Assembly (NCBI GenBank): GCA_016928395.1
Contig: JAFGKV010000114.1
Coordinates: 28,181 to 92,180 of the forward strand
Length of the DNA: 64,000 bases
Direction: 5' to 3'
Source of the DNA: Candidatus Fermentibacterota bacterium
GTDB lineage: Bacteria > JAFGKV01
Part shown: piece after piece, positions 1 to 64,000 of the stretch
Position numbering within the stretch: the stretch's first letter is position 1
Layout: each line of letters begins with the position of its first letter
Position numbers and translations under genes: made by a program
Notes under the pieces: model-generated
What the model was told of the DNA's origin: nothing
The model's database searches: none
What the model saw: the letters and a program-made list of their open reading frames with translations, nothing else

Positions 1-19
1 TTCCTGCCCGCGCGGCGCC

Positions 20-162
20 GAGTGGCACTCTATTTGCGTAACTCACCTCCGACAGGGCGATATCGGTGTGCGGGCGACTGGGTCGTCGCAGAATGCAACG
101 GCAGTCCCGCAACTTTCCGGGCGAGGGGCAGTAATCCTGATCCCCAGAAGACCTCACGGACC
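20..162 (+). promoter_or_regulatory. cobalamin-riboswitch-like leader of the diguanylate cyclase gene
   Basis: The leader before the GGDEF gene contains an AATGC...CGGCAGTCCCGCAACT stretch (about 91-117). It lines up with the conserved AAAUCC...GCUGCCCCCGCAACUGU core of the cobalamin riboswitch. It is followed at 143-155 by CCCAGAAGACCTC, close to the 3' B12 box (AGUCAGGAGACCUGCC). The order and rough spacing are right, but the GGUG and 5' P1 elements are poorly matched and part of the leader may lie outside the window. I saw this by eye. It is a candidate only; a decayed or variant aptamer, or chance, are alternatives. Confidence 0.35.
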
Positions 163-1344
163 ATGAGGATGGCGATGCGCATACACAAGCCGCTCGAACT
201 CTGCCGGGTTGACCGTGCGTTGATTTTGGCCGCCCTGCCCATGCTGTTCTATGCGGTGGGCACGGCAGTAGTGGCCCGTGACCTCCAATCCCACCTGCCG
301 TCCGGTCCTTCCCGGCTGGTCTTCTCGTCGGCCGTCGACTGGGCATTGGGCGTGGTAGCCGGATATGCTGTTCTCATCGCACTCGGTGTTGTGCTGCGTC
401 ACCGATCGCCATCGAGCGGTGTCTTCGTGTACATGACCCTGGTCTACTTCGCCATCAATAACGCGATTCTGGCCACGTTCATCGGGCCACTCTCCAGCCC
501 GCCCTGGCTCTCCATCCTGGGGCTGGCAGTACTAGGCCTTCTCCTCCTGGGTTCCCGGGAAGTCTTCACCAGTATCAGCATCTACCTGGTGGCATTGGGC
601 CTCATCCATGCGCTGGGGACGACCGGCAGGCTTCCTTACCGGTACATCTTCGAGGAAGGCGCGGCGCCTTCGTGGTGGATGTGGCGGATGGCAGTGGTCA
701 CCATTGCCAATACCGTGATCATCGTTCTGGTTACCGCCTATGTCGTTGCGGCATGGCAGCGGCGGGAATCCAGTTTCCGCGATCTTTCCAACCAGGATGA
801 TCTCACCGGCGTGGGGAATCGCCGCTTTCTCAGCCATGCTCTGCGCACTGAATTCTCCCGCGCCCGCCGCTATGGCCGGGAGATGACCTACGCCATTGTC
901 GATCTTGACCACTTCAAGCGTGTGAATGACCGGCACGGCCATCCCATTGGAGACTTCGTTCTCAGGGCAACGGCAAAGGCTTTGACCGCCTCCACGCGGG
1001 AAAGCGACACGGTCGCCCGCTGGGGAGGCGATGAGTTTGTGCTGCTCTTGCCCGAAACAGGCGTGTCAGGTGCACAGGAACTGGCCGAACGGTGCAGAGC
1101 CGCCATTCGCGCGACCGTGGCCGCCGAGACGGGGATAGGGATCACCAGCAGCGTCGGCATCGCCTCAATGCGCCACGAGGGTCTTCACTCCCCGGATGAT
1201 CTGGCTCGGATCGCGGACACAGCCCTGTACGCGGCCAAGCAGGCCGGTCGGAATCGCGTGGTGATCGCCGCCGAGCCGGCGAAAGACGGCGTCGTCACCT
1301 TTCCTCGAATCGTCTCTCAGAATCCGCGCCCCAACGCTATGTGA
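163..1344 (+). CDS. membrane-anchored GGDEF diguanylate cyclase
   Basis: Predicted to make cyclic di-GMP from two GTP at the inner membrane. The N-terminal half (about residues 10-200) is hydrophobic, with roughly six membrane segments of a MASE-like sensor. The C-terminal half is a GGDEF domain with the intact signature RWGGDEF and an RESD inhibitory I-site five residues before it, so it looks catalytically competent and feedback regulated. The reading frame is open from position 22, but the first 47 codons overlap the riboswitch-like leader and look non-coding; ATG 163 precedes the first membrane segment. The 3' end overlaps the convergent Omp85 gene by 28 nt. The sensed signal is unknown. 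Confidence 0.85.
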   Translation: MRMAMRIHKPLELCRVDRALILAALPMLFYAVGTAVVARDLQSHLPSGPSRLVFSSAVDWALGVVAGYAVLIALGVVLRHRSPSSGVFVYMTLVYFAINNAILATFIGPLSSPPWLSILGLAVLGLLLLGSREVFTSISIYLVALGLIHALGTTGRLPYRYIFEEGAAPSWWMWRMAVVTIANTVIIVLVTAYVVAAWQRRESSFRDLSNQDDLTGVGNRRFLSHALRTEFSRARRYGREMTYAIVDLDHFKRVNDRHGHPIGDFVLRATAKALTASTRESDTVARWGGDEFVLLLPETGVSGAQELAERCRAAIRATVAAETGIGITSSVGIASMRHEGLHSPDDLARIADTALYAAKQAGRNRVVIAAEPAKDGVVTFPRIVSQNPRPNAM

Positions 1345-2933
1345 ACGCGACCCTGGAGCGGATCACTCCCGCGGGGCACGCCGTAGGCTAGTTCGATCAT
1401 GCCCACTGTGGTGCGAGCCATGATACCCATCCCGACCCCCAGCAGTCCTTCATGGCGCTCACCCACTTGATACACGCCACAGTCGACAAACGCGAAAAGT
1501 GATGATGCACCGCGCGATACGCGATGCAACTCCATCACGATCCACCCGGCGCTCTCTGTACGGAATTGGGCTTCACGGTAGCCGCGCACGGTCCGTGCGC
1601 CACCCACCGAGAAGCGCTCGGGAAGCGGAAGCTCCTGACCTCCGTGTACGGCATGCCGCGCAGCACCACGAAGGACTGCCAGGATCCCCGACCCGAGCCC
1701 CAGCGATCGCCGGACGTCGACCTCGACACGTACGACAGGCGTCACGATCTCTGAGGCAATCTCACGCAGTTCCTGGTACCCGACCCTCAGACTCACCCAG
1801 GATCCCGTGGGAGGGACATCGTCGCCATGCTCCCTGTTCCAGATTCCCTTTCCCCACGCCTCATCCGCCCTGGTTGAGGCAAGAGGGGCCCCTTCGCCCG
1901 GAATCACCCGCCGGCCACGATACCCGATGTAGCCCCTGAAGCTGCCTCCGAGGTCCCAACCAAGGGCGACCGTTCCATCCCGCTCCACCCAGAGGGTGTC
2001 TTCCACCACCTGATTGATGCCGATCTCCAGCGACGGCGGCAACCCAAGAATCCACGGCTCACGGTACGTCAGCGCCAAGTCGGTTCGCCCAGCGCCACGG
2101 GCTTCCCATCGGAACGATGCTTCCCGGGCCGTGCCCGCGATGTTGCGAAATGCGGCCTGCACACTGCCCACCACCGCGCCGTCCCTTGCAAGACCCACCG
2201 CGCCCCGGGCTGTATGGGTAACCCGCTCCACCAGGGGAAACCGCACCACAACTCCACCAGGGTCGATGCCGCGCAGAAGTACGGGTTCACCAACCGAGGA
2301 GTAGTACCCGGTTTCTCGCAGTCGAGCCACCGCACGATCCATGCCGCTCTGACGGTACGGCATGCCTGGCCTGATTCCCGCCAGTTTCGACACTACGGAA
2401 GCTCTCGTTCTCACAGAATCCGATACCTCGATGCGCTCGATGACACTCCGCGGGCCTGCAGTCGCGCCGACGCGCAACGTCACCATCCCGGCACTGCTGT
2501 CCACATCCACATGTCGAACGCCGAGAGAAACAAATGGAAACCCCGCCTCCTCATGCGCTCCGAGGAGTGTGCTCAGCCTCGCAGTGACGACGCCTGCCTC
2601 CCACGGACTCCCTGCCAGATCCTGCAACCGCAGCACTGCATCAGCGGCATCCGACGAGGCGCCATCCACCACGATACGAGCCACAGTGTATCGCCGCCCG
2701 GGAACAAGGCGAAGCGTACGCACGCCTTCCGCCGCGGTGGTCTCGAATCGTGCCTCGAAAAAACCGTTCCTGCCCAATTCGACCAGTATATCCTCCTTGA
2801 CGCAGGATTCCCGCCCACTCTCGGTGGTGTCGGCACATGGGGCAGCGAATCGGGAGGCGGCCGACTCCGGTAGGATGTCACTCATCTCCCACACGGTGGC
2901 CATGAGCCCCATCGCTACGACTGCGCAGATCAT
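1317..2933 (-). CDS. Omp85/BamA-TamA family outer-membrane barrel protein
   Basis: Last gene of the minus-strand envelope operon, 538 aa. After one N-terminal hydrophobic segment (the MICAVVAMGLMATVW region) come POTRA-like repeats: about residues 45-150 with RTLRLVPGRRYTVARIVVDG, then IERIEVSDSVRTRASVV...GMPYRQSGMDRAVARLRETGYY. The C-terminal half is a barrel containing the GGARTVRGYREAQF motif, typical of the Omp85 L6 (V/I)RG(F/Y) element. It ends in Phe, as barrel substrates do. This is shorter than BamA and closest in build to TamA or a two-POTRA transporter. The ATG overlaps the upstream TGA (ATGA), so translation is coupled to the giant envelope protein. It probably inserts or exports an operon partner; it is not likely the housekeeping BamA. 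Confidence 0.75.
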   Translation of the reverse strand: MICAVVAMGLMATVWEMSDILPESAASRFAAPCADTTESGRESCVKEDILVELGRNGFFEARFETTAAEGVRTLRLVPGRRYTVARIVVDGASSDAADAVLRLQDLAGSPWEAGVVTARLSTLLGAHEEAGFPFVSLGVRHVDVDSSAGMVTLRVGATAGPRSVIERIEVSDSVRTRASVVSKLAGIRPGMPYRQSGMDRAVARLRETGYYSSVGEPVLLRGIDPGGVVVRFPLVERVTHTARGAVGLARDGAVVGSVQAAFRNIAGTAREASFRWEARGAGRTDLALTYREPWILGLPPSLEIGINQVVEDTLWVERDGTVALGWDLGGSFRGYIGYRGRRVIPGEGAPLASTRADEAWGKGIWNREHGDDVPPTGSWVSLRVGYQELREIASEIVTPVVRVEVDVRRSLGLGSGILAVLRGAARHAVHGGQELPLPERFSVGGARTVRGYREAQFRTESAGWIVMELHRVSRGASSLFAFVDCGVYQVGERHEGLLGVGMGIMARTTVGMIELAYGVPRGSDPLQGRVHIALGRGF

Positions 2934-5900
2934 CAGAAGTACGCTACCAATTCCATCGAACCTTCTCGCACTTTGCCCCTGCCCGCCTCTGATCCGACGC
3001 TCAGGCTCATGGTCAAGGTCAACTTCTCCTGTATCTTGTGTTCGCCCCCAACCTTGATGAGACGGGAGAAACCCTCTTGATCCACGCGGCGCAGCAATGG
3101 AGCCAACGCAGACCACGGCCCATCGGCCCGGCGCCATGCAAGCTCACCATCGATGCGGAACCGTCCTCTCCCGGGCAACGCCAGCCGAAGCCCGGGTGTG
3201 ACCACGGCCGCATGGAGCACGGCCTCGGTCGCTTCTCTGCTCTCGCCCGCCACTTCTCGGACAACGTCTTCCCGGGAGAGCTCGCCGCTTCCCACCACAT
3301 CCAACCGGCCTGTTAGGGGCAGAGAAACAGCCGGCGAGAATCCCCAGGTCTTCGACCTCGCCACCACCGTGCTTCCTCCTGAGAGCGCGGGACTCTCCCG
3401 TTCCTCGGATGAGGCGCGATACACGGCCATGTCGGTGGAAATCATCTTCCATCTCGCTCCCCTCGCCCGCACGGCGCATCGCGTCTGATGACGCCTGGTG
3501 CGCTGGTCTACCCGCCGGTTATCCGCATCGGCAGCGTAGGCGAACTGGGTTGCGATGGCGAACTCGCCGCCCGCGGGCCGAACCTGCATGCTGCCGTCTA
3601 TTCGACTCACGCGCCGTAGTGTCGTGGAATCGCACTTCACTACTGCAGGGCGCAACAGGTAGAGATCCGTTCTCCTGTCTGACCGGCTGGTGACCTGGAT
3701 ACGACCGGTCACGTCAGCATTGATGCGCCGTCGCCACTCCGGGCCACGGCCCCCTGGTGCCAGGCGGAGCCCAACGATCCCCTCCACCAAATCTGTCCTC
3801 TCGGCGCCCCCGGAGGGCACCAAGACCTTTTTGTGAGTACCCAGTTCTGTGCCCACCCACGTTCCCAACGAATCATACTCGCCCACATTGGTCTCCCACG
3901 ATTCCTCCGGGACCAGTTCTTCGACGAGCTGTTCCGATTGTCGGCCCGAGATCTTGTAGTCCAGCTCCAGCCTGGGCCCCCAGGACACCGGCAGTGCGGA
4001 TACCCGTGCGGTGCCCAGAGAGGACACAATGTCCTCGGGCAGAACCTTGCCTTGATCCGCCAAGAGCATCCGGTAGGCAGTGGCATAGCGGAGCCGGGTG
4101 TGGTTGAAGTCAACCCTGGCCGTCGCCTTGACACCCGCGTTCCCCGCCACGCCTATCTCCCACCACCGTCCTGACGAGCTGCGCATCCATGCGTCGGGAT
4201 CCGTGATATGCTCTTTGGTGATTCGGCTGCCGGTTACCACCCTTGCCGTTGTAGCGGAGCGGCCGATTCGTGCGCCCGCGCCGATATCCATGTACCCCCG
4301 GCCCGAGAGCCCGCTGTTCGCCTCTCCCTTCCACATCACGAGAGGACTCCAGAAACCGAAAGGACGATCCAGCGCGCCGTCGGTCCACCACCGCGTGTCG
4401 TCTTTGGCCACTGATCGATTGAAGCGCCCAGTCATTGAATAACCGCCCGGACCCAGAATCGTCCCGGTCACTTGAGCCCGGCGGGATACTGTCGTCCCCC
4501 GGCGCATTCCACCGAGCACGAGGCCGAGGCGACCGTCCCGGGGCAGCCCGAAGGATAGATCCAGCGTGGCTTCGTCCTCGGAGCCAGTGTCGTCGATACC
4601 GCTCCAATCCCGTGTCCATTCCACCGGCCTGGCGCGGCCGGGCGTCGCGAATCCCGCTCCCTGAGACCGCCACGTTGCGCCCCCCTGCCACCACGGAAAG
4701 ACTCCTCCCCCACCATGCGCCGACAGATGGGCGTACACTGCGCCCTGGGTATTGTCCCGGTCATCCCGTGAGGATAAGGTATTAGCATCCCGTACCCCCG
4801 CCGCTGCCTCTACATCCAGACGCATGCTGTCCTCTCCCACGCGAATACCGACAACCGCGCTTTCGTGCGACCGGGGTGCCTGTACGGTTCGCCAGGCCAC
4901 GTAGTCCCCGTGCCCGGGCCCGACATATGCCCAAAAGGCGGCGTCAACGCGCACATAGTCGCCTCCTGCATCACGGTAGAACGTCGCCTCAAAGGCCCCG
5001 GCGCCCCCCCCGAGCGAGCTGATCCGCCCCATGTCCACGGGAGTGTGCGGCGCCCGCGGGATCTCCCCCCCCCGCACTAAGATCACATCCTCACGGCGGT
5101 CGTATGCGCCTGCGCCCGTGCTTTCGGCTCGGGCTGCGAAAGGCCCGCCGCCCGGACCGTAGTACTCGAAACGCGAGCCGACCCGGCGATAGGAGCCCGA
5201 GGCCCCGACCGAATCGAACACTGCGTCCCATCCTCCCCCATCGTGGGGCACGAGAAAGCCAACGTGCAGGGTGTCATACGTGCCCGCGTTCAATCCGACA
5301 AACCGGTAGGTGGGCGCCCTGGCCCGTTCGGGATCGTCGCCCGCGGCCCCCAGCACCGCCCGCTCCTCCTCACCCAGAATCCAGTCCATGGGCTGGGATG
5401 CATCGTCTGCTTCACGAAACGCTGCGAATCGTATGGTTATTGCGTCGGAGATGCTGCGGACTGCCGTTGCCAGGTACACGGTGCGACGGTAGCTCTCCGC
5501 GGTGTACTGGAAGTCGACGCTGATGCGCGACAGTCCGGTAATTGGGCGGCGCTCGGTAAACGTCACCTCGCCAGTCGAATAGTCGATGGTGTAGTCCTTG
5601 TCACTGCCTCGGGCCACGGGCGATCCGTCGACCCAGACCCGTTCCGTTCCCGCCAGGATGACGACGGTACTGGCCCCGCCAGAGAGATGGCGCGCCAGGT
5701 AGTAGGGACCTTGGGCGCCGTCGATGCCGGTGAATTCGACACTCACGAAGGTCCCCCCGGTGGAAGCCGCAGCCACGTCTCCGGACCACTGCCCGTGGGC
5801 CAGCGTACCGGCAACGCCCTGCATCTTTCTCTCAAGGCTCAAGAACCTGAACCCTTCTGTGGCGATGGCGCAATCGCCCACGCTAAGACTGCTCTCCTTC

Positions 5901-6538
5901 CGCTTCAGCTCGATGACCACACGGTCAATGTCACGCAGCTCCTGGGTCGTGCCCTGAGGCTGGATGGGCGTACTCTGGTCACTCAGTGAGGCGGTGACCT
6001 CCACGTCGCCCGCCAGCCTCCCCTGAAGCTGTACCTGTAATGCCTGGTCAAGGCTGGGATCTTTGCCTGAGCCGAACCGTACGCCGATGGTCTTGGTGCC
6101 GGCGACCTGGAGGGAATGCTCGGACGAGAGATCGGCGGGGTATTCCGTGGCGGGAGCGGCCGCCGTCACTGCCACAATCTCTTCACCCGGCGAAGGCAAA
6201 GCGCGGCGCTGGAGGTGAACCGGTATGCCCAACGGCAGAAAACGATACTGGATGCGTACCGTGCTTTCGGCCATGCTGGGGAGGAAGTGAATGCGATTGC
6301 GGAAGTCAAGACGAAACCCAGCGCCGGCGGAGAGAAGAGAGTCGGCCGCCCACACCACGACGGATTCGCCCACGACAAAGGAATCCGGCAGCGCCACCTC
6401 CCGAGGCACCGGTGGTCCTAATGCGATAACCCTCTGGATCCCTGGCGCCGCCTGGGCATTGAGCCCGAGGAAAAGCAGAAGGATGCAACAACGGATAGCC
6501 CAGCCCCTGCCTGACGGCGCCCGTTCTTCCCTGTCCAC
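2933..6538 (-). CDS. giant secreted envelope protein with SprA-like motifs
   Basis: About 1201 aa with an N-terminal signal (WAIRCCILLLFLGLNAQA). Its body is rich in beta-strand patterns with alternating aromatic and charged residues, consistent with a large outer-membrane barrel. Around residues 290-350 it carries GTERVWVDGSPVARGSDKDY followed by TIDYSTGEVTF and RISVDFQY. That pattern recalls the segments of SprA, the T9SS translocon barrel of Bacteroidetes, and of large uncharacterised FCB envelope proteins. I chose GTG 6538: upstream codons of the open frame are an out-of-frame reading of the NHL gene. It lies 46 nt after the NHL gene and is translationally coupled to the Omp85 gene. The exact family is not recognised; homology to SprA is inference from short motifs. 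Confidence 0.6.
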   Translation of the reverse strand: MDREERAPSGRGWAIRCCILLLFLGLNAQAAPGIQRVIALGPPVPREVALPDSFVVGESVVVWAADSLLSAGAGFRLDFRNRIHFLPSMAESTVRIQYRFLPLGIPVHLQRRALPSPGEEIVAVTAAAPATEYPADLSSEHSLQVAGTKTIGVRFGSGKDPSLDQALQVQLQGRLAGDVEVTASLSDQSTPIQPQGTTQELRDIDRVVIELKRKESSLSVGDCAIATEGFRFLSLERKMQGVAGTLAHGQWSGDVAAASTGGTFVSVEFTGIDGAQGPYYLARHLSGGASTVVILAGTERVWVDGSPVARGSDKDYTIDYSTGEVTFTERRPITGLSRISVDFQYTAESYRRTVYLATAVRSISDAITIRFAAFREADDASQPMDWILGEEERAVLGAAGDDPERARAPTYRFVGLNAGTYDTLHVGFLVPHDGGGWDAVFDSVGASGSYRRVGSRFEYYGPGGGPFAARAESTGAGAYDRREDVILVRGGEIPRAPHTPVDMGRISSLGGGAGAFEATFYRDAGGDYVRVDAAFWAYVGPGHGDYVAWRTVQAPRSHESAVVGIRVGEDSMRLDVEAAAGVRDANTLSSRDDRDNTQGAVYAHLSAHGGGGVFPWWQGGATWRSQGAGFATPGRARPVEWTRDWSGIDDTGSEDEATLDLSFGLPRDGRLGLVLGGMRRGTTVSRRAQVTGTILGPGGYSMTGRFNRSVAKDDTRWWTDGALDRPFGFWSPLVMWKGEANSGLSGRGYMDIGAGARIGRSATTARVVTGSRITKEHITDPDAWMRSSSGRWWEIGVAGNAGVKATARVDFNHTRLRYATAYRMLLADQGKVLPEDIVSSLGTARVSALPVSWGPRLELDYKISGRQSEQLVEELVPEESWETNVGEYDSLGTWVGTELGTHKKVLVPSGGAERTDLVEGIVGLRLAPGGRGPEWRRRINADVTGRIQVTSRSDRRTDLYLLRPAVVKCDSTTLRRVSRIDGSMQVRPAGGEFAIATQFAYAADADNRRVDQRTRRHQTRCAVRARGARWKMISTDMAVYRASSEERESPALSGGSTVVARSKTWGFSPAVSLPLTGRLDVVGSGELSREDVVREVAGESREATEAVLHAAVVTPGLRLALPGRGRFRIDGELAWRRADGPWSALAPLLRRVDQEGFSRLIKVGGEHKIQEKLTLTMSLSVGSEAGRGKVREGSMELVAYF

Positions 6539-6584
6539 CGCGCCTAAACCGTTCCGTCCACGGAACCGCGGGCGCGCCGTCGCG

Positions 6585-7439
6585 CTACGGCACCTCGGCC
6601 AGGGCAAGCCCCACGATCGTGTCGCTCTCACGTTCCGCGACAAGAAGCATGCCATCCGTGGCGAAACACACGGCGGACGGGCTGGCGAGTTGCGGCATGC
6701 CGGCAGGCGGGCATGACAGATCGTAGACGACACCGTTCTTGAACACCCTGACGACATGTGCCTCCTCGTCAACCATCGCGCCGAGCCCGTCTTTGCGAAT
6801 GTCCACGCTCCCCGGCGATCCCCCCACCGCGATGGCTCCCCGATGGTTGCCGTGTGTGTCAAAGAAGTGCACAAGGCCTCCAGCCTGATCAGACACCGCC
6901 ACACGTCCAGCCGCACATGCGAGGCCGGCCGGTATGAGCGGGATTCGCGGTTCGTCTCCTGCCCCGCTGAGTCGGCGCAAGCCATCGAAGGGGTCTGTTA
7001 CCATGATCGTTCCTGAGCCCTCGTCGGCGACAAACACCCGCCCGTCGGGCAGCGAGGCCACTGCCAGGGGTTTCCAAGGCCACACTCCGCCACCGGGGCC
7101 ACGGATCTCCGTCACGGGCACACCGGCTCTGTCGACCTTCAGCATGCGTGAACCGTCGGTATCAGCCAGATAGACGAACTGCCCCCCCGGATCCGTGACT
7201 GCCACGCGGTCTGAGAACTCCATCCATCCCTGCCCATTCCCACCGAAGGAGCGGACATGCCTGCCGTCCATAGAAAAGAAGTGAAAACGGGCCACTCCAC
7301 GGTCTCCCACCCAGAAACCACCATGGGGACTCCGCGCCAACGCCTCCGGGCCATGCAGGATGCCCGGCCCAACCACCACGGATGACGACATCACCGACAC
7401 GGTCTCCATAGCGGCGGCCGTCAGCAGCGCAAGTATCAT
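6585..7439 (-). CDS. NHL-repeat beta-propeller protein
   Basis: 284 aa, with a hydrophobic N terminus (MILALLTAAAMETVSVM) that is a probable signal or anchor. It then shows five or six NHL-type repeats, for example GVARFHFFSMDGRHVRSFGG, FVYLADTDGSRMLKVD, VFVADEGSGTIMVTDPF and AVSDQAGGLVHFFDTHGNHR. These build a beta-propeller that usually serves as a protein-binding platform. ATG 7439 is chosen because it overlaps the tonB stop (ATGA) and starts right at the signal sequence. In this operon it probably acts in the periplasm between TonB and the outer-membrane parts. No catalytic residues are recognised. Confidence 0.75.
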   Translation of the reverse strand: MILALLTAAAMETVSVMSSSVVVGPGILHGPEALARSPHGGFWVGDRGVARFHFFSMDGRHVRSFGGNGQGWMEFSDRVAVTDPGGQFVYLADTDGSRMLKVDRAGVPVTEIRGPGGGVWPWKPLAVASLPDGRVFVADEGSGTIMVTDPFDGLRRLSGAGDEPRIPLIPAGLACAAGRVAVSDQAGGLVHFFDTHGNHRGAIAVGGSPGSVDIRKDGLGAMVDEEAHVVRVFKNGVVYDLSCPPAGMPQLASPSAVCFATDGMLLVAERESDTIVGLALAEVP

Positions 7440-8128
7440 CGGAGAACAAACTCCACGGTCACGTCGCCGGTGGCGTCGGCGGATCCCGTCACCGATTCGA
7501 AACGCCATTGTCGAAGAGCCTCTATGGCGGCGTCATCCAGGGCGGGGTGAGCTTTGAGTACCAGAGTCGCGACCCTGACGTTCCCGTCCGGCGTGACCAC
7601 CAGACGAACCTTGACAATCCCCCCGCTGGGCGCGCCCGGGGGAAAGACCGGGTCGACCATGTAGATCGGCGTTCGGGTCGAGAGCGTCCCTTCCACTCTG
7701 ACTTTGACTCCCGATCCCACCGCCGGCGAGGACGTGGTCACCGGCATCGGAGCCAGTCGTGCGCCCGGAGAGGGGCCGGGAGGGGCAGGATCGGACGGGG
7801 AGAGCAAAGGGCTGGGGGGACGGTCCGAAAGAGCAGAGGAGGCCGGCAAGTCGGGAAGAAGTGCTTCGTTCCGCTCGGAAGCCGGCAGCGGCGCGATGTC
7901 ACCGGTGCGTGCCCGCGGCCCTGTGGACTCCCGGGGCGGTGCCTGCGGCGCCGGCTGTTCCTCTGCCGAGGAGATCTCTCCAGCCAGCAACTCCACCTCC
8001 AGAGGCGGCGCCGCCATGGGCCGCACAGAGACATGAACAAGGAGGAAAAGCACGGCAAGGAGACCGTGCAACGCCACGGCGGCTCCCACTCCCACATGAG
8101 AGGGGGAACACCACGGATCGCGTCTCAC
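7436..8128 (-). CDS. tonB: TonB-family energy transducer
   Basis: 230 aa. It has one N-terminal membrane anchor (about residues 12-33), a Pro/Ser-rich periplasmic spacer (about 55-150), and a C-terminal TonB domain with IYMVDPVFPPGAP, GIVKVRLVVTPDGNV and HPALDDAAIEALRQWRFES. TonB passes proton-motive force harvested by ExbBD to outer-membrane proteins. GTG overlaps the exbD stop (GTGA). The operon has no recognisable TonB-dependent receptor with a plug domain, so the partner may be the giant envelope protein or the Omp85 barrel. The short Pro-rich spacer is shorter than in E. coli TonB-type long linkers but adequate for the family. Confidence 0.88.
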   Translation of the reverse strand: MRRDPWCSPSHVGVGAAVALHGLLAVLFLLVHVSVRPMAAPPLEVELLAGEISSAEEQPAPQAPPRESTGPRARTGDIAPLPASERNEALLPDLPASSALSDRPPSPLLSPSDPAPPGPSPGARLAPMPVTTSSPAVGSGVKVRVEGTLSTRTPIYMVDPVFPPGAPSGGIVKVRLVVTPDGNVRVATLVLKAHPALDDAAIEALRQWRFESVTGSADATGDVTVEFVLR

Positions 8129-8547
8129 CGGGCATCCTCCGGCTTCGACGCGATAAGCAACCGCTGGTACCCGGCGCGACGACCTGCATCCAGTACGCTC
8201 ACCACCCAGTGGAACTGGCTCACCCGATCTGCCCTGATGATGAGCGAGGGTACTTCCTGCACGGGATCCAACGCGTGACGCAACTCCTCTTCCAGGCGTT
8301 CCGCCCCGATCCTCCGGGCGCCGAGAAAAATCTCACCGCGCTCGGTCACCGTCACCACGACTCGGTTGTGGGGCTCCGGCTCTGCGGTCTGAGTTCGTGG
8401 GAGGTCTATCTTGATACCCGGCTGCACCACGAAACTCGATGAGAGAAGGAAGAAGATCAGGAGCAAAAACACGATATCGGTAAGCGAGACTGCCGGGATG
8501 GAGGAGATCCGACGCCGTGACGTCTCAAACAACGACCGGGCCATCAT
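8125..8547 (-). CDS. exbD: ExbD/TolR biopolymer transport protein
   Basis: 140 aa. It has a short cytoplasmic N terminus (SLFETSRRRISSIPAVS), one membrane helix containing the essential Asp (SLTDIVFLLLIFFLLSSSF), and a periplasmic domain ending VVSVLDAGRRAGYQRLLIAS, which is typical of the family. With ExbB it forms the inner-membrane proton channel that energises TonB. Two ATGs in tandem (8547, 8544) follow AGGGTGAAG; either would overlap the exbB stop by about 20 nt. Its stop overlaps the tonB GTG. TolR is the alternative name, but the adjacent tonB favours ExbD. Confidence 0.9.
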   Translation of the reverse strand: MMARSLFETSRRRISSIPAVSLTDIVFLLLIFFLLSSSFVVQPGIKIDLPRTQTAEPEPHNRVVVTVTERGEIFLGARRIGAERLEEELRHALDPVQEVPSLIIRADRVSQFHWVVSVLDAGRRAGYQRLLIASKPEDAR

Positions 8548-9160
8548 CTTCACCCTGAGTCGGCACCAGGCGCAGCAACTCCACCGCTGCGCGACGCATC
8601 TGGTGAGCAAGGCCTTCGATCTCGCCCACCAGCCAGTTGTTGCCGATGAGCGCGGGTATGCCCACCACCAATCCTCCGGCCGTGGTGACCAAGGCCTCCC
8701 AGATTCCTCCAGCGAGGATACTGGCATCAACCTGCCCGGCATGGGTCTGCACCTGCATGAAGGCCCGGATCATGCCCGTCACCGTGCCTAAGAACCCGAC
8801 CATGGGCGCGGCGGCCGCCACGATGGCGAGCCAGCCTATGCGCCGCTCAAGAGTGTCGATCTCCAACTGCCCCGCCATGGCCATGCCGTCCCGCGCGACA
8901 TCGCGATTGCCGCCGGCCTCCAGCCCCGCCAGTAACACCTTCGCTACGGGTGCGGTGCTTCGCCTGCACCGGGCCTGTGCTACTTCTTCCTGGCGCTCCT
9001 TGACCAGCGCCAGGATTTCCCAAGAGATCCGGTCAGTCCCCTTCCGGGCGCGCCGCAACACGATGTAGCGCTCGATGAACACCGCCAGGGCCACCAGTGA
9101 CCCCAGCGCGATGGGCACCATGAAGTAGCCGCCCTTGATCACCAGCGTGAGAAGATTCAC
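8525..9160 (-). CDS. exbB: ExbB/TolQ/MotA proton channel protein
   Basis: 211 aa with three membrane helices: one near the N terminus (VIKGGYFMVPIALGSLVALAVF), and two after a cytoplasmic loop (LAIVAAAAPMVGFLGTVTGM and a segment containing GGLVVGIPALIGN). The motifs APMVGFLGTVTGMI and EALVTTAGGLVVGIPA are diagnostic of the MotA/TolQ/ExbB family. It forms the proton-conducting pentamer around ExbD. GTG 9160 is chosen because GGAGGGAG stands just upstream; the longer open frame would run through the preceding gene. The start shares its G with the upstream TAG (TAGTG). Confidence 0.9.
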   Translation of the reverse strand: MNLLTLVIKGGYFMVPIALGSLVALAVFIERYIVLRRARKGTDRISWEILALVKERQEEVAQARCRRSTAPVAKVLLAGLEAGGNRDVARDGMAMAGQLEIDTLERRIGWLAIVAAAAPMVGFLGTVTGMIRAFMQVQTHAGQVDASILAGGIWEALVTTAGGLVVGIPALIGNNWLVGEIEGLAHQMRRAAVELLRLVPTQGEDDGPVVV

Positions 9161-10587
9161 TAGGCTCCCTCCTGCCCGTAGGGCCGTTTGAGGCTCCATC
9201 CTAATCCGATCGCCACCATCGTGCGAGGACGCGCGGTGAGGCTGAACCCCCACCCACTGGATCCTCGAGCTATCGCTTCCCAACCCCCTCCCAGAGGCAT
9301 CGCCACATCCAGCGTGACACCGCCTGATGCCGGGAGTGAAGCGTCCCACCCATGCAGTCCTGTTTCTCCTTCCACCGTTGCCCGGAGCCGGGGACGCTGC
9401 CCGCGGGCAGCAGACACCCACCACTCCATTTCCGGAATGAGGGGCCACTGCGCCGAGTACGGCAGAGAGCCAGCCCGGGTGGTGACCTCCAGTCCATCCA
9501 ACGCCACGCCGCCACTGATCCGCCCTCGCGAGTCATGCCACGACACGGCCAGGCTTACCTTGAAGCCTTCTCCGGCCAGCGATTCCGTTACCCAGAGGTC
9601 GTCAACTTCCCGCCAGGCAGGCGCATGGCCAATGTGTCGATCCTGGAGAGTCCCAACGACGGTCATCCGGGGCGACGCCCGAACAGCCACGGTCGCGTCC
9701 ACACTCCAATCCGTCACACACGCATGGCCAGAGGTCGTGGGATGGGCTGCGGGGAAGGCCTCACGCAGCGAGGTCTCATCGAGAAACGAGAGTGTCCGCT
9801 CTGCCGAAATCGCCCACGCGGTGCGTCCCAACGAGAGGGGACCGAGGCGAGTGGATGCCTCCATGATCAGGCGAGTCGTGTCACCATCGTCAACCATCAT
9901 GGGACCGGCGCTGACCATGATCCGGGGACTCTCGTGGCACCAACGCACCATGCCGCCCGCGACATGATCCCCCCCCGTCACCTCGAAGGGAAGATGCACT
10001 CCCGGCACATGGCCGGATACCCAGGCCTGACCATGGAAGGTGCTCTTCTCCCCCTCCCAGCCGCTCCCCGAGACCATGGCCCGGGTATGGTACAGGCCCA
10101 ACGGGACCTCAGCCCAGAGACGTCCATGGACCCAGCCCGGTGCGACCTCGATCTCGTCCAGCCGATCAGCCCAGTGCTGCACCCTTAGTCCCACGGACCC
10201 CCACGCGCCCGCCGTCAGAGCGCCGGCGCGCATGCCCCGGCGCTCCAGACGCCCCGCATCGAAACTCCAGAGCCGGGCCGCCACCCCGCCGCCGGCTTCT
10301 CCGAGACCGGCCGTAATCACTCCCGCGTACACGGGACCGGCGGCCGCGGACAGGCTGAATCCTACCGGGGGAGGCCGGTGAAGCGGCCGGACCGGGGCCT
10401 CCCGGTGCGAATCGCCCATCTCCGGCCTCGGCAACTGAATCGGGGGGATTGCCCGAGGAAGCAGCGGGGCAGACCAGAACTCCCTCTGGGGAAGATCAAG
10501 CTGTGGGGAGCCCTTCACCACCAGATGGGGCAGGTCTAGCTCGCCGGCCGCCATGACGAAGATCAGGCCGGCGACAAGGCTGCTCAC
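9160..10587 (-). CDS. uncharacterised secreted protein, possible outer-membrane barrel
   Basis: 475 aa with an N-terminal signal (MSSLVAGLIFVMAAGEL) and a Pro-rich stretch to about residue 75. The rest is Gly-, Trp- and aromatic-rich, with short alternating segments (VGLRVQHW, HGRLWAEVPLGLYH, FKVSLAVSWHD, WEAIARGSSGWGFSLTARP) of the kind seen in outer-membrane beta-barrels. No known family is recognised. GTG overlaps the stop of the TPR gene (GTGA), and its stop shares a base with the exbB start, so it is made together with the TPR protein and ExbBD. It could be the outer-membrane client of the TonB system, which is inference from position only. Confidence 0.6.
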   Translation of the reverse strand: MSSLVAGLIFVMAAGELDLPHLVVKGSPQLDLPQREFWSAPLLPRAIPPIQLPRPEMGDSHREAPVRPLHRPPPVGFSLSAAAGPVYAGVITAGLGEAGGGVAARLWSFDAGRLERRGMRAGALTAGAWGSVGLRVQHWADRLDEIEVAPGWVHGRLWAEVPLGLYHTRAMVSGSGWEGEKSTFHGQAWVSGHVPGVHLPFEVTGGDHVAGGMVRWCHESPRIMVSAGPMMVDDGDTTRLIMEASTRLGPLSLGRTAWAISAERTLSFLDETSLREAFPAAHPTTSGHACVTDWSVDATVAVRASPRMTVVGTLQDRHIGHAPAWREVDDLWVTESLAGEGFKVSLAVSWHDSRGRISGGVALDGLEVTTRAGSLPYSAQWPLIPEMEWWVSAARGQRPRLRATVEGETGLHGWDASLPASGGVTLDVAMPLGGGWEAIARGSSGWGFSLTARPRTMVAIGLGWSLKRPYGQEGA

Positions 10588-13430
10588 GGGCCGGCTCCAA
10601 CGCCTTCGCCCGCCAATCGCCGCGCAGCCTCATTGGCTGGAGCCGCCAACGAATCCTGAGGGGAGAGGTAGGCCAGCCGGAGATAGAGCCTGCGTGCTTC
10701 ACTGATGCTGCCCAAGGCTTCCTGAACCCGCGCGGCAATCCAGTAGACCCGTGGGGAGGGCCCGGTCGAGCGTTCAAGAAGCGGCGAAAGCCATGCCCAA
10801 GCGCTGTCGGCGCGGTCGGCGGCCAAATGCGTCTCCGCCCCGGCCAGGACTGCCTTGTCGCGCCACTCCACGCCGCCGGTGCTGGCCAGTGTCGCCCAGA
10901 CGGCAATGGCCGAATCGGAGGAATCTTCAAGGGCGAAGCCCAGTTCATACCGTGCGGCGTCTCCCAGCTCGCTGCCTGGATAGAGGGCCAACATCTCTCG
11001 CAATAGCCTCGCCGCGGTAGCGGAATCCCGGGGGCGGGAGAGCCGCGCAGCCTCGTAGAGCCCCTCTGCGGCTTCGCGGGCATCGGGCCAAAGGCGAGCC
11101 AAGGACTCAAATGCCTCCTGCGCCTCGTCCACCCGCCCGGAACGGGCAAGACTCCACGCGGCACGCAGATCTGCCCAAGGCGTGCCAAGACTTCGATACA
11201 AGGGCAATGCATCCTCGTATCGATTGAGCCCGAAAAGAAGGTCTGCCTTTGCCTGGATCAGCCCGCTCCTCCTGCTCTCGTCCTGCGCCCGATTCAGCAG
11301 GGTATCACAGAGGATGATGGCCTGCCCGGCATCCGACGACTGCAATTCCGCCCACAACGCTCCCTGGACGGCATGGGCCCACAGGTCAGAGTCAGGATAG
11401 CCTTGAACCAAGGAGAGATACGTGGTACGGGCAGTAGCATACTCACCACGGTTATACTGACAATCTCCGATCCGATAGAGGGCATTGTCCCGCACTGTAC
11501 GATCCCGTTGAAGGGCGACTACCCGTCGGTATTCGACCTCCGCCTCGTCGAATCTGCCGGCGCGGAAGAGGGCCTCAGCCTTCTCGAACAGCGCATTGTC
11601 GGCAATGTCTTCGGTGGGCGATGCATGGAATAGCCTGTCCAGCGTGGCAATAGCCTCATCAGTCTCACCGGCCAGCGACAGGGCCCGCCCCAGCCCCAAC
11701 AAGGCTTCATCACCAATCTCGCGGCGGGCAACAATCTGGGTCGCCGCCCGGTACGATGCTGCGGCCTCGCGGTAGAGTTCCTGGGCCATGAGCACGTCCC
11801 CCGCGCGAAGAGTTGCCCTGGCAGCAGTCTCTGATCGCGGGTCGGCCGCCGCGGCTTCCCTGAAGCCCGCCAAAGCGTCGTCGTTCTTCCCCATGGAAAG
11901 AGAGGCCCATGCCCTGCCGAAGGCTGCGTCAGCCCGCTCCCGAGCCGTCGGCATGCCCGGAAGCGCCTCCCGATAGGCGGCCTCCGCCTCGGACCACCTC
12001 CCCTGACGGGCAATGGCCTCAGCTTTCCAGAATGCAATCCTGGCCGCAAGGCTGTCGTTCACCGACCCGCTGAAGGCACCGGCCAGACGCTCCACCCGAT
12101 CCCATGACTCGGCACGATAAGCGGCAACCAGGGCCCGATATCCTAGATCGTGCGCCAGGTCTCCTTGCGCACGATCACGGGCATCGAGGAAGTACTCAGA
12201 TGCATCGCTCCACCGGCCCTCGGCCGCCGAGATCTCAGCATAGAGAGCAAACGCCTCCACGCTGTCTCCGCGGCTGTGCAGGCGGGCCAAACCCCGGTCA
12301 AGGGTCTGCCTCGCCTCCCCCAGCCGGTTAAGATCGCGCTGGAGGCTCGCCCGAAGGAGAATGGCCCTGGCCAGCAGCGTCCGGTCGCTGATCCCGGCAG
12401 TTTCCACCGCCAGGAGCGAATCACCCGCCCCGGGCCGATCTGTCCTCTGAAGTGCGCTGGCCAGCAGGACTGCTGCCTCGCCCCGCTCGCTGCCCTCAAG
12501 CGTGCGCATGGCGCCTGAAAGCAACGCCGACGCCTCTTTGGGCCGGTCTTCCTCCATGTACATCCACCCCAGCAGCCTCACCGATTCAAGCCCGCGCTCG
12601 GCGAGAACCGCGATGGCCTCATCGTGCCGGCCCTGATCCCAGATGCTGCGCGCCTTGAGTTCCCGCACCACTCGCGAATCCGCTCGTTCTGGCCAGCGCC
12701 GCGCCAGTGTCTGGAGGGTTACCTCGGTATCCGCGGGACGCTCCGTCTCCACCAATAGCCTCGCCAGGGACACTATGTCATCAGGCCGTGCATCGGGGCT
12801 GGCTACCAGCCTCGTCAAGACGTCTCTGGCCTGCTCGTCGCGCCCCATGCGCTGCAGGGCCTCGGCCTGGCGTCGCAGTGCCCATCCGTGGAGATCACCG
12901 GCGGGAAGCTTCTGGGTTGCCTGGCTCAGGAGTTCCGCGGCGCGGGGAAACGCATCTCGCCTGAATGCCGCCTCGCCGGCCCAGTAGATAGCCTCACCTG
13001 CTCCATGAGAGGCCTCGGCGGCAGCCCGAAGATACAGGCTCTCGGCTTGAACGAACGAGCCCAGCTCGAACAGCGTCGCAGCGAGACGGAGGAGGGCTTC
13101 ACCTGTCCATGGTGAGACCGGATGCGTGGCAATAAAGGATTCCAGACGTGTGCGAGCGCGTACCCATTCACCCAGTTGCACCCAGCAGTCTGCCGCCAGA
13201 AAGGCGGCTTCCTCGGCATCGGGATGTGATCGACGCTGAGCGACGAAGCGTTCGAGTTCATCAGCAGCCAGACGGTACTCGCCCTGGGAGTAAAGGTGCC
13301 GGGCGAAGTCAAGATCGAGCCGGGCACCGGCATCGGGTTGCGCGCGTAGTGGTGACACCGATGGCATGAGGACCACGAGGAGCCCGACAGCCCCGATGAC
13401 CGCACCGCGGGGATGAAAACGCCGCATCAT
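10584..13430 (-). CDS. large periplasmic TPR-repeat protein
   Basis: 948 aa. It has an N-terminal signal (AVIGAVGLLVVLMPSVSPLRA), then nearly continuous tetratricopeptide repeats to the C terminus. Examples are FARHLYSQGEYRLAADELER, ALFEKAEALFRAGRFDEAEV, ALYRIGDCQYNRGEYATART and AWSLARSGRVDEAQEAFESL. Such long periplasmic TPR solenoids scaffold envelope complexes; YbgF/CpoB beside Tol-Pal is a small relative in role. The ATG at 13430 overlaps the previous stop (ATGA); the open frame extends further upstream but that part reads through the preceding gene. It is tightly coupled to the ExbBD-TonB genes. Its binding partner is unknown. Confidence 0.8.
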   Translation of the reverse strand: MMRRFHPRGAVIGAVGLLVVLMPSVSPLRAQPDAGARLDLDFARHLYSQGEYRLAADELERFVAQRRSHPDAEEAAFLAADCWVQLGEWVRARTRLESFIATHPVSPWTGEALLRLAATLFELGSFVQAESLYLRAAAEASHGAGEAIYWAGEAAFRRDAFPRAAELLSQATQKLPAGDLHGWALRRQAEALQRMGRDEQARDVLTRLVASPDARPDDIVSLARLLVETERPADTEVTLQTLARRWPERADSRVVRELKARSIWDQGRHDEAIAVLAERGLESVRLLGWMYMEEDRPKEASALLSGAMRTLEGSERGEAAVLLASALQRTDRPGAGDSLLAVETAGISDRTLLARAILLRASLQRDLNRLGEARQTLDRGLARLHSRGDSVEAFALYAEISAAEGRWSDASEYFLDARDRAQGDLAHDLGYRALVAAYRAESWDRVERLAGAFSGSVNDSLAARIAFWKAEAIARQGRWSEAEAAYREALPGMPTARERADAAFGRAWASLSMGKNDDALAGFREAAAADPRSETAARATLRAGDVLMAQELYREAAASYRAATQIVARREIGDEALLGLGRALSLAGETDEAIATLDRLFHASPTEDIADNALFEKAEALFRAGRFDEAEVEYRRVVALQRDRTVRDNALYRIGDCQYNRGEYATARTTYLSLVQGYPDSDLWAHAVQGALWAELQSSDAGQAIILCDTLLNRAQDESRRSGLIQAKADLLFGLNRYEDALPLYRSLGTPWADLRAAWSLARSGRVDEAQEAFESLARLWPDAREAAEGLYEAARLSRPRDSATAARLLREMLALYPGSELGDAARYELGFALEDSSDSAIAVWATLASTGGVEWRDKAVLAGAETHLAADRADSAWAWLSPLLERSTGPSPRVYWIAARVQEALGSISEARRLYLRLAYLSPQDSLAAPANEAARRLAGEGVGAGP

Positions 13431-14032
13431 TCGCTCGTGACAAAGAAGAGGGCCAGCAACGTGCCTACCACGCCGGCGACCACCATGGGCGCCACCACAC
13501 CTGGCGACGTAGGCACTGCTGCCGAAGGTGTGAAAACAGGATCGGACAACCCTGCCAATTCGACGGCCGGTGTCCACTCCTGCCGGCGGTCCACGGCCCT
13601 GGTGCTGGCAATCACGTCGCCGCCCGGCCCGAGCAGCCGCGCCACCAGACTACACGACCCATCGCGCAGAACCCAGGGTTTCATCATGATCCCCCGTCGG
13701 TCAACTTTCCGATGGCGAACCCCCAACTCCACGATGCGCACGTGGAGTGTGTGGGTCGTGGAGTCACGTCCACTCTCCCGCAGCGCAAATCCGCGACCCA
13801 GCAGCTCGCCCTCCAGCAATGAACGCACAAGCCATGCGCCTTCGCCCCCGCCCGTCATCTCAAGACTGAGGCCTTCTTGTGGGTACGCCTTACATAGTGC
13901 GGTCACGCTGTCCACCGCGACGGCAGCCGCCCTGCTCACCATCTCGAGATCGGTAGGCTGCGGACGAAGCTGGGCAGAACCGGATGCGCAGGCCAGGAAC
14001 CCCAACCCGACCAAGGCGAGGTAGCGCCTCAC
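13427..14032 (-). CDS. secreted or lipoprotein-like protein with C-terminal membrane segment
   Basis: 201 aa, family not recognised. It begins with a signal-like segment (RRYLALVGLGFLACASG); the FLAC could be a weak lipobox. The middle has an alpha/beta look (EGAWLVRSLLEGELLGRGFAL, then HTLHVRIVELGVRH), which resembles small outer-membrane assembly or LPS-type accessory lipoproteins, but I cannot assign it. The C terminus is a hydrophobic helix (VVAPMVVAGVVGTLLALFFV) ending within four residues, a tail-anchor arrangement. It starts with GTG overlapping the lipoprotein stop and ends overlapping the TPR start. Confidence 0.65.
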   Translation of the reverse strand: MRRYLALVGLGFLACASGSAQLRPQPTDLEMVSRAAAVAVDSVTALCKAYPQEGLSLEMTGGGEGAWLVRSLLEGELLGRGFALRESGRDSTTHTLHVRIVELGVRHRKVDRRGIMMKPWVLRDGSCSLVARLLGPGGDVIASTRAVDRRQEWTPAVELAGLSDPVFTPSAAVPTSPGVVAPMVVAGVVGTLLALFFVTSE

Positions 14033-14547
14033 GGCTCCTGCTCCAGATCATACAAGTCGGTAATACGGAAGCGATCGTCGGCGCACCTCGTAATCACAAA
14101 CTCCGCCCAGAAGTAGCCGACGCCTTTCTCGAAAAGCTGGTCGGCGGTCTCCCAGACGAGTAGATCGCACTCTCGGTACAAACGCCACGTCTCCGGATCG
14201 TCGCTGATTCTGGTCGCATAGTCTCCCACCATGGTCAGCTCGATGTGATCCATGGTGCTGAACATCTTGCGGTGCATCCGCTCCTCCTCCACCTTGCCCC
14301 AGGAAGGCGCCGGCCAGATGTCGTTCACGTCGCGGGGGACCAGATGGAACTCAAAGGTGTCCACGAGGCATTCCAAGTAGCGGTCGATATCTTTGCGTTG
14401 ATAGGCGTTGGCCAGTTGCACGACGACGCCTGCAGGGGTTGCCAGCAAATCCTGGGGGTCACCATCATCCTTGTCCGGGTCAAAGATGCAACCGGCAAGG
14501 CATAGGGCCGCCACCGGCAGGATCACGCCCACTTTCCATCTGGTCAT
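14029..14547 (-). CDS. lipoprotein, possible NTF2/SnoaL-like fold
   Basis: 172 aa. It has a clear lipobox, LCLAGC, about 20 residues from the start, followed by Asp-rich residues. The mature part (ATPAGVVVQLANAYQRKDIDRYLECL, shown here as separate strings: VVVQLANAYQ, RKDIDRYLEC; then GVGYFWAEFVIT near the end) resembles the helix-strand pattern of NTF2-like domains, although no active-site residues are seen. The start overlaps the ClpX-like stop by ATGA. It is probably an outer-membrane or inner-membrane anchored accessory of the operon's envelope complex. The fold call is tentative. Confidence 0.65.
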   Translation of the reverse strand: MTRWKVGVILPVAALCLAGCIFDPDKDDGDPQDLLATPAGVVVQLANAYQRKDIDRYLECLVDTFEFHLVPRDVNDIWPAPSWGKVEEERMHRKMFSTMDHIELTMVGDYATRISDDPETWRLYRECDLLVWETADQLFEKGVGYFWAEFVITRCADDRFRITDLYDLEQEP

Positions 14548-16142
14548 GGCTCCTCCTTATCCTCTGAGTTACCCGCGGACTTCGACCGGTTTGAACCCGT
14601 AGGCAGCGGGGGTTCACGGTGGGCATACGTGGTCTTGATCATCGCATCAAGGTAGGCACGGGGATCTTTGCATGCCGCGAGGCCAAGTCGCAGGCTCCTC
14701 TTACCCGCCAACTGCAGGCCGTACTCCAAGTCCGCGAACCGCTCCTGGCAGAATGCCTTGACATCCTGACCATCCTGCGTTGCGCGGTCAATGATCCAGC
14801 GACGAGCCGGGGGAGTAATATCGATTCGGATCCCGGTGCGTTCCCGAAACTGGCTCGCAAAGACCTCAAGCAGCCCTTTCACCAGCACCTGCCGAAGATC
14901 TCCCTCGGGATCAAGAACTGTGTCCTTCGTCACCACGACCCGGGGAATTCCGGAACCGGGGATTCCATGCTCGAAGGGCAGTAGGCATCGCTCCAGAATC
15001 GACTTCAGGCCCCGAGCGCCAGTCCCCTCGGCGGACGCACGATGGGCGATCTCCCGGTATGCATCATCGGCAAACTCCAGGGTTACCCCATAGGATGCGA
15101 AGTCCCGTATCTTGCCTTGCGTGAGTGGGCTCAGCGGAGTCCTGAGGATCTCCAGGAGCTTATCTTCATCCAACGGGTGGAACACCACGACGATGGGAAG
15201 CCTGCCGATGAACTCCGGTTCAAACCCGTACGCGATAAGGTCTTCAGAGCGAACCTGGGAGAGAATCCAAAACGGATTCTCAAACTTCGCCTCTTCAGTA
15301 GACTCGAAGCCGATGACCCGTTTGCGCAGGCGACGGCGTATGATATCGTCCAGCCCGACAAACGCACCGCTCATGATGAAGAGTATGTTGCGGGTGTTAA
15401 TCTTCTTCCGGTGTACGCGGCCCGTGCGCTGGGCCTCCATCATCGCCTCCATCTGACTGGCCAGATCGAATGGCGCCCGCAGATCGACTTCCGTCTCCTC
15501 CATGAGCTTCAGCAGGTTCCGCTGCACACCCGTACGGGACACATCCGGTCCCTGTGTGACACCACTGGCCGCGATTTTGTCGATTTCGTCAAGATAGATG
15601 ATCCCATGCTCCGCCAGAGAAACCATACCGTTGGCCTGGTGGGCCAGATCCCGGACCAACTGCTCGACATCGCCACCCACGTACCCGGTCTCGCTGAACT
15701 TGGTGGCGTCACCCTTGACGAACGGCACCCCCAGTTCTTCGGCAATCAGCCTGACGATGTAGGTCTTGCCCACACCCGTCGGGCCGATCATGAGCATATT
15801 CGCCTTCACCTCCCCCACGAGACGCCGCTCAGCAGAGGCCGATTCCCAGGCTACCCTGTGAAAATGCGTACAGACCTTCGTTGCCATGGCCCTGGTAGCC
15901 TCGCCCTGCCCGATGACGAACTGCCGGAGACTGCCTTCCAGGCCGGCAGGCAACACGTCGAACCGAATCCTCTGGGGTTCATCCTCCGGCTCCTCCGCCT
16001 TCGGTGGCGCCGGACGCGCCGCAGGCATCATGACCTTCACACCGTACTGGTCACCGATAAAGCCCTGCAGCTTCTCCTGGAGTTTCTCCAGGACACGCTC
16101 GAAGCCCTCGGCACCCTCTTCCCTTGTCGTCTCGTCACTCAT
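14544..16142 (-). CDS. ClpX-like AAA+ unfoldase without zinc finger
   Basis: 532 aa, first gene of the envelope operon. It carries the ClpX AAA+ core: Walker A GPTGVGKT (120-127), pore loop GYVGGDVE, Walker B IIYLDEIDK, sensor 1 NILFIMSGAF, arginine region EFIGRLP, and sensor 2 GARGLKSI. An IGF tripeptide (RVIGFES) lies where ClpX has its ClpP-docking loop. It differs from true ClpX (about 420 aa): the N-terminal zinc-binding domain is replaced by a helical, Pro-rich stretch of about 60 residues, and there is a C-terminal extension of about 110 residues. ATG 16142 follows AGGAAGG. It probably unfolds or regulates operon proteins, with or without ClpP; no clpP is nearby. Confidence 0.85.
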   Translation of the reverse strand: MSDETTREEGAEGFERVLEKLQEKLQGFIGDQYGVKVMMPAARPAPPKAEEPEDEPQRIRFDVLPAGLEGSLRQFVIGQGEATRAMATKVCTHFHRVAWESASAERRLVGEVKANMLMIGPTGVGKTYIVRLIAEELGVPFVKGDATKFSETGYVGGDVEQLVRDLAHQANGMVSLAEHGIIYLDEIDKIAASGVTQGPDVSRTGVQRNLLKLMEETEVDLRAPFDLASQMEAMMEAQRTGRVHRKKINTRNILFIMSGAFVGLDDIIRRRLRKRVIGFESTEEAKFENPFWILSQVRSEDLIAYGFEPEFIGRLPIVVVFHPLDEDKLLEILRTPLSPLTQGKIRDFASYGVTLEFADDAYREIAHRASAEGTGARGLKSILERCLLPFEHGIPGSGIPRVVVTKDTVLDPEGDLRQVLVKGLLEVFASQFRERTGIRIDITPPARRWIIDRATQDGQDVKAFCQERFADLEYGLQLAGKRSLRLGLAACKDPRAYLDAMIKTTYAHREPPLPTGSNRSKSAGNSEDKEEP

Positions 16143-16651
16143 CTGCATCCTTCCTATGGCGAGCCCGTGGCATGGGCACAATCGTAGCGGCCGCACTCAG
16201 AAGGCATGCGTTCTCCACCCGAGACGCTGCGATGCGTGCCACGCCCGCCTGTTCCTGCCCAGGCCCACGTTCTCAATCTGCCTACCCATTGTCAGGCCAA
16301 GCGGTTCCGTGGCATGCGCCCTGGGAGGGAAGGGCCTTCGGATGGCAGGTTGCCCGCTTCACTGGCAGTCAGGGTCCGGGGACGCCGTCTCTCCTAGTTT
16401 CACTCACGGAATGCGGTATCACCGGGCCCGGCTCCTCTCCCGCGCCAGCGGCCGCGGCGTGAGGGCCACATCTAACACCAGCAGGTCATTCTCGTCAGCA
16501 TTACCGGCAGTTGGATTCGCTTCCGGGTGGCTTGACGGAGAGGCACCCGTTGCCCTGCTTGCGTGTCACGTACGAACTACCCTTGATGGAGGGTCATGGC
16601 ACCCTCGTCTGCGGGCATTCACGCCGGGCCTCAATGGAGTGGAGCGTTTCC
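16143..16651. promoter_or_regulatory. divergent intergenic region with operon promoter(s)
   Basis: About 509 nt between the start of the long minus-strand operon and the plus-strand secreted-protein gene, so it must hold promoters for both. A TTGACG hexamer stands at 16532-16537, but no convincing -10 follows at 17 nt. No RNA gene, repeat or conserved ORF is seen. Confidence 0.3.
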
Positions 16652-17722
16652 ATGAGATGCGCATTCGCAGCGATGAGTACTCTCCTTCTTGCCTTCGAAG
16701 CCTCGCCGGCCGATACACCGCTGGTGTACCGCAAGATGTGGGAGCCGAAGCAGCGGGCCTTTTCCTTTCTCGCACCTGACGGTTGGAAGGTCGAAGGAGG
16801 CATGTTCTACATCGACCCCATGCAGACGAATGGCCCGGGCAATACGATGGAACCAAAATGCGATATGCTGATCAAGAAGGACGATGTGGGAACCGTGATG
16901 CTTCACTGGGTCCCCAGCTACAACTACGCCGACCTCCGGGCGCCGCAATTCGCCATGGGAGCAGGGTACTTTCCATGGGGCTCATACTACCAGGGCATGC
17001 TGGTCAAGCCGCTGCCCACGGTGGACGAATTCCTTGAAGAGGTCTTCGCCTACTACCATCCGCAGGTCAGGGACGCGAAGACAGTGGATCGCAAGAGCCT
17101 CCCCGAGTTGATCGCCTACGAGCGGAAGGTCTACGAGCCCTCTGAGATACTCGCTCGTCAGATGGGATACCCCGGCGTCGGCATAGACGCGGGCATGCTC
17201 GTCAAGGAGTACTCTGAAAGCGGCGTCGGCTACACCGAGGCACTGGCCTGCGCCATCATCGACCTGCGCTGGACCGGGGCCATGTGGACAAATCAGTACA
17301 CCCTTCGGCTCCGTTCGCCCGCAACCGAAGCGGACCGGTGGCGCCCGGTGCTTGACCATATCAGACAATCCACCACGGTGAACCCCCAGTGGCTCGCCCA
17401 GGTGCAGCGAGCCGTAGCGCAGCGCGGGGAGAGCTGGAGGGAGACCCAACGCCATCTCAACAGGATCGACCAGGAGATATGGGAGCACCGAGCGCAGACC
17501 CATGCCGAGATCCGGCATGAGGACTACCTGTTCCTCAGCGGCCAGGAGGAGTATGTCAATCCGTTCACCAAAGAGGTTGAGCAGGACACGAATGCGTACA
17601 CATGCCGCTGGACCAATGGATCGGGCGACATGATCTACTCCGATGATGACCGGTATGACCCCAACAAGGTCCGCGAGTTGAACCATGTGGAATGGAAGCT
17701 GACCCCCGTGAGGCCTCGATAG
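16652..17722 (+). CDS. secreted protein of unknown function
   Basis: 356 aa. A signal peptide (MRCAFAAMSTLLLAFEASPAD) is followed by a domain beginning RAFSFLAPDGWKVEGGMFYI, similar in layout to small conserved secreted proteins whose signature phrase is 'F.F..P.GW...GG'. It has aromatic and acidic patches and a C-terminal region with EEYVNPFTKEVEQDTNAY, also seen in secreted hypothetical proteins. No catalytic motif is visible. ATG 16652 follows GGAG at a spacing of 7; longer readings add a sequence without signal character. The EamA gene starts ten bases after its stop, so the two are probably co-transcribed. Confidence 0.65.
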   Translation: MRCAFAAMSTLLLAFEASPADTPLVYRKMWEPKQRAFSFLAPDGWKVEGGMFYIDPMQTNGPGNTMEPKCDMLIKKDDVGTVMLHWVPSYNYADLRAPQFAMGAGYFPWGSYYQGMLVKPLPTVDEFLEEVFAYYHPQVRDAKTVDRKSLPELIAYERKVYEPSEILARQMGYPGVGIDAGMLVKEYSESGVGYTEALACAIIDLRWTGAMWTNQYTLRLRSPATEADRWRPVLDHIRQSTTVNPQWLAQVQRAVAQRGESWRETQRHLNRIDQEIWEHRAQTHAEIRHEDYLFLSGQEEYVNPFTKEVEQDTNAYTCRWTNGSGDMIYSDDDRYDPNKVRELNHVEWKLTPVRPR

Positions 17723-17731
17723 GAGGATGGC

Positions 17732-18157
17732 ATGAGACCCGAGTTCTTCGCTTTGCTGACCGCCATCGCCTGGGGAGTCGGCGGCTACTTCGAGAAGAAG
17801 GGACTGCACGCGGGGAACCTGTCGCCACAGGTCGGCATCACCCTGCGCACTGCCGTAGCTTTGGTGGTTCTGGGCTTCATCAGTGCGTCCCAGTGGAAGT
17901 CTCTTGCCCACGCCGGCACCAAAGCTCTAGTCCTGATGATCGTCGGAGGCGGGATCGTGGCGGGCAGCGTCGGCATGCTGTGCTTCTATGCCGCCATCAA
18001 GGGCGCACCCTTGAGCCGGGTCATGCCCATCGCCTTCACCTCTCCCCTCTTCGGGGCGCTGATGGGGTTCGCGCTGGGCGGCGAAGCATTCACCCTTCGG
18101 GCCGTCATGGGCATTGCCATGACCGTGGGAGGCATCGCGCTGCTGACGGCCCGATAG
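17732..18157 (+). CDS. half-size EamA (DMT-superfamily) membrane protein
   Basis: 141 aa with four hydrophobic helices and one EamA domain (LTAIAWGVGGYFEKKGL, MLCFYAAIKGAPLSRVMPIA, FTSPLFGALMGFALGGEAFT, GIAMTVGGIALLTAR). Full-length DMT transporters have two such domains and about 300 residues; the half-size type probably dimerises, as in EmrE-like exporters. The substrate cannot be told. The start follows a strong TAGGAGG. It is close behind the preceding secreted-protein gene and convergent with the beta-helix gene, with a cluster of inverted repeats between them. Confidence 0.8.
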   Translation: MRPEFFALLTAIAWGVGGYFEKKGLHAGNLSPQVGITLRTAVALVVLGFISASQWKSLAHAGTKALVLMIVGGGIVAGSVGMLCFYAAIKGAPLSRVMPIAFTSPLFGALMGFALGGEAFTLRAVMGIAMTVGGIALLTAR

Positions 18158-18197
18158 CGCACAGAAGCGCGTGCCAGGGCTGATGTCCATGCATCCG

Positions 18198-18223
18198 GGA
18201 CTATTCTACTAGTAGAATAGTCC
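18198..18223. repeat. 26-bp perfect palindrome (possible terminator or operator)
   Basis: Half-arm ggactattctact is followed by its exact reverse complement with no spacer, so as RNA it forms a stem with a CUAG tip. It lies 40 nt after the EamA stop, between convergent genes. Its AT-rich core stands out in GC-rich DNA. No T-tract follows on either strand. A bidirectional terminator, an operator or a mobile palindromic repeat are all possible. Confidence 0.6.
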
Positions 18224-18263
18224 TCCATCACGAGATTCCGGCTCACAACCGCAAGCAAAGCGC

Positions 18264-18327
18264 TGTAGGAGGGCCTTCAGGCCCGACGCATCTCGCTGTT
18301 CAGGCCCGGCATCCAGCAATGCTGGAT
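18264..18327. repeat. REP-like hairpin and adjacent 17-nt inverted repeat
   Basis: At 18264-18286 the sequence tgtaggagggccttcaggcc resembles the GTAGGAG-stem layout of REP sequences; its GGGCC-ttca-GGCCC stem is at 18271-18284. At 18311-18327, atccagca-a-tgctggat is a second hairpin. Both sit between the EamA gene and the convergent beta-helix gene. I saw no other copy of the first element in the window, so REP status is unproven. Confidence 0.35.
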
Positions 18328-18407
18328 CAGGCGCCATACAATGCGACGCAACCGTGGGGAGCACGACCTGGCCGGAATCACCCCTTTCGATCGAACTCCG
18401 GCGAGTC

Positions 18408-20012
18408 TCAGGGTGGTAAGGGTATGCCGAACTCACGCTCGCCGGCGCGGTGTGACCTGGCCATTTCCCATCCCTGCCCCTGCATCGCCATGACCAGATA
18501 CGACCATTCATCCCCCGGGTCGGCCACGCCCTGGACCGTGGACCACGTCGTGGTGCCGCCCGGCACCACTGCCACGCGAAAGAGGAAGTCCGACGCTGCA
18601 CCGGGAAGGAAGTACGCATCGTTGGCGGCCCCGAAGATCCAGTAGTGGTCTGAACCGGGGAGGTCGTTCCATGACAACTCCACGGTCGCGCCCATGAAGC
18701 GGGCCGAGAGGAAGAGCCGCGCTCCCGCAGGGAAGGCCCCCATGTCGGCGGCCGTCCCGTCGGGGTCGGCCGGGGAGGAGGGATCCCCCGCATTGATGCA
18801 GGGGGAGGGGAAATCCAGGTGAAAGTCACCGCTCGCGGGATCCATGAACACCGGGTCGAGGAGGAGATTGCCGTACACATCACATGAGTCACCGTTGGCA
18901 TTGACGAACGCCACAACGCCAAACCCAGGAGGAGGAGTGCCCGCGATCATCGCTCCTTCGTTGCCCCACACATCAGAGTAGCCGATGCCGGCCTGGCAGT
19001 ACCCCTCCAGAGAAAAAACACTCCCAGCTTCGTTCCCCTCGATGATGCAGTCGGTAACAACGATCGAGCCATCCATCAGCACAATGGCCCCGCCCGAGCT
19101 TACATTCCGTACGATGGTGGCGCGCTCGAGCTGAAGGACGGTGTAGGCCGACGAGATCGCTCCTCCCCACACCGCCGCCTGGTTGCCCGTGAGAAGGACA
19201 CAAGACATAGTGACCTCGTCGCTGCTGGTGAAACTGGCGCCGGCGCCGAAGGGGCTACTGTTGTCTCTGATTATCGTGAACTCGATCCTCGCCCGCGCGG
19301 CGCCGACATAGATGCCGCCGCCATCACCACTCGAATTGCCACAAATGGTACATCCCGCAATGAGCGGTGATGCCTCTCCCTCGACTGCGATTCCTCCCCC
19401 AGGACCCACCGCCACATTGTCGTGGATGAGGCATCCCTCAATCCGCGGCGTGCTGCCGCCATCGACATAGATCGCGCCCCCCGAACCAGCGGTATTGGCG
19501 AAGAACTCGCAGTCACGGAGGAGTGGGGCGCCGCCCTCGGCGTAGAACCCGGCGCCGTGGTTCCCCGCGTAGTTGGCGGTGAACACCATCTCTTCTAGCG
19601 TCGGTGAAGATCCAAGGCAGCGGACCCCGCCGCCGGAGCACCAGGGTCACGTGCCCGATGCGTGGCCGTTGCGGATCGTGAAACCCCGGATCACCGTGGT
19701 CGTGTCGACACCGCTGTACACGCCGAGAACCTGCTCCTCCCCTCCCCCATCCAGAATCGTCAACTGGGGGCCGTGGGTGCTCATGAGCTTGATCCCCTGC
19801 TTCATGAGAGGCCAGACTATGTTCTCAGGGTACACACCGGGAGCAACCAAAATGGTGTCGTACGACAGGGCGTACCACAGCGCAATGTCGATCTCATCGT
19901 GGTCACCGGGCACGTTGATGACGCGACCGTGAACAACGCCGCATACGGCCATGACGCCCAGAGAACACACCGTGATACTCTGTCGTATCCCTGCACGGTA
20001 GCGGCTGCGCAT
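18408..20012 (-). pseudogene. right-handed beta-helix secreted protein, interrupted by an in-frame TGA
   Basis: The 5' part (20012-19650) encodes a signal-like segment (IRQSITVCSLGVMAVCGVV) and NosD/pectate-lyase-like start (GRVINVPGDHDEIDIAL...TTVIRGFTIRNGHASGT). An in-frame TGA at 19649-19647 follows. The same frame then continues without further stops through PWCSGGGVRCLGSSPTLEEM, parallel beta-helix rungs (CLIHDNVAVGPGGGI, CTICGNSSGDGGGIYVG) and a C-terminal FN3-like domain ending GIPLPP. The rung phrasing before and after the stop fits one protein of about 534 residues. The stop is therefore a nonsense mutation, a readthrough site or a sequencing error. No clear ribosome site precedes ATG 20012. 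Confidence 0.7.
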
Positions 20013-20037
20013 CGTACGAACGACTCGGCAGCAAAAG

Positions 20038-20244
20038 CTATTCGGCGGCTGCCGCATGGCCGGCATCCTCCCCCTGAAGTCGGAGACGGAAGCGACCCCA
20101 CTCTCCCAGCGATACGATCACGTGGCCGTTGCGTCGCATTGCTTCGTCCCACACCCCCCGCTCCACCCACAGGGTAAGCGGGGGACTGGGCACAAACATG
20201 AACTTCTCAGGGTTGGGTGGCGCAACCGGCAGACCTACCGGCAT
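20038..20244 (-). CDS. small hypothetical ORF
   Basis: 68 codons with an ATG preceded by GAGGGG at a spacing of 8. It ends about 25 nt before the beta-helix gene on the same strand. The product (WVERGVWDEAMRRNGHVI near the middle) has no family I recognise and no signal or membrane segment. It could be chance; the ribosome site and same-strand packing are the only support. Confidence 0.25.
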   Translation of the reverse strand: MPVGLPVAPPNPEKFMFVPSPPLTLWVERGVWDEAMRRNGHVIVSLGEWGRFRLRLQGEDAGHAAAAE

Positions 20245-20373
20245 CTCTATCGCCCCTCATCACCCCACGACGACGAAGCGCTTCTCGATGGTGAGTACAC
20301 CACCGTGACTGCCAATCCAGCCCTTGAGCCATTCAGACTCGATGCACGCGGTGGGAGAGAGCATGAAGGATGA

Positions 20374-20907
20374 CTAGAGCGAGAGACGCACCACGGCCCC
20401 CAGCGTCACCGTGTCGGTGTCGATGTCTTCCTCCGTGTAGTGCATGTTCCACTTCTCGATACGGTAGTTGGCATTGATATCCAGACATATCTTCGGCAGA
20501 ATCTCCAGATCAACGCCGACCCGCAGTGGGAAGAAGGGATTCGGCGCCCATTCATCCCCCGCGCGGTAAATGCCTACGCCGATTCCTCCGTAGATCATGG
20601 GACCGACGAGGATCATGGCCTGGGGACCCCAGACGCGGTAGCCCGATTCGGCCGCGCCGTAGGTCTCGGGCATGATCAGAATATCCGCTTCGAAGGTGAC
20701 GAGCGGATTGGAGGAGTACTGATACGAGAGGATCCACGAGACACCATTGTCTTTGATGGAGGCTCCTTCGAGGGTCTCGACGTCGATCTCGTCGATGGTC
20801 TTCCAGTAGTGCAGCCCAGCCCCAATCTTGTGATGGCCCTGGGCATGCGCGGGCGTGATCAACACGACAACAGCGAGCCACGCTGCAACACCGATCGTCC
20901 TGCTCAT
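20374..20907 (-). CDS. small outer-membrane beta-barrel protein
   Basis: 177 aa. A clear signal peptide (RTIGVAAWLAVVVLITPAHA) is followed by alternating amphipathic strands (KIGAGLHYWKTID, GVSWILSYQYSSNP, LVTFEADILIMPE, YGGIGVGIYRAG, FPLRVGVDLEIL, VTLGAVVRLSL), the pattern of an eight-stranded OmpA/OmpW-type barrel without a C-terminal domain. Function is unknown; such proteins often aid envelope stability or small-molecule passage. The start follows AGGAGG at a spacing of five. Confidence 0.75.
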   Translation of the reverse strand: MSRTIGVAAWLAVVVLITPAHAQGHHKIGAGLHYWKTIDEIDVETLEGASIKDNGVSWILSYQYSSNPLVTFEADILIMPETYGAAESGYRVWGPQAMILVGPMIYGGIGVGIYRAGDEWAPNPFFPLRVGVDLEILPKICLDINANYRIEKWNMHYTEEDIDTDTVTLGAVVRLSL

Positions 20908-21272
20908 CCATTCCTCCTGGTGAGAGATTCAGAGAAGATCGCCAATCCGCCGCCGCCGTCAAGCCGGAGGCTTCTACGTGGTTGGCTCACGCCCCTCGTT
21001 CTTTCCCCACAGGGTACGTTCGAAGAGGACAACACAGCGGGAGAATGAAGGATGAGAGGAAAGGTTGACCCGCGGCATCACACGGCACCCACAGGGGAGA
21101 ACCGGGAGAGGAGAAATCGCTGAGGCAGAGATGAAGGAACTCAAGACAGCGAGCTTCGAAGAGCAAAGTGGCGAACGTCAAGAACGGAATGTGAACGCTT
21201 CATCCCAGCCTAAAGCGCTACGCCGTGTGACACGCATCCCCCAACCGCAGACTGTGTCACACGGTCAGACAC

Positions 21273-21361
21273 TGGCGGAGGGGGTGGGATTCGAACCCAC
21301 GGACCCCAGAGGGGTCAACGGTTTTCGAGACCGCCCCGTTCAACCGCTCCGGCACCCCTCC
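21273..21361 (-). tRNA. tRNA-Ser(CGA)
   Basis: The minus strand folds as a class II tRNA with a GGAGGGG/CCCCTCC acceptor stem, a long variable arm, T-arm GGGTTCGAATCCC and an encoded CCA. The anticodon loop gives CGA, reading UCG. The 5' 47 nt overlap the 3' end of tadA. Confidence 0.9.
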
Positions 21362-21830
21362 GCTTGGCTTCCTCACGCATCTGGGAGAAGAAGCGGCGCA
21401 TCAACGCTTCAACCTCCTCCCCCATCGCGCCTGTTCGCACGGTCAGCCTACCGGCCACACGCGCGTACGCAATCACGTCTATCGTCGACCCGCAGGCGCC
21501 CATGGTCGGATCGACAGCACCATACACGAGAGTACCGACTCTCGCCAGCAACGCGGCCCCTGCGCACATGGCGCACGGTTCCAGCGTCACGTACAGCGTC
21601 GCGCCGGGCATTCGCCAAGAACCAAGGGCAGACCCCGCGGCTCCCAAGGCAATGATCTCGGCATGGGCAGTCGGATCACACAGTGACTCACACTGGTTGT
21701 GCCCCCGACCTACAATGAGGCCATCGTGCACGACAACGGCACCCACCGGAACCTCTCCTTCCCTGCGGGCGCACTCCGCCTCTCGGAACGCCTCACGCAT
21801 CCATCTCGTATCAGAGGATGAGTCGTTCAC
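21315..21830 (-). CDS. tadA: tRNA adenosine(34) deaminase
   Basis: 171 aa. It deaminates A34 of tRNA-Arg(ACG) to inosine, allowing one tRNA to read CGU, CGC and CGA. Zinc ligands and the catalytic Glu are present: HAE (56-58) and PCAMC (85-89), with the surrounding MGACGSTIDV that recognises the substrate loop. The last 15 or so codons (KRRGAGAVERGGLENR) lie inside the tRNA-Ser gene, so the C-terminal tail is fixed by tRNA sequence and probably disordered. Its substrate tRNA-Arg(ACG) is encoded directly upstream on the same strand. Confidence 0.93.
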   Translation of the reverse strand: MNDSSSDTRWMREAFREAECARREGEVPVGAVVVHDGLIVGRGHNQCESLCDPTAHAEIIALGAAGSALGSWRMPGATLYVTLEPCAMCAGAALLARVGTLVYGAVDPTMGACGSTIDVIAYARVAGRLTVRTGAMGEEVEALMRRFFSQMREEAKRRGAGAVERGGLENR

Positions 21831-21868
21831 GGGCGGGATCCGAGAGACGAAGGGAAGGTCAGGCAGGC

Positions 21869-21945
21869 TGGTACGCCCAGGAGGAGTCGAACCCCCAGCC
21901 TTCTGGTCCGTAGCCAGACGCTCTGTCCAGTTGAGCTATGGGCGC
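21869..21945 (-). tRNA. tRNA-Arg(ACG)
   Basis: The minus strand begins GCGCCCAUAGCUCAACUGGA, has an anticodon stem TCTGG/CCAGA with loop CTACGGA (anticodon ACG), T-arm GGGGTTCGACTCC and ends ...TGGGCGTACCA with encoded CCA. A34 is the substrate of TadA, whose gene follows at once. The only weak pair is G1-U72. Confidence 0.92.
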
Positions 21946-22030
21946 ACGAAGAATGCGAGAGCAATGTGCGGCAATGAAGCCTGTCTGTCAACACCTCAAT
22001 CTCCATACCGGATGATGCTGTACAGAGTAC

Positions 22031-22732
22031 CTAGACAGGGTGAAGACTGCTCCGCCCACTGGGCCGCACGCAGCCGGGTATCGGATCCTCGCCTGCGCAG
22101 CGCAAACCATTCTGCCCGGAACCCAGGCCGCGGGTGGTCACGAGCCTTCCGACAGTTTCCCTGATCTGGGCGGCGATTACCCGCCCCTCGGCCGCCGCAT
22201 TCACTACCACGGCATTGGGAATCCTGGCGACCCATTCAAGGTACATCCTGCGGACGATCACGAGGTAGTCGAGCCGCTCAAAAGGGTCCGCAGAGCGATG
22301 CTTCCGAATGCGGGCCAACGCCGCGTTGGGTTCGATATCGAAGAGAAACGTCACATCGGCCAGCGGTGAGAATCTGATGCAACGTCTCAGGATCTCCTCA
22401 GGGTCGAGGCCCAGTGCCCCCTGGTACGCCACCGAAGAAAGGTAGTGACGATCCAACAGCACCACGACTCCCTGGGCCAGAAGGGGCCGTATGACCGACC
22501 GTGCCTGTTCTCGCCTGTCCCGGAGGAAAAGGGCAAGCTCCGTCTCCGGTGATAGCCGGCGATGGGCATGGGTCGCCCTTCGAAGCATCCGTCCCGCCAG
22601 TGAGTCCGAGGGTTGTGCTAACATGGCGCAGCGGGCACCCTGCTCGGCAAGCCAGCCGGCCAGCATCTCCCGCTGGGTGCTCTTGCCCGAGCCATCGATA
22701 CCCTCGAAGACAACCAGGATTCCTCTATCCAT
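22031..22732 (-). CDS. tmk: thymidylate kinase
   Basis: 233 aa. It phosphorylates dTMP to dTDP in dTTP synthesis. It has the P-loop FEGIDGSGKST (about 8-18), the DRHYLSSVAYQG motif (DRY-type, here with His), and a typical LID/C-terminal domain. The last 25 or so residues (GLGSGQNGLRCAGEDP onward) go past the usual end of the family and are low in conservation. ATG 22732 is chosen at the P-loop strand with GGGA just upstream; a TTG seven codons earlier is possible. It is divergent from the aminotransferase gene. Confidence 0.9.
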   Translation of the reverse strand: MDRGILVVFEGIDGSGKSTQREMLAGWLAEQGARCAMLAQPSDSLAGRMLRRATHAHRRLSPETELALFLRDRREQARSVIRPLLAQGVVVLLDRHYLSSVAYQGALGLDPEEILRRCIRFSPLADVTFLFDIEPNAALARIRKHRSADPFERLDYLVIVRRMYLEWVARIPNAVVVNAAAEGRVIAAQIRETVGRLVTTRGLGSGQNGLRCAGEDPIPGCVRPSGRSSLHPV

Positions 22733-22915
22733 GATACGTTCCCATTTCGCCAATGCTTCTCATCATCACCGCGCATGAATCGAGCCGCCAATGTACCCGC
22801 CAGCCGCATGGTGACAAGGGTCACCGCAGAGGGGTTGACGACTGGCCATGGGCCGCCGACATTGGTGGTTTCGCATCGGCCAACGTTCACTCATCTGGAA
22901 CGAGTGAGGTACTCC

Positions 22916-24121
22916 GTGCATCTTGCTGAACGTGTGTCAAGAATACAGCCGTCCCTGACCCTCGAGCTCTCGGCAAAGGCGTCAGCCTTGGCCAAAGCCG
23001 GTGAACCAGTCATCAATCTCACGGTGGGGGAACCCGACTTCCCCACTCCGCGCCACATCCGCCAGGCAGCCATCGCCGCCATGGAGAAGGGCCTGACCAA
23101 GTATACGGCCAGTGCAGGCATCATCGACCTGCGCACGGCGGTGGCGTCTTTGCTGAACACCAAGTGGGGCAGCGTTTACGAACCTCGCAACATCGTGATT
23201 ACCTCAGGTGCCAAGGAGGCCTTGGCCAATACGGTGCTCGCGACATGCCAGCAAGGAGATGAGATCCTCATTCCTGCTCCTTACTGGCTCAGCTATCCCG
23301 AAATGGCACGGCTCGCCCATGCGACGCCCGTGACTATCCCGACGGGTCTGGCCGACGGCTTCAAACTGACGCCGGAGGCACTGGAGGCCGCCATCACACC
23401 ACGATCGCGCCTGATCATGCTCAACTCCCCGTCCAATCCCACCGGTGTCGCCTACAATCGAGGCGAGTTGGAGGCGCTGATCCCGGTGATCCTCAATCAT
23501 GAGCTCTGGGTCCTATCAGACGAGATTTACAGTCGGCTGCTCTACGAGGGCCGGCCCCACTTCTCACTGGCATCTCATCCGGAAGTCCGCGACCGTCTCA
23601 TTCTCGTCGACGGGTGGTCAAAGGCATACGCCATGACGGGATGGCGAATCGGCTTTCTTGCCGCTCCCCCGGAGGTGAGTTCCGCGGTTATCCGGATGCA
23701 GAGCCACACGACGTCGCACCCATCCAGCATCTCCCAATGGGCCGCGTTGGCAGCGCTCACGGGGCCTGAGGATGAACTCAATGCCATGGTGAAAGAGTTC
23801 GAACGCCGCCGCAACATGGCCTACGAGAAGCTCTGCACTATCCCTGAACTGCCCACGAGAAAACCCGAGGGCGCCTTCTACCTGTTTGCCGATGCCTCAG
23901 CCTACCTCGGTGGCGAGCATAATGGAGTTCGCATTGACACCTCGCTGTTGCTGTGCGAATACCTGCTTGAGTCGCAGCGACTGGCCATCGTCCCGGGTTC
24001 GGTGTTCGGTGCGGAAGGATTCATCAGGCTCAGCTACGCCGCTCGCTACGATCGTGTCGCCGAAGGGATCGAGCGACTCGCCAAAGGCCTTGCGGCGCTG
24101 AGACTAACCCCTCGGAGTTGA
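22916..24121 (+). CDS. class I aminotransferase, aspartate type
   Basis: 401 aa, PLP-dependent. It has the Iab/AspC-like start LSAKASALAKAGEPVINLTV GEPDFPTP, split here as LTVGEPDFPTP; the substrate segment SPSNPTGVAYN; and PLP lysine motif DGWSKAYAMTGWRIG with Lys at about 235. The expected reaction is aspartate or aromatic amino acid with 2-oxoglutarate; subfamily cannot be settled by eye. GTG 22916 follows GAGGT at a spacing of five, whereas the longer open frame has a low-complexity start. No operon partner follows. Confidence 0.88.
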   Translation: MHLAERVSRIQPSLTLELSAKASALAKAGEPVINLTVGEPDFPTPRHIRQAAIAAMEKGLTKYTASAGIIDLRTAVASLLNTKWGSVYEPRNIVITSGAKEALANTVLATCQQGDEILIPAPYWLSYPEMARLAHATPVTIPTGLADGFKLTPEALEAAITPRSRLIMLNSPSNPTGVAYNRGELEALIPVILNHELWVLSDEIYSRLLYEGRPHFSLASHPEVRDRLILVDGWSKAYAMTGWRIGFLAAPPEVSSAVIRMQSHTTSHPSSISQWAALAALTGPEDELNAMVKEFERRRNMAYEKLCTIPELPTRKPEGAFYLFADASAYLGGEHNGVRIDTSLLLCEYLLESQRLAIVPGSVFGAEGFIRLSYAARYDRVAEGIERLAKGLAALRLTPRS

Positions 24122-24483
24122 GAGGGCCCCGCGATAGGGTTCAGGGGTCAGTCGGGCCTTCGGGTTCCGCTGCGCTCCGCAGTTCTCAGTTGTCGGTTCT
24201 CAGTCAAGCCTGAACTGCCGACCGCCGGCTGACAAGAGCTCGGTGTCGGTATCCCTTTCGCTATCGGAATCGACGAGCCCCGCCTATTCGATCACGAACC
24301 CGATTACGATAGCGCTTGGCGCGGAATCGCAGGCCGCCTACTCTCGGGCAAAGGTTTCGGGTTCAGAACTACCCCGGCTGCACCAAGGCTTACTGCTCGC
24401 TTCCCGTCGACACGCTTACCCTGGAGCGGGACGCCTGCGAACCGTAAACCGTCAACGGTGAACGGCCGGCGATGCCGCCGCCT
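24122..24483. other. intergenic region with no recognised gene
   Basis: 362 nt. It contains a short imperfect repeat of gttctcagt/gtcggttctcagt and Cg-taccg/cgat-rich degenerate simple sequence from about 24240. I see no RNA gene or coding signal here. Confidence 0.4.
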
Positions 24484-24804
24484 CTACACACTTTCGATCA
24501 TGACGGCGGTGCCGTAGGCCAGAATCTCGGCGGCGCCGCTCATCACCGAGGTCGTGCTGAAGCGTAGACCCACCACCGCATTCGCCCCAAGCTGGGCAGC
24601 ATTCTCCACCATGCGATCGATGGCCTGTTCCCGTGACTCCGCAATCATCTGCGTGTACTCCTCGATCTCACCGCCGGTGATGTTCTTGATGGATGCAATA
24701 ATGTCCTTGCCAATGCTTTTGGCCCGTATCGTATTGCCCTTCACCAGACCCAGCGCTTTGATGATTCTGTATCCCGCCAGAGACTCAGTGGTCGCCACGA
24801 TCAT
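24484..24804 (-). CDS. YbjQ/UPF0145 family protein
   Basis: 106 aa, matching the usual size of the family. It reads LAGYRIIKALGLVKGNTIRA, AKSIGKDIIASIKNITGGEI and ANAVVGLRFSTTSVM, which is the YbjQ signature. The biochemical role is unknown; the family forms oligomers. ATG 24804 overlaps the anti-sigma stop (ATGA) and follows AAGGAG, so it belongs to the sigma operon. The longer open frame is out of frame with coding signal. Confidence 0.88.
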   Translation of the reverse strand: MIVATTESLAGYRIIKALGLVKGNTIRAKSIGKDIIASIKNITGGEIEEYTQMIAESREQAIDRMVENAAQLGANAVVGLRFSTTSVMSGAAEILAYGTAVMIESV

Positions 24805-25247
24805 CGCCGTATCTCCTTGTACCGATCGTACCGGTAGGTGAGCATCTTCTCTCGGACGGTTGACACGGTGAGCACAATGAACCCCAGTGCGAGCAAGGTG
24901 CAGCCTCCCCGGAGTACGAGGGGAACATCTGCCCTGCTCAGCCAATCCCGGCACAACTCCCAGGCCCCGTAGCACAGGAGAAGGATGGCTCCCAATCCAG
25001 CGACAACATAGCCTGCGCTGCGTTCCAGCCGGTTGTAGAGCTGGTTCCAGTGTGCATCCCACGCCTCGTCGGACAGGCGGGGCAGAGACACCCTCTTCAT
25101 AAGTCCCTCCAAATGCCGAAGCTCGGCCAACTCCCGCGAACACCGCGGGCAATGATCCAGGTGAGCGAGCAACTCCTCTCTCTGTTCTACCGTCAGTTGC
25201 CCATCGAGTAATCCGCTCAGAAGAACGCTGGCAGCGTCACAGGTCAT
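24801..25247 (-). CDS. zinc anti-sigma factor
   Basis: 148 aa. It starts with a zf-HC2 (ZAS) domain with HLDHCPRC, that is HxxxCxxC at residues 29, 33 and 36. Two membrane helices follow (YVVAGLGAILLLCYGAW; a second near LLALGFIVLTVSTV). It should bind and hold the ECF sigma factor at the membrane, released by a signal. ATG 25247 overlaps the sigma stop (TAATG) and follows GGAGGAG. The gene order sigma, anti-sigma is the norm. Confidence 0.88.
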   Translation of the reverse strand: MTCDAASVLLSGLLDGQLTVEQREELLAHLDHCPRCSRELAELRHLEGLMKRVSLPRLSDEAWDAHWNQLYNRLERSAGYVVAGLGAILLLCYGAWELCRDWLSRADVPLVLRGGCTLLALGFIVLTVSTVREKMLTYRYDRYKEIRR

Positions 25248-25819
25248 TACTCCTCCTTCCACGCGGCCATTGCCGTAGCCAGCGCCTTTCTGGCGTGATG
25301 CAGTCGCGACATGACCGTGCCTATGGGGCATCCAAGACTCTGCGCTATCTCATCATATGACAGATCCTGGAAATGCCTCAGGAGGATGATCTCCCGGTGA
25401 TCCGGGGAGAGCGATGTCATTGCCCTGGAGAGGTCGTGCCTGATCTCGACGATGCGCGGAGAATCATCAAGGGTTCCCCCGAGCCGTTCATCAAACTCCA
25501 CAGTCTCACGATCCCTGCTCCGTCGAGCCAGCCGCGACATGCAGCGGTTGCGCACGATGGCATAGAGCCACGGGAAAAACGGCGAGCCCTGGCGAAAACG
25601 TGGTAGTGCCCGCCACGCACGGATGAATGACTCCTGTGTCACCTCAAGAGCGTCGTCCTCGTTGAGTACAAGACCTGAGGCAATGGCGTATACCCGTGGA
25701 GCGTACATGCGATACAACTCTCCGAATGCATCCTTATCGCCCGCGACGGCCGCACCGACAAGCATGGATTCACGTTCGCCAAGCCTCATCGCGGCCGACG
25801 GGCCAGCCTGTTCTTCCAC
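25247..25819 (-). CDS. ECF-type RNA polymerase sigma factor
   Basis: 190 aa. The sigma-2 region (ALEVTQESFIRAWRALPRFR, PWLYAIVRNRCMSRLARR) recognises the -10 element, and the sigma-4 helix-turn-helix (LSYDEIAQSLGCPIGTVMSR) the -35. It lacks sigma-1.1 and 3, as ECF types do. GTG 25819 follows AGGAGG. It is translationally coupled to the anti-sigma gene. The group cannot be given without a comparison. Confidence 0.92.
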   Translation of the reverse strand: MEEQAGPSAAMRLGERESMLVGAAVAGDKDAFGELYRMYAPRVYAIASGLVLNEDDALEVTQESFIRAWRALPRFRQGSPFFPWLYAIVRNRCMSRLARRSRDRETVEFDERLGGTLDDSPRIVEIRHDLSRAMTSLSPDHREIILLRHFQDLSYDEIAQSLGCPIGTVMSRLHHARKALATAMAAWKEE

Positions 25820-26189
25820 CAGCCCTCCTCCCTCTTCTCGATCACTAGAGAACTACCCCGCGCACGCCGTGCCTATTCTCACCAGAGAACCTCCGGCGCT
25901 CGTTGAGGGAAAGACGCCCTCTGGCAAGACATCTAATGGCAGGGGCTCTCTTTCGGCATCTCAGTGCCCCGCGAGTGCGCACACAGCAACCTGGAGTCAG
26001 ATGTGTCGCCTCCTCACCCGGCGCCAACACCCAGCGATCTCTTCGCAGGACGCCAGATCCCGACTTCGTACTCAGCAACGAGACGCCGAAAGAGCGGGAC
26101 GGAAGGCATTTACAACGCTGCGCACAAGGCCGTGCCGAGGCCCACGCCCGACGCCACCGAGAACGCGGAAACCGACCCTCCCTATGGGG
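25820..26189. promoter_or_regulatory. intergenic region upstream of the sigma operon
   Basis: 370 nt holding the promoter for the sigma gene. No coding signal, RNA gene or clear repeat is seen, and no autoregulatory -35/-10 pair is recognisable by eye. Confidence 0.3.
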
Positions 26190-26657
26190 CTATCGTTTTG
26201 TGGAGTCACCCTGTGGCGGCGTGAGGTCTTCCTTGGGTACGCCCATGGTCTCCGTGGATGCCATGAAGACCAGCCTTGACAGATTCACCGCTCGGGCCTT
26301 CCACTCCGCACCATCCCTGGCGAAACCAAAAAACCAATCGTTCCCCCAAAGAATACCTTGCTTTGTCTTTCCGTCTTGAAGGGTGATGGTGATGGCCATC
26401 TTGCGCCCATCCCGATCGCTGCGGGCAAAGGCTATGGTCGAGATCTCTTCGTATGGAATCTTAGGACGGGCGTCGCCGTCGATGAAGCAGAGGATGCGGA
26501 CAAAACCTCGGTCCAACGCCTCGTGGAAATCGAAGACCGTGTCAACCCTACCGTCAGCGTAGGTGACTTCGACATCAAATGTCGCCTCCGAGGCCACGAT
26601 AGTCGTGGACCCGGTGGCTCCGAGAATGGCGATCGCAAGCAAGACAGAGCGGTGCAA
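26190..26657 (-). CDS. secreted protein of unknown function
   Basis: 155 aa. Its signal peptide (SVLLAIAILGATGSTTIVAS) is followed by a compact beta-rich domain (TFDVEVTYADGRVDTVFDF, FVRILCFIDGDARPKIPYEE, AITITLQDGKTKQGILWG). The family is not recognised. The start is a TTG with AAGGAGG at a spacing of six. It is in line with the HD and HEAT genes on the same strand but has a 140-nt gap. Confidence 0.65.
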   Translation of the reverse strand: MHRSVLLAIAILGATGSTTIVASEATFDVEVTYADGRVDTVFDFHEALDRGFVRILCFIDGDARPKIPYEEISTIAFARSDRDGRKMAITITLQDGKTKQGILWGNDWFFGFARDGAEWKARAVNLSRLVFMASTETMGVPKEDLTPPQGDSTKR

Positions 26658-26799
26658 GGACTTCCTCCTTCCGAAGACAAGTCAGTGTTCCTCCCGTCAT
26701 TCGCGCCAGGAGGACACTCTTGTTGATGAGCTCGGCATGCAAGATAGTCGGCGAGGCCGCAGCGTTCCAGATCCGCCACCTCGGCGCGTCCACGCCAAT

Positions 26800-28191
26800 T
26801 CATGCGCCGTCGATGAGAGGACGAATCAACGGACCCGGGAGAATGCCATGCTCTCGTGGGTCCAGCCCGGCCACAATCGTGATCGAAGGGCCTGAATCGG
26901 CGAGGTCAATGGTCAGCGGGCGGTCAACCGCCCGCCCGTCCTCGTGGGTGATTATCCGCACCCGCGGCCGGAGCACGTGAGCCGGATTTGTGGTCACTAC
27001 CATTGCCAATCGACCGTCGCTCAGCCGCACGAAGGTACCAGGAGCAAACACCCCGACCATGCTGACAAAGGAAGAGAAAAGCCTGGCACTGAATGCCTTT
27101 CCCACCAGCCGCGACAGCTGCAGGATTGCCTCATCGCTACGGATGCCACGCTCACCGCTCCTGGGCGTAACCAAGTCAACAAACTCATCGGCCAGCCCAA
27201 CCAGTTCCGCCATGGGATGGATCTGCCGTTTTCCCGAAACTCGAGGGAATCCACTCAGATCATATCGCATGTGATGCTCGAATGCCACCACGACGCTGAG
27301 GCGATCCACCTGCCTCCCCAGCAAGAGCATCCGGGCACCCTCGGCAGGGTGCATCTGAAAGAGCCGCTCGTCCTCCGATGCCGATTCCCTCCGAAGACCC
27401 AATGCCAGCAGTCCCACATCATAGAGAAACGAGGCTGTGCCAAGCGCAGCGGTCTGCTCGGGCGTGAGGCCCAGATGCCGCGCATACCCCACAGCGAGCG
27501 TGGTCACTCTGACCAGGTGCGTCAACCACTCGTCCTCATGCCGCTCCATCAGTGCCAGTGACAGGACAGGAGATCTGCCTTCTACCAGTGCCTGCGTGAG
27601 TTCATACACGTAGGCACGGGCGGGACCGATAGAAATCGGACGGTGCGACATGGCACTCTCGACGATTCCCTCAAACCCCGCTCGTGCATGTACAAAGAGG
27701 CCGGACACCACCCGATGTTCCGCGTCAAGTTGATCCGGAGGACGGGCGAGATCCTTGGCTTGCAGGGCAGTAGGGGTCAAGCGGTTGAGGGTGATAGTCC
27801 GAATGCCCCGGGCTTGAAGAACCCGATGAGATCCGCCACGACTCTGGACAGCTTCAGGGGATTGCTGAAGGACGTCGATCAGTTCACTGAGGTCCTCTGC
27901 TGAGCATCCCTGGCTGAAGGTAACGCGGTCAACGCCGTGACTCTGCAGAATCCGCAAGAGATGGTCGGCGCCGGAGGTAGCCTGGAAGGTGTCGCCATCC
28001 TGAAAGACAATCTCCTCAGCCAGGATTCCCAGATCCACCGCCGCGCACCGTCGGAGCAGAGCAGCCAGCTCTTCCTCGGCTCGCTGCAGGCTTGATGCGA
28101 TGGATTGGTGGCCCCGGGGATAGAGCTGGGCCATACGAAGGGCGCTGTTGAGCGTTCGAAGGAGATCGTCGAGGCTACTGCGTGGTTGCAT
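26800..28191 (-). CDS. degenerate HD-GYP domain protein with LYP N-terminal module
   Basis: 463 aa. Residues 1-150 form a helical module beginning LRMAQLYPRGHQSIASSLQR, shared with the upstream HEAT gene. The C-terminal half resembles an HD-GYP phosphodiesterase, but the HD pair is FLYDVGLLALG (His replaced by Tyr), and the downstream HHExxDGxGYP motif reads FEHHMRYDLSGFPR. A downstream HP (QMHPAEG) is kept. It probably does not hydrolyse c-di-GMP and may be a receptor or scaffold. It starts with AAGGGA upstream, overlapping the HEAT stop by 17 nt. Confidence 0.75.
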   Translation of the reverse strand: MQPRSSLDDLLRTLNSALRMAQLYPRGHQSIASSLQRAEEELAALLRRCAAVDLGILAEEIVFQDGDTFQATSGADHLLRILQSHGVDRVTFSQGCSAEDLSELIDVLQQSPEAVQSRGGSHRVLQARGIRTITLNRLTPTALQAKDLARPPDQLDAEHRVVSGLFVHARAGFEGIVESAMSHRPISIGPARAYVYELTQALVEGRSPVLSLALMERHEDEWLTHLVRVTTLAVGYARHLGLTPEQTAALGTASFLYDVGLLALGLRRESASEDERLFQMHPAEGARMLLLGRQVDRLSVVVAFEHHMRYDLSGFPRVSGKRQIHPMAELVGLADEFVDLVTPRSGERGIRSDEAILQLSRLVGKAFSARLFSSFVSMVGVFAPGTFVRLSDGRLAMVVTTNPAHVLRPRVRIITHEDGRAVDRPLTIDLADSGPSITIVAGLDPREHGILPGPLIRPLIDGA

Positions 28192-30412
28192 CGTGGTGTC
28201 CCTTGGCTTCCTCTAGCGCGCCGCGGCACGCCTTGCGGACCGCTCCAATTCCCCATCGGGCGCGCTGCAGGACGAATCCTCGGCCGGCCCGGTCTTCCAG
28301 TGAAAGAAGCGCCTTGGCGGCGGCGAGGGCCAGTTGGTCATCCCGGGCGCGCCTGGTCCAACCGCCGACACCACGCACGGCCTCTTCCAGCGTGTCGCGA
28401 AGCGCGACAAGCTTGGCACTCCCTGCCAGACGCACGGCCCCAACGCGCACCGGCACAAATTCCGGATTCTCATGGTGTCCTCGGATGAGGGTGGCCAGCG
28501 CCCCGGCAAACTGGGCTGGGCCGAGCTCGTCCGCGGCGTCCAGGGCGATTTGCACTACCTGTGCGCTGGTGTCCCGCAAGCACCGCTCAACAGCGCGTGA
28601 CCTCTCCGATCCGCCAATTCTCATCATCGCTGAGAGTGCGGCCGATCTGACAGCCTGATCCCGGTGCGAGAGCAGCGCATCGATCTTTCCTGCCCCACGT
28701 CGTGATCCAAGAAGCCGGATAATGATCAAAGCCTCCCGCACCACTCGGGGATCGGCGTCCGAAAACCATTCGACAACCTCCTCCTCAGCACTCTGTCCGT
28801 ATTGGCACACAATCTCGTTACGCAGTTCTTCGCAGATGTCCCACTCCGGTGCCCGCGAGAGCGCCTTCATGACCGCTCGCACCCCAGGGTCGCCGAACCT
28901 CGCGGCCGTATGCCTGGCGGATACCCGCTGCCCGGGATCGGCGGAGAGCATTCCTCTGGCAAGATGATCCACCAGGGTGACGCCCAGCAGCTTGGCCATG
29001 GCCTCCTTGGGCCTGAAGCCCCGGGTGGCGAGTTCTCCCGCCAATTCCTCCGCGAGTCGCTGCAATTCGGCATACTCATCATCCTCAGCCAGGCGTACGA
29101 ATTCGGTGTGATAGTGGGACAGCACTGCCTCAACTTGCTCGGGCGTGTCGCTGAGGCAGATGAGCCCTCTCAGGTCATCCAAGTAGCTTGCGAGGACCAT
29201 CTCCTCGTGCATACCGCTCCTTAGCCGCTCACCATCAACCACGCCGAGATCGCCGCGCGGTGGGGTGGCGGCCAAGAGCGACGAGAACAGAGGATCGACG
29301 TCGTCGAGGAACCCCACTCCACGAACCACGCGCTCCTCCCACCAAGTCAGGATCTCGGAGCGTCTCGTTTCGGGCACCCCGCTCAAAGCCAGCTCTTGTG
29401 CCAGTAACGGTTCGAGTCTGACCCGACGATCATGATCGGGCACGAGATCACGAATCACAAGCCCGAGCCCGTCGTCGAGGCCGCCCCGTTCGGTCACGGC
29501 ATCCGCGATGGCTGAGGCCAGATCGGCATCGTCCATCTCATCGGCCAGCGTTGGCGCGCGGGCTTTGTGGTGAAGTGCGCTTCCGAGAAGCTCGGGCCGC
29601 CGCGCAAGTACCAGATTGGCATCCAGAGAGAGCGTTGCCCCGACCAGGGTCTTTCGCAGCGATTCCCACCGTTCGGGGTACAAATTGCGGAGTCGCTCTG
29701 CCAGGAGCCCGAGGGTGCCCACGGTCCCCTCGGCCAGGGGCGTCGTCGCCTTTGCCGGTGCGGGATGCGACCCCTTGAGACTCAGCTCTAGGAGACGGGC
29801 CAGGGCTGCCCGATCCTCGGATAGCCGCCCCAAGACATCGATCTCCTCATCGCTCATTGCCTTCTGCATCGGGCGGGGATCCCACAGGGTCAGAAGTCGG
29901 GCAAAGTGCTCCGCATCTCTCTCCCCGACCTCAGCGGGAGCGCCCACACCGTCGGCAAAGAGCCTGCCATAGTCCAACGGGTAGAGCGTAATCCTCTCGA
30001 GGCCTTGCTCGGATGCCAGTTCCGAGAGGCGAGTCTGCGGAGCCATGCGGCGAGTATCGATGGCGAGAACTCTCATCAATACGCCGAGCTCGCGGCTCTC
30101 CACATCGGCGGGGAATTCCACAGATGCCAATCCGAGTCTCAGAAATCGGTCCGAAAAGCCGGCCGGAACCTCCACGGGAACCTCGGGAGCGAGTTCGTCG
30201 AGAAAGCATTCCTGTTTGTAGACGGTAAGCTTGAGTGTGGCGCCTCCGGCCGCAAGAGACAGAATGGTCTCGCGCAGTGACTCCAGCGCTGCGGAGAACC
30301 GAGGGTGGGATGCCGGGTACAGAGCAGCGCACCGACGGGCGGCTTCGATCCCTCCCAAGAGCTTCACAATTCTACCCGCTGTCGGGGCCTGCGTGTGCGA
30401 CCGGTCAGTCAT
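28175..30412 (-). CDS. HEAT-repeat protein with LYP N-terminal module
   Basis: 745 aa. The N-terminal 140 residues include ARRCAALYPASHPRFSAALE, matching the module of the HD-GYP-like partner. The C-terminal third has HEAT repeats such as VREALIIIRLLGSRRGAG, DQAVRSAALSAMMRIGG and VVQIALDAADELGPAQ. Such solenoids bind proteins. It has no signal peptide and no enzyme motif, so a cytoplasmic scaffold is likely. The two genes are translationally coupled; the shared module suggests they bind a common partner or each other. Confidence 0.75.
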   Translation of the reverse strand: MTDRSHTQAPTAGRIVKLLGGIEAARRCAALYPASHPRFSAALESLRETILSLAAGGATLKLTVYKQECFLDELAPEVPVEVPAGFSDRFLRLGLASVEFPADVESRELGVLMRVLAIDTRRMAPQTRLSELASEQGLERITLYPLDYGRLFADGVGAPAEVGERDAEHFARLLTLWDPRPMQKAMSDEEIDVLGRLSEDRAALARLLELSLKGSHPAPAKATTPLAEGTVGTLGLLAERLRNLYPERWESLRKTLVGATLSLDANLVLARRPELLGSALHHKARAPTLADEMDDADLASAIADAVTERGGLDDGLGLVIRDLVPDHDRRVRLEPLLAQELALSGVPETRRSEILTWWEERVVRGVGFLDDVDPLFSSLLAATPPRGDLGVVDGERLRSGMHEEMVLASYLDDLRGLICLSDTPEQVEAVLSHYHTEFVRLAEDDEYAELQRLAEELAGELATRGFRPKEAMAKLLGVTLVDHLARGMLSADPGQRVSARHTAARFGDPGVRAVMKALSRAPEWDICEELRNEIVCQYGQSAEEEVVEWFSDADPRVVREALIIIRLLGSRRGAGKIDALLSHRDQAVRSAALSAMMRIGGSERSRAVERCLRDTSAQVVQIALDAADELGPAQFAGALATLIRGHHENPEFVPVRVGAVRLAGSAKLVALRDTLEEAVRGVGGWTRRARDDQLALAAAKALLSLEDRAGRGFVLQRARWGIGAVRKACRGALEEAKGHHDATTQ

Positions 30413-30626
30413 GGAATAGGGCTCCTGGATCCTGCCATAGATACGAAGAGTCGCCCGCTATGGTGTGGCTGCCGAGAGCGCCTGTCAATCCTGAGAGCAC
30501 GTCGAGCTTCATGCATCACAGCTATCCACCTTACCATTGCTCTTGACAGAAGGCTCTCGGAAGCGGTTTCTCACTGATCATCAGTCGTGTCAGGCCCACT
30601 CATGCCCTGCGCGGACGGGAAACAAC

Positions 30627-32375
30627 GTGGAGAACCATCAGTCAGTAATCGTGCAAGGACTTCCGGTAGCCGAGGGTGTGGCCCTCGGTCGCGCGTTCGT
30701 CTATTCAACCGATGTATCATGCGTTCTAAGGCGAGAGGTTCCGGACCAAGAGGTCGACCACGAGATATCTCGCTTCGTTGAAGCGAGGGAGGATGTTGAG
30801 AGATACTACGAGGCCGCCGTTGAGGAGGCGGTGAGGGACCTCGGCCAGGAAGAGGCAGACATACTGCGAAGTCACTTCCACATCGTCCGGGATCCTTACT
30901 TCATGGAGGAAGTTCCTGAGCTCATCCGCAGCCAGAACGTCAACCCGGAGTGGCTGGTCTCGGAGGGAGTTCACCGCATCGCCAAGACCTTGGGAGACAG
31001 CCCGGATTCCTATCTCCGGGAACGGGCGACCGACGTTGAAGACGTCGGTCGACAACTGCTGCACAGGCTCCTGCAGATGGAGGGAATCGGCCACATACCA
31101 GGCCATGAGCCGGTAGTGGTGGTAGCACGAGAGCTGACGCCGTCCGATATCCTCCGCCTCAAGAAGTCCCGGGTACTGGCTCTGGTGACGGAACTGGGCA
31201 CGGCAACGTCGCATGCAGCGGTGATCGCCAAGCCCCTGAACATCCCGGTAGTGATGGGAATCACGGGGCTGATGAATTCCGTGCGAACGGATGACACTAT
31301 CTTCGTCGACGGTTCCAAGGGCGAGATTCACCTCAATCCTGATCCTGCTGCCGCACGGTTGTTCCAGCGCAGGATTCGGGAGGCCCAAGACCATCGGGTA
31401 CGCATCGTCGAAGATACGACACTTCCCGCTCTCACCACGGACGGTGTAAAAGTGTCGCTCTTGGCCAATCTCGCCCATCCGGAGGAGACCCACGCGGCCC
31501 TAGCTGCGGGAGCCGAGGGAGTTGGCCTGTTCCGTACCGAGTTCGCGTTTTTGGCGGAGGGTCGGTTGCTCGATGAAGATGAGCAGTACGCCATCTATGA
31601 AGCCGTTGTCAGGGGGATGGCGGGGCGACCCGTGGTGATACGCACGCTTGATCTGGGCGGTGACAAACTGGTGCCGCATCATGAACGCCAGCTGGAGGCG
31701 AATCCCTTCCTGGGATGGCGCTCAATCCGGATATCGCTTCAGATGAAGGAAAGCTTTAAGATCCAGCTCAGATCGATACTGCGTGCCAGCGCGTCGGGAC
31801 CGACGAGCATCATGTACCCCATGATCTCGACTGTCGATGAGGTAATCGATGTCAAGGCCGTGGTGGATGAAGTGATGCGGGATTTGATGCGTGAGGGTCT
31901 CGACTACAACCCGCAGATTCCGCAGGGGATGATGATTGAGGTGCCATCAGCCGCGGTGAACATACGCGCGTTTCTCCCCCATACCGACTTCGTCAGTATC
32001 GGCACGAATGATTTGGTACAGTATGCTCTGGCTGTTGACCGCAACAATCCACGCGTCGCATCCTACTATCGACCGTGTGATCCGGCCGTACTCCGGCTCA
32101 TACGCCACACCGCCTGGACGACGCGGCGGGCCCGCAAACACACCTCGGTATGCGGTGAGATGGCCGGCCGGCCCCGATACGCCCCGTTACTCATAGGTTT
32201 GGGAGTTGATGAGCTCAGCATGGCACCGAATCTGATCCCCGCGGTGAAGCACATAATCCGGAATACGAGCCTCGCCGACGCCGCGGTCTTGGCCCGGGAT
32301 ACCCTGGCCTGTTCGACGGCTACAGAGGTGGAGAAACTGGTAGACACTTTCGTGGCCAACATACCAGGCTCGTAG
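30627..32375 (+). CDS. ptsI: PTS enzyme I, PEP-protein phosphotransferase
   Basis: 582 aa, the normal enzyme I size (about 575). It takes phosphate from phosphoenolpyruvate and passes it to HPr. The His-bearing GTATSHAAVIAKPLNIPVV segment (about residues 192-210), the FRTEFAFL region (about 305), and the C-terminal SIGTNDLVQYALAVDR identify the family. GTG 30627 follows GGGA. No ptsH or EII gene is in the window, so it may serve a nitrogen- or regulation-type PTS or act through a remote HPr. It is divergent from the HEAT gene. Confidence 0.92.
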   Translation: MENHQSVIVQGLPVAEGVALGRAFVYSTDVSCVLRREVPDQEVDHEISRFVEAREDVERYYEAAVEEAVRDLGQEEADILRSHFHIVRDPYFMEEVPELIRSQNVNPEWLVSEGVHRIAKTLGDSPDSYLRERATDVEDVGRQLLHRLLQMEGIGHIPGHEPVVVVARELTPSDILRLKKSRVLALVTELGTATSHAAVIAKPLNIPVVMGITGLMNSVRTDDTIFVDGSKGEIHLNPDPAAARLFQRRIREAQDHRVRIVEDTTLPALTTDGVKVSLLANLAHPEETHAALAAGAEGVGLFRTEFAFLAEGRLLDEDEQYAIYEAVVRGMAGRPVVIRTLDLGGDKLVPHHERQLEANPFLGWRSIRISLQMKESFKIQLRSILRASASGPTSIMYPMISTVDEVIDVKAVVDEVMRDLMREGLDYNPQIPQGMMIEVPSAAVNIRAFLPHTDFVSIGTNDLVQYALAVDRNNPRVASYYRPCDPAVLRLIRHTAWTTRRARKHTSVCGEMAGRPRYAPLLIGLGVDELSMAPNLIPAVKHIIRNTSLADAAVLARDTLACSTATEVEKLVDTFVANIPGS

Positions 32376-32550
32376 TAGTCGCCGACCCCGGTGGTATAGC
32401 CCGGTTGCTGCGTTGTGAGGAGGTTCAAGGTTCGGAGTTCACTCCAGTGGTGCGGGGTGGAGGGAGAAAGCCATGGATGAGGCTGACCTCTCCCCGAGCG
32501 AAAACCCGTGGCCTGTACAGCACACGCAGTCTCCCACAGCAGAACTCCTT

Positions 32551-33033
32551 TCAGATAGCGCTCGCCCACACCTCCCACGACACGAAACAAGGCTTCAGTC
32601 CACTATCCTTGTATGCCTTGAATCTCTTACGGCTGGCTTCCCGTAGCCGCTCGTCCCCGGGGACAGTCTCGGCAATCAACTCGGCCGTACACAGCGCGCC
32701 CGTGGGGCTTACGGAAGCCTGGATCACGACGGGACGTTCCGCTGCCGGTACTCCAATACTGATCACCACGGGGTCAAGACGGTCATCAGCGTCGTCCCCT
32801 GCGATGCCATGGGGTACAAAGATAGACGGCGGCAAGGCCCAGAGTGCACGGCTCAGGTGCCGGGCCTCTTCATCGCTGCTGACAATCACGCTGAGCTTTC
32901 CATGCGACAGGAGTGATGCGACAAGCTGAGCCACTGCGGGCCAGTGGGCTGAAGGAGGCATTTGGTAGAACACGACGCGGGGCATTGCCACTCCCGGGAC
33001 AGCGGTGGTCACTTGCTTCATGAGGGCATTCAC
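32551..33033 (-). CDS. HolC-like DNA polymerase III chi subunit
   Basis: 160 aa. The order VVFYQMPPSAHW, LSVIVSSDEEARHLSRALW, FVPHGIAGDDADDRLDPVVI and SRKRFKAYKDSGLKPCF follows HolC: a Rossmann-like N-terminal half, the LW-xx-SFLPHG loop and a C-terminal RxxFxxY helix. In the replisome, chi binds SSB and psi. HolC is mainly known from Proteobacteria and relatives, so a divergent copy in an FCB-like genome would be notable. GTG 33033 follows GGGAG at a spacing of six; ATG 33021 is also possible. No psi gene is seen. Confidence 0.7.
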   Translation of the reverse strand: MNALMKQVTTAVPGVAMPRVVFYQMPPSAHWPAVAQLVASLLSHGKLSVIVSSDEEARHLSRALWALPPSIFVPHGIAGDDADDRLDPVVISIGVPAAERPVVIQASVSPTGALCTAELIAETVPGDERLREASRKRFKAYKDSGLKPCFVSWEVWASAI

Positions 33034-33047
33034 GATACACTCCCGCC

Positions 33048-34127
33048 ATGCAACGTGCAAACCAAACCCTACTGGCAGCAGTACTACTCTTCGCGCAGTG
33101 CGGGCGCCATACCCCCCCCGCCTCACCATGGGCTCAGGCGCAACGGGGAGTCGTTCATGTCCAGGCGGATTTCCTCTCATCGTTGGACACGGCACTCATC
33201 GACCCGGGCAATGCAGGGCCTGTGCAGCACTCCAAGGTGATGATCAATGGCCAGACAAGGGATGGCATCTACATGCAGGCGCCTGCCCAGGCGCGCTTTC
33301 CCGTGTTCGTGCATCCCGGAAGTCGGGTGTCTGCATGGTGTGCCATGCTCCCGAAATCGTGGGACGGCAGCACCGACGGCGCCGAGTTCCGCATCTCCGT
33401 CATCGCTTCTGATACCCAGGACAGCGTGCTGTTGGGGGTGACTTCGCTGAATCCGATGCGCCGCGAGGAGGACCGCGCTTGGTTCCTGCGGGAGCACGAT
33501 CTCTCGCCATGGGTGGGGTCCACGGTCCTCATCGAGTTGGCGGTCGCACCCGGCCCTGCGGGCGACAGTTACCGTGACTGGTGCATCTGGGGTGAACCTG
33601 TGGTATTCTCTCCACCCTTGGCGCTCCCACGGGATACTATGGAGAGAGTCAGCCGCCAACTGGAGTCGGCGGCAATGAGCGTGGACTGGTGCTTCGTCTC
33701 GACCAGAGCACTCCATGCCACGCCAGACTCGTCGCAACTCACTTCCTCGCTCACATTGGGAGGATTGACGAGAGAAGGTCTCTATGCTCACCCTCCCTGG
33801 TCGCGTTCGGCTATCGTGACTCCGGGCCCTCGGGCGAGGCTGGTGACCTCGCTGGGGATGGTGGAATCATGCTGGAGTCGGAGCGATGGCGTCATGTTCC
33901 GTGTCCTCGCCGAGACTTCTGAACAGGCCCCGATTACTCTGTTCGAGTACATGCTTCATCCCAGGGCGAACAGATGCGACAGGGCCTGGGTGGACATCTC
34001 GGTGGATCTGTCTCGATTCTCGGGCAGCCCCGTCCGCCTGACTCTTGCCACCACGGCCGGCTGGGGAAACCATCTGCTGTGCGATTCTGTCGTGTATGGG
34101 CTGCCGCGGGTAGTCTCCGACATCTGA
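33048..34127 (+). CDS. envelope protein with an internal domain duplication
   Basis: 359 aa. The start (ANQTLLAAVLLFAQCGRH) is a signal with possible lipobox FAQC. Two copies of one beta-sandwich domain follow: one with FRISVIASDTQDSVLL and DLSPWVGSTVLIELAVAPG, the second with FRVLAETSEQAPITLFEY and DLSRFSGSPVRLTLATTAG. Both end in a W/C-DSVVYGxP-type strand. The layout suggests carbohydrate-binding, like galactose-binding-like modules. It ends four bases before a glycosyltransferase gene, so it may deliver or bind the glycan. The HolC-like gene is divergent, 15 nt away. Confidence 0.7.
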   Translation: MQRANQTLLAAVLLFAQCGRHTPPASPWAQAQRGVVHVQADFLSSLDTALIDPGNAGPVQHSKVMINGQTRDGIYMQAPAQARFPVFVHPGSRVSAWCAMLPKSWDGSTDGAEFRISVIASDTQDSVLLGVTSLNPMRREEDRAWFLREHDLSPWVGSTVLIELAVAPGPAGDSYRDWCIWGEPVVFSPPLALPRDTMERVSRQLESAAMSVDWCFVSTRALHATPDSSQLTSSLTLGGLTREGLYAHPPWSRSAIVTPGPRARLVTSLGMVESCWSRSDGVMFRVLAETSEQAPITLFEYMLHPRANRCDRAWVDISVDLSRFSGSPVRLTLATTAGWGNHLLCDSVVYGLPRVVSDI

Positions 34128-34131
34128 TTCC

Positions 34132-35205
34132 GTGCGGATTCTCTTCGTCAGCAACCATTTTCCTCCACTGCACGTAGGAGGCTATGAGATCTACTGCGCC
34201 GCCACGGCTGCCGCCCTTCGGGAGCGCGGCCACGAGGTTCTCGTGGTGACTACCGGCGATGCCTCGCTCTCTGATACCACGGTCTGCAGGGGGCTCACCT
34301 TCGATATGACGCTGGCCGATGCTGAGGCCGCACGAAAGAATAGCGAATGCCTTGCGGATCAACTGCACCGTTTCCGAGCGGATAGAGCCCTGGTCTGGAA
34401 TACCTATGGCCTGCATCATGACGCGGTCTTCAAAGCGCTGAAGATGACGCCCACGACGTGTTACCTGATGCTGCACGATTTGGCGTTCTTTGGCCCGCCC
34501 GGCCTCCGCAGCATTCCCCTGATCGCCGCCAGTCAGGTGATCCGGTTCCACTTCCTTCGCTGCGGATTTGCCGCGGAGTCGCTTCGGTTAGTCTACCCTG
34601 GCGTTCACCTTCCCCAGGCCTTCCGACACCACACGGAGAATGATCTCGTTCGCATTCTTTTCTGCGGCAGGATCATCTCCTACAAAGGGCTCCACGTCGC
34701 TCTGCTGGCACTGGAACGCCTTCCGGGGCGTTTTGCCCTGACAGTCATCGGGGAGGCGGATGCCACCCTCGACTACGGGCCGCAGATTCGTCACTGGGTT
34801 ACGGCGAACCACCTTGATTCCCGCGTCACCTTCCTCGGCGGTCTCACCCATGATCAGGTAGTGGCGGAATATGCCCGGCACGACATCGTGGTGTTCCCCT
34901 CTCTGTGGGAGGAGCCCCTGGGCCTCGTGGTGCTGGAAGCCATGGCTGCCGGTCTGCCGGTAGTCGCATCACGGCGTGGTGCACCCGTAGAGCTGATCAC
35001 GGGGGGGCGCACCGGCCTCTTCCACGAGCCGGGCAATGCGGTCGACCTTGCCCGCGCCGTGCAGGAGCTGTCGTGTGCTTCACGACGTCAGGAGATCGGC
35101 CAGGCGGCCCGGGAGAGCATCCGGCAGAGGTTCGACTTCGATCGGTACATAGAGGATATCGAAGGCATCGTGACCTCGTTGGCCCGGGAGCGTCGCGGAG
35201 GTTGA
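34132..35205 (+). CDS. GT4-family glycosyltransferase
   Basis: 357 aa with a GT-B fold: N-terminal FVSNHFPPLHVGGYEIYCAA Rossmann domain, and the C-terminal nucleotide-sugar domain with PSLWEEPLGLVVLEAMAAGL (residues about 255-275) and the EX7E type GxPVxLI...TGLFHEPGN. It adds a sugar from a nucleotide-sugar donor to a lipid, glycan or protein acceptor. GTG at 34132 follows no clear ribosome site. It is co-directional and 4 nt behind the duplicated-domain gene. The acceptor is unknown. Confidence 0.85.
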   Translation: MRILFVSNHFPPLHVGGYEIYCAATAAALRERGHEVLVVTTGDASLSDTTVCRGLTFDMTLADAEAARKNSECLADQLHRFRADRALVWNTYGLHHDAVFKALKMTPTTCYLMLHDLAFFGPPGLRSIPLIAASQVIRFHFLRCGFAAESLRLVYPGVHLPQAFRHHTENDLVRILFCGRIISYKGLHVALLALERLPGRFALTVIGEADATLDYGPQIRHWVTANHLDSRVTFLGGLTHDQVVAEYARHDIVVFPSLWEEPLGLVVLEAMAAGLPVVASRRGAPVELITGGRTGLFHEPGNAVDLARAVQELSCASRRQEIGQAARESIRQRFDFDRYIEDIEGIVTSLARERRGG

Positions 35206-35237
35206 AGCGCCCCGCGTTGACGCGGAGCGCTTCAACC
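35200..35237 (+). terminator. long hairpin spanning the glycosyltransferase stop codon
   Basis: ggttgaagcgc pairs with gcgcttcaacc (11 bp), then a C/A mismatch and an inner ccgcg/cgcgg stem with loop ttga. The hairpin includes the TGA at 35203-35205. There is no T-tract, so it may act with Rho, stabilise the 3' end, or do nothing. A similarly built hairpin stands downstream of the subtilase gene. Confidence 0.55.
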
Positions 35238-35283
35238 CACACCTTGTGCGACTCCTGCCGCACCACACCCTTGGAGGTCTCCC

Positions 35284-38200
35284 ATGCGTTCTGCGTGCCT
35301 CACCCAGTCCATGACAAGAATCATTCATCGCCTTGGTCGCCAGGCGGTTCACCCGCTCATTGCCTTGTCATGCCTTATTCTCGCGCTGAATGCATTCCCC
35401 GCGTGGACCGAATCCGTGATTCGCGTGGACCTCGGCGATTTACCTCAGCGCACCATGCATCGCCTTCTGGAAGGGGATTTTGATATCCTCGCCCACGGCC
35501 GTGACTGGGTCGATGTCTTGGTTGACGATGCGGAGAAGCTCACCCTCGCCGACATGGGGGTTCGTTCCACCACCAGAATCCCCGATGCCCGTGCCTTTGA
35601 ACACGACTTGCGGGGAAGAGACTACTTCGACCACTTCCATGACTACGACGAGATCCTCGAAGAGCTTATGCGGGTCGTCCAAGATCATGGGTCTGTCGTC
35701 AAGCTTCTGGACATCGGGGATTCGTGGGAGAAGATCCAGGGTAGCGCGGATCGCGACATCTGGGCAGTGAAGATCTCCGACAACGTCGAACTCGACGAGC
35801 CGGATGAAGCTGAAGTGCTCATCATGGCCAACCTGCATGCCCGGGAAATCATCACCCCTGAAATCGCCCTCTACCTGCTCAACTATCTCGTGGAAGGCTA
35901 CGGCACCGACCCGAGGATCACAGATCTGGTGAATAATCGCCAGATCTGGATTATCCCTTCGTGCAATCCCGACGGCTTGGACCATGTCCACGACACTGAT
36001 ATCTGGTGGCGGAAAAACCGCAGGAACAACGGCGACGGCACCTTCGGCGTCGATCTGAACCGCAACTGGGGGTACGAGTGGGGCTACGATGACACTGGAT
36101 CAAGCCCCAGCACCTGGTCTGAAACCTACCGTGGGATGGGGCCCTTTTCCGAGCCGGAAACCCAGGCGCTTCGTGACTTCTTCGAGACTCATGCCTTCGT
36201 GATCAGTCTGTCGTTCCACAGCTATGGCAACTGGTGGCTCTATCCGTGGGGATACATCCCCGAGGACACCCCTGATCATCCCGTTTTCGTGGCCATTGCC
36301 GACAGTTGCGTTGCCTACAACGGCTATGATCCCGGCAACTCCGCCAGCGGGACGATCTACCCGACAAACGGTGACTCCGACGACTGGATCTATGGAGAGC
36401 AGACCACCAAGTACAAGACATATGGATTCACCCCTGAATGCGGCGGCGACGCTGACGGCTTTCACCCCGATACGACTCGCGTCATGCCACTCATACTGGA
36501 GAACATAGGCCCCTGCCTGTATGTGATCGAGGCTGCCGAACAGTACGCTCCCAGGCCGGTGATCGCGCATGCTCCCCTGTCAGACACCGAGGACCTTTCC
36601 GGCCCGTATCCCGTGGTCGCCCAGATCACGCCGTCACTCTGGCCGATAGACCTCTCGTCGCCGACTCTGCACTACCGGTGGGATGGAGGCGTATTTGCCG
36701 AGGTCTCGCTCATTCCGGGCAGTCAACCCGACGATTTCGAAGGCGTTATTCCCGGCCCGGGCCAAAGCGGCACCTACGAGTACTACCTCTCCGCCGCCGA
36801 CAGCATCGGCCGCGTCGCCCGGCTTCCGGCAGCGGCGCCCGACAGCCTCTTTTCCTTTGCAGTTGGGATGGACGCGGTGCCTCCGGTGATCGTGCACGTT
36901 CCGTTGGGAGACCAACCCACACAGGCCGCACCGTTTCCCGTGCAGGCAATCGTGACCGACAATGTTGGCATCGATTCCGCCTGGGTGGAGTTCAGCGTCA
37001 ACGGAAGCCCTCCCACATTGAATCCTTTGCTGCCTCAGGAACAGGATACGTATTCGGGCTTCATCAACCCGACAACCCCTGTTGAAGGAGACACGGTGGA
37101 GTACCGCCTCATCGCCCGGGATGCCGCGGCGGGCCAGAACACGAGTACCCACCCCGCTCAGGGGTATCACCGCTTCGCGGTGAGTCAGGGCTATCGATTT
37201 GACTTCGAAGCATCAGATGGCGGCTTCGCCGTCTCCGCCGGCCAGGATTGGCAGTGGGGGCATCCAACATCCGGCCCCGGCAATGCCCATTCCGGACAGA
37301 ATACCTGGGCGACGAATCTTGCCGGGACCTACCGTGACAACTCCAACTCATGTCTGGATACCCCCCCGCTGGTGCTGACGAACGCCGTATCCGCCATACT
37401 CACCTTCTGGCACTGGTATCGCATGGAGTACAGCGACGGGGTCTACTGGGACGGCGGCAATGTGAAGATCTCGGTTGACGGTGGAGCCACCTTCCAGGTC
37501 ATCTACCCCGAGGGTGGCTACGACGGAACGGCGACAAACACGGCAAATCCGCTCTACGGCCAACCCGTGTTTGGCGGCCCTCCTTCCACGGGCAACTTCT
37601 GGCACCAGGAGACCTTCGATCTGTCGTCATACGCAAACAACACTGTCATCGTCCGATTCCACTTCGGTAGCGACGCCTATCTCACCGACATCGGCTGGTA
37701 CATCGACGATGTCGTGATGACAACTCCCCAGTCAACCATACCGCTCTTTCGCAACACAGTGCAGCTTCAGAACACCGCGGACACCGCAGGACCTTATGTG
37801 GTGACCTCCGAGATTACCGACGATGGCGGCATCGCCGGGGCCTCCCTCCTCTACCGCCTGGTTGACAGTCGGTTTGCCATGGTGCCGATGCATCTGGCTT
37901 CGGGTGTGACGTATCTAGGGGAGATACCCGGCCATCCCGTGGGATCCACGATCGAGTATTTTCTGCGCGCCGCAGACATCGATGGCAGTGTGGTCACGGA
38001 TCCGCCATGCGCGCCCGATTCGCTGTTCGCATTCTCCGTGGTGGACCAGCCGCAACAACTCGGTCCCCTGCCTGCCAGCCTGTTCTTCTCCGGGGAAGAA
38101 GGCGGGTCGCTCTGCGACACGCTGCTGATTCAAAACCTCGGGCTCATTCCTCTCGCCTTCGCGATTTTCGATTCGTGCGTGGGGGAAGCGCAGTCAGGCA

Positions 38201-39192
38201 TGTCGGACATCATCACGGACCCACTCGGCGATGTCTCCGCCGCGTGCCCGGATGTGGTCGCACTGCGGGCAGGCATACAGGCAGACGCCGTTGTCTTCCA
38301 AGTAGTCCTGGCTCCTGGGCGACCCGAGACGACCTTCACCATCATCTCACTGGATCTCGACCAGAACCCCGATACGGGTGCGCGGCCCCCGGCCTTCGGG
38401 CTTGGATCGCCTTATCACGACGTGGGCGCGGAAGTCGACATCATCATTGACCCGACCAATCTCTACGGCGCGCAATATGGCATCACAACTCCCTCGGCCA
38501 TAGTCATCGCGAGTGATGCAGTCATCGGCGCGTACCCTCTTGACATCGATCCCAATGAGATCGGCTTCAGTCTCCCTCTGGCGACCTTAGCCGACGACGG
38601 CAGCATGAACCTGTGTCTTCTGGCGTTCTCCGACTATGCGAGCTTCTCGGAAGTCGATTTTGTCCCCGATCGAGGCCACGGCGTCATCGGTTCCTGCGGC
38701 AATGCCCTGTGGCTTTCCGCCGACCCTGATTCCGGCAGCGTACCGGGGGAGCAGACCACGCCAGTTATCATCACGGCGGATGCCCACTACCTTATGGCGG
38801 GCCAATACGAAGCCCTACTGTATGTGGCGACAAACGACCCCACTGCCCCTGTGACTGCTATTCCGGTGACCTTCCAGGTGGCGTCGCTGAGCGGCGATTC
38901 ACCACTGGAGTTACCGGCGCGGCTCACGGTGCACGCAGCGCCCAACCCGTTTGATTGCGACGTCGCCCTTTTCATCGGTCTACCCCAGGAGGGTTGGGTT
39001 ACGCTTCGCGTCTACGACCTCTTGGGCCGACGCATCCGAACGCTGCAGGATGGCGTTCTGTCGGCCGGTTGGCACGAGGCCAGCTGGAAAGGCGATGACG
39101 ACAGCGGCCGCACGGTGGCCAGTGGGCTCTACATCGGCCGCGTGGTGACTCCCCGGGGTGTAGGAACCCTACGGATGGTGAAGAAACGATAG
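35284..39192 (+). CDS. secreted M14 zinc carboxypeptidase with sorting-like C terminus
   Basis: 1302 aa. After a signal (PLIALSCLILALNAFPAW) comes an M14 carboxypeptidase domain: zinc ligands NLHARE (183-189) and SFHSYG (about 310), NRNW region (258) and catalytic Glu TPECGG (about 383). Ig-like and immune-inhibitor-A-like modules follow (SAILTFWHWYRMEYSDG, WYIDDVVM). The C terminus (PNPFDCDVAL...VTLRVYDLLGRRIRTL, ...GRTVASGLYIGRV, ending MVKKR) is a FlgD-like Ig domain similar to type A sorting tails. It is thus a large extracellular peptidase, possibly exported by a T9SS-like route. ATG 35284 follows GGAGG. Confidence 0.88.
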   Translation: MRSACLTQSMTRIIHRLGRQAVHPLIALSCLILALNAFPAWTESVIRVDLGDLPQRTMHRLLEGDFDILAHGRDWVDVLVDDAEKLTLADMGVRSTTRIPDARAFEHDLRGRDYFDHFHDYDEILEELMRVVQDHGSVVKLLDIGDSWEKIQGSADRDIWAVKISDNVELDEPDEAEVLIMANLHAREIITPEIALYLLNYLVEGYGTDPRITDLVNNRQIWIIPSCNPDGLDHVHDTDIWWRKNRRNNGDGTFGVDLNRNWGYEWGYDDTGSSPSTWSETYRGMGPFSEPETQALRDFFETHAFVISLSFHSYGNWWLYPWGYIPEDTPDHPVFVAIADSCVAYNGYDPGNSASGTIYPTNGDSDDWIYGEQTTKYKTYGFTPECGGDADGFHPDTTRVMPLILENIGPCLYVIEAAEQYAPRPVIAHAPLSDTEDLSGPYPVVAQITPSLWPIDLSSPTLHYRWDGGVFAEVSLIPGSQPDDFEGVIPGPGQSGTYEYYLSAADSIGRVARLPAAAPDSLFSFAVGMDAVPPVIVHVPLGDQPTQAAPFPVQAIVTDNVGIDSAWVEFSVNGSPPTLNPLLPQEQDTYSGFINPTTPVEGDTVEYRLIARDAAAGQNTSTHPAQGYHRFAVSQGYRFDFEASDGGFAVSAGQDWQWGHPTSGPGNAHSGQNTWATNLAGTYRDNSNSCLDTPPLVLTNAVSAILTFWHWYRMEYSDGVYWDGGNVKISVDGGATFQVIYPEGGYDGTATNTANPLYGQPVFGGPPSTGNFWHQETFDLSSYANNTVIVRFHFGSDAYLTDIGWYIDDVVMTTPQSTIPLFRNTVQLQNTADTAGPYVVTSEITDDGGIAGASLLYRLVDSRFAMVPMHLASGVTYLGEIPGHPVGSTIEYFLRAADIDGSVVTDPPCAPDSLFAFSVVDQPQQLGPLPASLFFSGEEGGSLCDTLLIQNLGLIPLAFAIFDSCVGEAQSGMSDIITDPLGDVSAACPDVVALRAGIQADAVVFQVVLAPGRPETTFTIISLDLDQNPDTGARPPAFGLGSPYHDVGAEVDIIIDPTNLYGAQYGITTPSAIVIASDAVIGAYPLDIDPNEIGFSLPLATLADDGSMNLCLLAFSDYASFSEVDFVPDRGHGVIGSCGNALWLSADPDSGSVPGEQTTPVIITADAHYLMAGQYEALLYVATNDPTAPVTAIPVTFQVASLSGDSPLELPARLTVHAAPNPFDCDVALFIGLPQEGWVTLRVYDLLGRRIRTLQDGVLSAGWHEASWKGDDDSGRTVASGLYIGRVVTPRGVGTLRMVKKR

Positions 39193-39350
39193 GCTCGGCT
39201 CACACACCGGTTGACACATGCACAAACCGGACGCCCCACGTTCCGGCTTCCGCGTACCGGGGGGCTTCGTATCGAGTTTTTTGTTCGGACCGGATGAATC
39301 GCTGACCAATCATTGTCGCGCCCGACCCATGCTCACGGGAGATCACTATC

Positions 39351-40301
39351 ATGGATGACAAGATTAGAATCGGCATCAGTACGTGTCTGCTCGGTCGGGA
39401 TGTCCGTTTCGACGGTGGACACAAGCATGACCCCTTCCTCACCGAGACGTTGGGCGAGTATGTGGAGTATGTTCCGGTCTGCCCTGAGGTCGAATGCGGC
39501 TTAAGCATTCCCCGGGAGGCCATGCGTCTCGTGGGAAATCCCGCCGCACCGCGCCTACTCACCATCAAGACCAAGGTGGATCACACCGATCGGATGGAGA
39601 CCTGGGCGCGCCGCCGGCTTGACGAATTGGAACACGAAGGCCTCTGCGGCTTCATCTTCAAGAGCAAGTCGCCCAGCAGCGGCATGGAGCGGGTGAAGGT
39701 CTACGACGACAATGGCGTTCCCTCCAAGAACGGCGTCGGCGTCTTTGCCCGCATGTTCATGGCGCGATTTCCCCTCATACCCGTTGAAGAAGAAGGCCGG
39801 CTTCATGACCCTGGCCTCCGGGAGAACTTCATCGAGACCATCTTCGCCCTCAGACGCTGGTGCGCCGCCCGCGCGTGCGAGCGGGGGTTGCGCTGTCTCG
39901 TTGAGTTCCACACTCGGGAAAAGCTCCTGCTCCTTGCCCACAGCCCAGTGCATTACCGCGCGTTGGGAAAGCTGGTGGCGGGCGGTACGGCTCTGCCTTT
40001 GGACGAGCTCTACGAGGCCTATGAGCGCGACTTCGTCTCCGCGCTACGCCTGAGACCCACTGTGCGCAAGCACGTCAATGTTCTCATGCATATCATGGGG
40101 TACTTTAAGAGAGATCTATCGCCCGACGAAAAACAGGAACTGCTGGAGATCATCGGGCTCTACAAGGATGGTTCGGCGCCACTTATCGTGCCGGTAACGC
40201 TATTGAATCACTATGTCCGCAAGTACGACCAGCAATACTTGCGTGGACAAACCTACCTAAACCCGCATCCTGTTGCGTTGAAGCTCCGCACCCACGCATA
40301 G
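39351..40301 (+). CDS. DUF523-DUF1722 protein, TudS-like desulfurase
   Basis: 316 aa. The N-terminal DUF523 domain (ISTCLLGRDVRFDGGHKHD, VPVCPEVECGLSIPREAMRL) carries Cys residues in the TCLLG, CPEVECG and SKSPSSG motifs that bind an iron-sulfur cluster in thiouracil desulfurase (TudS). The C-terminal DUF1722 domain begins near residue 185 (VHYRALGKL) and is thought to bind RNA or a nucleic substrate. The combined form is the YbgA-type fusion. It may salvage damaged or thio-modified uracil; the substrate is inference. ATG follows GGGAG. Confidence 0.85.
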   Translation: MDDKIRIGISTCLLGRDVRFDGGHKHDPFLTETLGEYVEYVPVCPEVECGLSIPREAMRLVGNPAAPRLLTIKTKVDHTDRMETWARRRLDELEHEGLCGFIFKSKSPSSGMERVKVYDDNGVPSKNGVGVFARMFMARFPLIPVEEEGRLHDPGLRENFIETIFALRRWCAARACERGLRCLVEFHTREKLLLLAHSPVHYRALGKLVAGGTALPLDELYEAYERDFVSALRLRPTVRKHVNVLMHIMGYFKRDLSPDEKQELLEIIGLYKDGSAPLIVPVTLLNHYVRKYDQQYLRGQTYLNPHPVALKLRTHA

Positions 40302-40329
40302 GGGTAGCCGTGCGGCCACGGGTAAGGTC

Positions 40330-40755
40330 GTGATGCCAATTCTGGGGCTGGCCAGGCGTGATCTCCTACTGGTTGGCGCCGCCGCCTTCGCGCTGCTCTG
40401 TGCTGGCTTCGTGGTAACCAAGGTCGTCATCACCACAGAAGTGGATTGTATCTGCAGCCTGGCAGAGGGCGAATTCCCCGGCGACAGACTGGCCGCACTC
40501 ATCGCTGTCGCCCAGTCTCCCCACCAGAGCCTCGCCCGCCGCAATCGCGCAGTCTGGGCCCTCGGCCAGCTCGGAGATGCCCGGGCCGTCGAACCACTGG
40601 AAGGCCTCCTCACTGGGCTTCCCTGCGACCATGACCATTTCGTGTGTCAGCGTGAGGTGCGCAAGGCACTCAGCGTGTGCAGACAACCCACGTGGCGTGC
40701 ACGTCTCGAGAACGTCCTCCGTGGGATGATCCAAGGGGAGAAGCCGGCGGCCTGA
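40330..40755 (+). CDS. small membrane-anchored HEAT-repeat protein
   Basis: 141 aa with one N-terminal membrane segment (LLLVGAAAFALLCAGFVV) and a short HEAT-like region (ARRNRAVWALGQLGDARAVE). It has Cys-rich turns (CICSLAEG, CDHDHFVC). It starts at GTG 40330 or ATG 40333, 28 nt after the DUF523-DUF1722 stop, so the two are probably co-transcribed. No function can be named. Confidence 0.6.
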   Translation: MMPILGLARRDLLLVGAAAFALLCAGFVVTKVVITTEVDCICSLAEGEFPGDRLAALIAVAQSPHQSLARRNRAVWALGQLGDARAVEPLEGLLTGLPCDHDHFVCQREVRKALSVCRQPTWRARLENVLRGMIQGEKPAA

Positions 40756-40889
40756 GTGGGCTCGCCCGGATCGCGGCACGATTCTCCCCTCTTCGGCTGA
40801 TCGCAGCCCCATCCGTCACCCGACGCCCATGAACTGAAGAGCCTCAACTACCGACCGTGAACGGCCCGTCCCTCGCCTCGCGAGGCCGC

Positions 40890-42638
40890 CTACCTCCCGT
40901 CGGTACCGGGAGCCAGAAGATCCCCGGAATACAGGAATCGTTTTACCTTGCGCGTAGTGGTTTTCTGGAATTCATCGGTCAGCACCTGGAAGCGGCGGAT
41001 GCGAGCATAGGGCGGCAGGTCCTTGCCGGCCTCCCGAATCTCACCGGCGATCAGCGCACGGATCGCCTCCATGGTCTGCGGGGTCCCCAAGGCCACGAAA
41101 TGGCTGGCCACCTGTTCGAGGTCGGGATAGATCAGCGCGCCGACCTCTTCTCCATAACCGGTGTGCCTTGGTATGCCCATCACCAGAGACTCCATGATAC
41201 AAGGTCTACGATTCAGAAGGGTCTCAACTTCCTCGGGGTAGACATTCTTACCGCCGGCGGTCACTATCACGTTCTTCTTGCGCCCCATGATCTGAAGGTA
41301 GCCGTCCGGGTGGATTTTGCCGAGATCGCCGGTGTGAAACCAGCCATCTTCGTCGAAGGCATCCACCGTGGCTTCTTCATTCTTGTAGTAGCCGACAAAA
41401 ACATTCGGACCCCTTATACATACTTCACCGATCCCGCTTTCCCCGGGGTCGTCGATGCGGCACTCCACCCCCGGCAGCGGAAGCCCCACACACTCATGCC
41501 GAATCCTCCCGGGCGGCGTCGCATGAGTCAACGGGCTCGCCTCGGTGAGCCCAAACCCTTGGAGCAATGGAATGCCCAGGCGCGTGAAAAAGCGTGAGGT
41601 GGCCGGATCCAGCGGCGCCGCGCCCGTGACGAAGTAATGCACCGACCCCAGCGATGCCTTGCGTCGAAGCCCCCGGAACAGCCTTCGACCCAGGGGCTTC
41701 CCGAACAGCTCGGCACCCCGTACGACTCCCATCAGCGTGCTGAACAGGATTCGGGCCACGACCCCTTTCTTGCGCACATTGCGCATGATTCCCTCGTGCA
41801 TCTTCTCGAAGAGCAGCGGCGCCGAGGCCATGGCAGTCACGCGAGTCGCGGAGATATCAGCCAGGAGGTCTGCGGTCTTGATGCTGCGGGCGTACGTGAT
41901 AGCGCACCCGCAGTAGAACGGAAACAGGAAACCCGCGGTCGCTTCGAAACTGTGATGCATGGGCAGCATGGAGAGGAGCGTATCGCCCGGACCCAGCGGC
42001 AGAAGTTGGCTGCAGCCGGCCACATTGGACATGATATTCCGTTGGGTCAACATGACACCCTTGCTCTGCCCGGTGGTACCCGAAGTATAGAGTATGGCGG
42101 CCAGATCGCTCAATGATCGAGGTACAAGCTGCGCCGCGCTGGTGCTGCCTGCATCCAGAGCGAGGGACCACGGAGTCGCCCCCTCGGTGTTGTTCTCATC
42201 GAAACTGACGATGCGTTCGACCTTGGGCAACGGCTGTGCATCCGCGACGGTTGCAAGATAGCGCTCAGAGGTGAACAGCAGCCTCGATTCCGAGTGGGTG
42301 AGTAGTGTGCGTATACCGGAGGCGGGCTGCAGCCTGTCCACCGGCACGACCACGCCTCCCGCACACTGGATGGCAAGATAGGCCATACCCCACTCTGGCC
42401 TGTTTTCGCCCAGTATCGCAATGCGATCGCCATGCCGGATACCGATGTCGACAAGCCACCGGGCGACACTCCACACCGCTTTGGCAAAGGCCGCGTAGGA
42501 AATCTCACGATGGTCCTCACCCGTCCACGCCCTCATCACCACGTGGGGCCCGAAATCCCGCGCGCTGCGTACAACAAGCTCGTCCAGGGGGAAGATGCCA
42601 CGATCCGGACGGCACACTGGAAAAGACTGTGTCCTCAT
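40890..42638 (-). CDS. long-chain acyl-CoA synthetase (AMP-forming)
   Basis: 582 aa. It has the ANL motifs ILYTSGTTGQSKGVMLTQ (AMP binding), GFGLTEASPLTHAT and WFHTGDLGKIHPDGYLQIMG, and the C-terminal lysine KTTTRKVKRFL. It activates fatty acids with ATP and CoA for import or beta-oxidation. ATG 42638 follows GTAGGAGG at a wide spacing; a TTG eleven codons earlier is closer to it. FadD and the related FadK/FACL families cannot be told apart here. It is alone on this strand. Confidence 0.88.
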   Translation of the reverse strand: MRTQSFPVCRPDRGIFPLDELVVRSARDFGPHVVMRAWTGEDHREISYAAFAKAVWSVARWLVDIGIRHGDRIAILGENRPEWGMAYLAIQCAGGVVVPVDRLQPASGIRTLLTHSESRLLFTSERYLATVADAQPLPKVERIVSFDENNTEGATPWSLALDAGSTSAAQLVPRSLSDLAAILYTSGTTGQSKGVMLTQRNIMSNVAGCSQLLPLGPGDTLLSMLPMHHSFEATAGFLFPFYCGCAITYARSIKTADLLADISATRVTAMASAPLLFEKMHEGIMRNVRKKGVVARILFSTLMGVVRGAELFGKPLGRRLFRGLRRKASLGSVHYFVTGAAPLDPATSRFFTRLGIPLLQGFGLTEASPLTHATPPGRIRHECVGLPLPGVECRIDDPGESGIGEVCIRGPNVFVGYYKNEEATVDAFDEDGWFHTGDLGKIHPDGYLQIMGRKKNVIVTAGGKNVYPEEVETLLNRRPCIMESLVMGIPRHTGYGEEVGALIYPDLEQVASHFVALGTPQTMEAIRALIAGEIREAGKDLPPYARIRRFQVLTDEFQKTTTRKVKRFLYSGDLLAPGTDGR

Positions 42639-43128
42639 CGCCTGCGACTGCCTCCTACGCTCTACCCTCAATGCCTGAGACGGGCAACACCGTGCTGCTC
42701 GGAGTACGCGGGTGACGCCGGCTCGCCCGTGGGGTGCACTGTACCTCTACTGGGAAACAAAATGCACTTCCCTCCGGCGCAAGGGTAGCGTCAGGTGGCC
42801 TCCCACAGGCAGGCCAAGCGGATCCAGAATAGGAATGGAACGATGGATGGAAGAATGGATGGATGGATGGGTGGGTGGGTGGATGAATGGATGGATGAAG
42901 GGATAAATGGGCCTTCTGGATTCTGAATACTGCCCAAGGTTGACTGGCGGCTTCCCTTCGCTCGCAGGCGACAGGGTTCAGGGTTCGGGATTCAGGCTGT
43001 CGCCCCATCTCCTCACTCCTATCTCCTTACTCTTGAGCCTCTTCACCTCTTTACTCTTTTGCCCCTTTGAGTCCTTTGTGCCTCTGGACCTTTCCGCCCG
43101 CGTGACGAGCCCGTAGTAATCAATGGTT
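42639..43128. other. intergenic region with simple repeats and pyrimidine-rich spacer
   Basis: 490 nt without a supported gene. It has an (ATGG/GGAT)n tetranucleotide run at 42832-42910 and a pyrimidine-rich spacer at about 42980-43110 built of ctcactcctatctcctta-like pieces. The spacer resembles two others in the window. Confidence 0.4.
42832..42910. repeat. ATGG tetranucleotide microsatellite
   Basis: Imperfect tandem copies of atgg/ggat with two GTGG variants, about 79 nt long. It is outside genes. Slippage could change its length between isolates; no protein reads through it in a supported frame. Confidence 0.75.
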
Positions 43129-43158
43129 GAGGGCTCGGCCCCCGCGGGCCGAGCCCTC
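43129..43158 (-). terminator. strong GC hairpin after the DUF6600-like gene
   Basis: gagggctcggccc pairs perfectly over 13 bp with gggccgagccctc around loop ccgc. It begins 22 nt past the stop of the minus-strand gene at 43181. It lacks a clear T-tract on the minus strand (aaccattgatt follows), so it is a terminator-like hairpin rather than a perfect rho-independent terminator. Confidence 0.65.
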
Positions 43159-43180
43159 TTCATCGACGCAGGATCAGTTG

Positions 43181-44161
43181 CTACCTGCGGGCAGTCCCCC
43201 TCGCTTGAATCCCGTCACTGTGTTGCGTGGATCGTGTCTGTGTCTGCCCAGGATCGCGGACACCTCCCGCCTGGCCTCGGTCCCGATCCCCAATGGGTCG
43301 CGAAGGCGCATCGCTTCGGACTTCATCGCCCTGCCGAGGTGGTCTCCCGTATTCTTCGCGGGTGGGCGAGGGTGACTCCGCGGGGCGATGGCGCTCAATG
43401 CTCCGCGGCTCCCTGGTCCTCTCCGGCTCTCGGGATCGCTCGAGACGAGAGTCCCGCTCGTCCGTGGTCCTCTCCCGAACCACGCCACGGTCGCGGTGCG
43501 GCTGCATCGTACGTTCCACGCGCTCCGCCCCGGGTCGCTCCACTACGACAGTGGCGATTTTGCCTGTCACTCTCTCAATGGTCTGCCGTTCGGGAGCCTG
43601 CCCAAGAGTGTACCCTCTCTTGTCACGACGATCATACTCGCGGGCGAAATCAGCCTTCACTTTTGTCTCCGGCAGACGCTCCTGGGAGAGCGAGGGCGAG
43701 AGGAACCCGTGGTTGCTCACCATAACCCACCGGCCATGATGGCGGTGGTAGTCTCTGTGGCGCCAGTAGCCGTAGCACCAGTCAGGCGAGGCAGGAGCCC
43801 ACCCAATCCATCCCGGCCCGCTAATCCACACGACCCACGCGGGGGACCAGACTCGCCCGGGCACCCACACCCAGCCATGATGCGGGGTCCACAACCACCG
43901 CCCATAGTGATCAGTCAGATGACCCCACGGATCGTTGGATACCCACATCCAGCCCCAGGGGCTCCAGGCCCAGTGACCGTGAAGGTAAGGCTGCCAGGTG
44001 ACGTGGACCCTCGGCACCCACACCTCTCCCACGTCGGGCATCGACACCCATCGGCCATGGAACGAGAGATCGTTGTCCCAGGAGAATCCGACGCTGGCGC
44101 TGATTCGGGCATGGGCGGGCAGTGCGGCGAGGAGAACGAGTGCGACGACGATGCCTTTCAT
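43181..44161 (-). CDS. Trp-rich DUF6600-like secreted protein
   Basis: 326 aa. A signal peptide (KGIVVALVLLAALPAHA) precedes a strikingly Trp/Gly-rich domain (SWDNDLSFHGRWVSMPDVG, HGHWAWSPWGWMWVSND, GRWLWTPHHGWVWVPGRVWS, GPGWIGWAPA) that matches the YXWGXW-type layout of DUF6600 proteins. A charged, Arg/Glu-rich, disordered tail follows. ATG 44161 follows GGGAGG at a spacing of six. The role is unknown; FecR-linked or envelope-stress roles have been suggested for relatives. It has a strong hairpin after its stop. Confidence 0.78.
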   Translation of the reverse strand: MKGIVVALVLLAALPAHARISASVGFSWDNDLSFHGRWVSMPDVGEVWVPRVHVTWQPYLHGHWAWSPWGWMWVSNDPWGHLTDHYGRWLWTPHHGWVWVPGRVWSPAWVVWISGPGWIGWAPASPDWCYGYWRHRDYHRHHGRWVMVSNHGFLSPSLSQERLPETKVKADFAREYDRRDKRGYTLGQAPERQTIERVTGKIATVVVERPGAERVERTMQPHRDRGVVRERTTDERDSRLERSREPERTREPRSIERHRPAESPSPTREEYGRPPRQGDEVRSDAPSRPIGDRDRGQAGGVRDPGQTQTRSTQHSDGIQARGTARR

Positions 44162-44445
44162 GATCATCCTCCCATTGTCTGTGGTGAGTGAGGGCATCAC
44201 AACGGTACTCACACACGACCGACATGCACAAGTCGTGCCCGAATGCTGCCAACGACCAAAATGCCTTGTGCGGCAATGCATTCATCTGTACCCGACGCGA
44301 GGAGAGCCCATCCGATCCGCGACCTATACTCGGCATGACTGTCGCCCAATGAGGACGCAGTGAGGGTCAACGGCATCCTGTGCGCCTGAGCGAGGGAGCG
44401 ACGCGAATCGTAGCCCTCATTTCCCCGAGAAGCCTTGGTGAACCG

Positions 44446-44480
44446 TATAGGACTGATCATATATAGGACACGTCCTATAT
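44446..44480. promoter_or_regulatory. TATAGGAC operator-like cluster
   Basis: tataggac occurs at 44446-44453 and 44462-44469 as direct copies 16 nt apart, and inverted at 44472-44479. The last two form the 20-bp palindrome atataggacacgtcctatat. Placed about 290 nt upstream of the DUF6600-like gene. A regulator site is possible; which gene it serves is unknown. Confidence 0.45.
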
Positions 44481-44967
44481 GCCGCATTGACCGAAAGGGT
44501 TGACTCGCCGATCATTCGACACCCTGCGCGGGAGCACCGGCGTACCTCTGTGGGGTGGCCTCTGGCCTGGAGAGCCCCGGTAGTTGGCTCGCACGAAGAC
44601 CGGTCAAAGGGCCAAGAGCCTGGCTCACCTGACATGACGAAGGCACTCTGCGAAGCGGGACTAACCTGTACCTTCACGCATCAACCTTAGAAGTTTCCCT
44701 ATGTATGAGCAGGGCAATGCCCGGGGCCCCCACTACGCTGTAACTTCATAGGGGAGCAGAGGTTCCCACGCAGAGCATGAGATCCAGCCGGAGGAATGAG
44801 GAGCCCGAATGTCATCACCCGGCGTGCCCGGGTGATCCAGAACTCGGTCGATATGCTCCTGCCTGGATTGCCGATCGAGTCGGGCAATGACGGGGGAGGT
44901 GTGGAAGTTGCACCATGTATCGTCCGGGCACGCCCGGGCCCCCACTCGTACTCGGAGGTACGCCTCT

Positions 44968-44995
44968 CGATACCGATACCGATACCAATACCGAC
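44968..44995. repeat. ACCGAT hexanucleotide repeat
   Basis: About four and a half copies of cgatac/accgat with one a variant, inside the intergenic repeat-rich region. Likely a slippage-prone simple repeat. Confidence 0.6.
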
Positions 44996-45340
44996 TCCGA
45001 CCCCCGCCCACCCTGCGGGCGACCATAGACGGTCGCCCCTGCGACGGCAACGGTTCCTCGTAGCGCTGGGCGGGCCTGGTAGATGAAGGCCGATAGCCAC
45101 CAGCGGGCCGTACTCTCCACCTCAAAGGCCCCGGGTGCTCTCGCATCCAGAGGCTTTACTGATGCGAGACACCGGTGAGCTATCCGCAGTCTGGGCTGTG
45201 CCTCGCAAGGCCAAGGTTGACTCGGCTTGCGTGAGGGCACGATGTCAGGTACGTTCGTCCCTCTTCCACCCTAATCGTGCAGTCTAGACGGCATCGGGGG
45301 CGGGCCGTGCTTCGGCGCCACTGAGACTCGGTTGACACAG

Positions 45341-47152
45341 ATGAAAGACCGCATACAAGGCAAGGGAGTCGAAGGCTCCTCCCGGTCCAGCGTGCGCCTG
45401 CTCGCGGCCCTGTTGCTGCGTCACAAGCGGCAGATGACCATTGGGCTGTTGGGGCTCATCGGCGTCGACGCGCTCCAGCTTGTGATCCCCAAGATCACCC
45501 AGTACGTCGTGGATGATCTGGCCCGGGGCGTTGCCACCGTGCCGCGCCTCTGGGTCATGGGCGGTGCCATCGTGGGCGTTGCCGCACTCATGGCGGGCTG
45601 TCGGTTTGTCTGGCGTTTCTTTGTCATCCGATCCAGCCATCGCATCGAGCGCGATCTGCGGCAGGATCTCTACGATCACCTCATCACTCTGTCGCCGCAG
45701 TTCTACGACGAGAATAAGGTTGGGGATTTGATGGCCCACGCCACCAATGACTTGAACGCGGTGCGCATGGCCACGGGTATGGCCTCACTCGTCACCATCG
45801 ACGCGCTATTCCTCGCTATCGCCTGCATCGGAATAATGGTGTCAATGGACGCGCGACTCACGATGCTGGCTCTTCTGCCGCTTCCCCTGTTGTCCGTGGT
45901 CATGCTTCGGTTCGGGAGCCTGGTTCACGACCGGTTCACCGCGGTGCAAGATGCATTCTCCCGGCTCTCCGAACGCGTGCAGGAGAGCTTTTCCGGCATC
46001 CGCGTCGTCAAGGCCTACGGTGATGAAGAATCCGAGTTCCTTCACTTCGCCCAGACTGCGGGACGCAGTCGCGACGAGAACATCAGGTTGGGCCGGCTCT
46101 GGGGCATGTTCGAGCCGCTCATCGGCGGATTGGCCCTGACCAGCATAGCGATCCTGCTGGGTGCGGGCGGCCGGATGGTCGTATACGGGCGGATCTCCTT
46201 GGGTGAGTTCGTGGCATTCTTCAGCTACCTCCACATGCTCATCTGGCCCATGATGGCTGCGGGATGGGTCGTGAACATACTCCAGCGCGGCACCGCCAGC
46301 ATGGACAGGCTTCAGACCCTCTTCCACACGCGGCCGGATATCGTGGGCGGGCATCTTGATGCACCGGATTCCCCATCCATCGCCGTGCACGACCTCTCCT
46401 TCTCGTACCCGGGGACCTCGGCTCCCGTGCTCAGGAACGTATCATTCTCTTTGCGCGCCGGCGCGACGCTGGGAATCGTAGGGCGAACGGGTTCTGGCAA
46501 GACGACCCTCGTGGAGTTGCTCATGCGCCTCTATGACCCACCTCCCGGCACCGTGTTCATCGGTGATGTCGACGTGCGCACCATGGAGCTTCCCCGTCTC
46601 AGAGAGCTCTTCGGGTTTGTACCCCAGGAGACATTCCTGTTCGCGATGAGTATCGCGGACAACATCGCCTTCGGGTGCGACTCCCTCTCCCGTGATGAGG
46701 TAATCTCCCTGGGCATCGGTGCGCAGATCCACGATGAGGTAGTGAATTTCCCCGACGGATATGACACCATGATCGGTGAGCGCGGCGTTACCCTCTCCGG
46801 CGGCCAGAAGCAGCGCGTGGCTATCGCCAGGGCCATGGCCGTTCAGCCGCCTGTCCTGATACTGGACGATGCTCTCTCCAGCGTCGACACCGAAACGGAA
46901 GCAGCACTACAGGATGACGTGGCATTGAGACACGGCCGGACCACGATTCTCATCGCCCACCGTATCAGCACGGTTCGCAATGCAGACCTCATTATCGTGC
47001 TGGATGATGGTCGACTCATCGATGCGGGGACACATGATGATCTGCTGCGTCGAGGCGGCTTCTATGCCGAACTGTTCCGCATGCAGCAGCAGGAGGAAGA
47101 CCAATGCAGCGAACCGCCGGATGAAGGCCCATTCGAAGGGGCTGACCTCTGA
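45341..47152 (+). CDS. ABC exporter half-transporter with degenerate catalytic site
   Basis: 603 aa. Six membrane helices occupy about residues 25-310 and the nucleotide-binding domain is C-terminal: Walker A GRTGSGKTT (about 381), signature LSGGQKQRVAIA (485) and Walker B VLILDDALSSVD (505). The catalytic Glu after Walker B is Asp (DD for DE), as in the degenerate subunit of heterodimeric exporters such as BmrC or TM287. The next gene is its partner. The start is ATG 45341 with no strong ribosome site; TTG 45332 is possible. It probably exports lipid, drug or peptide. Confidence 0.88.
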   Translation: MKDRIQGKGVEGSSRSSVRLLAALLLRHKRQMTIGLLGLIGVDALQLVIPKITQYVVDDLARGVATVPRLWVMGGAIVGVAALMAGCRFVWRFFVIRSSHRIERDLRQDLYDHLITLSPQFYDENKVGDLMAHATNDLNAVRMATGMASLVTIDALFLAIACIGIMVSMDARLTMLALLPLPLLSVVMLRFGSLVHDRFTAVQDAFSRLSERVQESFSGIRVVKAYGDEESEFLHFAQTAGRSRDENIRLGRLWGMFEPLIGGLALTSIAILLGAGGRMVVYGRISLGEFVAFFSYLHMLIWPMMAAGWVVNILQRGTASMDRLQTLFHTRPDIVGGHLDAPDSPSIAVHDLSFSYPGTSAPVLRNVSFSLRAGATLGIVGRTGSGKTTLVELLMRLYDPPPGTVFIGDVDVRTMELPRLRELFGFVPQETFLFAMSIADNIAFGCDSLSRDEVISLGIGAQIHDEVVNFPDGYDTMIGERGVTLSGGQKQRVAIARAMAVQPPVLILDDALSSVDTETEAALQDDVALRHGRTTILIAHRISTVRNADLIIVLDDGRLIDAGTHDDLLRRGGFYAELFRMQQQEEDQCSEPPDEGPFEGADL

Positions 47153-49251
47153 TGCACGATTCCTTTGCCAGCGACTACGTGGAAGGCGCCGCCTATGATG
47201 GGGCCATGGTGCGACGCCTTCTCTCCTATGTCACGCCCCATCGCAGGCTGGTCCTGCTGGCCATGGCCTTCATGCTCTTCTCCACAACCCTTGAACTGCT
47301 CATCCCCTACATCACGAAAGTGGGAATAGACCGGTATCTGGCCCGCCTCTACCATGTCTATGAGGCGCCGGCGGCGTTCTGCGATTCGCTCATCGAGGCC
47401 GATCCTACTGGGAACGACTGCCTCCGCCTCGACGGGGGCGCCCTTCTGTTGCGCAAGGCATCGATGGAACGGTTCGATCCCGCGGCGCGTAGCCGTCTCA
47501 CGGCCCGAGGCAGCCTCCAAAGCGAGACCTATTACGCATTCGACGCCCACGCGCGGCACGCCGATGTCGGCGCGATCCGCGGAAGCTTCTGGCTTGTTCC
47601 GGAGGCGCAGTTATCGCGGGTGCCCCCGCGAGAGCTGGCCAGGCTGCGTTCCCAAGATCTGACGGGGATCACCCGTCTTGCTCTACTGGCGGCGGGCCTC
47701 ATCATCGTGGGCATGGTCTCGGGGTATGGCCACGTGTATGCCTTACAGATCGCCGGCCAACGATCAATGTATGACGTGCGAACGGCCCTATTCCGCCACA
47801 TCCACTCGCTCTCCCTCTCATTCTTCGACAGGAATCCCATCGGACGCCTGGTCACCCGGGCCACCAATGACATCGAGGCCCTGAACGAGATGTTCACCGC
47901 AGTGTTGGTGAATCTGGTGAAGGATGTGATTCTGGTTGTGGGTACGGTCGCGATTCTCTGCGCCCTCAACCTCAGGCTGGCGCTCATAGCCCTGGCCGTG
48001 GTCCCCGTGTTCACCTTCGCGTCTGTCGTGTTCCGACGAAAGGCCCGAGGAGCGTACCGGGAAGTCAGGCGACTCCTGGCCCAACTCAACGCCACCTTGG
48101 CTGAAGACCTTTCCGGCATCAAGATCATCCAGGTCTTCAGGCGGGAACGCCACCGCAGAGACAGCTATCGCGCCATCAACGAGCAGTTCTTCGCCGCGAA
48201 CATCCACCAACTGGTCATCTTCGGCGTCTTCCGGCCTCTCATCGAGTTGATCGCCACCACCGGCATCGCCTTGGTGCTGGTGTACGGCGGCATGGGCGTG
48301 CTGTCGGGCGGACTGACCCTGGGAGCATTGGTGGCGTTCCTCAGCTATGTGCGACAGATGTTCGAACCGCTTTCCGACATGAGCGAGAAATACAATATCA
48401 TGCAGAGCGCCATGGCGTCATCCGAACGCATCTTCGGGATCATGGATGAAACGCCAACCATCCTGGAATCTCATGCACCGGTGCAGGCCGAAATCCGAGG
48501 CCGCGTGGTCTTCGACGACGTCTCGTTCTCCTACACACCCGGCCGGGCCGTACTCCGAAACGTCTCCTTTTCGGTGGAACCTGGCCACAGCGTCGCAATC
48601 GTTGGCCCTACCGGTGCAGGCAAAACCTCCCTCATTAATCTCCTGTGCAGGCTCTACGATCCCGACACCGGTCGCGTCATGCTGGACGGAGTTGACCTCC
48701 GGGATCTACCGCTGCGAACGCTTCGCCACAGTATCGCCGTGGTGCTTCAGGACGCATTCATCTTCAGCCGCAGCGTGGAAGACAATGTCCGCCTGGGAAC
48801 CCCCATGGAGCGAAGCCAAATCACGCACGCGGCCGACATGGTGCAGGCCTCCGGTTTCATCGGACGCCTTCCGGGAAGATTCGACGAGATCATGGCGGAA
48901 CGCGGCGCAACGCTCTCGACGGGGCAGAAGCAACTCCTCTGCTTTGCCCGGGCTTTGGCCCATGACCCGAAGATTCTCATCCTCGACGAAGCCACCAGCA
49001 GCGTCGATCCCGCGACGGAGCACCTCATCCAGCGAGCCATCGAAACACTCATGACGGGCCGTACCAGCATCATAGTCGCCCACCGGCTCACCACCATCCA
49101 GCGCGCCGACGAGATCCTGGTCATCGACCATGGGCGAATTGTCGAGCGCGGGACACACCAGCAGCTTCTGGCACAACGGGGCATGTACTACAAGCTCTAC
49201 TTGCTGCAGTATGTCCGGGCGGAGGAGCCTGAGACGGCGAGGGTTGAATGA
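47152..49251 (+). CDS. ABC exporter half-transporter with extracytoplasmic insert
   Basis: 699 aa, the active partner of the heterodimer. The catalytic pair is intact (ILILDEATSSVD, about 608), with Walker A VGPTGAGKTS (484) but signature LSTGQKQLL in place of LSGGQ; the weakened signature fits the degenerate site formed with the partner's DD Walker B. Between the first two membrane helices is an insert of about 125 residues (about 55-180), unusual for the family and probably outside the cytoplasm. The ATG overlaps the preceding TGA (TGATG). It is likely a substrate-specific lid or docking domain. Confidence 0.9.
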   Translation: MHDSFASDYVEGAAYDGAMVRRLLSYVTPHRRLVLLAMAFMLFSTTLELLIPYITKVGIDRYLARLYHVYEAPAAFCDSLIEADPTGNDCLRLDGGALLLRKASMERFDPAARSRLTARGSLQSETYYAFDAHARHADVGAIRGSFWLVPEAQLSRVPPRELARLRSQDLTGITRLALLAAGLIIVGMVSGYGHVYALQIAGQRSMYDVRTALFRHIHSLSLSFFDRNPIGRLVTRATNDIEALNEMFTAVLVNLVKDVILVVGTVAILCALNLRLALIALAVVPVFTFASVVFRRKARGAYREVRRLLAQLNATLAEDLSGIKIIQVFRRERHRRDSYRAINEQFFAANIHQLVIFGVFRPLIELIATTGIALVLVYGGMGVLSGGLTLGALVAFLSYVRQMFEPLSDMSEKYNIMQSAMASSERIFGIMDETPTILESHAPVQAEIRGRVVFDDVSFSYTPGRAVLRNVSFSVEPGHSVAIVGPTGAGKTSLINLLCRLYDPDTGRVMLDGVDLRDLPLRTLRHSIAVVLQDAFIFSRSVEDNVRLGTPMERSQITHAADMVQASGFIGRLPGRFDEIMAERGATLSTGQKQLLCFARALAHDPKILILDEATSSVDPATEHLIQRAIETLMTGRTSIIVAHRLTTIQRADEILVIDHGRIVERGTHQQLLAQRGMYYKLYLLQYVRAEEPETARVE

Positions 49252-51065
49252 TCGCCGAAACGGTGGCCCCGGGAAGCCTGGTGCTGTACAAGGAACGGCC
49301 TGCCCGGGTGGCAGTCGTGGACGATCGACTGCAGATCGAAGTGCCCGGGGGAGAAACCTTGCGCGTCCGCCGCAAGGACATCCGGCTTCTCCATCCGGGC
49401 CCTCTGCGAAGCTTGGCAGACCTCCGTCCGCTGACCGGCGAGGCCGATGCCGCATGGGAGTTGCTGGCCGGCTCGACCACAACCTTGGAGGAACTGGCGG
49501 AGCTGGCATTCGGTGGGTTCACTCCGGAGACTGCCTGGGCCGCCTGGGAACTCATCCGCGATGGGATGCGATTTCAGGGCTCGCCCGAGCATGTGATCGT
49601 GGTCACTCCCGAAGAGGTGGCCCGGCGCCTGGCGTCCCGGGCCGTGGATGAGGGCAGACGAGCGAGGTGGGGCGAACTCATGAGCAGGATCCGCGCCAGG
49701 CAGATCAGCCCTGACGACAACAGCGCCTTGGCTGATTTAACCGATCTGGCCCTTGGGCGGTCGGCCAGGAGTAAAATCTTGAGGGAACTGGGCCGGACGG
49801 AGAGCCCCGAAGAAGCGCACGCTCTCCTCCTCGATCTCGGCCATTGGACAGCGCAGATCAATCCCTACCCAACCCGTCTGGGCCTACCGCTTGAAGCGCC
49901 GGCCATGCCGGTTTTCCCCGTGCCTGCCGAACCTCGCCGTGATCTCACCCATCACCAGGCCTTTGCCATCGACGATGATACGACCGGCATTGCGGATGAT
50001 GCCCTCAGCCTTCATGACGGCCGGTTCTGGGTGCATGTGGCGGATCCCGGTTCCTCGGTACTCCCCGGAGACGCCGCTGACCTGGAAGCCCGAGGCCGCG
50101 GCACGGCGCTGTATCTTCCCGAGCAGACAGTACCCATGTTCCCGGCCCAGGCGATCGCCATGTTCGGGCTCGGCTGTGCAGAGGTGTCGCCGGCGCTCTC
50201 GTTCAGCTTGGAGCTGACCTCCACCGGCGCCCGAGTGGCGGAGGTGTGCCCCTCACTGGTGCGGGTGCGGCGACTGACCTATGCCCAGGTCGAGGAGTGC
50301 CTCGGTGACGCACCATTCGCGACATTGCGTGAAGTGACCCGACGCTACCAGGAGTACCGCCAAGACCGCGGCGCGGTCTCCCTCGCCATCCCCGAAGTTG
50401 ACGTCAAGGTCACGGAGGGAGGCGTCGTGGTGCGCCCCGTTCCGCAGACAAGCAGCCGGATTCTGGTTCAAGAAGCCATGATAATGGCGGGCGAGGCCAC
50501 GGCGCGTTGGGCCTTGGATCGCAGCCTTCCCATGCCCTTTGCGTGCCAAGAGCTGGGCGGCATCGCGGGAGAGACCACAACGCTCTCCGCCATGTACGCG
50601 ACCCGCCGGATCCTGCGGCCCCGGCAGTACCGGACTGCGGCATCCCGCCACGCCAGTCTCGGGCTGGATGCCTATGTTCAGGTAACAAGCCCGCTGCGGC
50701 GGTATCTGGATCTTGTGTCCCATCAGCAGATCAGGGCGGTGCTTGCGGGCCGGCCTCCGTTGGGGACGGCCGAGCTGGTCGAGCGCCTTGGTGCAGTAGA
50801 GGCTATCGGTGGGGCATTGCGCGCGGCCGAAGGGCTCTCCAACCGGCATTGGACACTGGTCTACCTTTTGGCTCGGCCCGGCTGGAGAGGACAGGGAACC
50901 GTTGTGGAGAAACGCGGCCGCACCGCCGTGATTCTGATCGAAGAACTGGGTTTGGAAACATCCATGGTGCTCGGCGATGACGTTTCGTTGGACTCCACCG
51001 TGCCGCTGATCTTGATGGGCGTCAGCCTTGCCGGGCTGGAGGCTCACTTCCGAATTGGAGCATAG
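49248..51065 (+). CDS. RNB-domain exoribonuclease (RNase II/R type)
   Basis: 605 aa, hydrolyses RNA 3' to 5'. The RNB catalytic core begins at about residue 228 with RRDLTHHQAFAIDDDTTGIA, with the Asp cluster that binds magnesium. RNA-facing motifs VTSPLRRYLDLVSHQQI follow, and the C terminus is S1-like (GQGTVVEKRGRTAVILIEEL). The N-terminal cold-shock domains of RNase R are shortened or absent. ATGA overlap with the ABC gene couples it to an exporter, which is unusual. Confidence 0.88.
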   Translation: MIAETVAPGSLVLYKERPARVAVVDDRLQIEVPGGETLRVRRKDIRLLHPGPLRSLADLRPLTGEADAAWELLAGSTTTLEELAELAFGGFTPETAWAAWELIRDGMRFQGSPEHVIVVTPEEVARRLASRAVDEGRRARWGELMSRIRARQISPDDNSALADLTDLALGRSARSKILRELGRTESPEEAHALLLDLGHWTAQINPYPTRLGLPLEAPAMPVFPVPAEPRRDLTHHQAFAIDDDTTGIADDALSLHDGRFWVHVADPGSSVLPGDAADLEARGRGTALYLPEQTVPMFPAQAIAMFGLGCAEVSPALSFSLELTSTGARVAEVCPSLVRVRRLTYAQVEECLGDAPFATLREVTRRYQEYRQDRGAVSLAIPEVDVKVTEGGVVVRPVPQTSSRILVQEAMIMAGEATARWALDRSLPMPFACQELGGIAGETTTLSAMYATRRILRPRQYRTAASRHASLGLDAYVQVTSPLRRYLDLVSHQQIRAVLAGRPPLGTAELVERLGAVEAIGGALRAAEGLSNRHWTLVYLLARPGWRGQGTVVEKRGRTAVILIEELGLETSMVLGDDVSLDSTVPLILMGVSLAGLEAHFRIGA

Positions 51066-51154
51066 CTCCATGATTTCCACAAGGCCGGGGTCCCTGCTGC
51101 TGTCCCATTGACCACCGTGGGGACGCGTATAGTCTCCTTCCGGAGGAAGGTATC

Positions 51155-52900
51155 TTGGCGGATCGTTGCCCTTCAACCATGCAAGAGACGCTGCATGACC
51201 GTGCCGTTGGTTCGACCGTACCGGGCGACGGCGCACGGGCCTGTTCACCCGAGGAGCTCAAGTGCCATATCTGGCTCGTGCTCCTGGCCATCACCGCCTT
51301 CTGGGTTGCGTTCAAATCGCCCGTGGATCATGCGGGAAGTGATCCAAAGGGTACGCTCTTGACTTCCCAGGCAATCCTGGAAAGCGGTTCCGCCCGGCTG
51401 GATTCCTATGCCGCCCAAGACAACTCGTGGGTCAGCCCCGGGCAACCCGACCGTTTCGTGAGCCGCCACGACCACATCTACTATCGCTTTCCCATGGCTC
51501 CGGCACTGGTGTCGCTGCCCTTCGTCTGGATGGCCAATCTCCAGGGGAAGGACATGCACAAACCCACCACGGACGCCGAAACTCAGAACCTGCTCTCTGC
51601 CCTCTTGGTCGCCGTATCGGTGCTTCTTGCATACTCGCTGGGCAGGCGGTTCGCCGACCCGATGCCCGCGCTCCTGCTCACCGTCGGCTTTGTATTCGGC
51701 GGGCCCATCATGAGCACCGGGGGAACGGCACTGTGGAACTCCGGAGTCGCCGCGTTGCTTGGCATTGCCGCGGTAATGCTGATGACCGACTTCGCGCGGG
51801 GGCAAAAGCCACCGATCGTCCTGCTCGCAATGCTCCTGGTGCTCTCCTTGTTCAGCAGGCCGACAATGGCAGTGCTGTTCGGCCTTTCGGTGCCGTATGT
51901 CTGGAAAGTGAGGCGTGACCTGTGGGTGCGGTTCACGGTGGTGTTGACGTGTACGAGCGTGGCGGTTTTTCTGGTGCATGTTCGCCTCTATGACGGGTGC
52001 CTGCTCGCCTACTATCACCCCTCCCGCATGGCGAGACCATGGTGGTTGCTGATGACCCTGGGTTGCGTGGCACTCGGTGGCGTATACCTCGGCCGGCGCC
52101 TGCTGCCTCGCCTGGCCAGGCAGAGCCTGCGCGGTTCGAACCGTGCGTCGTCCGGAGACGGAGTCGACCTCCGCATGATCAGGCCCTCTCGGCGAGTACG
52201 CGTGCTCTTCACGACGGCCTACGGACTCGCTCTGGCGATGCTCCTTGGCTTTCTCCTCTCCCTGCCCCGCATCCTCAACAGAAGCACTATCACCCGCACG
52301 TCGATCCTGCCCAACTATCGCGAGGTGACCGAAACGCTGCGGGCGGCCTACGGGGTGCTTCTGAGCCCCGGCAGGGGCGTCTTCGTCTACAGCCCCTATC
52401 TCCTTCTCACGCTGGTGGCGATCCTGGCAGGTTGGAGGCGCCTGAAGACGAACCCTCTGTTCTGGTTGTCGGCCGCATGGTTTGCCGTCCACACGCTGAC
52501 GGTCGCCAGACCGTTCCGATGGCATGGAGGTCACTGCTTCGGAAGCAGGATGTACCTCGATGCGTTTTCATCCCTGATGCTGCTCACTCTGCTGGCGTGG
52601 CAGGCGCGCCCGACTCGCCGATCCCGGCTCCTCGGGCTCGCCCTGGGCATCGCTGTGGGGTTCGGCGTGTTCATCAACACTTACCAGGGCATGTTCAACC
52701 GGAATACGATTCTCTGGAATCGGGATCCCAACGTGGATGTCTATTCCCGCCAACTCCTTGACTGGCGTTATCCGCTCTTCCTCGCCAGTCCCTCGCAGCT
52801 TGAGGCAAGGGCAGCCGAACACGAGAGGTGGCTCGCCGAAAGAGCGGAGAAGGCCCTGAACCTCCCCGGGCTGCGGGTCGACCTCAACAAGGGGCCGTGA
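51155..52900 (+). CDS. polytopic membrane protein, GT-C/ArnT-like
   Basis: 581 aa with about ten to eleven membrane helices. The N-terminal luminal loop (SPGQPDRFVSRHDHIYYRF) and the acidic/aromatic loop are reminiscent of GT-C glycosyltransferases of the ArnT/PMT type, which use lipid-linked sugars. I cannot prove this as the DD/ED acid pair is not clear. Starts at TTG 51155 with CCGGAGGAAGG just upstream; ATG 51179 is the alternative. Confidence 0.6.
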   Translation: MADRCPSTMQETLHDRAVGSTVPGDGARACSPEELKCHIWLVLLAITAFWVAFKSPVDHAGSDPKGTLLTSQAILESGSARLDSYAAQDNSWVSPGQPDRFVSRHDHIYYRFPMAPALVSLPFVWMANLQGKDMHKPTTDAETQNLLSALLVAVSVLLAYSLGRRFADPMPALLLTVGFVFGGPIMSTGGTALWNSGVAALLGIAAVMLMTDFARGQKPPIVLLAMLLVLSLFSRPTMAVLFGLSVPYVWKVRRDLWVRFTVVLTCTSVAVFLVHVRLYDGCLLAYYHPSRMARPWWLLMTLGCVALGGVYLGRRLLPRLARQSLRGSNRASSGDGVDLRMIRPSRRVRVLFTTAYGLALAMLLGFLLSLPRILNRSTITRTSILPNYREVTETLRAAYGVLLSPGRGVFVYSPYLLLTLVAILAGWRRLKTNPLFWLSAAWFAVHTLTVARPFRWHGGHCFGSRMYLDAFSSLMLLTLLAWQARPTRRSRLLGLALGIAVGFGVFINTYQGMFNRNTILWNRDPNVDVYSRQLLDWRYPLFLASPSQLEARAAEHERWLAERAEKALNLPGLRVDLNKGP

Positions 52901-53134
52901 GATCCATGGCGTTGACGCCGCGGCCTTCTCGCGTATACCACTCCCCCATCTATCCGCCTACCCAGTTGGCCTTCCGCCGCCCTTTCTCGCCCCTTTGCTT
53001 CCTCGCTCATCTGTACCTCATCCGCACTCCGCCATTGTGTTTCCCGCCTGGCCGGGCTTCTTTTGTTGGGGTATTCCCACACCAGCGAGCAGGCGGCACA
53101 TGCACAGCGCGAGCTGAACGACCAGAAGGACATC

Positions 53135-55330
53135 ATGCCGGACAGGCGCACCGAGGACACCCAGCTTAGCATTGCCCTGCCCTCTCCTGGCGAGAGCGAG
53201 GTCGCCGGGATCATCGGTACCATCGAACGAGTCGTGTTCCACAACGGTGAAAGCGGGTGGAGCGTCCTGCGCGTGACCTCAGAGGGCAGCCTCATTACCG
53301 TAGTAGGGGTGACAGGGATCCTGGCCGAAGGCGAAACCATCGAGGCTTCGGGCCGGTGGGTAGAGAATCCCCGGTTCGGGCGCCAGTTCCAGGCAGAGAC
53401 GGTGCGGGTGCGCGGCCCGTCAACCCTGGAGGGCATGAAACGATACCTGGCGACATGCGGCCTTCCGGGCGTTCGTGAACGATTGGCTGAGCGGCTTGTT
53501 GATGAATTTGGGCTTCAGACCTTCGATGTTCTCTCATCAGGCTCCGACAGTATCCGCGCAGTGGCCGGTATCGGGCGCAAGAAGGCTGCCCGGATCTGCG
53601 GAGCGTGGTCTGCCGTGAAAGCCGAGCGGGAAGTCCTGGTGGAGCTGCTGGGGCTGGGGCTTGGCGTCGGCGTGGCCAATCGTGTCACCAAGGAATACGG
53701 TAACCGAGCGCCCGGAGTCGTTCGCAGCAACCCGTACGAAGTTGCCGACCGCGTGGATGGCATCGGGTTCCGAACGGCCGATCGCATCGCCGAACAGGTT
53801 GGTATCGAGCCCACGTCATCCTTCCGCATAGCAGCCGGCATCGTGTTCGCCTTGAAGCAAGCTCTGGATGAGGGGCACACCTTCCTGCCGGCCGAGGATC
53901 TGGTGAGGCGTTCGGGAGAACTACTGGGCGTCGAAGTCGCCCTCATTTCTGAGGAGCTGGAAAACCTGGTGGGGCACGCCAGGCTGGCTGCCGACGGTGA
54001 ATCAGTCTACCTGCCCTCCGTGCTGCAGATGGAAATCCGGGTGGCCCAGGCATTGGCCGGCAGGAGCCGCGCCGTAACGGATTTCGCCGCCTTGAGCCCG
54101 GCGGAAGAGCGGCTCTTGGTCGAGCTTGACGATGACCAGAGGGCCGCAGTGCGCAGGGCGTTTACCGCAGGGGTCGTGGTGGTCACAGGCGGTCCGGGCA
54201 CAGGGAAGACCACGTTGGTGCGCCAGGTGTGCCACGTGTGCGCGGCCAGGGAACTGCGCGTCATCCTGTGCGCGCCCACCGGGCGCGCGGCACGGCGTAT
54301 GGCGGAGGCCACAGGCAGGCGGGCCTCCACCATTCACCGGCTTCTCGAAATAGACCCGCTGACCATGACTTTCACGAGAAACCAGAGCAACCCCCTGAAG
54401 GCGGATCTGGTCGTGGTGGATGAATCGTCCATGGTGGATCTCCCGCTCATGGACAGCCTGGTTGCCGCGTTGCCAAAGCGGGGCACTTTGCTCCTGGTGG
54501 GTGACGCGGATCAGCTCCCCCCCGTGGGCCCGGGTGCCGTGTTCAAGGAAACGGTGGCCTCGGGAACGGTACCCGTCTCCCGTCTGACAACCATCCATCG
54601 CCAGGCCCTGGGAAGCCTCATCGTGATCAATGCTCACCGCGTCAATCGGGGGCTGCTTCCCGTCGAGGAATCGGAGGGCTGCACCCAAGACCTGTTCATC
54701 ATCAAACGAGACGAACCTGAGGCACTGCTTGCAGCCGTGCTGGAACTGGTTGCCAGGCGCATCCCTGGCCTTCTCAAGATTGACCCGGCCCGCGATATTC
54801 AGGTATTGACGCCCATGCGGCGCGGTGTGCTGGGTACTGAGAATCTCAATGCCCAGTTACAGGCTCTACTCAACCCTTCCGGCCTTGGCCTCACCCACGG
54901 TGACCGCACGCTGCGCGTCGGTGACCGAGTCATGCAAGTCAAGAACGACTACGGCAAGATGGTCTTCAACGGCGAGCTGGGATCCATCGAGGCCGTTGAC
55001 ACGGAAGCCAAGCAGCTTACCATCTCGTTCGATGGCCGTGCGCTCCTCTATTCGACAGAAGACCTGGACGAGATCTCGCTGGCCTACGCATCCACGGTGC
55101 ACAAGGCCCAGGGGAGTGAGTTTCCCGCCGCGGTGGTTCTGCTCCACACGCAGCACTATGTGATGCTGCGCAGGAATCTGCTCTACACCGCCCTGACCCG
55201 GGGCCGAGACCTCGTCGTCTTGATCGGAAGTCCCCGGGCCATCGCGATTGCCACGCGAAACGCACGCGCCGACGCTCGCTTTTCCCGCCTCGCCCAGCGC
55301 CTTGCCGACGCCATGGAATCGTGGAAATAG
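53135..55330 (+). CDS. recD2: RecD2-like ATP-dependent DNA helicase
   Basis: 731 aa, the RecD2 build. An OB-like N-terminal domain and helix-hairpin-helix motifs (AGIGRKKAARICGAW; DGIGFRTADRIAEQVG) precede a superfamily 1 helicase: Walker A GGPGTGKTT (about 350-358), Walker B VVVDESSMVD (about 427), and motif VI-like YASTVHKAQGSEFPA (about 656). It unwinds 5' to 3' and acts in repair, without RecBC. ATG 53135 follows AGAAGGA. No recB or recC is in the window. Confidence 0.92.
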   Translation: MPDRRTEDTQLSIALPSPGESEVAGIIGTIERVVFHNGESGWSVLRVTSEGSLITVVGVTGILAEGETIEASGRWVENPRFGRQFQAETVRVRGPSTLEGMKRYLATCGLPGVRERLAERLVDEFGLQTFDVLSSGSDSIRAVAGIGRKKAARICGAWSAVKAEREVLVELLGLGLGVGVANRVTKEYGNRAPGVVRSNPYEVADRVDGIGFRTADRIAEQVGIEPTSSFRIAAGIVFALKQALDEGHTFLPAEDLVRRSGELLGVEVALISEELENLVGHARLAADGESVYLPSVLQMEIRVAQALAGRSRAVTDFAALSPAEERLLVELDDDQRAAVRRAFTAGVVVVTGGPGTGKTTLVRQVCHVCAARELRVILCAPTGRAARRMAEATGRRASTIHRLLEIDPLTMTFTRNQSNPLKADLVVVDESSMVDLPLMDSLVAALPKRGTLLLVGDADQLPPVGPGAVFKETVASGTVPVSRLTTIHRQALGSLIVINAHRVNRGLLPVEESEGCTQDLFIIKRDEPEALLAAVLELVARRIPGLLKIDPARDIQVLTPMRRGVLGTENLNAQLQALLNPSGLGLTHGDRTLRVGDRVMQVKNDYGKMVFNGELGSIEAVDTEAKQLTISFDGRALLYSTEDLDEISLAYASTVHKAQGSEFPAAVVLLHTQHYVMLRRNLLYTALTRGRDLVVLIGSPRAIAIATRNARADARFSRLAQRLADAMESWK

Positions 55331-55424
55331 CATCCATGCGAACGCTGTGGTGGAGCCTGTTCAGATCGTGGCAGCCATTGCACAGGGGACATCACCATAT
55401 GGTGACTCCCGCTAGGAGGATGTC

Positions 55425-56534
55425 GTGACAAGACAATCGTGTCGATTGGGAATTCTCACGGGCGGTGGTGACTGTCCGGGGCTCAACGCAGTGATTCGCG
55501 CAATCGCCAAATCTGCCATGAACTCGCTGGGCGCCACCATAATTGGTGTGGAGGACGGCTTCGAAGGCCTGGTTGAAGGTCGGATGAAGGAACTCTCCAA
55601 TGCCGATGTCTCCGGCATCATCAACCAGGGCGGAACCATCTTGGGAACCTCCAACAAGGGCGACCCTTGGCACTATCCGATGGAAGGCCCCGATGGAGGG
55701 ATAGAAATCGTTGACGCATCCTTCAGGACCTTGAAAAACTACAAGCGCTGGGGCCTGGATGCACTGATCGCCATCGGCGGTGACGGCACGATGCACATAT
55801 CCCACCGCTGTGGCGAAATGGGCATGAACATCATCGGCGTGCCAAAGACAATCGACAATGACCTCCTCTGCACGGACCTCACTTTCGGGCATGACACGGC
55901 GGTCTATGTCGCTACGGAGGCAGTCGACAGGCTCCACACCACGGGCTCATCCCATCACCGGGTCATGGTGGTGGAGGTCATGGGCCGATATGCAGGCTGG
56001 ATCGCCGCATCCGCCGGATTGGCCGGTGGGGCCGACATCATCCTCATTCCCGAGATTCCCTTCCGGTGGGAACCCGTGTTCAACTGTGTCATCAAACGCA
56101 GCACCAGGGGTAAACGGTTCAGTATTGTCTGCGTCGCGGAAGGCGCGCAATGCCCCGAGGTCGGCGAGGTGGTGAAGAGCTACGATGTCAAACGCACCGA
56201 TGCAAAACAACTTGGCGGCGTCGGGGAATATGTGGGCAAGATGATCACCGAAGCGACGGATATCGAAACCCGTGTCACCATACTCGGCCACCTCCAGCGG
56301 GGAGGCTCGCCGACACCCTTCGACCGCATCCTTGCCACCAAGTTCGGCACCAAGGCCACCGAACTGGTGGCGGAAGGCGCCTTCGGTCGAATGGCGGCAC
56401 TGCAGTCCAACGAGATAGTCTCGGTCGACATCAAGGATGCCATCGAACGGCAGAAGCTCGTGCCTCCTGATCACGAAATCATCCGGGCAGCGCGGGCCGT
56501 CGGCACTTCGTTCGGTGATGAGGATGGCCGCTAA
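55425..56534 (+). CDS. pfkA: 6-phosphofructokinase, probably ATP-dependent
   Basis: 369 aa. Residues GGDGTM (about 120) and PKTIDND (about 139) correspond to E. coli positions 104 and 124. Classic ATP enzymes have Gly/Gly and PPi enzymes Asp/Lys; this one has Gly/Lys, the combination of the trypanosomal and some actinobacterial ATP-dependent PFKs. It converts fructose 6-phosphate to fructose 1,6-bisphosphate. The GTG start follows AGGAGG. It lies 22 nt ahead of the GGDEF-ATPase gene. Confidence 0.9.
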   Translation: MTRQSCRLGILTGGGDCPGLNAVIRAIAKSAMNSLGATIIGVEDGFEGLVEGRMKELSNADVSGIINQGGTILGTSNKGDPWHYPMEGPDGGIEIVDASFRTLKNYKRWGLDALIAIGGDGTMHISHRCGEMGMNIIGVPKTIDNDLLCTDLTFGHDTAVYVATEAVDRLHTTGSSHHRVMVVEVMGRYAGWIAASAGLAGGADIILIPEIPFRWEPVFNCVIKRSTRGKRFSIVCVAEGAQCPEVGEVVKSYDVKRTDAKQLGGVGEYVGKMITEATDIETRVTILGHLQRGGSPTPFDRILATKFGTKATELVAEGAFGRMAALQSNEIVSVDIKDAIERQKLVPPDHEIIRAARAVGTSFGDEDGR

Positions 56535-56556
56535 GTCCTCCACTGGGGGAATCCGA

Positions 56557-57942
56557 ATGGCGGGCATGGCATCGATGGCTTCTCACACCGGTGACCTGAC
56601 GTACACATCTTTGATCGCACAGCATGCGGGGTCTGTGGCGGGCGACGCGCCAACTGCTCTCGCATTCGTTGATCTTGATCACTTTAAGAGCGTCAATGAT
56701 GCCTTCGGTCATGACACCGGGGACGCAGTGCTGCGGGAGTTGTCCGCGAGGATCAGGCAGAGCCTGCGTGAAGACGATACCGTGATCCGCTGTGACGGTG
56801 ATGAATTCCTGGTCATTCTCCCCGGATTGAGCACCGAGGTGGCGGAGACCGTGGCAGAACGAATCCTGCAGTCTGTCTCCTCTGCTCCCTTCGGCGGCTC
56901 GGCGTCGCTGGTGCTCACCGCCAGCGCGGGTGTCGCCGTAGCTCCCGATGACGGGGCAACCTTTCAGGACCTAATGGAACGCGCTGAGATCCGCCTCTAC
57001 GCTGCAAAGGCGCGGGGCCGTAATGTGGTGATCAGCTGCGACGTGACACCTTCATCCGGCATGCTTCTCGATGAGATGGCTACTCGTGCGGGGTGCCATG
57101 CCGCTGCGAATGCTCTGCATCGATTTCTGGATGCCCTGCCTGAGAAGAGACGCGGGGTGTTCGAGGTCTCGGGTAGGATTGGCAGCGGGAGGGACAGCTT
57201 CCTCACCAAGGCCGGCGAAGCCGCGCGATTGCGTGGCTTCAACGTCATGCGACTGACCGGTAGACTCGAAACTCAGCACGAGAGCTACGCAACCATACGC
57301 GAAGCCATGGGAAGCAACGCAAGCTGCCTCGACGATCCGAAGACCAGCCTGCGCCGTTTTGTCGCGGCGTTGGGTACGGGTTCGACCGTACTTGTGGTAG
57401 ACGAACTGCAGCGTGTCGACACTGACAGCCAGGCCGCGCTATCGTGGCTCTTGGAATCCGATCTTGGCCCCGTGGGCATCGTCTACTCAAGCGACCGAGC
57501 CGCGTGTGGCGCAGTTCGCTCCCCGGGGACATCGCTGTGGGTGACGGTTGAACTCCTTCCCCTGTCGCTGCCCGAACTAAGAGTGATGCTGCGCAGCCTT
57601 CTCCAATGGGAGCCTCCAGAAGACTTCGTGGCCTGGCTGTACGACCACACGCAGGGCTTGCCCGGCTTCGTGCAGAAGGGATTGCGGTGGCTTCTGGACA
57701 GAGGCGTCATCGAGCGGAGCAAAGGCGAATGGACGTTCCATCGGGACGTGAGCGGGATCCCCTTGAGCCAGCGCATCGGGCTGCCGCGACGGGCCCCTCC
57801 CGGCGATCAGCCCGCGGCCTCTTCAGAGGGCGTCCGGTCATCCGGCTTGAACTCGATATTCCACGAGATTCCTCCCTCATTGCCTGATACCGCGACGGCT
57901 GATGACCGCCCGGGGAATGAGGGCTCAAGACCTGGAGAGTAG
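56557..57942 (+). CDS. degenerate GGDEF-ATPase fusion protein
   Basis: 461 aa. Residues 1-165 are a GGDEF domain with signature RCDGDEF (first Gly lost) and a kept I-site REDD at about 69, so it may bind c-di-GMP without making it. The C-terminal 260 residues resemble an AAA/STAND-like ATPase, with FEVSGRIGSGRDSF (about 202-215, where the Walker A Lys is Arg) and Walker B VLVVDELQRVD (about 275). Both catalytic sites therefore look weakened. ATG 56557 follows GGGGGA. It could be a c-di-GMP receptor coupled to protein interaction. Confidence 0.7.
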   Translation: MAGMASMASHTGDLTYTSLIAQHAGSVAGDAPTALAFVDLDHFKSVNDAFGHDTGDAVLRELSARIRQSLREDDTVIRCDGDEFLVILPGLSTEVAETVAERILQSVSSAPFGGSASLVLTASAGVAVAPDDGATFQDLMERAEIRLYAAKARGRNVVISCDVTPSSGMLLDEMATRAGCHAAANALHRFLDALPEKRRGVFEVSGRIGSGRDSFLTKAGEAARLRGFNVMRLTGRLETQHESYATIREAMGSNASCLDDPKTSLRRFVAALGTGSTVLVVDELQRVDTDSQAALSWLLESDLGPVGIVYSSDRAACGAVRSPGTSLWVTVELLPLSLPELRVMLRSLLQWEPPEDFVAWLYDHTQGLPGFVQKGLRWLLDRGVIERSKGEWTFHRDVSGIPLSQRIGLPRRAPPGDQPAASSEGVRSSGLNSIFHEIPPSLPDTATADDRPGNEGSRPGE

Positions 57943-58158
57943 AATCGTCCCGCTACGAGCCTTCTCGCGCTCGTTTTCGTTCCCACCTCACGTCGCGGCC
58001 CCTTTCCCTCTTCACTCCGTCTCCATTCTCCGAGCTCGCGTCCCCAGCCTGAGCATTCCGTTGTCTGGCTGCATCAGCCCGCTCTTCCCTGTGGCACGCA
58101 TCCTCTCAGTTTTACTCTGCCTGGGCGTCTGCCCTGACGCCCCGCCCCCTGCATAACC
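57943..58158. other. pyrimidine-rich intergenic spacer
   Basis: 216 nt, C/T-rich on the plus strand, with no coding signal. Its short ctccattctccgagctcgc-like pieces resemble spacers at 42980-43110 and 52915-53060. It presumably holds the promoter of the radical SAM gene. Confidence 0.35.
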
Positions 58159-59691
58159 GTGGCACGCCCCGAACCCTCGGCATGCTCACCGCACGCTCAC
58201 CGCGTTCTGCTTGTCTTCCCCCCCCATACCCGGAATACCGAACCCCCTTTGGGCTTGGGACTCATTGCCGCGTTTCTGAAGTCCTCCGGGATTCCCTGTC
58301 GCCTCATCGACCTCACTACCTATGCCGGCCCACAACTAGCGCTGACCGCCGAACCCATCGCCACCCATCGGTCGCGACGGGCGGCTCGACACATACGCGA
58401 GGCCGTTGATGTCCTGCGAACGCCCGCTGGCTATGAAGAGCGTTCCCGCTACCGATCCTCCATCGAGTTCTATGCATCGGCACTCCAGGCTGCGTCGGCG
58501 AACAAACCCTGGCATCTCACCCCGAGCGACTTCATTGACTCCCGCATCATCGATTTTGGGCCATGGGCCGCCGAGAAGGCAGTGTCCATCGCATGGGAGA
58601 CGCCATGGATTCCCGTGTATGACGAAGTGCTCGCGGGGAGCCTTGACCAGTTCTTGCCAACCCTCGTCGGCATTTCGGTCACCTACCGCCCCCAATTCCT
58701 GCCCGCCCTGAGTTTGGCGGCCTGGCTGCGACGCCACGCTCCTTCGCTCCCCGTAGTGTGGGGAGGACCGTTTCTCGATTCCCTGCCCAAGGACACTCTG
58801 GCGTGGATGTCAGCGTTCGCGGGCACCGTGATCCAGGGGCCGGGAGAGCAGGGGCTCGCACGCATCCTCCGCATACCGCCTCCCGCGGCTGGCTTGTTCC
58901 GCGACCCATGCTTCGATGACCTTGACCACCATTCGTACTTCTCGCCACTGCCCGTTGTTCCTCTGGCTGCGTCTCGAGGGTGCGTCTGGCGGAGATGTGC
59001 CTTCTGCGCCGAGTCAACGGGTCAATTCTGTGCCGATGGACTCGATGAACTGTTCGCGAGAATTGCGCGCCTGGCAGATTGTCATCAGAAGTGCCTGATA
59101 CACTTCACCGATAATGCCATCCCGCCGGCCACACTCTCGGCATTGGCGGCCCGGGGAGCACCCGCACCGTGGTATGGGTTTGTCAGGCCAACCGCTGCCC
59201 TGGCCGACTACGGTCTTGTACAGGCCTTGGCCGACAGCGGGTGCTCGATGCTGCAGTTGGGGCTGGAGACCGCATCTCAGGGGCTACTGGACCACATGCG
59301 CAAAGGAGTTGATTCTACCTTGTACCCCAGCATCCTCGCGAATCTCAGGCGCGCCGGGATCAAGAGCTATGCCTACCTGCTCTTTGGGTTTCCCGGCGAA
59401 GGCGAGGCTGATCGGGAGGAGACCCTGCGGTTCTGCGCCGAACATCCCGCCGACTTCCTCAACGCGTCACTCTTCAGCCTTCCTCCCAATGCCGTTGCCG
59501 CGAGAGACTCCCGTGACTTTGACCTCGATCTCATTGCGTCGCCCGGCGACCGCTATCTCCGTGTTGTGGATGACACCAGGCCCCGGCTGCGTCGTTGGCT
59601 GTCCGGCTCCTTCCTCCGCCACCCGACAGTAAGAACCATGGCCACCCGCACGCCGCGCTACTTCAAGTCGAGTCACGCACCGTTCCTGTGA
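58159..59691 (+). CDS. B12-binding-type radical SAM protein
   Basis: 510 aa. The N-terminal 250 residues have a Rossmann-like layout of the cobalamin-binding domain (RVLLVFPPHTRNTEPPLGLG, VVWGGPFLDSLPKD). The iron-sulfur motif SRGCVWRRCAFC at Cys 275, 280 and 283 gives C-x4-C-x2-C rather than C-x3-C-x2-C, a variant known in some B12-rSAM subfamilies. The C-terminal part has the SAM-side phrases LQLGLETASQGLL and YAYLLFGFPGEGEADR. It probably modifies a small molecule, lipid or peptide by radical chemistry; the substrate is unknown. GTG start without a clear ribosome site. Confidence 0.85.
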   Translation: MARPEPSACSPHAHRVLLVFPPHTRNTEPPLGLGLIAAFLKSSGIPCRLIDLTTYAGPQLALTAEPIATHRSRRAARHIREAVDVLRTPAGYEERSRYRSSIEFYASALQAASANKPWHLTPSDFIDSRIIDFGPWAAEKAVSIAWETPWIPVYDEVLAGSLDQFLPTLVGISVTYRPQFLPALSLAAWLRRHAPSLPVVWGGPFLDSLPKDTLAWMSAFAGTVIQGPGEQGLARILRIPPPAAGLFRDPCFDDLDHHSYFSPLPVVPLAASRGCVWRRCAFCAESTGQFCADGLDELFARIARLADCHQKCLIHFTDNAIPPATLSALAARGAPAPWYGFVRPTAALADYGLVQALADSGCSMLQLGLETASQGLLDHMRKGVDSTLYPSILANLRRAGIKSYAYLLFGFPGEGEADREETLRFCAEHPADFLNASLFSLPPNAVAARDSRDFDLDLIASPGDRYLRVVDDTRPRLRRWLSGSFLRHPTVRTMATRTPRYFKSSHAPFL

Positions 59692-60100
59692 CCGATCGGT
59701 ACCGGCTCCCAGGATAGTGTCTTCTCGATCGCAGCACTCCCCTTGCCGAATGCTCGATCTGCTCGCGCCGGCTCTTCACATCGCCGAGGCCCCGAGACCC
59801 CGCTGAGTTGCAGCGCCAAATGCGCCCTCGGCAGACACAGTTTGCCCATTCTCGATCTGTCAAATCTCACGCCTGATACCCCAGGCGGCTCGTTGGGGAT
59901 GGCAGCGCGTGGCTGGGCATGGTTCCGGATGGCCTTTGGAGCACCGGGTCGGTCTGAAGGACGATGTGACCGCGAAGCGAGCTGGCGGGGCGAGCCGATG
60001 CCGGCACTACCCGTTGCGAGGCTCCGGGGTGGGGCGCGCCAAGAACGCCGGAAGGCCACCGCGCGGACGCGGCGGCCTTCCAAACCAGGTGAGGATGCCC
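59692..60100. other. intergenic region between convergent genes
   Basis: 409 nt between the radical SAM gene and the convergent subtilase gene. It contains a long hairpin at 60050-60081 and otherwise no feature I can support. Confidence 0.4.
60050..60081 (-). terminator. long hairpin 20 nt past the subtilase stop
   Basis: ggaaggcc pairs with ggccttcc, then an A/C mismatch and an inner ccgcg/cgcgg stem with loop cgga. The build repeats that of the hairpin at 35200. It has no T-tract on the minus strand, so it may need Rho or only protect the 3' end. Confidence 0.6.
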
Positions 60101-62452
60101 TTAGTGGACGACTACTCTCCGCACCAGCACATTCTGCCCGGCAGTGGCGCGTACCAGGTACGTGCCCGCCGGAAGAGTCGCAGTGGTCCAGGGTATCGAC
60201 AGACTGCCTGCGTCGGACTGGCCGCTCCAGAGCGGGGATACCATGCGGCCCCCGAGATCGAAGGCCGCGACGGTTACGGCGGCGCTCGACGGGAGTTCCA
60301 GCCACACGGTCGCCTCGTCCCGGACGGGATTGGGTGCAACCTCCAGCCCCATGGCCACGGGCAGGGTTGACGGAACGCTGACGGTGAGCGGACCGTACAG
60401 CGTGGCGGCACCCTGTACGTCTACCTGTTCCAGCCAGTAATGGTATGTGTCACCAACAGCGATCCCATCATCGACGAACGAGTAGTCCCGGGGTTCCATG
60501 GTCGTGCCCACTCCGGGGATGAGCTCGTGGTTGAGCAGGATCTTGGCGCCGTCGTCTCCGGCGGCGCGGTAGACATTGAAGCCAAGATTGTCAATCTCGG
60601 AGAGTGTCGTCCACCGCAAAACAACGGCGCCTGCGATTGCCTCGGCGGAGAACGACGAGAGCTCAACGGGCACATAGTTGTTGTAGGCCAACCACGCATC
60701 CGAACGGCCCCAGCCGAAGACGTGATCATAGCCCGCAGTCCCACAGTCGACCGCTGCCGAGCTGGACTTCATCATGTTCCGCACCTGCGTTGCCGTCCAG
60801 CTTGGCACCGAGCCCCAGAGCTGGGCGACGATTCCGGCAATATGCGGCGCCGCGGCGCTGGTGCCGCCGAACGTCGTGGGGAAACCCCCTGCACCCGTGA
60901 CGCTAACCATGTCGCACCCGACGACATCCGGCTTGTCACGCTCGGCCTTGGAACCAAAGGAAATGGTGACCGGTCCCTGTGATGAGAACGCCTCGATGGT
61001 GCTGGGAGTGCTGTAGTTGACGGCGCCGGCCGTGACGGCATTCGTGACGGCAGGGTGGCCGAAGATCGAGTTCACCGGTGTGATGTTGTTGGAGTAGTTG
61101 CCCGCGCTGCCGCCGAAGTACAGGAAGAGTTCGAGGGTCTTGGCGGCACCGCTATAGAGGTCTACGATGATGGCGAAATCCCCCGCCGTTGCACCCGTGG
61201 CCTGGTACTGCAGGTCTTCATAGGGATCAGGGTAGCCCCCGCTTTGGTCATTGACGCTGTTGGCGACGACCGCGCTGGTCGCATAGCTGTACAGGTAAAG
61301 ATCGTAGTCGTTGACCGCGGAGCCGAATTGGTCGTTCCACTGGAAGACCACGTAGATGATCCCATTGGCGGCAAGGTTGGCGTAGACGTAATAATCGGTG
61401 CCGTCACCGCTGAAGTCGTGCTGGGTCGATGACGGTATGGGATAGTAGTCACCCTGGTAGTGGCTCTGGCCGTCATTGCCGGCCGCTGACACGTAGACGA
61501 TGTTGTTGCTGGCGAGGACAGTGGTCAGATGCGAGGCCACGGTGCCATCTTCGAAGAACGGCTCCTGGAGCCAGCCGATGTCGTCACAGACGACGTCGCA
61601 CCCCGCCGACACGAGATCACTGATGGCCGAGTTGAACTGGACGGCATTGTTCCCGCAGTCATGGAAGTACAGACCCGCGCCCGGGACCAGGTCATGGACG
61701 ATCTCCAGCATGGCAGTGCCCTCGTCGCCGCCGACGGCGTTGCTCAGGACCGTCAGTCCCGCCCCGTCAGCCGGAAGGTCTCCGGTAGCCTGCGCCTCAT
61801 CACGGTTGGAGACTCCGTCGGAGATGATACCCACATTGATTCCCGTACCATTCTCACCATAGGTGGAACGGACATCGTCGGTCTGATGAACCGCATCTCC
61901 CTGAGTATTGACTGACCCCGTGCGCGTTGCAGGCGGGGTAACTTGCTTGATGGAGCGTACCGCATCGCTCGCGGCGAGCGTTCGCAGGTCCTTCACCTTG
62001 ACCCACGCTACGGCCAGGTGATTGGCTTCATCTCGATCGGTTACCTGCATGACCAAGGGATCTACCGCGCTGGTGGCGGCATGGTCTGCCAGGGAGATGT
62101 AGCAGTAGATGCGGCCTTCATCGATTTGCGCCGCGATAGTCGGTTCCGAGCGGGCGGGCTCGAATCGAGCCGCCTGTTCCATCGTGGCCGCATGCTCGGC
62201 TCGGGTCGTGGCGGGAGGGAGGAATCGCTCATCCACCAACTGCAAGAGCGGCGAGCTGATCTTCGCCTCGGTGGGCGTGCGGTCGGGCCGTGCTGGTACG
62301 GACAGTACAGCCCCGCTCAAAGGAGCAAAAGGTGAGACCTCCGTATCGGCGGTGGCAGTCGACGCCATTGCGACGACGGCCAGCAGAGCCACGACAACGG
62401 AGGGGAGCAACCCGCGCCCCGCGGTGAACGACAGCGGCGCTGTGATCGGCAT
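60101..62452 (-). CDS. subtilisin-like (S8) serine peptidase with sorting-like C terminus
   Basis: 783 aa. A signal (LPSVVVALLAVVAMASTATA) precedes a peptidase domain. Catalytic Asp: GIISDGVSN (about 210). Where the His of HGT should be, the sequence has GDEGTAMLEIVHD (about 243), i.e. Glu for His. Asn SAAGNDGQ (about 325) and Ser GGTSAAAP (about 526) are kept. C-terminal FN3-like and FlgD-like domains follow (LSSFSAEAIAGAVVLRW; VAPNPVRDEATVWLELP; LPAGTYLVRATAG). ATG 62452 follows AGGAGG. The Glu may act as in sedolisins, or the enzyme may be impaired. Confidence 0.85.
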   Translation of the reverse strand: MPITAPLSFTAGRGLLPSVVVALLAVVAMASTATADTEVSPFAPLSGAVLSVPARPDRTPTEAKISSPLLQLVDERFLPPATTRAEHAATMEQAARFEPARSEPTIAAQIDEGRIYCYISLADHAATSAVDPLVMQVTDRDEANHLAVAWVKVKDLRTLAASDAVRSIKQVTPPATRTGSVNTQGDAVHQTDDVRSTYGENGTGINVGIISDGVSNRDEAQATGDLPADGAGLTVLSNAVGGDEGTAMLEIVHDLVPGAGLYFHDCGNNAVQFNSAISDLVSAGCDVVCDDIGWLQEPFFEDGTVASHLTTVLASNNIVYVSAAGNDGQSHYQGDYYPIPSSTQHDFSGDGTDYYVYANLAANGIIYVVFQWNDQFGSAVNDYDLYLYSYATSAVVANSVNDQSGGYPDPYEDLQYQATGATAGDFAIIVDLYSGAAKTLELFLYFGGSAGNYSNNITPVNSIFGHPAVTNAVTAGAVNYSTPSTIEAFSSQGPVTISFGSKAERDKPDVVGCDMVSVTGAGGFPTTFGGTSAAAPHIAGIVAQLWGSVPSWTATQVRNMMKSSSAAVDCGTAGYDHVFGWGRSDAWLAYNNYVPVELSSFSAEAIAGAVVLRWTTLSEIDNLGFNVYRAAGDDGAKILLNHELIPGVGTTMEPRDYSFVDDGIAVGDTYHYWLEQVDVQGAATLYGPLTVSVPSTLPVAMGLEVAPNPVRDEATVWLELPSSAAVTVAAFDLGGRMVSPLWSGQSDAGSLSIPWTTATLPAGTYLVRATAGQNVLVRRVVVH

Positions 62453-63282
62453 GGGGAACCTCCTGTTGAGAGAACGCGCCACGGACTCAGACTTAGCACC
62501 CCAGCGCCCTCCACGTGTTCTACGCGCCCGCATACTGGGTGCACGACGAGACCTACTACCGAACCAAGAAACAGAGAGCAGGCAGCAACCGCCACATTTT
62601 GATTCATCCTCAGTGCGCATCGCGCGGCGACGGCGCCCGGGTGGCCAGGGGGTGTTCCCAGGGTCCTCACAACGGGACGAACGAGGGACCTCATTGACAT
62701 GCCAAATCGCTGTAAATCAGTATGCCTGGCCGTGGGAGACCAGTATAATCAGGGGAGGCAAGTCCTCCCGGAACAGCATTGCCGACGCAGACGCGGCGCG
62801 TTCCTTGCCCACCATCGCTCACTCATCGGGGCCGGCCTCCAATCCCCCGGCCATTCCGGGGGGCGATGCGGAGGAGCGTATGCAGGCCGCGCAGTGGAAG
62901 TCAACTGCTCGATGCCAACCTCGGCACCTCGATCAGGAATGGAGAAGGCGCCAGCATGCCTGCGGGCAGAAACTGTCTCACGATAAGGTGTAGATAATGC
63001 GCTGTTGAGCCCGACCCGTTCGCGGCTTGCCGCCGGTTGCCCCGCACCGCTGGATGCGAGGCTCCTACACCGAGGCCGCGGCGCCGCGCGCCTGCGATGC
63101 GCTGTACTCTCAACCTCGAAAAATCTGAGTGCGCCCCGCGCCCTCACAGGCCCGACTGAACCCCGAACCCTAGAGCCTACGAGCGAAACGAGCGGTAGCG
63201 ACAACCGTGGACAGCGGGCAACCCTGTGTGCAACCCCTCGAAATGGCGGCAGGAGATACCCTTACGCAGCAAGGCTTTGGAC
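62453..63282. other. intergenic region with no intact gene
   Basis: 830 nt upstream of the subtilase gene; its promoter should lie here. Short overlapping ORFs occur but none has a ribosome site or recognisable product. A segment at about 63100-63130 resembles one at about 45105-45130 (ttcgaggttgagagtac against tttgaggtggagagtac on the minus strand), a possible dispersed repeat. Confidence 0.35.
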
Positions 63283-63310
63283 TGGCTGGGGCGGTAGGAT
63301 TCGAACCTAA
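63283..63310 (-). other. tRNA 3' fragment (tRNA-Gln-like)
   Basis: The minus strand reads TTAGGTTCGAATCCTAC then CGCCCCAGCCA: a T-arm, acceptor 3' strand and CCA, like the end of tRNA-Gln (which ends CCCCAGCCA). The sequence 5' of it on this strand has no D-arm, anticodon arm or acceptor 5' strand, so it is a 3' fragment. Such fragments mark the att site left by integrated elements. Confidence 0.6.
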
Positions 63311-63476
63311 ACCAGGGCCTGAACGTCCCCACGACAACTCCGATACACCGACGAAACAGGAGGGCGACAAGAACGATGCACCACAAGGAGTTGGGTGACC
63401 CTCATTGTCAGAGGTGAACACAATCTCGAACAGGTTTGCAGCACCTGGTGAACACCTTGATGACACCCAAGATGTG

Positions 63477-63710
63477 TCACCCGTGTGTCAAGAGGAGGAA
63501 CCTCCGTGCGAGCGGCACGACTATGATCCCGAGACGAACCGCCTGGGACGCGACCTGCTTCCCCACTCCCCACGCAACTTCCTCCTGCATGGTGGAGAGA
63601 CACGCCCTCACGGGTAGATGGCGATAGATGTTACAGATGCCGACGGGCGCGTCGATTCGTGATTGTCGTGGCATGCTACCTAGCCAATGCTGCGTTCCTT
63701 CAGCTCGCAA
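63477..63710 (-). pseudogene. decayed tyrosine recombinase C-terminal fragment
   Basis: The frame reads RAEGTQHWLG, then SRIDAPVGICNIYRHLP and MQEEVAWGVGKQVASQ, resembling the C-terminal part of phage-type integrases (xQxWLGHSxI...TxxxYxHLxP...MQEAxAxxG) with the nucleophile Tyr in NIYRHL. The His box around LGH is lost, the frame has a stop just upstream, and no N-terminal part is found. It lies about 170 nt 5' of the tRNA fragment on the same strand, the order expected of an integrase beside its att site. Confidence 0.4.
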
Positions 63711-64000
63711 GTTGGCGCTTTACCAATGTCCCGAGTGCCACCCAAGAGCCACCCTACGCTCTTCGGTTCCAGCTTCAGGTGAGGACCCGTGGCTCAGTCC
63801 AAGGTTGGAGTGGTGCCGCAACGATCGGCCGATGGAGCTTCGTCGGCCTATCGGGAGAGCCGGGTGCGGGCAAGAAAGTCCTAATGTCATCTACGTCCCG
63901 TGCGCCGGTGAATGTGACCCGCCGGGGAGCATGGGGCACGGCGCCGAGCTGGCCCCATTGACCGGAACCAGGGGATCTCTCGCGCGAAGATTATAGATTA

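Follow-up and report, generated by a model that had tools for sequence, protein, structure and literature searches.

In this study, we describe an operon of eleven minus-strand genes that joins an ExbB-ExbD-TonB motor to a putative outer membrane barrel related to SprA, the translocon of type 9 secretion (T9SS). The operon lies at positions 16142 down to 1317 of the window, by which we mean the whole stretch of 64,000 nucleotides that was analysed. Its anatomy, i.e. the gene set and the domains, is solid. With somewhat less than even confidence, we infer that it encodes an export machine of the SprA type that is energised by TonB, allied to T9SS and equipped with a dedicated Omp85 protein. None of the eleven frames contains an internal stop, and each starts with ATG or GTG. 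In order of transcription they are:

14544..16142, minus strand: g1, ClpX-like AAA+ unfoldase of 532 aa with an extra C-terminal region (ClpX-model match and motifs)
14029..14547, minus strand: g2, predicted lipoprotein of 172 aa (lipobox LAGC; homologue at the same place in genome G002)
13427..14032, minus strand: g3, envelope protein of 201 aa (signal sequence, hydrophobic C-terminus; homologue at the same place in G002)
10584..13430, minus strand: g4, periplasmic TPR scaffold of 948 aa (YbgF/BamD/PorW-type TPR matches)
9160..10587, minus strand: g5, lineage-specific, probably strand-rich outer membrane protein of 475 aa (conserved N-terminus)
8525..9160, minus strand: g6, ExbB/TolQ proton-channel subunit of 211 aa (PF01618, 96.1 bits)
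8125..8547, minus strand: g7, ExbD/TolR subunit of 140 aa (PF02472, 87.8 bits)
7436..8128, minus strand: g8, TonB-family energy transducer of 230 aa (PF03544, 33.7 bits; TIGR01352, 36.5 bits)
6585..7439, minus strand: g9, periplasmic NHL beta-propeller of 284 aa (PF01436)
2933..6538, minus strand: g10, the giant, a predicted SprA-superfamily outer membrane barrel of 1201 aa with C-terminal Phe (profile and predicted structure)
1317..2933, minus strand: g11, Omp85-superfamily protein of 538 aa with POTRA domain(s) (PF01103 and PF07244 above cut-off)

The most plausible start of the giant is the GTG at 6538, which gives the length of 1201 aa. Recomputed from g1 to g11, the junctions are overlaps of 4, 4, 4, 4, 1, 23, 4 and 4 nt, a gap of 46 nt and an overlap of 1 nt. 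The first-pass annotation had counted eight stop/start overlaps (those of 1 or 4 nt), an exbB/exbD overlap of about 23 nt and one 46-nt gap, and these figures are exact. A convergent plus-strand GGDEF-like frame (22-1344) lies downstream of the Omp85 gene and a plus-strand frame starts upstream at 16511, so that the operon stands as a self-contained unit. In compact operons, short gene overlaps alone are ordinary. It is the conservation of gene order in the phylum, not the overlaps, that makes the eleven-gene run more than chance.

The phylum sample comprised three genomes, G000 (the source of the operon), G001 and G002. In G002, one contig has g1 to g5 at its end and another has g6 to g11 at its end, in both cases in the order of the operon. 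In G001, g1, g4 and g5 share one contig, a second contig has g9-g10 and a third has g10-g11; the simple ORF caller did not resolve g2 and g3 there, and of the g6 to g8 region only a g8 fragment before g9 was recovered. The order in both genomes is thus pieced together from separate contigs, between which breaks remain. The G001-like contig with the g8 fragment (L030) is deposited as Candidatus Eisenbacteria. Whether the gene order is kept elsewhere had been raised in the first-pass annotation, together with the possibility that the set occurs only here. The same order, in contig pieces, is present in the other two genomes of the phylum, and a core of NHL propeller, giant and Omp85 extends across the FCB phyla; the set is not confined to this genome.

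The motor is recognisable part by part. ExbB (g6), ExbD (g7) and TonB_C (g8) domains are all above their Pfam cut-offs, as are the NHL, Omp85/POTRA and TPR domains of the neighbouring products. Alignment to solved ExbD places the transmembrane Asp of g7, in LTDIVFLLLIFF, at the position of the ExbD channel Asp. The transducer g8 has a transmembrane His (His21, in ALHGLL, conserved in two relatives, G002 among them), a Pro-rich linker and a TonB C-terminal domain that exceeds the cut-offs of both PF03544 and TIGR01352. The unfoldase g1, whose homologues stand first in the operon in G001 and G002, scores 300 bits against the ClpX model (cut-off 359). Alignment to solved ClpX shows that it keeps Walker A (GPTGVGKT), Walker B (IIYLDEID), the GYVG pore loop and the ClpP-docking IGF tripeptide. 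The TPR matches of g4 to YbgF, BamD (76 bits) and PorW/SprE-type proteins are generic TPR matches below the family cut-offs. Full-length relatives of g4 are found only in G001 (63%) and G002 (45%); elsewhere only TPR-type partial matches were obtained. The Omp85 protein g11 matches BamA at 62.9 bits against a TIGR03303 cut-off of 297 and hence falls outside the BamA equivalog.

No Pfam or NCBIfam family matches g2, g3 or g5, and a full-length relative of g5 outside the phylum was not found among the 389 genomes searched. The mature N-terminus of g5 (L-LPxLVVxG) is conserved in all three relatives and resembles a TonB box, which makes g5 a candidate TonB contact. The AlphaFold model of g5 (pLDDT 38, three sequences) is of poor quality and served only to note predicted strands.

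The giant itself has nothing above cut-off in Pfam or NCBIfam, and it scores 11.1 bits against the SprA model TIGR04189 (cut-off 200), well outside the equivalog. A separate SprA is encoded on another contig of the source genome (G000:C299) and scores 489.7 bits against the same model. Relationship between the two became clear by profile comparison. When a profile of 74 giant homologues was compared by HHalign with a profile of 31 SprA proteins, giant columns 304-391 matched an SprA beta-domain (probability 96, E 1.9e-9), columns 45-115 matched the same beta-domain (probability 94, E 7.7e-8) and columns 153-360 matched the SprA N-terminal region (probability 86, E 5.3e-6). Control profiles (Omp85, NHL, M6, PorV, PorU-type, DUF5683) gave a best p of 0.016, which is near chance. 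With a single SprA sequence as the target, the homology had been suggestive.

A sequence search of the PDB with the 74-sequence giant profile found no match, and structural comparison was therefore needed. The giant is predicted to be an outer membrane barrel: the model built from the 74 sequences (pLDDT 82.4, pTM 0.76) contains some 40 strands. The C-terminal residue of the family is a Phe of the outer membrane type. In Foldseek, SprA chains took ranks 1-3 (E about 1e-7) at low TM-scores of 0.14-0.28. VIA-align placed 694 residues of the model on 6H3I and 709 on 8GL6 (Z about 15), against at most 343 residues for any non-SprA structure among the matches listed. Porins, AlgE and ushers ranked slightly above SprA by Z, over 250-340 residues only, and we take these matches to reflect general barrel similarity. 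From profiles and model we conclude that the giant is a distant SprA homologue that lies outside the SprA equivalog family. Since the genome has a separate SprA, the giant is not the T9SS translocon itself. The first-pass annotation had listed, as a refuting outcome, that the giant might be a known T9SS part; this fails for the translocon, of which the giant is a distant homologue.

Relatives of the giant are widespread. A scan of the genome collection with a five-sequence giant alignment as query (an earlier seven-sequence alignment was too diverse) confirmed at least 532 places. Plasmid records gave no relative. The best 80 of these at least 532 loci belong to phyla of the FCB type, among them Calditrichota, KSB1, Zixibacteria, Gemmatimonadota, Latescibacterota, Eisenbacteria, Krumholzibacteriota, Ignavibacteria and Bacteroidota. 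One giant homologue belongs to Pedobacter helvus (L106). Within the best 80, an NHL propeller stands directly upstream of the giant in at least 37 of 77 scorable loci and an Omp85 gene directly downstream in at least 32 of 68. Both counts are lower bounds, as ORF calling in GC-rich DNA was crude. These two are the sole strongly recurring neighbour families in this set, and NHL propeller, giant and Omp85 alone make up the core that is kept outside the phylum. In 12 loci, two or more genes out of PorV, T9SS-dependent M6 protease and DUF5683 precede the core. By NCBIfam, one neighbouring gene belongs to the PorV family (L071, 226 bits, cut-off 90) and another is a PorU sortase (L084, 422.7, cut-off 420), and a T9SS-dependent M6 match lies just below its cut-off (L033, 537 against 600).

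In the loci examined from other phyla, the core stands without motor genes, apart from a single Balneolales locus (L079) with the order giant, ExbB, a 90-aa frame, ExbD, ExbD, an adjacency that could be chance. The tie between ExbBD-TonB and the giant is otherwise found only in this phylum. The open-access journal literature searched contains no description of an SprA paralogue family, and the giant barrel family looks undescribed.

The giant is closely associated with T9SS at the level of genomes. The source genome has SprA together with sorting-tail cargo (72 matches to Por_Secre_tail, the type A sorting tail), the combination that marks T9SS. Among 389 genomes, SprA was found in 96 and the giant in 85, both in 80 and neither in 288 (Fisher p 5e-60), with best E values of about 1e-28 or better for SprA and about 1e-30 or better for the giant, in lists that were read by hand. 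Of the five giant genomes without strong SprA, four have weak SprA matches; for the fifth, SprA is present in a congener. That the searches for SprA and for the giant found different genes is shown by the lengths of the open frames (in most rows about 1880-2400 aa for SprA and 1040-1290 aa for the giant). Because the p-value ignores phylogeny, we give more weight to the nesting of the giant within SprA genomes; the co-occurrence may in part be due to shared FCB ancestry. The GldM model TIGR03517, built on Bacteroidota GldM and liable to miss remote motors, matched 4 of the 389 genomes, only two of them SprA-bearing and the source genome not among them. The result concerns a GldM that the model can recognise and does not show that a motor is lacking.

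The operon has the kinds of part of GldLM-SprE-SprA in other forms, namely ExbBD-TonB, a TPR protein and an SprA relative, and adds a propeller and a dedicated Omp85. A TonB-energised export apparatus allied to T9SS is the simplest reading. Here we infer the direction of export, the TonB contact, the role of each accessory protein and the replacement of GldLM. The eleven products would form one trans-envelope machine. ExbB-ExbD would use the proton gradient to make TonB work, and TonB would pull or twist an outer membrane partner across the periplasm, with g5 and its TonB-box-like mature N-terminus as the likeliest contact. The giant would be the outer membrane end, an SprA-superfamily barrel of sufficient size for an export pore, which g11 probably inserts or holds. 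The NHL propeller and the TPR protein g4 may act as a periplasmic hub, as SprE/PorW does on SprA. The proteins g2 and g3 would be envelope accessories, and the ClpX-like g1 might clear or recycle cytosolic client or component proteins. Allied to the cell's own T9SS, such a machine probably carries protein through the outer membrane, and ExbBD-TonB would take the role that the GldLM motor has in Bacteroidota.

A bolder version, which we consider unlikely, sets the secretion system apart from T9SS: ExbBD-TonB would drive export through the SprA-superfamily barrel, and the core of NHL propeller, giant and Omp85 would be a second, undescribed SprA-type translocon across the FCB superphylum. Until now, SprA has been regarded as one family of translocons. 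The giant family looks like a second SprA branch of about half the length in many FCB phyla, and could be a component of T9SS that has been missed, as it occurs almost only in SprA genomes and, in some loci, beside T9SS genes. ExbBD-TonB next to an SprA relative also makes the powering of secretion outside Bacteroidota testable. The first-pass annotation had seen in the operon the best candidate of the window for an undescribed system. This is too strong, since the giant is a distant SprA homologue found almost only in SprA genomes. A better description of the operon is an SprA-family module, itself undescribed, that is allied to T9SS and has a TonB drive specific to the lineage.

Sequence alone cannot decide between secretion, assembly and motility. 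The main and serious rival, although in our estimate an unlikely one, is a BAM/TAM-like machine in which Omp85, propeller and TPR protein assemble outer membrane proteins with energy from ExbBD-TonB, the giant being a scaffold or the main client. It is the main rival because Omp85, propeller and TPR protein are the kinds of part found in BAM and because the Bacteroidota BAM is known to recruit further subunits, one of them a second kind of barrel, BamG (PMC12611786). The match of g11 to BamA, that of g4 to BamD, a weak PQQ_2/BamB match of the propeller g9 (E 0.016) and the Omp85 gene directly behind so many giants are all consistent with assembly. However, the matches of the TPR protein and the propeller are of a generic kind and do not reach the family cut-offs, BAM does not need ExbBD-TonB, and the giant is homologous to a translocon, to no known BAM part, and tracks the presence of SprA.

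A gliding or surface-motility motor like Myxococcus Agl-Glt or GldLM gliding, with ExbBD-TonB driving surface adhesins via the TPR protein and the barrels, appears improbable. With such motors the operon has kinds of part in common, i.e. a PMF-driven stator, a TonB-like transducer, a TPR protein, barrels and a lipoprotein; g8 shows a very weak match to the AgmX/PglI C-terminus (E 0.0036). In Bacteroidota, SprA-type secretion and gliding share a motor (PMC10994853). Yet neither an adhesin nor a Glt-specific protein was recognised in the operon.

Ordinary TonB import, with the giant or g5 as the outer membrane receptor, seems quite improbable. Import is what ExbBD-TonB usually energises, the N-terminus of g5 resembles a TonB box, and the source genome has 12 Plug (PF07715) matches outside the operon, receptors that the operon TonB could in principle serve. 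These 12 matches also show that the Plug model works in this genome; even so, Pfam finds no Plug or TonB-dependent-receptor domain in the giant or g5, and the receptor reading was dropped. Among the matches listed, no receptor aligns with the giant over more than about half the length that SprA covers, and substrate-binding, ABC and other uptake genes are absent from the unit. In the first-pass annotation the operon had been seen as an energised outer membrane machine without a plug-type receptor rather than a nutrient importer, with the proviso that the giant might prove to be an ordinary receptor. Our results agree: ExbBD-TonB, a complete-looking module with its Asp and His kept, lies in a conserved unit with outer membrane parts and without a receptor, which makes such a machine likelier than an importer. 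A divergent Tol-Pal operon (TolQ-TolR-TonB/TolA, then a propeller, with a YbgF-like TPR protein) is hardly credible and was dropped as well, for although the ExbB-ExbD-TonB-propeller order recalls tolQRAB, g6 scores best against TolQ (85.6 bits) and g4 matches YbgF, the unit has no Pal, in other phyla the NHL gene accompanies the giant in the absence of tolQR, and a separate locus (L154) has an OmpA/Pal-like lipoprotein, TolQ/ExbB and a TolB-like frame. The lack of a plug domain and this separate locus are what disfavour import and Tol-Pal, respectively.

The export machine that we favour shares features with several known systems. The N-terminal region and the repeated small beta-domain of SprA (PDB 6H3I, 6H3J, 8GL6, 8GL8) are homologous to the giant, some 700 residues align, both occur in the same genomes, and PorV and PorU stand beside some giant loci. 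In contrast to SprA with about 1900-2400 aa, the giant has about half that length, is far below the family cut-off in a genome with its own SprA, and is coupled to an NHL propeller and Omp85. The GldLM motor is itself ExbBD-related. In Flavobacterium, PMF-driven GldLM powers SprA, and the TPR protein SprE is placed on its periplasmic side (PMC10994853). The operon resembles this arrangement of GldLM (PorLM) and SprE/PorW in Bacteroidota T9SS in having a PMF motor and a TPR protein on an SprA-type barrel (PMC10994853). It differs in that the motor is ExbB-ExbD-TonB, GldM is not recognised and g4 is below the PorW cut-off. With BAM, including its Bacteroidota form, it shares Omp85 with POTRA, a propeller and a TPR protein, but the Omp85 of the operon is a short one that does not reach the BamA cut-off, and TonB motor and SprA-like barrel lack a BAM counterpart. 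ExbBD-TonB import systems have the same three proteins, above the Pfam cut-offs and with channel Asp and TonB His, whereas the outer membrane partner here is not a plug-type receptor. The likeness to Tol-Pal lies in the order of motor, transducer and propeller and in the YbgF-like TPR matches; the difference lies in Pal, which the operon lacks and the separate Tol-Pal-like locus of the same genome provides.

The genome from which the window derives carries a second ExbB-ExbD-TonB cluster, on contig C172 (locus L151), and in a Balneolales genome (locus L079) the gene for the giant, the SprA-superfamily outer-membrane barrel, itself stands next to ExbB and ExbD genes.

L151, 5925-16070 (G000:C172): ExbB-ExbD-TonB cluster, then two giant TPR proteins and a PEGA/NHL-domain protein
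L079, 9677-15699: giant, then on the same strand one ExbB and two ExbD genes, with a 90-aa frame between ExbB and the first ExbD

The L151 gene set is a motor-TPR-propeller array parallel to the window operon. The N-terminus of its PEGA and NHL domain protein, EEITVFGEQ, is also TonB box-like. The L079 arrangement is possibly an independent link between the giant and a proton motor. In the phylum of the window genome the first operon gene is the ClpX-like unfoldase (window 14544-16142), which retains the ClpP-docking tripeptide and has an additional C-terminal region.

In seven KSB1/Calditrichota loci (L036, L041, L048, L051, L053, L057, L064) the NHL-giant-Omp85 core occupies a fixed site downstream of rpsB-, tsf-, pyrH- and frr-like genes, which suggests that this position is old and stable. 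In six Bacteroidota loci (L042, L072, L075, L082, L093, L106; Chitinophagales and Pedobacter), none with NHL or Omp85 neighbours of the giant, its gene lies directly 3' of signalling-type family genes, grouped by mutual clustering and resembling histidine kinases/response regulators by appearance.

Concerning type 9 secretion, the complete genome G063 gives a strong match to the motor protein GldM, yet is not listed among the SprA matches; either SprA is absent from this genome or the initial SprA search overlooked it. Within the window, two proteins match the C-terminal sorting tail.

35284-39192, + strand: M14 zinc carboxypeptidase, likely type 9 secretion cargo
60101-62620, - strand: subtilase, likely type 9 secretion cargo

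The carboxypeptidase and the subtilase are both likely cargo of a type 9 secretion system.
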